Of a stretch of 32,353 nt of DNA, positions 1-32,353 are shown in pieces; positions within the stretch are counted from its first letter, which is position 1, and the number at the start of each line of letters is the position of its first letter. Location of the stretch: NCBI GenBank assembly GCA_029210695.1, contig JARGFH010000044.1, forward strand, positions 1 through 32,353, written 5' to 3'. Origin of the DNA: Acidimicrobiia bacterium. Its GTDB lineage: Bacteria > Actinomycetota > Acidimicrobiia > Spongiisociales > JAHEDJ01. Made by a program: the position numbers and the translations under genes. The notes under the pieces are model-generated. The model saw only the letters and a program-made list of their open reading frames with translations. It did not search any database and was not told the DNA's origin.

Positions 1-81
1 ACAGTGGGTATTCCCTCTCAGGAGGTGGGGAATTTCAGTGAGCAGGTCTGGGGAGTTTCAATGAGCGTGGTCACTGTGACA
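1..81. mobile_element. Probable tip of an IS21-like insertion sequence (element lies mostly outside the window)
   Basis: Two imperfect direct repeats lie side by side at 23-43 and 44-66; both contain GGGGAnTTTCAnTGAGC and differ by two substitutions and a two-base insertion. The sequence then ends in TGACA at 77-81. Multiple short repeats just inside a TGT...ACA terminus are typical of IS21-family ends. No transposase is visible, so the assignment rests on end architecture alone. The body of the element would lie left of base 1. Confidence 0.4.
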
Positions 82-130
82 GAAAAGCATTGGAGGGGAC
101 CGTTTAGATGAAAAACCGCGAGAACACACT

Positions 131-147
131 GGCAATTGGCAATTGGC
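131..147. repeat. Heptamer repeat (GGCAATT)2 plus partial unit
   Basis: Two tandem GGCAATT units followed by GGC. On the minus strand this reads GCCAATT twice, the same unit found twice at 136-149 of the 9081-9156 array. It is the shortest member of the heptamer family scattered through the intergenic gaps of this window. Confidence 0.55.
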
Positions 148-204
148 TCCGTGCCAACAGAGGGACAAAACGAATCAGCCCCCTTTCGCTTTTGTCTGCT
201 GGCT

Positions 205-247
205 TGAGTTGCGCAGCAACTCACACCTGCCGGCGCAGCCGGCAGGC
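205..247. repeat. Double hairpin, copy A of a REP-like palindromic repeat
   Basis: Two hairpins stand back to back. The first pairs TGAGTTGC (205-212) with GCAACTCA (216-223). The second pairs CCTGCCGGC (226-234) with GCCGGCAGG (238-246). Both have a three-base GCA loop. Bases 214-247 recur at 500-533 with two differences in 34. There is no T-tract, so this is more like a REP-type extragenic palindrome than an intrinsic terminator. Confidence 0.6.
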
Positions 248-499
248 GGATACCCCCCCGATGTTTGGATCAGGAATCGGGACTCTCCATTTCGCCCAAC
301 GTCGCTTCGCTACCGGGGGAGGAAACCAGGCGGCATCAATAGCTGTTGCTGTGATTTCCCGCATCTCGCTCCTGATGGGCGGAAATACGCGCCTTTCAGT
401 CTCGCTTGTCTTTTCGACATACCTTCTTGGTCGTCGATTCTTCTTCGGAGGCCGGCCCAACATCGCTTCGCTCCTGTGCGCGAGGAAACCTGCTCCGTT

Positions 500-533
500 C
501 AGCAACTCGCACCTGCCGGCGTAGCCGGCAGGC
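500..533. repeat. Copy B of the REP-like palindromic repeat, abutting the permease stop codon
   Basis: It matches 214-247 at 32 of 34 bases and keeps the 9-bp stem CCTGCCGGC/GCCGGCAGG (512-520 with 524-532). It ends at the base before the permease stop codon (minus strand, 534-536), so it would form a hairpin right at the end of that transcript. It may stabilise or terminate the mRNA, though no U-run follows. Confidence 0.6.
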
Positions 534-1763
534 TCACATGCCCGCTCGCAGTGCATCCACCGGCTCCAGCCGGGCGGCACGGAGCGACGGGTAGAGGCCG
601 GCCAGCAATCCGACCACTGTTCCCAGCGCCGGGGCCGCCACGGGGACCCAGGGCTCGAGGACGGGCGTCCAGGTGCGGCTAGCGGCGACCCCGACGACGA
701 CCAGAACGCCGACGCTCGCTCCGACCACCCCGCCGATGAATCCCATCCCGGCGCTCTCGATGAGGAACTGGTAGGCGATGTGTCGACGGGCGGCGCCGAG
801 TGAACGGCGCAAACCAATCTCGCCGACCCGTTCGAGGACCGACACCAAAGTCACGTTGGCGATGCCGATGGCGCCGATCAGCAGCGACACTCCGCCGAGC
901 ACGAGGAAGAGGGCGTCGACGTCTTCCTCGACACCTGAAATCAGGCTGGTCGGATCCGCAGGCGCCTGCACCCGCAAACGACCCGGCTCATTGGGGTTGA
1001 GCGCAATCGGTGCCTGCTCGGCAATGAGTTGGGCAGCTCCGAGCTCGGCGCGGATATGCACTTCGTCGATTCCGTTCAGGCCAAAGAGCTTCCTTGCCGT
1101 CCCGTTCGGGATGATCACGGCGTCGAGTAGGCGGGGCTCCTTGGCCAGGTCATCGATGATGCCGACGACGATGAACGGGTGTTCCCCGATGAAGATGGCG
1201 GGTTGGTGGTCTACGCGATCGATGTTGAGGCGTTGCGCGGCACTTCTGCCGAGCAGTGCGACGGGGTCTGCCCGATCCGAGTGACCTTCATCGAAGAAAC
1301 GTCCGGTCCTGAGTTCGGCTACGAAGACTTCCAGCGTTCCCGGCGAGGCTGCCACGACATTCAATGCAAACTCGTTGCGGGCGAGCGGATCGCGCAGTGG
1401 GACCGAGCGAGTGAGGGATCCGGCGGTGTCGACGTTGGTCAGCGTTCCGGCGGCCACAACACCGTTCAAGCGTTCGAGTCTGTCCTGAGCATCCCACGGC
1501 AGCAGGTTGACTTCCGGTTGTGGCCCGAAGAACCCGAACTCCGACCGGTTCGAGACGGTCACGCTCGTGGCGATGAGCGGATCGAAGCGAGTCACGATCT
1601 GGTTGCCAGCCGTTTTGGCAATTCCGAGTGTGGCAACGATCGCTCCGATGCCGAGCACGGTCCCGAGAATGGTCAATATCGTGCGTCCCGGCCTTGCCAG
1701 CATCGAGGTCACAGCTTCGGCCACTAGATCGCGCACGGCAAAGCGGGGCTTCGGGTTGTTCAT
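534..1763 (-). CDS. MacB/FtsX-type ABC transporter permease
   Basis: A 409-aa integral membrane subunit of an ABC exporter of the MacB/LolCE/FtsX superfamily. One membrane helix near residues 27-47 is followed by a large extracytoplasmic MacB core domain (about 50-275). Three further helices lie near 283-308, 335-362 and 370-392. The motif ERVGEIGLRRSLGA after helix 2 is the usual cytoplasmic coupling segment, and the C-terminus ends in the common P-x-x-A-L-R-A pattern. The ATG start overlaps the stop of the upstream ATPase gene by four bases, so the two are translationally coupled. Members of this superfamily work as mechanotransmitters that drive export of peptides, antibiotics or lipoproteins, or control cell-wall hydrolases. 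The substrate here is unknown. Confidence 0.93.
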   Translation of the reverse strand: MNNPKPRFAVRDLVAEAVTSMLARPGRTILTILGTVLGIGAIVATLGIAKTAGNQIVTRFDPLIATSVTVSNRSEFGFFGPQPEVNLLPWDAQDRLERLNGVVAAGTLTNVDTAGSLTRSVPLRDPLARNEFALNVVAASPGTLEVFVAELRTGRFFDEGHSDRADPVALLGRSAAQRLNIDRVDHQPAIFIGEHPFIVVGIIDDLAKEPRLLDAVIIPNGTARKLFGLNGIDEVHIRAELGAAQLIAEQAPIALNPNEPGRLRVQAPADPTSLISGVEEDVDALFLVLGGVSLLIGAIGIANVTLVSVLERVGEIGLRRSLGAARRHIAYQFLIESAGMGFIGGVVGASVGVLVVVGVAASRTWTPVLEPWVPVAAPALGTVVGLLAGLYPSLRAARLEPVDALRAGM

Positions 1764-2446
1764 GTGCTGGTCTCGAGTTCGGTCAGGATCCCGTCCAGCA
1801 TCTCGACTTGACGCTCTGCATGGGCACCCACGGTGGCATCGTGAGTGACGACTACGAGTGTGAGGCCGTCGCGCCGCAGGTCATCAAATGCTGCAAGGAC
1901 CGATTCGCTGGTCTTGGTGTCCAGGTTCCCGGTGGGCTCGTCGGCGAGCAGGAGGCTCGGTTCCGCAACGATCGCTCTGGCGATGGCAACGCGCTGCCGT
2001 TCGCCACCCGAGAGCGTATCGGGCGTCTGCTCCATTCGGTGCCCCATGCCGACCCGCGCCAGAGCGGTTCGGGCAGCTTCTCGCCGCTCTTTTCGAGGGA
2101 ATCCGTTGTAGAGCAGAGCCGTCATGACGTTCTCGATGACCGTGCGGTGGCGTAGTAGGTGAAATGCCTGGAACACGAACCCGATCTTGCGGCCGCGTAG
2201 TGCAGTGCGTTCGGAATCAACCGCGGCCCGCACGTCGACTCCGTCGAGGAGGTACGACCCGCTGGTGGGCTCGTCGAGTAGGCCCAGCACATTGAGCAGG
2301 GTCGACTTGCCGGACCCTGACGGCCCCATGACCGCCACGTACTCGCCTTCATAGATCGCCAGGTCGACACTGCGCAAGGCGTGGACCGGTTGTGTTCCCT
2401 CGAACGTCCTCGAGACGCTTTCGAGGAGGACGACGGGGAGGCTCAT
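1760..2446 (-). CDS. MacB/LolD-type ABC transporter ATP-binding protein
   Basis: A 228-aa nucleotide-binding subunit that powers the permease encoded just downstream. All motifs are intact: Walker [10 protein letters not shown] (41-49), Q-loop FQAFHLL (about 92-98), signature [14 protein letters not shown] (145-158), Walker [14 protein letters not shown] (164-176) and the H-loop histidine in VVVTHD (about 202). The length and the [10 protein letters not shown] form fit the MacB/LolD/FtsE subfamily, not importers. Four-base overlaps with the adaptor gene before it and the permease gene after it indicate one tightly coupled operon. Its specificity cannot be read from the ATPase. Confidence 0.95.
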
Positions 2447-4158
2447 GCGTCTGAGCTAGGCGCGGTGGGGGCCTGCTCCGTCCCGACGACTACCCGATCG
2501 CCTTCGTGGATCTCTCCATCCACGGCGTTGATCTCGGCGTATCCACCGGCGTCCAGGCCGATCGTCACGACGAGAAAGGTGGTTGTGCCGTCCTCGTGTT
2601 CGACTTCGATCCGCGTCGCGCCGTCTGCGGTCGCAGACAACGCGGCCAGCGGGACGGCCAGAACGTCCCCGCCCGTCGACTCAACGGGAATCGTCAGCTT
2701 GACGTTGAATCCCTCCGAGAGGTCTTCGTTTGGACTCACCTCGAGGTAGACGCGATCGCCATCGACGTTGTTGGTGCCGGGACGGTCTGCCTTTTTGGTG
2801 ACCACACCGGTGGTGGTGATGTCGCTGAATGAGTCCTCGATGATGACCTCGTCGCCGACGTCGATGAGGCCGGCATCGGCCACGGCGATCGACGTATCGA
2901 TGGCGAGTTCAGATCCGGTGACTTGCATGACCTCACCCGCGACGCCGTCGCCGCGTTCGACGAAGACGCGGTCGATACGAACGGGTAACCGTCGCATGAA
3001 CATGATTTCGGATCGCAAGGCGGTGACGCCCGTCTTGGCCAAGAGGCCGTTGTACGTCGCCTGAGCTTCGCTGAGGCGTTTGTTTGCATCGGAGAGCGCA
3101 GCGTCGGATTCGCTTGTGTCTGCCGGTGTGAGTGTCTCGCTGCGTCTGGCCTTTTCGATGGCGAGTCGGTCTTCGGCGTCTGCTACGAGATTGGCGTTGT
3201 TGCGGGCAGTCTGGTCTCGATCGATCAAGGACTGGGCCAGCCACGATTCCGCCTCCCGCAGCGCCATGGCGGCGTCGATCGACGCCTGCTCCAAAGCGGC
3301 GAGTTCTTCGGGTGTGAGCGGTGGCTCGGCTGCTTGCCCGGTGGCAAGCTGTTCGGCGGCGAGTGCTTTGGCGGCGGTTGCGTCCGTCACGTCTTGCTCT
3401 GCGGACGTAACCGCCGCCGCCGCAGCTGCGTCGGAGGCGCCGGCATTTGCCCTGGCGTCTTCCAGAGCCCGCTGGGACGATGCGACCGCCGCGTCGAGTT
3501 CCAGGATGGCTGATTGGGGCAGGGGCGCCTTGGCTGCCGCCAGGGCTTGTTTGGCGAACGTGACGTCTCTGGCCGCCGCGTCCACCGATGATTTGGCCGC
3601 GTCCAACTCGGCCTGCTCCTGCTCGTTCGGGCCGATCGGTTCATATCCGAGCGATCGGTACCAGGCGTCGACGGCGGTAGCTGTGTCTCCGCTGTAGGCG
3701 CCGTCGACTGCTCCCGGGTCGAAGCCGAGTCGTGCCAGCGCCTCCTCGAGCTGCAGGACGTCATCGCCTTCATCACCAGGGCGAATCGACCGGAACATGG
3801 GCAAGTCACCCTGCAACACGAGAATGGGCCGTCCCGACACTTCAATGACCAGGGACCCCTCCGTCAGGTCTGTGCCCTCGTCGGGCGCGAGAGTGACAAT
3901 CGACGCGCCCCCGAGTACAGCGGGCGGATCCGCCAGCGTGATGCCGGCCGGCTGATCGAACCGCACATCGCCTCTGATGATTATGTCGCGGCCAAGGGTC
4001 CGCATTTCGACCGGCACGGTGATGCGCGACGGAGGCGGAGGTTCAGCCTCCGCCGCTACCTGAGCCGGCGATTTGATCTGGCTTCCGGCGTACCATCCAC
4101 CACCCGCCGCCGCCACGACAGCGGCGAGTCCGATCGTGAGGGTTGTCGTTCGGCGCAC
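2443..4158 (-). CDS. Efflux adaptor (HlyD/MacA-like) with a peptidoglycan-binding domain
   Basis: A 571-aa secreted or membrane-anchored adaptor. An N-terminal hydrophobic segment (about 7-25) serves as signal anchor. After a short beta region comes a PG_binding_1-like domain (about 127-172, containing GDDVLQLEEALARLGF and a VDGAYSGDTATAV segment). A long alanine/glutamate-rich coiled-coil hairpin (about 180-370) and a C-terminal beta-barrel-like part (about 400-560) follow. This order matches adaptors of gram-positive MacAB-like exporters, where the peptidoglycan-binding module probably tethers the adaptor to the wall in place of an outer-membrane channel. Its stop overlaps the ATPase start. 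The lipoprotein gene lies 3 bp upstream, so all four probably form one operon. Confidence 0.88.
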   Translation of the reverse strand: MRRTTTLTIGLAAVVAAAGGGWYAGSQIKSPAQVAAEAEPPPPSRITVPVEMRTLGRDIIIRGDVRFDQPAGITLADPPAVLGGASIVTLAPDEGTDLTEGSLVIEVSGRPILVLQGDLPMFRSIRPGDEGDDVLQLEEALARLGFDPGAVDGAYSGDTATAVDAWYRSLGYEPIGPNEQEQAELDAAKSSVDAAARDVTFAKQALAAAKAPLPQSAILELDAAVASSQRALEDARANAGASDAAAAAAVTSAEQDVTDATAAKALAAEQLATGQAAEPPLTPEELAALEQASIDAAMALREAESWLAQSLIDRDQTARNNANLVADAEDRLAIEKARRSETLTPADTSESDAALSDANKRLSEAQATYNGLLAKTGVTALRSEIMFMRRLPVRIDRVFVERGDGVAGEVMQVTGSELAIDTSIAVADAGLIDVGDEVIIEDSFSDITTTGVVTKKADRPGTNNVDGDRVYLEVSPNEDLSEGFNVKLTIPVESTGGDVLAVPLAALSATADGATRIEVEHEDGTTTFLVVTIGLDAGGYAEINAVDGEIHEGDRVVVGTEQAPTAPSSDA

Positions 4159-4161
4159 CGG

Positions 4162-5355
4162 TCAATAGCCCAGCTCGTTCTGCATGTCCTTCTGTTTTTG
4201 GAGTAACTCGAAGTTCTCGAGAATGAACTGGGCTTCGTACTCCTCCTGGACTTCAGTTCTGAGATCCATCATGTCGCCACCGCACTCGGTGTCTGCCGCG
4301 GCAATCGCCAGTTCCTCATCGGCGAGGGCCTGGATCTGTTCTGGATCCACATCCGGTCCCCACGGACCGACGTTGGCGTATGCCTCCTCATAGAACGCCT
4401 CACGTTCGTCCTCGGGAAGGGCCTGGGCCTGAGCTTCGATCTGCTGGTAGAACTCATCCTGGCCGGACCAGAGGTCCTGGCCAAGCTCGTCCAGATACAT
4501 CCAGATGTCTTCCTGGGTCGTGAACGAGTATCCGGCGGCGGACATGCAAGCGGCCCATTCCTCGTTGGCTTCGACGATGCGTGGGTCGGATTCGATCCTG
4601 CTCCAGAGATCCTCATAGGCAGGTTCGAGCTGCTGCCAGATATCCTCGAGCTCCGGATCTGGTCCGAAGCCACCGTAGGTGTCCTCGTAGGCGAGGTTCT
4701 GGCAACCGCCGATCTCCGACCAATCCGGCTCCACCCAGACCTCGTTGCCTTCCTCGTCGAGGGTCGGGGCAACCTCTTCGAAGTTCTCCCAGTTCCCATA
4801 CAGGGCAACCTCGTAGGCCTGACGCTCAGAATCTGAGAGCGACTCCTGATACACCCAGTTGGGGTCGTCCTCTGGGTTGTATTGCTGATCGAACCCGCCC
4901 TCTTCGAAGGCTGCGGTTTCCTCGAGCATCATGGTGAAGTATCCGTATCCGTACTTGGCCTTCCACTCCTCTTCGGTGAGGTCCTCACCGGGACCGAAGT
5001 AGCCGAAGTCCTGGTCCTGGACGAACGGGGTGTACTCGAAGCCTTCCGCGGCCATACATTCGGCGATGGACTGCTGGACCTCCATCTCCTGCTCGCGATA
5101 GCGTGCTTCGTCGGCGGCCGGGTCGAAGTTCTCCTCACCGTATCCAAAGAAATCGGCAAGGGTCTTCGGGATATCCCCGGCGTCCGGACTGGTCGTCTCC
5201 GTCGACTGATCCCCGCTCGTGCCATCGTCGACGATGTCCGCAGCCACGTCCCCGCCGGTCGTTCCGCCACCGCAGGCGGCGGCCAATACCGACAGGATCG
5301 CCACCAGCGCGATCAACTTGAGCGTTACCCGGTTACCGCCAGAACGCGACATCAT
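4162..5355 (-). CDS. Acidic surface lipoprotein of the export operon (function unknown)
   Basis: A 397-aa lipoprotein. A hydrophobic signal (about 10-27) ends in the lipobox LAAAC, with Cys28 the expected lipidated residue. A low-complexity Gly/Asp/Thr linker follows. The mature part is very acidic and rich in Trp, Tyr and Glu. Two similar segments, ECMAAEGFEY (about 99-108) and ACMSAAGYSF (about 269-278), suggest an internal duplication. Two more cysteines (about 218 and 358) would allow two disulphides. An ATG three bases downstream is an alternative start. It is first in the export operon, so it may capture substrate or act as an accessory factor for the adaptor at the cell surface. I do not recognise a named family. 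Confidence 0.8.
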   Translation of the reverse strand: MMSRSGGNRVTLKLIALVAILSVLAAACGGGTTGGDVAADIVDDGTSGDQSTETTSPDAGDIPKTLADFFGYGEENFDPAADEARYREQEMEVQQSIAECMAAEGFEYTPFVQDQDFGYFGPGEDLTEEEWKAKYGYGYFTMMLEETAAFEEGGFDQQYNPEDDPNWVYQESLSDSERQAYEVALYGNWENFEEVAPTLDEEGNEVWVEPDWSEIGGCQNLAYEDTYGGFGPDPELEDIWQQLEPAYEDLWSRIESDPRIVEANEEWAACMSAAGYSFTTQEDIWMYLDELGQDLWSGQDEFYQQIEAQAQALPEDEREAFYEEAYANVGPWGPDVDPEQIQALADEELAIAAADTECGGDMMDLRTEVQEEYEAQFILENFELLQKQKDMQNELGY

Positions 5356-5411
5356 GATGCACCCCCGGTTGACTATCCCTTGTAAGACGCTCGGACACGC
5401 CTCTGAGTTCC

Positions 5412-5441
5412 ATTAAACGCTAGACCGATGGTGCGGTGCAA
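5412..5441 (-). promoter_or_regulatory. Candidate sigma-70-type promoter for the lipoprotein/export operon
   Basis: On the minus strand TTGCAC (5436-5441) and TTTAAT (5412-5417) are separated by 18 bases and lie about 57 bases upstream of the lipoprotein ATG. The spacing and hexamers are plausible for a housekeeping promoter. The G-rich run GGGGGTG just before the start could act as ribosome binding site. The gap to the divergent coaA is only 110 bp, so the two promoters would be close together. Confidence 0.4.
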
Positions 5442-5465
5442 CGGGAATTCCACCACTAGCCTGCC

Positions 5466-6419
5466 ATGGCAATGTCCTCAGACGCCCATCTCGACGCCCG
5501 TTTCATCAGGTTCGGTCATGACGAATGGGCTGATCTACGCGCCAACACACCGATGACGCTGGACGAATCCGATCTTGATCGCTTGCGGGGCATCAACGAG
5601 AAGCTGTCGCTCGACGAGGTCGCGCAGATCTACCTTCCGCTCTCCCGACTGCTGAACCTCTACGTGGCCGCTTCCCAGCAGTTGTACAAAGTGACCGACA
5701 CGTTCCTCGGCCAACCCGCCGAACGAGTGCCGTACGTCATCGGGGTGGCAGGGAGCGTGGCAGTCGGAAAGTCGACGGTGGCCCGCGTTCTTCAGGCACT
5801 GCTGGCGCGTTGGCCTGACCACCCGAAGGTCGACCTCGTTACAACGGACGGATTCCTCTATCCAAACGCAGAGCTCGAACGACGCGGCCTCATGGACCGC
5901 AAGGGTTTTCCCGAGAGCTACGACGTACGTCGCCTCGTCCGGTTCATGGCGTCCGTGAAAGCCGGGGAGGGGGAGGTGGCGGTCCCGGTCTACTCGCATC
6001 TTGCCTACGACGTCGTGCCGGGGGAGCAGCGGCTGACCAACCGGCCGGACATCCTCATCGTCGAGGGGCTCAACGTCCTGCAGACCGGCGACGGAGGAGC
6101 TGTCCGGGCCCGGGTTTTCGTCTCTGACTTCTTCGACTTCTCGATCTATATGGATGCCGATGAAGACCACATCGTGCAGTGGTACGTCGATCGATTCCTG
6201 ACGCTGCGCACGACGATCTTCCAGGATCCCAACTCCTACTTCCATCGCTACGCACTTCTCAGTGAAGGCGAGGCGATCGAGACGGCGATGGACATCTGGA
6301 CACGGATCAATGGTCCGAATCTCCGCGAGAACATCCTGCCGACCCGCGAGAGAGCGCACCTCATCATCGAGAAGGATGCGGATCACACGATCAAGCAGGT
6401 CAGGTTGCGGCGGATCTAG
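5466..6419 (+). CDS. coaA: Type I pantothenate kinase
   Basis: A 317-aa cytoplasmic kinase that phosphorylates pantothenate with ATP, the first committed step of coenzyme A synthesis. The P-loop [12 protein letters not shown] is at 93-104, followed by the family segments [11 protein letters not shown], the RKGFPESYD region, PVYSHLAYD and [12 protein letters not shown]. The length matches bacterial CoaA (about 310-320 aa). Two in-frame ATGs (5466 and 5472) are possible. There is no Shine-Dalgarno, but TAGCCT (5457-5462) has the TANNNT form of an actinobacterial -10 box and would suit a leaderless message starting at 5472. Coenzyme A is the cosubstrate of the Acs and PrpE enzymes encoded further right, but no operon links them. 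Confidence 0.96.
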
Positions 6420-6425
6420 CGGCGC

Positions 6426-6508
6426 TAGGCCGTAGGCTGTGGGCCGTAGGCCAGAAACGCCCAATACCTACAACCTATTACCTACAACCTTTTTACCTAC
6501 TACCTTTT
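6426..6508. repeat. Degenerate heptamer tandem repeats between coaA and the Nudix gene
   Basis: Two arrays. At 6426-6453 the units are TAGGCCG, TAGGCTG, TGGGCCG and TAGGCCA, which read GCCTACG-like on the minus strand. At 6466-6508 the units are ACCTACA, ACCTATT, ACCTACA and ACCTTTT, then, after a one-base slip, ACCTACT and ACCTTTT. The second array ends one base before the Nudix start codon, so the leader of that gene is made entirely of repeat. Confidence 0.7.
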
Positions 6509-6509
6509 C

Positions 6510-7073
6510 ATGCCAATTGCTCCATCGCACCTTCGAGATCTCCTCACCACGTTCGTCCCGCCTGATGAGCTCCAGGCGTCCTATCGGAGTCGGATGCTCG
6601 ATCTGACTCGCATAGACGGCGACCCGACGGCGGGCGATCTCTACGACCCCGGCCATTTCACGGCCAGCGGATTCGTGGCCGCACCCGACCGGGACGGCGT
6701 CTTACTCATCCACCACACCAAGATCGGTACATGGCTGCAACCAGGAGGTCACATCGAGCCCGACGATGTGTCGATCGAACGAGCGATACGTCGGGAGGTC
6801 GAAGAAGAGACTGGTCTGGCGGACATGGCATCACTCGGGCTGCTCGACATCGACATCCACCAGTTCCCGGCTCGCCGGGACGGTCCGGCCCACCTCCATT
6901 TCGATGTTCGGTTCGGGTTCCTGGCAGCTTCGGGGATTGTTACCTCCGGAGAAGGCACCAGGGACGTGCGTTGGGTTGAGTTTGACCACGTGAGCCTCTG
7001 GAACTCCGACGTGAGCGTGACGCGCCCCTGCATGGCACTGCAATCACTGGTACGACAATCCTCCGCCGGCTGA
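6510..7073 (+). CDS. Nudix hydrolase
   Basis: A 187-aa Nudix-family pyrophosphohydrolase. An N-terminal helical part (about 1-45) precedes the fold (HFTASGFV... from about 50) and the Nudix box. The catalytic half REVEEETGL is intact, and it is preceded by LQPGGHIEPDD, where the first glutamate of the classical GX5E motif appears replaced by Asp or shifted by one. The form GHFTASGFV...HHTKIGTWLQPGGH belongs to a common actinobacterial subgroup with uncharacterised substrates. No Shine-Dalgarno is visible because the upstream DNA is heptamer repeat. The family-typical N-terminal helices support this start over the ATG near residue 29. Substrate unknown. Confidence 0.88.
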   Translation: MPIAPSHLRDLLTTFVPPDELQASYRSRMLDLTRIDGDPTAGDLYDPGHFTASGFVAAPDRDGVLLIHHTKIGTWLQPGGHIEPDDVSIERAIRREVEEETGLADMASLGLLDIDIHQFPARRDGPAHLHFDVRFGFLAASGIVTSGEGTRDVRWVEFDHVSLWNSDVSVTRPCMALQSLVRQSSAG

Positions 7074-7190
7074 TCATCCGGTACCCATGCGAATGACGGT
7101 TTGCCAGGTGTCGGGTGGCTGTGGATGCGATCGAGATCGAATCGCCAACCCGGCCGGCTGTTACTCTGCCCGGACCGACAGAATGGGTTC

Positions 7191-7724
7191 ATGCTCGACC
7201 GGATCATGCGGGCCGCCCGGCTCGATCAGAAGCTCTATACCGAGGTGTTCTTCGATTCGGCGGCTACCGGGGACGCCGTGTTGCTGGTGGCCGGAATCTA
7301 TGCCGCCGTCTACCTGGCCCTGGTGGTCAGCGGATCGGTTGGTTTCGGTGTCGTCTTCTTTATCAGCCTGTTGCTCGGCGGCTTGATCGGATGGCTGGTC
7401 GTCTCGGGCGGCCTGTGGTTAGCCGGCACCAAACTCTTCGATGCGTCGGCGCGCGGTGCCACAGTGATCCGCCTCACCGGATACAGCCACGCTCCGCTTG
7501 CTCTGCTGGTCGTTGCGCCGTTCGTCGGGTCGGTACTAGTCGATGTGGTCGTAGCAGCTGCTTTGATCTGGTTCGTGGCGGCGATCGGAGCGGCCGCTCG
7601 GGTCGTGTTCGATTTCGACACCCGCAAGGCGATGGCAAGTGCCGTTCTCGCAGTTGCGCTGTGGTGGGTCGTGCAAGCGATCGGGATCGGCGACGGCCTC
7701 GCCTCTCTGCTCCGCTTCTTCTGA
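7191..7724 (+). CDS. Yip1-like multi-pass membrane protein
   Basis: A 177-aa protein with about five hydrophobic helices. Its pattern resembles the Yip1 domain of small bacterial integral membrane proteins: a short N-terminal amphipathic segment, a TGYSHAPLAL motif before the fourth helix, and a charged FDFDTRKA segment before the last helix. A longer frame begins at 7101, but the ATG at 7191 (MLDRIMRAARLDQKLY) fits the family start better. The stop lies one base before the truA GTG, so the two genes are probably coupled. Its function is unknown. A second member of the same type lies just beyond truA. Confidence 0.75.
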   Translation: MLDRIMRAARLDQKLYTEVFFDSAATGDAVLLVAGIYAAVYLALVVSGSVGFGVVFFISLLLGGLIGWLVVSGGLWLAGTKLFDASARGATVIRLTGYSHAPLALLVVAPFVGSVLVDVVVAAALIWFVAAIGAAARVVFDFDTRKAMASAVLAVALWWVVQAIGIGDGLASLLRFF

Positions 7725-7725
7725 C

Positions 7726-8460
7726 GTGACCGTTTACCGGATGGATCTGGCCTACGACGGCTCCGGCTTCCGCGGATACGCCCGTCAACTGAACGTTCGC
7801 ACTGTGCAGGATGACCTCGAGGCTGCTCTCCATCGAGTTGTGCCGGGCGTCGCGACGGTGGTCGCCGGCCGGACGGACGCCGGAGTCCATGCCGACGGGC
7901 AGGTGATCAGCTTTGAGAGTGACCAGGACCTCGACACCGGGCGGCTCCTCCGGTCTCTCAACAAGATGCTCAACCCCGAGATCGCGATCACCGCATTGGT
8001 TGCGGCGGCTGATGACTTCAATGCCAGATTCTCAGCGATCTCCCGCACCTATCGCTACCGGATCGACAACGGCCGGGTGCTCGATCCGCAATGGCGGCAT
8101 CGAGCATGGCGCGTTTCGTATGCCCTCGATATCGACAGAATGGCAGCCGCGGCCAAGCATTTCGAAGGCTTGCACGACTTTGCTTCATTCTGCAGGGCAG
8201 CTCCCGGACGGTCGAGTGAGCGGAAAGTGCTGGCGACGGAATGGAGGTACCTCCAGGATGGGATCCTCGAGTTCGAGGTGGCCGCCTCATCGTTCTGTCA
8301 TCAGATGGTGCGGGCGATGGTGGTGGCGTGCGTTGAGGTCGGGCGTGGGCGGCTGCCTCCCGAAGCCATCCCGCGCTTTCTCGAGGCCAGAGATCGTTCG
8401 ACCACCGGAGGAGCGGCACCTCCGCACGGCCTGACGTTGTGGCACGTGGGATACCCGTAG
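7726..8460 (+). CDS. truA: tRNA pseudouridine(38-40) synthase TruA
   Basis: A 244-aa enzyme that isomerises uridines 38-40 in the anticodon arm of tRNAs. The N-terminal RMDLAYDGSGFRGYARQ and the catalytic segment VVAGRTDAGVHADGQV are characteristic, and the Asp of GRTDAGVHA is the nucleophile. Later family motifs are also present: SRTYRY, HDFASFC and SFCHQMVRAMV. The GTG at 7726 was chosen because it lies one base after the upstream stop and gives the usual family N-terminus. The frame stays open back to 7639, but that extension overlaps the Yip1-like gene and lacks similarity to TruA. Confidence 0.96.
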   Translation: MTVYRMDLAYDGSGFRGYARQLNVRTVQDDLEAALHRVVPGVATVVAGRTDAGVHADGQVISFESDQDLDTGRLLRSLNKMLNPEIAITALVAAADDFNARFSAISRTYRYRIDNGRVLDPQWRHRAWRVSYALDIDRMAAAAKHFEGLHDFASFCRAAPGRSSERKVLATEWRYLQDGILEFEVAASSFCHQMVRAMVVACVEVGRGRLPPEAIPRFLEARDRSTTGGAAPPHGLTLWHVGYP

Positions 8461-8501
8461 TCGCGGGTCTGACGAGCTACCCGCGACGAGCAACCCGCGA
8501 C
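8460..8501. repeat. Inverted and direct ACCCGCGAC repeats after truA
   Basis: GTCGCGGGT (8460-8468) can pair with ACCCGCGAC at 8479-8487, or with a second copy at 8493-8501. The two direct copies are exactly 14 bases (two heptamer periods) apart. The same CGCGGGT unit forms the long array at 15467-15564. The hairpin could weaken transcription after truA but has no T-tract. Confidence 0.55.
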
Positions 8502-8543
8502 TATCGGAATGTCGGACCGGGCGGTGGCGTTGCTTCGGGTACG

Positions 8544-9068
8544 TTGTACCGTCCTGCTCACATCGTCCGTGCGTTGCTGCTCCAACCGGACTCCTACCGG
8601 GATGCGTCGCTTCGCCGCGCCGGATCCAACGTATCGTCGGTGCTGTTCGTCCTCACGGTCTACAGCCTGCTCGCTTCATGGGCGATGTGGCTCGACCGTG
8701 CGTCGGGGGCGGGATTCCGAACCGCTGCAGCATTCGTCGTCTGGGGATTGCTTCGTTGGGTCGTCGTTGCGCCGATCCTCTGGTTCATCGGCGTGCACGG
8801 CGTCGAAGGGGAAGGAACCCTCGGAGCGATGTACCGGGCAACGGCTCTGGCGCACGCTCCGCTCCTGCTCCAGGTCATGCCGCTAGACGTGAGCTTCGCC
8901 AATGTCGTCGCCGCCGTCTGGTTCGTGCTGGCGCTGATGGTGGCGGGCCGGGCGGTATTGGGACTCTCCGTCCGGCGGGCGGCCGGCACCGCGGTCATGG
9001 CGGCCGCCGGCCTGCTGATCGTATCGAATGTGTTTCTAGTCCCAATCGCCATCTTCGGGGTGGTGTGA
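8544..9068 (+). CDS. Second Yip1-like membrane protein
   Basis: A small multi-pass membrane protein (174 aa from this start) with about five hydrophobic helices. Its layout is like that of the protein encoded at 7191-7724: a basic amphipathic N-terminus (YRPAHIVRALLLQPDSYRDASL), then helices, then an RATALAHAPLLLQ segment that corresponds to TGYSHAPLAL. The two are probably distant paralogues flanking truA. The start is uncertain. The frame opens at a GTG (8439) inside truA, but bases 8461-8543 look intergenic, so the TTG at 8544 is proposed. Function unknown. Confidence 0.65.
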   Translation: MYRPAHIVRALLLQPDSYRDASLRRAGSNVSSVLFVLTVYSLLASWAMWLDRASGAGFRTAAAFVVWGLLRWVVVAPILWFIGVHGVEGEGTLGAMYRATALAHAPLLLQVMPLDVSFANVVAAVWFVLALMVAGRAVLGLSVRRAAGTAVMAAAGLLIVSNVFLVPIAIFGVV

Positions 9069-9080
9069 GGACGCCCGATC

Positions 9081-9156
9081 GCCTATCGCCCAACGCCTAG
9101 GGCCCACTGCCTACTGCCACCGCCTATCGCCGGGTGCCAATTGCCAATTCCCATTC
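9081..9156. repeat. Degenerate heptamer array before the LytS-like kinase gene
   Basis: Successive units are GCCTATC, GCCCAAC, GCCTAGG, GCCCACT, GCCTACT, GCCACC (6 bases), GCCTATC, GCCGGGT, GCCAATT, GCCAATT and CCCATTC. The GCC frame keeps a 7-base period with one slip, and decayed units may continue to about 9195. A TTG at 9141 inside the array opens the kinase frame, but it is unlikely to be the true start. Confidence 0.7.
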
Positions 9157-9209
9157 TCCAAGAACCTATTGCTTATCTCTCGGGCCCATTGCTACGTTCC
9201 TCCCAACGT

Positions 9210-10415
9210 ATGCAGCGCACTCTTCTCCTCCTACTCACCACTCAGCCGTTTGTGAATCGGCGTCGAACCAGGCGATCGTGGCGGCCGAGCAGATGGGCGC
9301 TGGCCAATCCGATAGAACGGTCGGTCCAGGACACCCTTCGCTTGACTTATTTGACGGCCCGTCCGATGCGAGAGGGGCTCGATGCCCGGTCGGCCGCTCG
9401 ATCGGCCCGTGCTATCAGAGAACTCGTCGGAGTGGCGGCGGTTGCCATCACCGACGTCAAAGACGTTCTCGCCTACAGCGGCATCGGGCATCGTCATCAT
9501 GGAGTCGGAGACCTTCAGGTCTTTGAGATCGGTGAGGCGGCGATCCGGACCGGTGGATCCAGGGCGTCCAGATCGGGCCTGGTTTGTGATCGGCTCGATT
9601 GCCCGATCGGTGAAACCGTGGCCGTCCCCTTGCGGGCCGGGTCTGAGGTGATGGGTAGCCTCATTCTGCTGCGCCTGAAGGATCAGCCGGTGACCCTCGG
9701 CCTCATTCGCGCCGCCCGCGAGGTCGCCAGGCAGCTTTCAAATCAGCTCCAACTGGCGGAGGGCGACGTAACCCGCCAGGAGCTCCTGAGGGCCAGAACG
9801 GTGGCCCTTCGTGCTCAGATCAGCCCTCATTTCGCCTACAACACGCTCACCGCCATTGGAAGCATGGTGCGTAGAGATGCCGAGCGGGCCAGAGAACTAC
9901 TGATTCAGTTCGCCGAGTTCTCACGCTACATCCTGCGGAACGACCGCATCAACACGACGCTCTCGGACGAACTGCGCAACGTTCACACATACCTCGAACT
10001 TCAGCGAGCCAGGCACGGAGACCGGCTCGAGGTCGTATTCAGAGTCGATCCCGAGGTCTTGCCGATCACGATTCCGATGCTCCTGCTGCAACCCCTGGTG
10101 GAGAACGCGGTTCAACATGGTCTCGAGCGGCGTGAGGGGATCTGGCGGGTATCGATTGATGCGGAGGACCGGGACGACGACGTCTACCTGTCCGTGTCGG
10201 ACAACGGTGTCGGCATGTCCGATGAGGCGATTGCCTCGATCACGGCTTCAGTCGGCGAGCCTGGTGAAGGGTCGGTCGGTCTGGCCAACATCCAGGAGCG
10301 ACTCCGCTCGACGTATGGCGAGCATTACGGGCTACATTTCGAATCCGAGCCAGGTTCCGGCACGCGGGTCTCCATGCTCGTTCCCAAGTATCGTGCCGGG
10401 GTGATCCAACCGTGA
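9210..10415 (+). CDS. LytS-like sensor histidine kinase, soluble
   Basis: A 401-aa kinase of the LytS/BtsS/YpdA type. A GAF-like input domain (about 60-180) precedes the His_kinase (PF06580-type) segment RAQISPHFAYNTLTAIGSM, where the histidine near residue 207 is the phosphorylation site; the usual form is QINPHFLFNTL. A HATPase_c domain follows with LLLQPLVENAVQHG, VSDNGVGM and the loop GEGSVGLANIQERL. No convincing membrane helices are present, unlike LytS proper. The ATG at 9210 is preferred because upstream starts fall in heptamer repeat. Its stop overlaps the GTG of the LytTR regulator. LytS/LytTR pairs beside solute symporters usually sense small carboxylates such as pyruvate, so a carboxylate or metabolic cue is likely here. 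Confidence 0.88.
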   Translation: MQRTLLLLLTTQPFVNRRRTRRSWRPSRWALANPIERSVQDTLRLTYLTARPMREGLDARSAARSARAIRELVGVAAVAITDVKDVLAYSGIGHRHHGVGDLQVFEIGEAAIRTGGSRASRSGLVCDRLDCPIGETVAVPLRAGSEVMGSLILLRLKDQPVTLGLIRAAREVARQLSNQLQLAEGDVTRQELLRARTVALRAQISPHFAYNTLTAIGSMVRRDAERARELLIQFAEFSRYILRNDRINTTLSDELRNVHTYLELQRARHGDRLEVVFRVDPEVLPITIPMLLLQPLVENAVQHGLERREGIWRVSIDAEDRDDDVYLSVSDNGVGMSDEAIASITASVGEPGEGSVGLANIQERLRSTYGEHYGLHFESEPGSGTRVSMLVPKYRAGVIQP

Positions 10416-11185
10416 TCTTCTCCAAGGTGCTCGTCGTCGACGACGAACAGCACGCTCGTGACGACCTGGCCTATTTGCTCGAGGCGGCAGGTGCAGCCGA
10501 AGAGATCCAGACGGCCGCCGGCGCAACCGAAGCTCTGGTCTTGCTGCAGGATGAACCTGCCGATGTCGTGTTCCTCGACATCCGGATGCCCGGCCTCGAC
10601 GGAATCCAACTCGCCAAGACGCTCGGGCAGTTCTCCGATCCGCCTGCTGTTGTGTTCGTCAGTGCCCACGAAGAGCATGCGGTGGAGGCGTTCGCGATCG
10701 ATGCAACCGATTACCTGCTCAAGCCCGTCTCAATGGAACGCCTCACGGCGACGCTTCGGCGTCTCGAGAGCCGGGTGGCAGGGAGGTCGGCCGGCGCCTC
10801 CGCGCAGGTTGGAGCAGAGCGCACAGAGGACGACGCGCTGCCCTTCGTCGCCGTCGAGGTAGCGGGCAAGACCCGTCTCATCGATCGGGGCGAGATCCGC
10901 TACGTCGAGTCCGAAGGCGACTATGTGCGCCTCCACACCTTCAAGGACTCATACCTGGTGCGCCGGTCGCTCTCGTCGCTGGCGGAACGGTGGTCCTCCG
11001 AGGGTTTTGTTCGCGTTCATCGCAGCTTCCTCGTGAATCTCCGCCACGTCATTGAGATTCAGCCGTACTTCAATCAGACCCTGATCGTGAGGCTCAACGA
11101 CTCAGGCGAGACCAAGATCCCGGTCAGTCGTCGGCGAGCAAGACAACTTCGTGAGCGCTTGGGCCTCGGTACCACGGGCCGATGA
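10412..11185 (+). CDS. LytTR-family response regulator
   Basis: A 257-aa DNA-binding regulator. The receiver domain (about 1-115) has the acidic pair DDE (10-12), phosphoacceptor Asp56 in VVFLDIRMPGLDG, and the conserved Lys104 in YLLKPVS. A linker leads to a LytTR DNA-binding domain (about 148-250), with IRYVESEGDYVRLHT, the VRRSLSSLAERW segment and FVRVHRSFLVNL. The gene overlaps the kinase gene by four bases (GTGA) and the next gene by four (ATGA). It therefore most likely controls this operon or the adjacent DUF4212/symporter operon. LytTR proteins bind paired 9-bp direct repeats; I did not find a clear pair in the gaps nearby. Confidence 0.93.
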   Translation: MIFSKVLVVDDEQHARDDLAYLLEAAGAAEEIQTAAGATEALVLLQDEPADVVFLDIRMPGLDGIQLAKTLGQFSDPPAVVFVSAHEEHAVEAFAIDATDYLLKPVSMERLTATLRRLESRVAGRSAGASAQVGAERTEDDALPFVAVEVAGKTRLIDRGEIRYVESEGDYVRLHTFKDSYLVRRSLSSLAERWSSEGFVRVHRSFLVNLRHVIEIQPYFNQTLIVRLNDSGETKIPVSRRRARQLRERLGLGTTGR

Positions 11186-11475
11186 GGGACGACCGCAACA
11201 CGGCACTCGATCCGATCTACCTTCGTACGGTTCTGAGGGTCAATTTGTCGACGTCGCTCTTCTATTTCGGGCTCTTCTTGCTCGTCATACTCGGCGGTCC
11301 GATCGTCTTCTGGCTGTTTCCATCGTTGGCGACGACCTACCTGTGGTCGCTGCCACTTCCGTGGCTGTTTCTCGGAGTCGCCGGATTCCCGATGCTGGTG
11401 CTCATCGCCTGGAGCTACCTCGGCGCAGTCGAGGAGGATGAGGACGAGTTCTCAGACCTGGTGGATACGCCGTGA
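11182..11475 (+). CDS. Small two-helix membrane protein, probable symporter partner
   Basis: A 97-aa protein with two hydrophobic helices (about 27-47 and 56-80) and a strongly acidic C-terminal tail (EEDEDEF). It overlaps the regulator gene upstream and the symporter gene downstream by four bases each. Its size and position match the small DUF485/DUF4212-type subunits that accompany acetate-type sodium:solute symporters, although the sequence is divergent and I cannot assign it to either family. It may stabilise or modulate the symporter. Confidence 0.75.
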   Translation: MRDDRNTALDPIYLRTVLRVNLSTSLFYFGLFLLVILGGPIVFWLFPSLATTYLWSLPLPWLFLGVAGFPMLVLIAWSYLGAVEEDEDEFSDLVDTP

Positions 11476-13181
11476 CATTGACGACGATCTTCGTAGGAGC
11501 GGTGATCGTCGCCACTTTCACTATCGGCCTGTTCGGCATAAGGATCGCCCGCACCACATCGGACTTCTTCGTCGCCACCCGGGCGGTCGGGTCGATCTGG
11601 AACGCTTCCGCCATCTCGGGCGAGTACCTCTCCGCGGCCTCTTTTCTCGGCATTGCCGGATTAGTCATGAAGTTCGGGGCTAGGGCGATGTGGTTTCCAC
11701 TCGGTTATGCGGCCGGGTATGTGATGTTGCTGCTCTTTGTCGCGGCACCCCTCAGGCGCTTCGGTGCCTACACGATCCCGGACTTCGCCGAGGGGCGCTT
11801 TGCCAGCCGGCGCCTCCGACGCATCGCCGCACTCCTGGTTCTCCTCATCGGGTGGTTCTACCTCGTTCCTCAGATGAAGGGCGCAGGTGTGACTCTCGAA
11901 CTCCTCGCCGGCGTGCCCTACTGGGTAGGCGTGGTCGTCGTGGGGGTCCTCGTCATTGCAGCCGTGGCATTTGGCGGGATGAAGGGCATCACCTATGTGC
12001 AGGCCTTCCATTTCTGGACCAAGCTCACTGCGATTTCATTCTCGGCTCTGGTTCTGCTGATTGCGCTCGGCTGGTCGTCCGGCGCTCGCACTCCATTTGC
12101 GGCCGGATTGCCGACTTTCCCCGATGACACAGAAGTTACCTTCGCTCGCGACACCCGGTTGGAGGTGCCGGAGTCGATCGTCGTTGCCGTCAACGGTGCG
12201 GCGGTTGTGTGGTCGGCGGGCGAAATCGAGGTGCCTGCCGGCACGAAGGCGGCGTTCGCCGCGGGTGACGTGGCTCCGACGGCGTCATCGATCGGCGCCA
12301 GGGACGGCACGGCCTGGACCGTGCCGTTCCCGGATGGTGAGCGGTACGGTCTGCTGGGCGCCGTTTCGCTCCTGATCGCCACCGTGCTCGGGACAATGGG
12401 GTTGCCACACATCCTCGTGCGGTTCTACACGAATCGCGACGCACCGTCGGCCAGGCGCACGGCAGTCGTGATCCTCGGATTTGTCGGGGTCTTCTACTTC
12501 TTCCCCTGGATCTATGGAGCGCTGGGCAGGGTGTGGGTTCCCGAGTTGTACGTGACCGGCGATACCGACACCGTGGTGCTGGCGCTGCCCCGTCTGCTCG
12601 ATGGGACCCTCGGCGAGTTCATCTCGGCGCTGGTGGCGGCCGGCGCCTTCTCCGCGTTCATCTCGACGTCATCCGGACTCCTGATCAGCGTCGCCGGGGC
12701 GTTGAGCCACGACCTCTACGCGCAACTCCTGCGCCCTGCCGCTTCGGCTGCTCGAAGGCTCTGGTACTTCAGGGCAGGGGCCGTATTCGGTGGGATCGTG
12801 GCGATCGGGCTCGGTTTGCTCGCCCGGCCGTTCGACATCAACATTCTGGTCGGATGGGCGTTCGCCATCGCCGCCAGCGCCTTCTGTCCGCTCTTGATTC
12901 TCGGCATTTGGTGGCGAGGGCTGGCCGCCCGCGGTGCCGCCCTTGGGATGATCGTTGGGGGAACCACCGCCACGGCCGCCATTCTCGTAACCATGCTTGG
13001 TGACGTCGATGGGTTGTTGGGGGCGCTACTGGCGCAGCCGGCGGTGGTGACGGTTCCTCTGGCGTTTGCCGTCATGATCCTGTTCTCCTGGCGGGCACGT
13101 CCCCCCCGTCACGCCGACCGCTTGCTGCTGAGAATGCACATGCCCGAACGTGCTTCGGAACTGCTGCGAATGGAGCTCTAA
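11472..13181 (+). CDS. Sodium:solute symporter 1 (ActP-like, acetate/monocarboxylate)
   Basis: A 569-aa member of the SSS (SLC5) family with about 13 membrane helices. Family signatures include SGEYLSAASFLGIAG (about 49-63), GAYTIPDFAEGRF (about 98-110), FGGMKGITYVQAFHFW and TMGLPHILVRFYTNRDAPSARR. The last of these is typical of cation/acetate symporters of the ActP group. An unusual hydrophilic, beta-rich insertion (about 205-292, with repeated VPESIVVAV and EVPAGTKAAF segments) probably forms an extracytoplasmic loop domain. The GTG start overlaps the small membrane protein gene by four bases. With Acs and PrpE encoded nearby, acetate, propionate or a similar acid is the likely substrate; this is inferred, not visible. 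Confidence 0.9.
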   Translation: MTLTTIFVGAVIVATFTIGLFGIRIARTTSDFFVATRAVGSIWNASAISGEYLSAASFLGIAGLVMKFGARAMWFPLGYAAGYVMLLLFVAAPLRRFGAYTIPDFAEGRFASRRLRRIAALLVLLIGWFYLVPQMKGAGVTLELLAGVPYWVGVVVVGVLVIAAVAFGGMKGITYVQAFHFWTKLTAISFSALVLLIALGWSSGARTPFAAGLPTFPDDTEVTFARDTRLEVPESIVVAVNGAAVVWSAGEIEVPAGTKAAFAAGDVAPTASSIGARDGTAWTVPFPDGERYGLLGAVSLLIATVLGTMGLPHILVRFYTNRDAPSARRTAVVILGFVGVFYFFPWIYGALGRVWVPELYVTGDTDTVVLALPRLLDGTLGEFISALVAAGAFSAFISTSSGLLISVAGALSHDLYAQLLRPAASAARRLWYFRAGAVFGGIVAIGLGLLARPFDINILVGWAFAIAASAFCPLLILGIWWRGLAARGAALGMIVGGTTATAAILVTMLGDVDGLLGALLAQPAVVTVPLAFAVMILFSWRARPPRHADRLLLRMHMPERASELLRMEL

Positions 13182-13246
13182 TAGCGCTGTCAAAGGGGGC
13201 GGCACCAGACGAAGCGACGGGTGAATTTCCGTCGAACCCATGAGCC

Positions 13247-13270
13247 AGAACTGAACGGCAGAACAGTTCT
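13247..13270. promoter_or_regulatory. Inverted repeat in the gap between the two symporter operons
   Basis: AGAACTG-N10-CAGTTCT is a perfect 7-bp inverted repeat in the 277-bp gap between symporter 1 and the DUF4212 gene. It lies about 190 bases upstream of the DUF4212 start and could be an operator or a weak hairpin. Nothing ties it to a particular regulator. Apart from this site and the ribosome binding site near 13441, I see nothing distinct in the gap. Confidence 0.25.
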
Positions 13271-13458
13271 TCGTTGCACTCGCTTGGCTGCGCCGAGCGG
13301 TCCGTTCATCCGATGACCGGTCTGTTCGCCGCCGATTGACGCAGCAAAGCGCCGCTCAACGCATTCCCCCGCCGCGAAGAGAGATGGCGTCGTACCTTCC
13401 TCGTGACGAGCCCCCGGGTGCCCCAGGGGCACCCATGCATGGAAGGGAGGTCGAAGCG

Positions 13459-13734
13459 GTGGATCAAGCCATAAAGGACTACTGGCGACGGAACGTACGC
13501 CTCAAACTCATCTTGTTGTCGATCTGGGCGTTTGTCTCGATCGTCTTGTCGATTCTCTTGATCGATGTTCTCAACGAGGCATCAATCGGAGGATTTCCAC
13601 TCGGATTCTGGATGGCGCAGCAGGGATCGATCTTTGTGTTTGTTGTTCTCATCTTCGTATATGCGAAGACTATGGATCGCTACGACACGGAGCTTGAAGC
13701 AACGCTGCAGGGAATGTCGGGAGGTAGCGCATGA
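13459..13734 (+). CDS. DUF4212 small membrane subunit of the sodium:solute symporter
   Basis: A 91-aa protein with two membrane helices (about 17-38 and 52-74) and the DUF4212 pattern YWRRNVRLKL, then GFPLGFWMAQQGSIFVFV and YAKTMDRYD. DUF4212 proteins are encoded directly upstream of VC_2705-type symporters and are thought to be their small subunit. The start is set by the strong ribosome binding site GGAAGGGAGG (13441-13450), eight bases before GTG at 13459. The frame is open back to 13336, but that part is proline-rich and lacks family similarity. The stop overlaps the ATG of the symporter gene (ATGA), indicating coupling. Confidence 0.9.
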   Translation: MDQAIKDYWRRNVRLKLILLSIWAFVSIVLSILLIDVLNEASIGGFPLGFWMAQQGSIFVFVVLIFVYAKTMDRYDTELEATLQGMSGGSA

Positions 13735-15410
13735 GCGTCGAAGTCTGGACGTGGATCGTTGTCGGCCTGACCTTCGCGCTCTACATCTATATCGCTCTGC
13801 GACAGCGGGCGAGGGATACCGAGGGCTTCTACGTGGCAGGCCACGGAGTTCCCGCGGTCGCCAACGGCATGGCCGTTGCCGCCGACTGGATGTCGGCTGC
13901 ATCGTTCATTTCGATGGCAGGCATCATCGCCTTCCTCGGTTCGGACGGTTCCGTCTACCTCATGGGTTGGACGGGCGGCTATGTGCTGCTGGCGCTGCTG
14001 CTGGCACCGTATCTGCGTAAGTTCGGCAAGTACACCGTTCCCGACTTCGTCGGCGATCGCTACTACAGCCAAACTGCCCGCATTGTCGCACTGGTGGCGG
14101 CGATCTTCGTTTCGTTCACCTACGTGGCCGGCCAGATGCGCGGCGTCGGGATCGTGTTCTCGCGGTTCCTGAACCTCGATATCAACGTCGGTGTGTTCGT
14201 TGGCATGGCGATCGTCACGGTCTATGCCGTCACCGGCGGCATGAAGGGCATCACCTGGACTCAGGTAGCGCAGTATTCGGTGCTGATCATCGCCTACTTG
14301 ATTCCGGCCATTGCCATCGCCTCGAAGCTGACGGGAATGCCGATCCCTCAGCTTGGCTTCGGCGGCGTGCTCGACGATCTGAACGCGATCCAGACGGATC
14401 TCGGATTCGGAGCGTATACGGAAGCCTTTTCGTCACTTTCGACGTTGAACGTCCTGTTCATCACGATTGCGCTCATGACGGGTACGGCCGGGTTGCCACA
14501 CGTGATCGTGCGGTTCTATACGACGAAGACGGTGCGGGATGCCCGCTGGTCGGCTGGATGGGCTTTGTTCTTCATCGCCATCCTCTATACGACGGCTCCG
14601 GCAGTTGCGGCCTTCGCCAAGACGAACCTGATGGACACGGTGTCGAACCAGCCGTACGAGCAGGTCAAGGCTGAGAACTCCTGGTTCGGCTCATGGGAGG
14701 AAACCGGTCTGCTCAGCTTCGATGACAAGAACGGCGACGGGATCATCAACTACCAGGCAGGCGACGGCAACGAACTGACCGTCGACCGCGACATCATGGT
14801 GCTCGCCAACCCGGAGATCGCGGGTCTCGCCGCCCCGATCACTGCGCTTGTGGCGGCAGGCGGCCTGGCCGCTGCACTATCGACGGCGTCCGGTCTTCTT
14901 CTGGTGATTGGATCTTCGATCGGGCACGACCTCTATACGAAGGTGTTGAAACGAGGCACCAATGAGGCTCAGCGGCTGCGTGCCGGTCGGATCGCGATGG
15001 GCGGCGGCGTGCTGGTTGCCGGCTACTTCGGGATCAACCCGCCCGGGTTCGTTGCGGAGGTGGTGGCATTCGCCTTCGGCCTTGCCGCGGCGAGTTTCTT
15101 CCCGGTCATCGTGTTGGGGATCTTCTGGAAGAAGGCCACGAAGGAGGGCGCGATTGCCGGGATGGCCATCGGCATGACGTTCACCTTCGTGTACATCGTG
15201 ATGACGGCCAACGGTCTGATGGACATCGATCCCTGGCTCTTCGACATCTCGCCGCAGGGCATCGGGACGGTCGGTATGGTCCTCAACCTGGTCACCACCT
15301 ACGTTGTCTCGAAGATGACGAAGGAACCGCCCGCCGAGGTCCAGGAACTCGTCGAGAGTCTCCGGATCCCCGAGGTGGCCAGCGCCTACCTCAAGGAGGG
15401 CAAGGCCTAG
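13731..15410 (+). CDS. Sodium:solute symporter 2, VC_2705/ActP type
   Basis: A 559-aa SSS-family transporter with about 13 helices. Signatures are EGFYVAGHGVPAVANGMAVA and DWMSAASFISMAGIIA (about 31-67), FGKYTVPDFVGDRYYS, GGMKGITWTQVAQY and TGTAGLPHVIVRFYT. In a hydrophilic loop the stretch DKNGDGIINYQ (about 332-342) matches an EF-hand/dockerin-like calcium-binding loop. It is followed by NELTVDRDIMVLANPEIA, a segment typical of this subfamily. With DUF4212 it forms a two-gene unit closed by a strong terminator. This type is usually linked to acetate and other short carboxylates. It differs clearly from symporter 1, so the two may divide substrates or affinities. Confidence 0.93.
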   Translation: MSVEVWTWIVVGLTFALYIYIALRQRARDTEGFYVAGHGVPAVANGMAVAADWMSAASFISMAGIIAFLGSDGSVYLMGWTGGYVLLALLLAPYLRKFGKYTVPDFVGDRYYSQTARIVALVAAIFVSFTYVAGQMRGVGIVFSRFLNLDINVGVFVGMAIVTVYAVTGGMKGITWTQVAQYSVLIIAYLIPAIAIASKLTGMPIPQLGFGGVLDDLNAIQTDLGFGAYTEAFSSLSTLNVLFITIALMTGTAGLPHVIVRFYTTKTVRDARWSAGWALFFIAILYTTAPAVAAFAKTNLMDTVSNQPYEQVKAENSWFGSWEETGLLSFDDKNGDGIINYQAGDGNELTVDRDIMVLANPEIAGLAAPITALVAAGGLAAALSTASGLLLVIGSSIGHDLYTKVLKRGTNEAQRLRAGRIAMGGGVLVAGYFGINPPGFVAEVVAFAFGLAAASFFPVIVLGIFWKKATKEGAIAGMAIGMTFTFVYIVMTANGLMDIDPWLFDISPQGIGTVGMVLNLVTTYVVSKMTKEPPAEVQELVESLRIPEVASAYLKEGKA

Positions 15411-15431
15411 AGCACTCCGGGCCTGAACAGG

Positions 15432-15462
15432 AAAGCGGGGAAGTTGGTGCTTCCCCGCTTTT
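15432..15462 (+). terminator. Intrinsic terminator after symporter 2
   Basis: A perfect 12-bp stem, AAAGCGGGGAAG (15432-15443) with CTTCCCCGCTTT (15450-15461), has a six-base loop and runs into TTCT. It begins 22 bases after the symporter stop. It is the clearest intrinsic terminator in the window and separates the DUF4212/symporter operon from the CBS/DUF294 gene. Confidence 0.85.
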
Positions 15463-15466
15463 CTGT

Positions 15467-15564
15467 GTCGCGGGTCGCGGGTCGCGGGTCGCGGGTCGCG
15501 GGTCGCGGGTCGCGGGTCGCGGGTCGCGGGTCGCGGGTCGCTGGTCGCGGGTCGCGGGTCGCGT
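15467..15564. repeat. Near-perfect tandem heptamer array (GTCGCGG)14
   Basis: Fourteen contiguous 7-base units span 98 bases. Twelve are exactly GTCGCGG, unit 11 is GTCGCTG and the last is GTCGCGT. The minus strand reads ACCCGCG per unit. The array starts five bases after the terminator stem and ends 53 bases before the next gene. Its purity suggests recent slippage-type expansion. Translated minus-strand frames give a seven-residue RPATRDP repeat, which is an artefact of the period and not a protein. Confidence 0.95.
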
Positions 15565-15603
15565 GAAGCCCACATCTGCGGGCTCTGCCGGGCGAGTGCC
15601 CAC

Positions 15604-15609
15604 TAACCT
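15604..15609 (+). promoter_or_regulatory. Candidate -10 box for leaderless transcription of the CBS/DUF294 gene
   Basis: TAACCT has the TANNNT form and ends eight bases before the ATG at 15618. That is the spacing expected if transcription starts at the start codon. No Shine-Dalgarno precedes this ATG, which fits a leaderless message. A good -35 element is not evident; the position it would occupy lies just after the heptamer array. Confidence 0.35.
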
Positions 15610-15617
15610 GCGTTTCG

Positions 15618-17384
15618 ATGCAACACGCAATCTTTCGGTTCCTATCCGAGATGACCGCGTTCGCCGGCGTTCGCCCGGCGGATATCGATGACTTGATCGA
15701 GGACATAACCGAAGCGGCTGCTGTCGGAGGCGAGGTCGTCACTCCACCAGGTCCCGTCGCCGTGATGTTCGGCGGGCTGCGGATCAGTGATCAGGAGGGC
15801 CGCAGCGTCGATGTCGTGGGCGCCGGCGAATTCTGGGTGCCGAGCCCGGGCCACACCGCCACGGCATCTTCCGCAACCACGTACCTTCTGCTCCCGGATC
15901 GGGCAATCGACCTGGCGTGGGAGGGCGAGGCAGGTCGGGCAGTTCTGGCCGGGCGGCAACGGACCGCCGGCGACGACCTTCGACTCACCTCGCGCCTGGT
16001 CTCCGACGTGATGGCCGCACCTCTCGTGGTCGGCGGGCACCTCGCGGCGCAGGCGGTGGCCGAGGCCATGACCCTGGAGGGGGCCACCGCAGCACTCGTC
16101 ACGGTTGGGGACCGTCTCGGAATCGTCACAGATCAGGACTTCAGGGCCAGGATGGTGGCGATCGGTCGGGACTCCTCCGGCCCCGTTCGTGACATCGCCA
16201 CCTTCCCGGTTACGACCATCGAATCCGGCGATCGTCTCCTGACGGCCCTGGAAGTGATGGTCGACCAGGGAATCAAGCACCTTCCCGTTCTGTTCGACGG
16301 TCGTCCGGTCGGCATGCTGGCCGATAGCGATCTATTCGGGACGATCGACGAGAGTCCATTCGCCATTCGCAGCGCGATTCGCAGCGCTCGGACCCCGGGC
16401 GCACTCGCCGAGGTCTATGCATCGATGCCCAGAATCGTTGAGCGGCTGCTGTCGCAGGGCATGGAAGGTATGGCCATCTCACGGCTGCTGGCCAACTTCG
16501 CAGAAGCCGCCACCGCCCGGGCCATAGAGTGGGCGACGGCTGAGCTCGGTCCCGCCCCCGGCTCCTACGCCTGGGTTGCCTTCGGGAGCCTCGCCCGGCG
16601 TGAACTCGCACTGCTTCCCGACCAGGATCACGCCCTCGTCGTGCCAAACGGGCTGGGCTCCAATCCCTGGTTTGATGGGATGGCCTCTCACGTGACCAGG
16701 GTTCTCGAGGAGGTCGGATACCCGCGCTGCAGTGGGGCGGTGATGGCCTCAGAACCGGATTGGCGCGGCGAGGAAGGCGAGTGGGAGCGGCGGTGGATTG
16801 CCTATCTGCTCGATGCCAGCCCGGTCCATCTTCTCGAATCGCAGATCGTCTTCGACTCGAGGGTCATCGCCGGAGATGCGACCCTGGCCGGTTCGTTCGC
16901 GGAGTTGCGTACGCGAGCCAGGAACGCAGGTCCCTTCCTCGCCTTGCTCGCCAAGCGGGCGGCCGACTTCCGTCCCCCGCTCGGGTTCATGGGGCGGATG
17001 CAGACCGAGCGGGGCGGCGACCACGCAGGAACGTTTGACCTCAAGGCGGGAGCGATCCTCCCGATTGTTCAGTTCGCCCGGATTCATGCCCTCGTCATCG
17101 ATGCTCCGATGGTCGGCACGATCGGCCGCCTGGAAGCGGCTGCGGCGGCGGGCGAGGTATCGGACGAGTTGTCCTCAATGCTCATCGAGGGTTACGAGCT
17201 TGCAACCACGATTCGTCTCGAACACCAGGTGGCACGCTGGCGGTTGGGCGAATCGCCAGACAACCGCATCAACCCCGACGAGTTGACGAGCTGGCGGCGA
17301 ATGGGCCTGCGGGAAGTGTTCAAGGCGATCAAGTCCGCCCAGGAGGCTCTGGCGCTCAACTTCTCGTCGGGGCTTGTGTCATGA
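15618..17384 (+). CDS. CBS-domain / DUF294 nucleotidyltransferase-like signalling protein
   Basis: A 588-aa cytoplasmic protein. A cyclic-nucleotide-binding-like beta domain (about 1-105) is followed by a CBS pair (about 125-245; VSDVMAAPLVV... and VTTIESGDRLLTALEVMVDQGIKHLPV). Next is the DUF294 nucleotidyltransferase-like domain with GSLARRELALLPDQDHALV: Gly323-Ser324 and the Asp335-x-Asp337 pair of a polymerase-beta-type active site. A DUF294 C-terminal helical domain (about 430-580) completes it. The architecture resembles GlnD-like regulators and proteins encoded beside acetate-type symporters in proteobacteria. It probably senses an adenine nucleotide and either modifies or binds a partner. 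The partner is unknown; the kinases and symporters around it are candidates. It opens the second signalling operon. Confidence 0.9.
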   Translation: MQHAIFRFLSEMTAFAGVRPADIDDLIEDITEAAAVGGEVVTPPGPVAVMFGGLRISDQEGRSVDVVGAGEFWVPSPGHTATASSATTYLLLPDRAIDLAWEGEAGRAVLAGRQRTAGDDLRLTSRLVSDVMAAPLVVGGHLAAQAVAEAMTLEGATAALVTVGDRLGIVTDQDFRARMVAIGRDSSGPVRDIATFPVTTIESGDRLLTALEVMVDQGIKHLPVLFDGRPVGMLADSDLFGTIDESPFAIRSAIRSARTPGALAEVYASMPRIVERLLSQGMEGMAISRLLANFAEAATARAIEWATAELGPAPGSYAWVAFGSLARRELALLPDQDHALVVPNGLGSNPWFDGMASHVTRVLEEVGYPRCSGAVMASEPDWRGEEGEWERRWIAYLLDASPVHLLESQIVFDSRVIAGDATLAGSFAELRTRARNAGPFLALLAKRAADFRPPLGFMGRMQTERGGDHAGTFDLKAGAILPIVQFARIHALVIDAPMVGTIGRLEAAAAAGEVSDELSSMLIEGYELATTIRLEHQVARWRLGESPDNRINPDELTSWRRMGLREVFKAIKSAQEALALNFSSGLVS

Positions 17385-17450
17385 TCATCGGTTGACGGCT
17401 GTGATGTGGCTCGCCCGGCGGCCATGTCTGCGACGGAGAGGAGGACGACG

Positions 17451-17639
17451 ATGGATCGTCGCGGTCAACGCCTGGCCGCGGTTTCCGTGTTCGGCGCGCT
17501 CGCCCTCAACTATCCACTGATGACGCTGGCGTCCTCGGATGGCACGTTGCTCGGAGTTCCGGTGCTCTACCTGTACTTGTTTGTTTGGTGGGCTGTGCTC
17601 ATCGGGGTCATGGCCTTCGTCATCGAGCGAAGGCGCTGA
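17451..17639 (+). CDS. 62-aa membrane protein upstream of the symporter-kinase (CbrX-like position)
   Basis: A short protein with a basic N-terminus (MDRRGQR), two hydrophobic helices (about 8-27 and 34-57) and a basic end (ERRR). The ribosome binding site GGAGAGGAGG (17435-17444) lies six bases before ATG 17451, which decides this start over the in-frame ATG at 17406. Three bases separate its stop from the GTG of the symporter-kinase gene, so translation is likely coupled. In pseudomonads a small gene, cbrX, precedes cbrA in the same way. I infer an analogous role but see no clear sequence proof. Confidence 0.75.
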   Translation: MDRRGQRLAAVSVFGALALNYPLMTLASSDGTLLGVPVLYLYLFVWWAVLIGVMAFVIERRR

Positions 17640-17642
17640 GCG

Positions 17643-20429
17643 GTGTTCGGTTGGGTCATTGTTGGCTCGGCGCTCGCCTACATCGGCTTGCTGTTCTTGA
17701 TCGCCCGCTATGCAGATCGCCGCGCCGAGCGCGGTCACAGCCTCATCGCCAACCCGTACGTCTACTCGCTATCGCTCGCCGTCTACTGCACCGCCTGGAC
17801 GTTCTACGGCAGTGTTGGAAGGGCGGCCTCCGCCGGCATCGGTTTTCTTCCGATCTACCTCGGGCCAACCTTGATGGCGGGGCTCTGGTGGGTCGTTCTT
17901 CGCAAAATAATCCGGATCAGCAAGCAGAACTCGATCACGTCGATTGCCGACTTCATCTCGTCTCGATACGGGAAAGGACTAGCGCTCGGCGTGATCGTCA
18001 CCGGCATCGCCGCGGTGGGCATCGTGCCCTACGTTGCACTCCAACTCGACGGAATCGCTACCAGTTTTGCGTTGCTCTGGCACTACCCGGACGTCACGTC
18101 GAGTGCTGTTGGTTTCACCGACCTCTTCGGAGGGACCGCTTTCTGGGTGGCGCTTCTGCTGGGGACGTTTGCAATCCTCTTTGGGACCAGGCACCTGGAT
18201 GTCACCGAGCACCATGAGGGTCTCGTAGCTGCTATTGCATTTGAGTCCGTCGTCAAGTTGTTTGCCTTCCTCGCCGTTGGGGTGTTTGTCACCTGGGGGC
18301 TGTTTTCGGGACCGGGCGATATCTTTACGAGAGCGGCTGCCGATACCGATATCTCTTCCTTGCTCCGATTCGAAGGCGGGGTCGAGGAGTACTGGGACTG
18401 GGGATGGCTGATGGTGTTGTCTGCACTGGCCATCATGTTCCTGCCGCGGCAGTTCCAGATGGCTGTGGTCGAAAACACCGATGAGAGCCATCTGAACAAG
18501 GCGATCTGGCTGTTCCCTCTCTACCTGTTCGTTATGAACCTCTTCGTTCTTCCGATCGCCGTCGGCGGGCGCCTCACGTTCGAGGCGGGATCGGTGGACC
18601 CGGACAACCTCGTGCTGCTGCTTCCCATGGCCGACGGTCAGCGACTGCTTGCCCTTGTGGCGTTCATCGGCGGCTTGTCTGCCGCCGCCTCCATGGTCAT
18701 CGTGGCCACTGTTGCTCTCTCCACCATGGTCTCCAACGATGTGGTGATTCCGGTGCTGCTCAGAGTTCGCTCCTTCCGCCTGGCCGAGCGTGGGGACGTT
18801 TCTTCGCTCGTGCTGGGCACCAGGCGGATCACCATCCTTTCGGTCGTTCTCCTCGGATATTTCTACTTCCGGCTGACCGAAGGAGCTCTGCCCCTGGTTT
18901 CGATCGGGCTGATCTCGTTCGCGGCAATCGCGCAACTTGCTCCTTCGATGCTGGGTGGGCTCTACTGGAAGCCCGGCAATCGCCGAGGCGCCATTGCGGG
19001 GATGGTTGCCGGATTCACGGTCTGGGCTTACACGCTCGCCATCCCAACCCTCGTCGAGAGCGGGCTCATGTCCGACGCCTTCATCGAGTCCGGGCCGTTC
19101 GGGATCGAGGCTCTCCGGCCGTTTGCCCTGCTCGGTCTGGAGGGGTTCGATCCGATCACCAACGGATTGTTCTGGAGTCTGTTGATCAACGCCGGCCTAT
19201 TCATGGTGGTGTCAATACTCACGGACCAGACACCGATAGAGCAGCGACAGGCTTCGATCTTCGTGGACGTGTTCAAGGGAGCCAGCGAACGAACCCAGGC
19301 ATCGGTATGGCAGGGCACCGCCTCGTTCGTCGAGTTGCGGTCGATTCTCGAACGAGTGCTGGGCTCGCAAAGGGCAGACGCGCTTCTGATGCGGTATGCG
19401 GCCACGCGGGGCATCGCCGAGTCCGGCGACCTGGAGGCCGACGCGGATTTGGTCACGTTCGTCGAACAAAGACTCGCCGGGGCAGTCGGGGCAGTCTCCG
19501 CCCGAGCGCTGGTTTCATCTGCTGTGGAAGAGGCCGTCCTCAGCCGCGACGAGGTCCTCGATGTGCTGGATGAAACGACCCGCGTCCTCGCCTACAGCCG
19601 GCAACTCGAGCAGCAACAGCGCGAACTGGAACAAGCGACTGAGGAGTTACAGAACGCCAACCTGCAACTTCTCGAGCTCGATCGGATGAAGGATGACTTC
19701 ATGTCGGCTGTGACGCATGAGCTCCGTACCCCGCTGACATCGATTCGCGCATTCACCGAGATACTGGATGACAACCCCGACCTCGATCATGATCAGCGCA
19801 GCCAGTTCCTCGACATCATCCTCAAAGAGAGCGAGCGGCTGACCCGCCACATAAACCAGGTCCTCGATTTCGCCAAAATCGAGTCGGGTACGCTCGAGTG
19901 GAAGATAGAGCTGCAGCCGCTGGGGCCGGTGGTCGAGGAGTCGCTGCAGCGTGTGGGCGAACTGCTCCGCCGACGGCACATAGACATGAGCATCGACCTG
20001 GGCCCGTCGGACCTGCAGGCGGAGTTCGACCACGATCGACTCATTCAAGTGATCATCAATCTGGTCTCCAACGCGGTGAAGTTCAGCGACCCGGACGAAC
20101 CGAGGGTGTGGGTGACCCTCCAGCAAGTTGACGGAGAGGCGCGGGTAACGGTCGCAGACAACGGCCCGGGGGTGCCGCCTGAACACCACGAGCTGATCTT
20201 CGAGAAGTTCCAGCAAGTCGCAGATGGGGACTCGGGCAAGCCGCGCGGTACCGGGCTCGGACTGCCAATCTCGAAGGAGATCATCACGCAACTGGGGGGT
20301 CGCCTCTGGATTGAAACCGCTCCAGGACCCGGCGCAGTGTTCTGTTTTGCTCTACCGTTGGCGGCCAGTCCGCCGGCTGACGATCCGGGAGGAGGTGAGG
20401 CAGTTGAACGCACGGATACTGATCGTTGA
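17643..20429 (+). CDS. CbrA/CrbS-type sensor: sodium:solute symporter domain fused to a histidine kinase
   Basis: A 928-aa membrane sensor. Residues about 1-530 form an SSS transporter-like domain with about 13 helices ([17 protein letters not shown] and [15 protein letters not shown] near 47-111; [14 protein letters not shown]). A STAC linker domain (about 545-650; [17 protein letters not shown]) and a short coiled coil follow. HisKA has His692 in [14 protein letters not shown]. HATPase_c has NLVSNAVKF (Asn810), VADNGPGV (about 838-844) and GTGLGLPI (869-876), so the kinase looks active. There is no PAS domain and no receiver. Relatives (CbrA, CrbS/MxtR) couple nutrient transport or sensing to regulation, and CrbS controls acetyl-CoA synthetase. 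The neighbouring receiver gene overlaps its 3' end and is the obvious partner. Confidence 0.94.
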
Positions 20430-20775
20430 CGATGAGCCGAATATCGTCATCTCGCTCGAGTTCCTAATGCGACACGAGGGCTATGAAGTCGAGGTTGCCT
20501 CCGATGGGGAAGAAGCGCTCGAGCTCCTTGCCTCGTTTCAGCCGGATCTCGTCTTGCTCGACGTCATGATGCCGAAGTTGTCGGGTTTTGACGTTCTGCA
20601 GCGCATCCGAAACGACGCCGATCTTCCGAACCCGGTGGTGGTCATGTTGACTGCCAGGGGTCGGGAGGCCGAGGCAGAAAAAGGAAGGGCGCTCGGAGCG
20701 GACGAGTACGTCACGAAGCCATTCGCGACTCGAGACCTCGTTGCCGTCGTACACCGGGCCCTCGAAGGTCGATGA
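20404..20775 (+). CDS. Single-domain (CheY-like) response regulator
   Basis: A 123-aa stand-alone receiver. It has the acidic pair in ILIVDDEPN, the phosphoacceptor Asp in [16 protein letters not shown] (about residue 54), the Thr in VVMLTARG and the conserved Lys in DEYVTKPF. It ends right after the last receiver helix, so it has no DNA-binding or enzymatic output. The start is TTG 20404, set by the strong ribosome binding site GGGAGGAGGTGA (20387-20398). The gene overlaps the kinase gene by 26 bases, and its stop overlaps the ATG of the kinase-exonuclease gene by four. It may relay phosphate from the symporter-kinase, or act allosterically on the next protein. Confidence 0.88.
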
Positions 20776-22865
20776 GAGGCCGCCGTTTCGAATCGACTGT
20801 GGCCGGCGTCGGCGCGGTCGCCACGGCCGTCGGCTATGTCGCTGCGTTGTGGATTGTCTGGGCGGGACTCGACGAAGCAGGTCGTGAGGGCTTCGGCGAG
20901 GTGCTCAATCTCCTGGTGCCTATCGGCCTGGCACTGGTGGCACTCGCCGGTGTCGTGGCCGGTCGGTTCTTTCGTTCGTTCATGGTGGCGACGCGCCGGA
21001 TGGCCGACGAAGTTGACCTCATCGCCACAGTCAATCCGGCCCACCGCATCGACCCGGGCGGTCCGACCCATCTGCGCAAGCTGGGGTGGTCCATCAATCG
21101 TCTGGCCGGGCGACTGTGGGAGAGCCTCGAGGATCAGGAGGCGGCGGTCGAGGCAGGCAGGAAAGCGGTCGGACATGAGAAGGAACGCCTGGCGGCGCTG
21201 ATGTCCGACCTCGCGCAGGGTGTCATCGTCTGCAACCTCGATGGACAGATCCTGCTCTATAACGGCGAAGCCCGGAACCTCCTGGCCGGCGAGGACGCGA
21301 ACTATGTCGGCCTGGGGAGGTCGGTTTTCGCGTTTCTCGATCGCAATGTCGTTCTCAATGCTCTGCATCATCTGCAACTGCGAGCCGAACGTGGTGCCAA
21401 AGTGCGTCCCCAACGCTTCGTCGCCACGATCCCTTCCGGCTTCGTCCTCCGCATGACCATGGTCGCCGTTCGCGATACTGCGGGGAGTTTCACGGGGTTT
21501 GTGCTGACACTGGAAGATGTGACGCACGAGCGAGCGGCCCGCGGCCGGCGCGATCAACTGCTTCGTTCCCTCACGCACGAGGCTCGTCAATCCGTCGCTG
21601 GAATCCGGGCGGCGATCGAGACCATCCTCTCGTATCCGGAGATGTCCGGCGGTGACATCGAGCGGTTCCGATCGGTGATCGCCGAGGAGGCCGAGCGGCT
21701 ATCGGCTCGGATCGACGACGTATCGGCCCAACACGCGGCAACACTCGAGTCGGCCTGGGAACTCGACGACATGCTCGGCGACGACCTTCTGCTGGCGCTG
21801 GCGAACCGGGTGGAGAGTTCCACGGGATTCCACGTGTCGACGGACGTCCGAGAGGATTCACTCTGGGTGAAGGTCGACGGTCTCGCCCTGATCGACCGAT
21901 TGGCCGCGGTGGCAGTCCACATGGCGGAACAGGTCGGGGCGGGCTCGATGGCCATCCGGATGCAGGAGGTAGGTCAGTTCGCCGCCCTCGACGTCGAATG
22001 GCCGGAGGCCGGAATCACTGAGTCCATGGTGGCTGCTTGCATGAAGGAGTCTTCGGTCGGCGAAAAAGATCTCGAATCTCTCGTCGCGTTGCACGGGGGC
22101 GAAGTCTGGTGCGAAACGGGGTCTGATGGGAATCCGTTCTTGCGAGTGCTTCTGCCGAAGGCCGTCGCAGTTCCGGCGCTGGCACTGCGGGTGCTCGATG
22201 AGGGTCGTCCGGAGTTCTACGACTTCGATCTATTCGAACAGCGGGAGACGGCATCCAGCCTCGACGATCGGCACCTGCGCGATCTGGTGTTCACCGTGTT
22301 CGACACCGAGACGACGGGACTCGATCCCAGCGGGGGAGACGAGATCATCTCGATTGGTGCCGTTCGGATCCTCAACGGGAAACTGCTCCGATACGAGGCA
22401 TTCGATCAGCTCGTCGATCCCCGTCGGTCCATTCCGGCCGAGTCGTACCAGATCCACAGAATCGACGCGGAGATGCTCGCCGGGCAGCCCACCATCGATG
22501 TCGTGCTTCCCCGCTTCGCCCGGTTCGTCGAGGATACGATTCTCGTCGGTCATAACGTCGCCTTTGATCTGAAGTTTCTTCAACTGAAGGAGGATTCCAC
22601 GGGGGTAACCCTCTCCAATCCGGTCCTTGACACCCTGCTGCTCGCCGCCGTCGTCTACCCGGAGTCGGATGTGCACAGTCTCGAGGCCCTCGCCCGACTG
22701 GTGGGAGTGCCGGTAACCGGACGGCATACCTCGCTGGGCGACGCACTGGTCACCGCAGAGTTGTTCCTGCAGCTCATCCCTCTGCTCGAGGCACGCGGCT
22801 TGCGCACGTTCGCGCAGGTGCAGAGAGCAGAGAAAGAGACGTTCTATTCTCGACTGGAATACTGA
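20772..22865 (+). CDS. Degenerate PAS-histidine kinase fused to a DnaQ-type 3'-5' exonuclease
   Basis: A 697-aa protein. Two membrane helices (about 11-33 and 46-66) and a HAMP-like linker lead to a PAS-like domain (about 138-250). A HisKA-like segment, [20 protein letters not shown], has His269. The following ATPase-like region (about 325-465) lacks a recognisable N-box and DxGx[18 protein letters not shown] sits where NLLxNAxKF would be. It is probably a pseudokinase. The C-terminal part (about 505-675) is an intact DEDDh exonuclease: FDTETTGLD (Asp511, Glu513), [11 protein letters not shown] (Asp599) and [10 protein letters not shown] (His652, Asp657). DnaQ-like nucleases often adjoin DUF294/symporter clusters, but here the nuclease is tied to a membrane sensor scaffold. 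Its substrate (DNA, RNA or a small nucleotide) is unknown. Confidence 0.9.
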
Positions 22866-22878
22866 CGTTCGTAGGCTA

Positions 22879-22920
22879 CCTATTGCCTGTTGCCTGTTGC
22901 CTATTGCCTATTGCCTGTTG
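22879..22920. repeat. Heptamer array (CCTRTTG)6 between convergent genes
   Basis: Six contiguous units: CCTATTG, CCTGTTG, CCTGTTG, CCTATTG, CCTATTG, CCTGTTG. They fill most of the 60-bp gap between the convergent kinase-exonuclease and hybrid-kinase genes. No hairpin terminator is visible in the gap. Confidence 0.85.
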
Positions 22921-22925
22921 CCCGG

Positions 22926-25900
22926 CTAGCTGTGGACGATGCCCGCTTCGGCGATGAGTCGGCGCAGTTCCGGCTCGAGCAAGGTCAGCTCGGCCTGCAA
23001 ACTCGGCCACGCACTCGTCGCCCCTGCGAGGTCGCCGGCTTTGGCGATGTCGTTTAGATGGCGGGCGGCGCCAAAGGTGCCTGTAGCCCCGAGCAGCCCC
23101 GAGCTGCCCTTGATCCGGTGTGATGCCCCGGCGATAGCCGTCAGGTCGTTCCGGTCGAATCCTTCAGCGATCGCTTCCGAGAGCATCTTCGCTTCCTCCA
23201 GGAAGAGCTCGGCCATTTCAGCCAGCACGTCGAGCATTCCTTCGACCCGGGCCAATCCGTCTTCGCGGTCGAACACGACAGGACGGGGTTGCTCGGGCGC
23301 TGCCTCCGCCGGTGCACCGGAGACGCTTCCGTGTGGAACCATCTGCTCCAGAACGGCGAAGAGCTCCTCGGCTCGGAATGGTTTTGCCAGAAATCCGTCC
23401 ATTCCGGCTTCGAGGCAACGGTCGCGATCGGAGTCCATCGCGTGAGCGGTGAGAGCGATTATGGGCAGATGGTGGTCGGCGGCCTCGTTGGTGCGGATAA
23501 CCGCGGTTGCTTCCAGGCCATCCATTCCCGGCATCTGGACATCCATCAAGACTGCGTCGAAGCTCCCATCGGCGACCGCCCGAACGGCCTCGTATCCATT
23601 CTCGACTGCTACCGCGACGTGACCGCGCTTCTCCAGGAGCCGCAGCGCCAGACGCCGGTTGGTCGGGCTGTCGTCGGCAACGAGGACCCGCATCCTGGTT
23701 CTTCGTTCTCGAATCCAATGCCGCGTGACGAGGAGATCGGGACGGGAGGGGCCGGAGAGGACTCGAACAATCTCGAGTAGCTCGGATGAGCTGATCGGTT
23801 TGGCAAGGTAGCCAGATGCGCCGGCCGAACGGTATTCGCTAGCTTCGCCGCGTTGACCGGATGTCGGACAAACAACAACGGGTATGCCGTTGAAGGCCCC
23901 ATGTCCAGACACCCGGGAGGCCATTCCGAGGGTGTCTTGTTCGTGCTCGATGATGATCACATCCGGTCGACGACGGAGTCGCTCGATCTTCGTCATGACT
24001 TCGACCGCATCCGGGAGGCCCATCGCCCCGACGGACGACACCCCTCCCTGGCGGAGCATCTCTGTCAGGTTGCGCTGGGCGGCGGCGGAGTCGGTGATCA
24101 GCAGAGCATGAACATTGCCGGACGCTTCGGGACCGAGGGATTGCAGCAAGACTGCCTCGTCATCAGCCACGCCGAGTGAGGCTGTGAAATGAAAGGCGCT
24201 TCCAGAGCCGAGGGCGCTCTCCACCCAGATGCGACCGCCCATCTTCTCGACCAGTTCGGCAGTGATAGTCAGCCCGAGCCCCGTCCCTCCGAACCGGCGG
24301 GTGGTTGAACCGTCTGCCTGGGCGAATGCCTCAAAGATCTTCTCCTGCTTGTCGGCAGGGATTCCCACCCCGGTGTCTGCAACGGAGACATGGAGGTCGA
24401 TGTTGGAGTCGGTGAGCGCGGTGGCGTTGACAAACACGCTGATCCCACCGACATTGGTGAACTTCACCGAGTTGCCTACCAGATTGAACAGAATCTGACG
24501 GATCCGCCCGGGGTCTCCAACGACGGCGTCCGGTATGTTGGGGTCCAGTTGGTAGTTGAGAGCGAGGCCTTTGGCTGCGGCCCGCACGGCGATCGTCCGA
24601 ATGGTGTCTCCGACGGTCTCGGCGAGGCTGAAGGGGATGGCCTCCAGTTCGAGTTTACCTGCCTCGATCTTCGACACGTCGAGCAGATCGTTCACCAACG
24701 TCAAGAGGCTGTCGACCGACAACTTGACAGTTCCGAGGTACTCGCGCTGTTCCCCGGTCAAATCCGTCGCAAGTGCCAGTTCCGTCATCCCCTGAATAGC
24801 GTTCATCGGAGTCCGGATCTCATGGCTGACGTTGGCAAGGAATTGCGACTTGGCGTCTGTTGCCCTCTCCGCCGTCTCCTTCGCTTCCCGCAAGGCAGAC
24901 TCGGCGGCAACCCGCCTTTGCTCCGTCCTGATCGCATCCGTTAGGCCGGCGATCGTCGCGATGAACGGTTCGACCTGCTCGGCCAATTCTTGCGAGTACC
25001 CACCTGGACGATTGGCGATGGCGATGACCCCGACCACCGAGCCCGCTTGCCGGAAGGGAACGATCATTATCGAGTCGAGGTCATCGGCGTTGCCCGGATA
25101 AAGGGGAAGATCTTCGCGGGTGGGACGAGAGGCGATCACGGTTTCCTGGGTTCCCAGCGCCAGCCCGATCAGCCCCCCTGACGAAGCCGTTGTGCAGTCG
25201 GTCGCGTCGTTCTGCCACCCGGCGCCGCGGGCAGCGCGAACCAGTAGGTGGGATTCGTCGTCCACGGGAAGCATCTCCGCAATGAGGCCCCAGTTGCTGT
25301 TCGTCAGCCGGAGGAGGTCGTCGAGTAGGGATTCGAACTGATCAACCCGGCTTCCACTCGTGCGAATGAAGCGAAGCTGTGCGTTGGCGACGCTGTCGAG
25401 GAGTTCGTTTTTGGCGGCGAGATCTCGCTGCGTGTTTCTCAATCTGGAGACGTCGACGATGGAAACGAGGACCCGCCCGAGGTCGAGGCCGCCCTTGCCG
25501 TCGGGAGGCGCCTCCCAATGCATCACACAGTCGAACGGGTTTCCTTTCAATGTTGTGCCCGAGAAGTCGATGACGAGATGATCCTGTCTCGCCCAGATGG
25601 CAACGAGTTGCTGGAGGAACGACCTCCTGGCATCTTCGTCGACCGTCTCCGCATTGATCGATCCGAGCAGGTCCTCGGGGCCGTCGGCCTCCAAGAGAGC
25701 AACTGCGGCTTCGTTGACATCGATCACACGGATGGCGGCAAGAGCCTGGTCGAATACGTCGGGATTGTCGATCAGATGGCTGCGAAGGTCGACGACCCCA
25801 TCGGTCCGCAAACGATCGAGGATCGCGGCGGCGCCGCGGTAATCCTCCTGCCAGATCGACGTTGGAGCGCGGGCGAAGAGCGCCTGATAGCCGAGCTCAC

Positions 25901-26468
25901 TGTTCTGGACCGCGGTGGCGATCCGATGGAGAGCGCCGGCGATGACCACGAAGACCGCCACTTCGAGAGCCATGGTGAACAGGTGTGTCTGCCGGGCACC
26001 GGCAAAGACCCCCGATCCCTGGTCTGCCGCCCACAGGACCTGGAGAGCCCAGATGGTCCCCAGATAACCGAGGTAGATGACCAGCCGTCGGCCGCGGACG
26101 AACAGACTTCCGACCGCACCGAAGGCCGCCACACCCACGAGGAGGGGGCTCCAGCGCTCGGCTGGTTGAACGGGCATCTCGACGGCAGCCAGGGTTGCCA
26201 CAACGAGAATCAGTTGCGCAGCATTCACACTGCCTCGGTGCAACTGGAGAAACGCGAACCCGCCGGTTACGAGCGAGAGGGATGCCAGGAAGGCTATACC
26301 CGCGTCGGAAAAGGCGGCGGCGGCGATCAGGAGGGGTATGCCGAGGAGAACCCCGCCCCACTGAAGGCCGCGAACGACGGCACCTTCGATGGCGGCGGAC
26401 GTGCTTTCTACAACGTCGCGTTGCGAGACGGGTGCGATCTCCGCCCGGGTTCCCAGTGGCACAGCCAT
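22926..26468 (-). CDS. BarA-like hybrid sensor histidine kinase with pseudo-receiver, receiver and Hpt
   Basis: A 1180-aa membrane sensor. About six helices (37-185) are followed by a PAS-like region (about 190-345), a GAF domain (about 370-515) and HisKA with His549 in [19 protein letters not shown]. HATPase_c has [20 protein letters not shown] and [10 protein letters not shown] first receiver (about 785-905) has Glu841 where the phospho-Asp should be (DVIIIEHEQ). A second, complete receiver has Asp976 in [13 protein letters not shown], and the Hpt domain has His1117 in [14 protein letters not shown]. This is the phosphorelay order of BarA-type kinases, members of which can respond to short-chain carboxylates. 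It is convergent with the acetate-type cluster. No dedicated output regulator lies next to it. Confidence 0.93.
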
Positions 26469-26601
26469 AGTTGACTTGTCGGCCGCGATCCGGCGGTCTT
26501 GACGACTTATCGATCACCGCCCCGGAGGCACGAAAGCCGGCTGAACGACCAAAGGGCGGTCCCGGTCACGTTGCACAACGAGACGTTGAGCTGGTCGAGG
26601 C

Positions 26602-27027
26602 CTACTGCCGGGTGCTCAGCAACTCCCGGCCACCGAGGAAGACGGTGTTGAGCGCACCCGCTCCGGTGATTATGAGTCCGAAGGCCGGCTGGCACAGGGT
26701 GCCTTCATCGAGGGTGCACTCGGAGGTGCCGGTCACCATCAGCCAGATAACCAACCCGAGCGCAACAGCTCCACCGAGTGCCGGCAAGAACCGGTAGAGC
26801 GTATGGCGGGTTGAGAACACCCCTGCCAGGCCAACAGCCGCTGCCCATAGCGAGATCATCCCCCAGTTGTCGAGGCCGTACACCGGACCGGCCACAGTGT
26901 TCCACCAGCGCAGCATGCTGCCGATCAGCACGACGAGAAGGCTCACGAGCAGCCAGATCTGCGTAGGTCCGAACCAGGGGAAACCTGGGCGGCGACGGGG
27001 CACTTTGGTGGACGGGGTTTCCGACAT
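26602..27027 (-). CDS. Small four-helix membrane protein of unknown function
   Basis: A 141-aa protein with a basic, proline-rich cytoplasmic N-terminus (about 1-22) and four hydrophobic helices (about 23-42, 57-73, 79-99 and 113-132). The loop between helices 3 and 4 carries two cysteines in [17 protein letters not shown] that could form an extracytoplasmic disulphide. It lies 133 bp upstream of the hybrid kinase gene on the same strand and is divergent from acs. I do not recognise the family. It may share a regulatory region with acs, but no functional link can be shown. Confidence 0.75.
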
Positions 27028-27170
27028 GCGCCCATCCTCACGCGCGAAACGGGGTTCGGCAAACCGTTTGCGTCGAGTGGTTCAGCACCCGCTGCGGACC
27101 GCTCACCGCCCATATCGACCGGTCGGCGGCACTCCGTGGTGTAAGAGGTGGTGCTTCCGTAGCATGTCAT

Positions 27171-27199
27171 TTGTCAGGGCGTGTCCCTCGAATTGTGAT
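27171..27199 (+). promoter_or_regulatory. Candidate promoter for acs-prpE
   Basis: TTGTCA (27171-27176) and TGTGAT (27194-27199) are 17 bases apart. They lie upstream of the acs ribosome binding site GGAAGGAG (27221-27228) and GTG start (27234). The -10 match is only four of six. A short CCCGC/GCGGG hairpin (27203-27215) lies in the presumed leader. I saw no obvious operator for the LytTR or other regulators here. Confidence 0.35.
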
Positions 27200-27233
27200 G
27201 TGCCCGCGTCGCGGGCGGCAGGAAGGAGCTTTT

Positions 27234-29195
27234 GTGTCAGACAGCAGCCGTCAGGCCATCGAGAACCTCTCCACGGAGAACCGGGTCTTCCCACCGTCCG
27301 ACGAATTTGCCGCGCAGGCCAACGCAAAACCAGGCCTTCACGAACAAGCTGAAGAAGACTGGCTCGGTTTCTGGGAGCAGCAGGCAAGGAGCCGGATCAC
27401 CTGGTTCAAGGAACCGACAGAGATCCTCGACGACTCGAATCCGCCCTTCTTCAAGTGGTTCAAAGACGGCGAGCTGAACGTCACCTACAACTGCCTAGAC
27501 CGTCATCTCTCCTCTCAAGGCGACAAGGTCGCCTATCACTGGATCGGAGAACCCGGCGACACCCGGACGTTCACCTACCGCGAGCTATACGAAGAGGTCA
27601 ATCGCTTCGCCAACGGGCTGGTAGAGCTTGGTGTCGCGAAAGGCGATCGGGTCGCCATCTACATGGGGATGATCCCCGAACTACCGATTGCGATGCTCGC
27701 ATGCGCCCGCATCGGCGCACCCCACTCCGTAGTGTTCGGCGGATTCTCCTCGGACGCGCTGGCCGACCGCATCAACGATGCAGAAGCCAAGGTCGTTATC
27801 ACCCAGGATGGGGCCTGGCGACGCGGGAGTGTGGTCCCACTCAAGGTGAACGCCGATGTTTCGGTAGCGCAAAGCCCATCGATCGAGCACGTGGTGGTCG
27901 TGAAGCGCACAGACAACGACGTGATAATGACCGAGGGTAGGGATGTCTGGTACCACGACCTCATCGAAGGGAAGCCGACGGAGTTCGAGCCGGCCGTGAT
28001 GAACGCTGAAGACCTCCTCTATATCCTGTACACATCGGGTACGACCGGAAAGCCGAAGGGAATCGTTCACACGCAGGGCGGCTATCTGGCGGGTGTGACT
28101 ACGACGCACAGTTACGTTTTCGATATCAAACCGGACGACGTGTACTGGTGCGCAGCCGACATCGGGTGGGTCACCGGCCACTCCTACATCGTCTATGGGC
28201 CACTCGCCAACGGCACGACCGGCGTGATGTACGAAGGTGCGCCCGACTGGCCGGAGAAGGACCGCCTGTGGAAGATCATCGAGGATTACAAGGTCACCAT
28301 CTTCTACACGGCTCCAACCGCGATTCGTGCCTTCATGAAGTGGGGCGACGAGTTCCCTGCGGGGCACGACCTGAGCTCGTTGCGCGTACTCGGCACGGTC
28401 GGCGAGCCGATCAACCCCGAAGCCTGGATGTGGTACCACGAGCACATTGGCGGCAGCAGCCGTCCGATTGTCGACACGTGGTGGCAGACCGAGACCGGTG
28501 CCATCATGATCACCCCGCTGCCCGGCGCGGTACCAACCAAACCCGGGTCTGCCACGTTTGCCTTCCCCGGAATCTCGGCAGACGTCATCGATGAAGAAGG
28601 CAACTCGGTCCCGCTCGGTGGCGGAGGGTTTCTGGCCATCCGGCGTCCCTGGCCATCGATGCTGAGGACCATCTACGGCGACCCGGATCGCTACGTGCAG
28701 ACCTACTGGTCACGCATGGAGGGCGTCTACTTCCCGGGTGACGGCGCCAAGCGAGACGAGGACGGCTACTTCTGGCTCCTCGGCCGTGTCGACGATGTCA
28801 TGCTGATCGCAGGCCACAACATTTCCACCACCGAGGTTGAGTCTGCTCTCGTTTCACACCGGGCAGTTGCAGAGGCGGCCGTCGTCGGCCGCAAGGACGA
28901 AATCACCGGCCAGGCAATTGCGGCGTTCGTCACGTTGCGCGCCGGTGAAATCGGAGACGACAAACTGCTCCACGAACTGCGGGATCATGTCGCGGAGAAG
29001 ATCGGTGCGATCGCCAAACCGAAGAGCATCGTGTTCACCGACGACCTGCCGAAAACCCGGTCGGGCAAGATCATGCGGCGTCTTCTCAAAGACATCTCGG
29101 AGGAGCGGCAGCTAGGCGATGTGACCACGCTGGCGAACGAATCGGTGGTGCAGGCGATTGCCGCCATGTCGCAGACCAAGCCGAGCGACGAGTAA
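27234..29195 (+). CDS. acs: Acetyl-CoA synthetase (AMP-forming)
   Basis: A 653-aa cytoplasmic ligase: acetate + ATP + CoA gives acetyl-CoA + AMP + PPi. Family segments are all present: the N-terminal WLGFWEQQA...[18 protein letters not shown], the adenylation P-loop [34 protein letters not shown] and the hinge region [15 protein letters not shown]. The Trp of the DTWWQTETG motif marks the small acetate-sized acyl pocket. The C-terminal [14 protein letters not shown] includes the catalytic lysine that is reversibly acetylated in Acs enzymes. GTG 27234 is chosen from the ribosome binding site GGAAGGAG five bases upstream. The frame opens at 27171, but that extension is not Acs-like. The length is typical. 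It is followed 32 bp later by prpE. Confidence 0.97.
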
Positions 29196-29227
29196 CGACG
29201 CCGTCCGGATGGCAGGGAGGAGGAAAG

Positions 29228-31120
29228 GTGACATATCAGGAGATCTACGACCGGTCCTTGCGTGATCCGGCCGGGTTCTGGGCCGAGGCGGCTGAAGACA
29301 TCGATTGGATCGATCGGTGGGATACCGTCCTCGACGATTCCCGACCCCCCTTCTACCGCTGGTTCTCCGGTGGTTCTCTAAACACGTCGTACAACGCACT
29401 CGACCGGCACGTCGAAAGGGGGCGGGGCGATCAAAAGGCTTTGATCTACGACAGCGCCATGACCGACTCGGTGCGCTCCTATACGTACCGGGAGTTGCGC
29501 GACGAGGTGGCCCGGTTCGCCGGGGTGCTTCGCAATCACGGGGTCGACAAGGGCGACCGGGTGATCGTCTACATGCCGATGATCGCCGAAGCGGCAATCG
29601 CCATGCTGGCCTGCGCCCGCATCGGGGCAATTCACTCGGTGGTGTTCGGAGGGTTCGCAGCCAAGGAGCTTGCCACCCGCATCGATGATGCCAGGCCCAA
29701 AGTCATGCTGTCGGCCTCCTGCGGCCTCGAGCCGGGCAGGGTCATCGCCTACAAACCGCTGCTCGACGGGGCCATCGAGCTCTCGTCGCACAAACCAGAA
29801 AAGGCGATCATCCTGCAACGGCCCGAGCTGGAGGCGGAGCTGATTCCCGGTCGTGACCTCGATTGGAGGGAGGAGGAATCGAAGGCGTCTCCCGTGGATC
29901 CCGTTCCGGTAGCTGCCACCGATCCTCTCTACATCCTCTACACCTCCGGAACGACCGGCATCCCGAAGGGGGTTGTTCGTGACAACGGCGGGCATGCCGT
30001 TGCACTCAAGTGGAGCATGGACAACATCTACGACGTTCGGCCCGGTGAGGCCTATTGGGCGGCGTCGGACGTCGGTTGGGTGGTCGGTCACTCCTACATC
30101 GTTTATGCGCCGCTGCTTCACGGGAACACCACGATTCTGTATGAAGGAAAGCCGGTCGGAACGCCGGATGCCGGAGCCTTCTGGAGGGTGATTGCCGATC
30201 ACGACGTAGTGACCATGTTCACTGCCCCGACCGCGTTTCGGGCCATCAAACGAGAGGACCCCGACGGCAAGCTGCTGTCTGGATACGACCTCTCGAAGTT
30301 CAGGGCTTTGTTCCTGGCAGGAGAGCGCTGTGATCCCGACACATTGCAGTGGGCAGAGAACAAGCTCGGGGTTCCGGTGATCGACCACTGGTGGCAGACC
30401 GAGACGGGGTGGCCCATTGTCGCCAATCCGATGGGTATCGAGCCCTTGCCCGTCAAGGCCGGTTCTCCGACGAAGCCGGTTCCGGGCTGGGATGTTCAGG
30501 TGCTCGACGATTCAGGAAGCCGACTTCCGGCCGGCGAAATCGGCACGATCATGGTCAAACTGCCGCTGCCCCCTGGCACGCTGCCGACCCTGTGGAACAA
30601 CGACGAGGGCTATGTACATTCGTATCTCAACCACCACGAGGGTTTCTACCTGACCGGTGACGCCGGCTTCATGGATGAGGATGGATATATCTCGATCATG
30701 AGTCGCATCGACGACATCATCAATGTCGCCGGGCACCGCTTGTCTACAGGCGGCATGGAGGAAGTTCTGGCCAATCATCCAGACGTTGCCGAGTGCGCAG
30801 TGATAGGCGTCAACGACACCCTGAAGGGTCAGCTCCCGGTCGGGTTCGTTGTCCTCAACGCCGGCGCCAATCGATCTGCGGACGAGATCGAATCTGAGTT
30901 GATTGCCCTGGTCCGGGAGAAGATCGGTCCTGTAGCCACGTTCAAGACGGTGATGGTTGTCGACCGGCTCCCGAAGACCCGGTCGGGCAAGATCCTGCGT
31001 GGGACGATGCGAGCCATCGCCGACGGCGAGGAGTGGAAGATGCCCGCCACCATCGACGACCCGAAGATCCTGGACGAGATCACCCACTCGCTGGAGGGCG
31101 TCGGGTACCCGAAGGAGTAG
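29228..31120 (+). CDS. prpE: Propionyl-CoA synthetase (PrpE-type acyl-CoA ligase)
   Basis: A 630-aa AMP-forming ligase that activates propionate, and often other short acids, to the CoA thioester. It has the PrpE-type N-terminus (YQEIYDRSLRDPAGFWAEAAEDIDW), LNTSYNALDRHVERG, the P-loop YTSGTTGIPKGVVRDNGGH, IDHWWQTETGWPI and GRIDDI-like hinge MSRIDDIINVAGHRLSTGGMEE. The last two differ from Acs in the way PrpE enzymes do. [14 protein letters not shown] carries the acetylatable lysine. The start GTG 29228 follows a good ribosome binding site (AGGGAGGAGGAAAG). With acs it probably forms a two-gene operon for C2 and C3 acid activation. No methylcitrate or methylmalonyl pathway genes lie in the window. 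Confidence 0.93.
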   Translation: MTYQEIYDRSLRDPAGFWAEAAEDIDWIDRWDTVLDDSRPPFYRWFSGGSLNTSYNALDRHVERGRGDQKALIYDSAMTDSVRSYTYRELRDEVARFAGVLRNHGVDKGDRVIVYMPMIAEAAIAMLACARIGAIHSVVFGGFAAKELATRIDDARPKVMLSASCGLEPGRVIAYKPLLDGAIELSSHKPEKAIILQRPELEAELIPGRDLDWREEESKASPVDPVPVAATDPLYILYTSGTTGIPKGVVRDNGGHAVALKWSMDNIYDVRPGEAYWAASDVGWVVGHSYIVYAPLLHGNTTILYEGKPVGTPDAGAFWRVIADHDVVTMFTAPTAFRAIKREDPDGKLLSGYDLSKFRALFLAGERCDPDTLQWAENKLGVPVIDHWWQTETGWPIVANPMGIEPLPVKAGSPTKPVPGWDVQVLDDSGSRLPAGEIGTIMVKLPLPPGTLPTLWNNDEGYVHSYLNHHEGFYLTGDAGFMDEDGYISIMSRIDDIINVAGHRLSTGGMEEVLANHPDVAECAVIGVNDTLKGQLPVGFVVLNAGANRSADEIESELIALVREKIGPVATFKTVMVVDRLPKTRSGKILRGTMRAIADGEEWKMPATIDDPKILDEITHSLEGVGYPKE

Positions 31121-31376
31121 GCACTCGGCTCCGGCCGTCGTCGAGAATCGGTGGATACCTGCAGCGAGGCCAACTGTTGAGATGCCGATTCCGTGGGCAT
31201 CCCTCCCTGCAGGAGAGGAGGGGCTAATCGCTCACACCCGGCTGCTTCTTGCCGACCTCCGAAGTGCCCGTCCCGGTTGTCGGCCGGTAGGCGTCCACTC
31301 CCGCCAGATCCCTATATTCTGCCGTTACGGCCTCAATCGGCCGGTTTCTGTCACTGGTGGGTCGTTTGTTGTATTC

Positions 31377-32315
31377 ATGGAACACGATTTCATGACCTCG
31401 ATGACAACCGATGTTCTGGAACGGCTGCTGATCGAACTCGAGTCGGCTGTTTCTCGCATCCGGGCCGGACAGATTCAGTTGCTGAGAGAGGCCGATCGCC
31501 GCCAAACTCCGCTGGCGGATGGATGCCGGTCTTTGCAGGAATGGACGGCCGGCAGATTGGACATTGCGCCGGAGACCGCCAAGACGCTGGTCTCGGCAGC
31601 TAGAACGTTGGCCGACCAACCTGACCTGGAAGACCGGTTGGAAACGGGAACGGTGTCGTTTGACCGGATTCTTGCTACCGCCACGTTGGCGGCGACGTGC
31701 GCAACAGAGGCACGGGTCGAGCAGTCTGCAGGGTTCGATATCCCCGGCGTAAGGCGCCTCACCGCGCTGCACCGGCATATGACCCGCTCCGATCAACAAC
31801 AAGTCTTCTCTGACCGGTTCCAGTCTATGCAGCCCACCCTGGACCGCACCGGATACCGGTTTTGGGGAAAACTGCCAGGGGTGGACGGTGAACTCGTCGA
31901 ACAAGCCCTCCTCACCCGGGCAGATTCACTTCCGCTCCTTCCTGATGGCGGCAAAGGCACTTTTGGTCAACGACACGCTGACGCTCTCGTATCCATCTCA
32001 CAGGATTCGCTCACATCCACTTCAGGAAGCGACAGTTCTGCTGGGCCGATTCTGTCGGTATTCACCACCACACAACAACCCATCTCATCAGACGGGGATG
32101 CCGGCGCGACCACAGCTTCAGGTCTCTGCGTCGGATCGCAGACGCTAGAGGAGATCTTTTGCAGCGGTTCGGTTGAACACATCACCTTCCGCAACGGCCA
32201 GCCCTTAGCTGCCGGGCGTACCACCAGGGTGATCCCACCCAGACTGCGCCGAGCCATCCTGTATCGGGATGGTGGATGTGTCGCCCGCCAGCGGGATGGG
32301 ACCACCTTGAGATGA
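31377..32315 (+). CDS. DUF222/HNH-type protein, truncated in its HNH domain
   Basis: A 312-aa frame. The first 200 residues or so look like the DUF222 domain common in actinobacteria (LERLLIELESAVSRIRAGQIQLLREADRR, then EWTAGRLDIAPETAKTLVSAA and ADQPDLEDRLETGTVSFDRI). The end, RVIPPRLRRAILYRDGGCVAR, is the beginning of the usual C-terminal HNH nuclease. It breaks off after the first cysteine, where a second Cys and an HH/HN pair should follow, and runs into repeat sequence and a TGA. The gene is therefore probably interrupted by an insertion and lacks nuclease activity. ATGs at 31392 and 31401 are alternative starts. DUF222/HNH genes are multicopy and often associated with mobile DNA; their role is unclear. 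Confidence 0.8.
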   Translation: MEHDFMTSMTTDVLERLLIELESAVSRIRAGQIQLLREADRRQTPLADGCRSLQEWTAGRLDIAPETAKTLVSAARTLADQPDLEDRLETGTVSFDRILATATLAATCATEARVEQSAGFDIPGVRRLTALHRHMTRSDQQQVFSDRFQSMQPTLDRTGYRFWGKLPGVDGELVEQALLTRADSLPLLPDGGKGTFGQRHADALVSISQDSLTSTSGSDSSAGPILSVFTTTQQPISSDGDAGATTASGLCVGSQTLEEIFCSGSVEHITFRNGQPLAAGRTTRVIPPRLRRAILYRDGGCVARQRDGTTLR

Positions 32316-32353
32316 GTTTCGCCAGGGGGATGGGACCACCTGCTCGCCAGTGA
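32286..32353. mobile_element. Probable tip of an insertion sequence interrupting the DUF222/HNH gene
   Basis: Two 22-bp direct repeats with one mismatch (32286-32307 and 32320-32341; shared core GGGATGGGACCACCT) and the first six bases of a third unit, CGCCAG (32345-32350), run to the window edge. Tandem repeats just inside the end are typical of IS21-like termini. Their arrival coincides with loss of the HNH domain. The exact junction cannot be fixed: the native codons for GCVAR may extend to about 32286. No transposase is within the window. Confidence 0.4.

Follow-up and report, generated by a model that had tools for sequence, protein, structure and literature searches.

The protein encoded at 20772-22865 on the forward strand of the window, i.e. 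the whole 32,353-nucleotide stretch of Acidimicrobiia DNA analysed here, joins a membrane-anchored histidine-kinase scaffold to a DEDDh exonuclease within a single open reading frame of 697 residues, for which both coordinates and strand are exact. There is a roughly even chance that this scaffold, which has lost its kinase chemistry, now serves to receive a two-component signal, with the exonuclease as the output. More tentatively, a complete two-component pathway with an enzyme output is proposed, in which a symporter-kinase would act through a bare receiver protein (REC) and the dead kinase on the tethered nuclease, so that carboxylate uptake would be controlled post-transcriptionally or by de-nucleotidylation. 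The best-supported inference within this pathway, drawn by analogy, is that phosphorylated REC would dock on the pseudokinase. The genes and domains concerned are collected in the table.

Table. Genes of the cluster and domains of the fusion protein
Feature	Position	Strand	Evidence
VC_2705-family sodium/solute symporter	13731..15410	+	TIGR03648 5.5e-244
CBS-DUF294-DUF294_C putative nucleotidyltransferase	15618..17384	+	Pfam
SSS symporter-like sensor histidine kinase, CrbS/RpuS-like layout, HisKA and HATPase_c intact	17643..20429	+	Pfam, profile alignment
Single-domain response regulator, REC only, about 123 aa	20404..20775	+	Response_reg 1.4e-30; start at 20404 (TTG) is an estimate, first ATG of the ORF at 20224
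Fusion gene, TM-PAS-pseudoDHp-pseudoCA-DEDDh exonuclease	20772..22865	+	ORF, Pfam, model
Two transmembrane helices, residues about 10-33 and 44-66	20799..20969	+	hydropathy; helices in model
PAS domain, residues 147-254, predicted cytoplasmic	21210..21533	+	Pfam PAS_4 7.2e-6; PAS-like secondary structure in model
Pseudo-DHp, two-helix hairpin, residues 256-330	21537..21761	+	HisKA match, alignment, model
Pseudo-CA, HATPase_c fold minus N, G1 and G2 boxes, residues 331-466	21762..22169	+	profiles, model
Conserved 10-residue linker motif, residues 479-488	22206..22235	+	alignments of relatives
DEDDh 3'-5' exonuclease domain, PolC/DnaQ-type, residues 503-697	22278..22862	+	RNase_T, structure matches
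Acetyl-CoA-synthetase-like gene	27171..29195	+	read from translation
Second acetyl-CoA-synthetase-like gene	29228-31120		Pfam

The two membrane helices are separated by a loop of approximately ten residues in the hydropathy profile, too short to form a periplasmic sensor domain, and the PAS domain that follows contains residues G180, G182, R183, N164 and C154 that are near-invariant among fusion relatives. Pfam matches were obtained for RNase_T (2.9e-33, residues 509-665) and PAS_4, and for HisKA at a score under the curated cut-off (4.4e-5, residues 260-317). The full-length AlphaFold2 model, with a mean pLDDT of 86.9, contains a two-helix DHp at about residues 251-328 and a CA-like topology at residues 332-463, and the protein is probably a dimer. 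The membrane helices, the PAS-like domain and the genuine nature of the fusion had all been proposed in a preceding sequence-only reading, and each is upheld here. The frame is open throughout in the window, as it is in the 95% and 80% identical copies carried by two of the genus's four other genomes, and dN/dS is 0.02-0.21 in each fusion domain without saturated synonymous change. A frameshift joining two genes, which by the same reading would have refuted the fusion, is excluded, as is an assembly artefact, by the intact frame in these three genomes and by dN/dS values well below one.

The fusion carries a complete DEDDh 3'-5' exonuclease of the PolC/DnaQ type. The five residues Asp511, Glu513, Asp599, His652 and Asp657, already described as fully conserved when only the window had been read, are each invariant in 75 of 75 full-length fusions. 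The domain is matched by 2p1j at 9.5e-30, and its fold corresponds to PolC (9qpc, Z 24.4) and E. coli epsilon (2gui, Z 21.5); that it degrades RNA or DNA from the 3' end is a prediction. Fold and DEDDh site are shared with the DnaQ and PolC proofreading domains, whereas the fusion lies outside any polymerase and is anchored in the membrane under a signalling scaffold.

Across the family, the kinase half is dead. At the phosphoacceptor column, 269, the 75 fusions have an acidic residue in 63 instances (Glu in 56, Asp in 7) and a histidine in one, the window sequence; both same-genus copies also have His, within a His-Glu pair at 269-270 that is common to these two and the window. Arg272, at position H+3, is retained in 69 of the 75. 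His269 is consequently ruled out as the family phosphoacceptor, and of the HisKA-like segment with His269 described in the sequence-only reading, the segment remains, as a weak HisKA match, while the histidine is not conserved. Profile alignment of the fusion to the intact neighbouring kinase demonstrated the loss of the N, G1 and G2 (GTGLGL) boxes, in agreement with the earlier description of a pseudokinase without N-box and DxGxG and extending it to the G2 box. The neighbouring symporter-kinases themselves are intact, with HELRTP, the N-box Asn, DxGxG and the G2-box glycines invariant in 52 of 52, and their CA domains match the CA of the fusion in profile-profile comparison (E 1.5e-10). Modelled alone, the CA segment reached a pLDDT of 91.5 and resembled histidine-kinase CA domains with Z scores up to 14.0 (1ys3_B, rmsd 2.8, 133 aligned), and DivL (4q20) with a Z score of 12.4. 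The DHp-CA fold is retained, although the catalytic and ATP-binding residues are gone. The region of residues 325-465 had been singled out in advance for a HATPase_c comparison; the ATP-binding residues are absent from it and Pfam finds no HATPase_c in the window's fusion, but the CA fold is retained in the model. A working histidine kinase is ruled out by the residues, the acceptor His and the N, G1 and G2 boxes being lost, the fold notwithstanding. Pfam detected HATPase_c in a single protein out of 12 in one subset of the fusion alignment and in none of 31 in another, and annotation therefore overlooks the signalling half. Trp410, near the former G1 position, is invariant across the family, and Trp365, Trp423 and His441 are nearly so. 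As such family-specific conserved residues replace the lost boxes, the kinase half is a specialised dead kinase, as opposed to a decaying one.

The fusion had initially been regarded as unusual, which is not borne out by its distribution. Of 398 sampled Pseudomonadota genomes, 53 contained a strong match, approximately 39 of these spanning nearly the full model with the same layout, and the layout also occurs in a few other phyla. A scan of a genome collection returned at least 80 fusion loci, mostly in the orders Burkholderiales and Rhodocyclales, with the other listed loci in Gamma- and Alphaproteobacteria, Deltaproteobacteria/Desulfuromonadales, Nitrospirota and one Caldilineaceae bacterium. 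Whole-length relatives with about 41-43% identity are present on Cupriavidus and Paracoccus plasmids, where their annotation reads no more than 'exonuclease domain-containing protein' or 'DNA polymerase III subunit epsilon'. In the phylum to which the window belongs, matches were obtained in 3 of 296 genomes, one of them the window's, and in the exonuclease tree the window's domain is placed among mostly proteobacterial sequences, so that inter-phylum transfer of the fusion gene appears likely. A full-text literature search, with most subscription journals outside its reach, found no described kinase-exonuclease fusion; the family is a widespread, conserved signalling nuclease that is, as far as the searched literature shows, experimentally unstudied.

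The gene order in the window is VC_2705-family symporter, CBS-DUF294, symporter-kinase, REC, fusion, convergent hybrid kinase and two acetyl-CoA-synthetase-like genes. The stop codon of REC overlaps the start codon of the fusion as ATGA at 20772-20775, as at many other loci, and the fusion is predicted from this arrangement to be translationally coupled to the REC gene in the window. Among the listed loci, the REC gene lies directly upstream of the fusion in 62 of 79; the sequence-only reading had recognised the link to symporter and DUF294 genes and overlooked this single-domain regulator overlapping the gene start. Flanking genes were counted at the 58 listed loci bordered on either side by 4 kb or more, which contained REC (47), symporter-kinase (42), DUF294 (41), symporter (37) and acetyl-CoA synthetase (17) genes. 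At least one of the last four was nearby in 53 of the 58, consistent with the association with a symporter/DUF294/acetate cluster that had been suggested. The REC proteins are bare receivers, with Asp53 (phosphorylation) and Lys105 in 64 of 64 and no output domain. A receiver of this kind needs a protein partner, and the constant neighbour is the fusion.

Several further features were observed at these loci. Between the symporter and DUF294 genes of the window, 14 near-perfect copies of the heptamer GTCGCGG occupy 15467-15563, and about six copies of CCTATTG occupy 22879-22922, in the gap separating the fusion's stop codon from that of the convergent hybrid kinase; shorter 14-15-mer arrays are found at 6465-6508, 8471-8501 and 9080-9131. 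The hybrid kinase (22926-26468, 1180 aa) contains GAF, intact HisKA and HATPase_c, two receiver stretches and Hpt. A His_kinase-family sensor kinase and a LytTR response regulator are encoded at 9141-11185, upstream of a second SSS symporter (11472-13181), and the island thus holds a second two-component pair. In Marivivens and Shinella, genes for 162 and 176 residues without a Pfam match lie between DUF294 and REC/fusion (L022:7715-8203 and L023:6471-7001), and at loci L140-L144 relatives of about 470-510 residues beside DUF294 have membrane helices, a PAS-like region and the exonuclease, without DHp and CA.

The closest functional precedent for signal reception by a dead kinase is DivL of Caulobacter, which has no kinase or phosphatase activity, yet senses DivK~P via its DHp docking surface, and in which mutation of R553, three residues past the altered acceptor Y550, reduces DivK~P binding (PMC4211667). 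Arg272 of the fusion is the positional equivalent of R553, which prompted a comparison of the state of the docking module with the presence of REC. Where REC was the neighbouring gene, DHp was intact with Arg at H+3 in 67 of 68 instances, compared with 11 of 27 where REC was absent (Fisher 3.5e-10, a value overstated because closely related sequences inflate p). Several of the REC-less relatives have most or all of DHp and CA deleted, with the membrane helices, PAS-like region and nuclease remaining. The association was not significant across phylogenetically independent, well-supported pairs, of which only four remained, too few for significance, although concordant or neutral in essentially all pairings, nor was there enrichment in REC-DHp covariation, with 11 of the top 100 pairs against 12.4 expected from only 59 sequence pairs. 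A further point against the docking reading is that HisKA domains have Arg at H+3 as their ancestral state. DivL and the fusion have in common the PAS, DHp and CA fold, a replaced acceptor, no expected kinase chemistry, a retained H+3 docking Arg and a single-domain response regulator as partner, here as an adjacent gene only. However, DivL acts by controlling the kinase CckA, without an enzyme output of its own, whereas the fusion carries an exonuclease, has mostly Glu as acceptor and has lost the ATP-binding boxes.

A possible, though unlikely, alternative is that the PAS domain alone exerts control, its ligand or the state of the membrane governing the nuclease, with the dead DHp and CA as a dimerising lever and REC acting elsewhere. 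The many near-invariant PAS residues are in keeping with this, as are the alphaproteobacterial-type relatives of about 470 residues without DHp and CA, which imply that the nuclease can work without them. However, such control would not account for the near-universal intactness of DHp beside REC and its frequent deletion where REC is missing, and the REC protein has no other output domain.

Under the preferred reading, in which REC docks on the pseudokinase, the symporter-kinase would sense the uptake or binding of a short carboxylate, e.g. acetate or pyruvate, and would phosphorylate the REC protein, which would then dock on a surface of the pseudo-DHp that includes Arg272, in the manner of DivK~P on DivL. 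Docking, together with PAS input, would alter the position or activity of the membrane exonuclease, which may trim 3' nucleotides from RNA (the first choice), ssDNA or a short oligonucleotide, such that carboxylate uptake or use would be adjusted. The signal-controlled degradation suggested in the sequence-only reading is likewise a proposal, and that reading is supported in part. A symporter-fused sensor kinase in carboxylate clusters is shared with CrbS/CrbR and RpuS/RpuR, but CrbR works on transcription, whereas here there is a bare REC and then the nuclease fusion.

In P. putida, the stand-alone exonuclease gene pp_0353 shares an operon with the CBS-domain gene pp_0354 and is controlled by MxtR/ErdR (CrbS/CrbR); growth on pyruvate was impaired by deletion of pp_0353, actP-I, mxtR or erdR and not by that of pp_0354, and a role of PP_0353 in mRNA degradation was put forward as speculation by the authors of that study (PMC9927547). 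The effect on pyruvate growth provides a precedent for a nuclease output here, and RNA is the first guess for the substrate because a post-transcriptional role fits this published speculation. The PP_0353/PA3232 type resembles the fusion in that an RNase_T/DEDDh domain is encoded with CBS-DUF294 and ActP-type symporters, in the CrbS/R (MxtR/ErdR) regulon (PMC9927547), but it has about 235 residues and neither membrane nor pseudokinase part. From Pseudomonadota, 15 stand-alone genes were recovered, all adjoining DUF294, and Pseudomonas sp. MMS21 TM103 contains both the fused and stand-alone forms at different places. In the trees, the two forms are on separate branches; as a single common clade is not rejected (p-AU 0.284), no claim of two independent recruitments is made.

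The constant DUF294 neighbour of the stand-alone genes (15 of 15), and its presence near 41 of the 58 well-flanked fusions, would also suit a nucleotidylation cycle in which DUF294 adds a nucleotide to a target, e.g. the symporter, for the DEDDh enzyme to take off again; harm to pyruvate growth from loss of PP_0353 or ActP-I, with harmless loss of PP_0354, is as expected if the eraser is lost while the writer is active. Such a cycle is nevertheless improbable, as several fusion loci have no nearby DUF294, the nucleotidyltransferase activity of DUF294 is only putative, and to our knowledge no DEDDh enzyme removes protein-linked nucleotides. Less probable again is a general DNA or RNA maintenance exonuclease that is membrane-bound by chance and has no signalling role in the cluster; the nearest solved relatives are indeed the PolC and DnaQ proofreading exonucleases, but the recurrence of symporter, symporter-kinase, DUF294 or acetyl-CoA-synthetase genes at 53 of the 58 loci, in distant taxa, argues against it. 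Spo0B-type phosphotransfer in the window's genus, with His269 taking phosphate from REC despite the dead CA, is very improbable: Spo0B accepts phosphate from the single-domain regulator Spo0F and His-Glu is kept in all three genomes of the genus with the gene, but Glu or Asp occupies this column in 63 of the 75 fusions, of which that of the window alone has His, so that such phosphotransfer cannot hold for the family.

As the fusion proteins receive no label from annotation pipelines beyond exonuclease or DNA polymerase III epsilon subunit, their signalling half is easily overlooked. If the proposed pathway is true, a family present in approximately one in ten sampled Pseudomonadota genomes would tie carbon-source sensing directly to nuclease action, and the principle seen in DivL, in which a dead kinase reads a phosphorylated regulator, would be extended from developmental control to enzyme output. 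It would also provide a testable framework for the P. putida exonuclease gene that is needed for normal growth on pyruvate.
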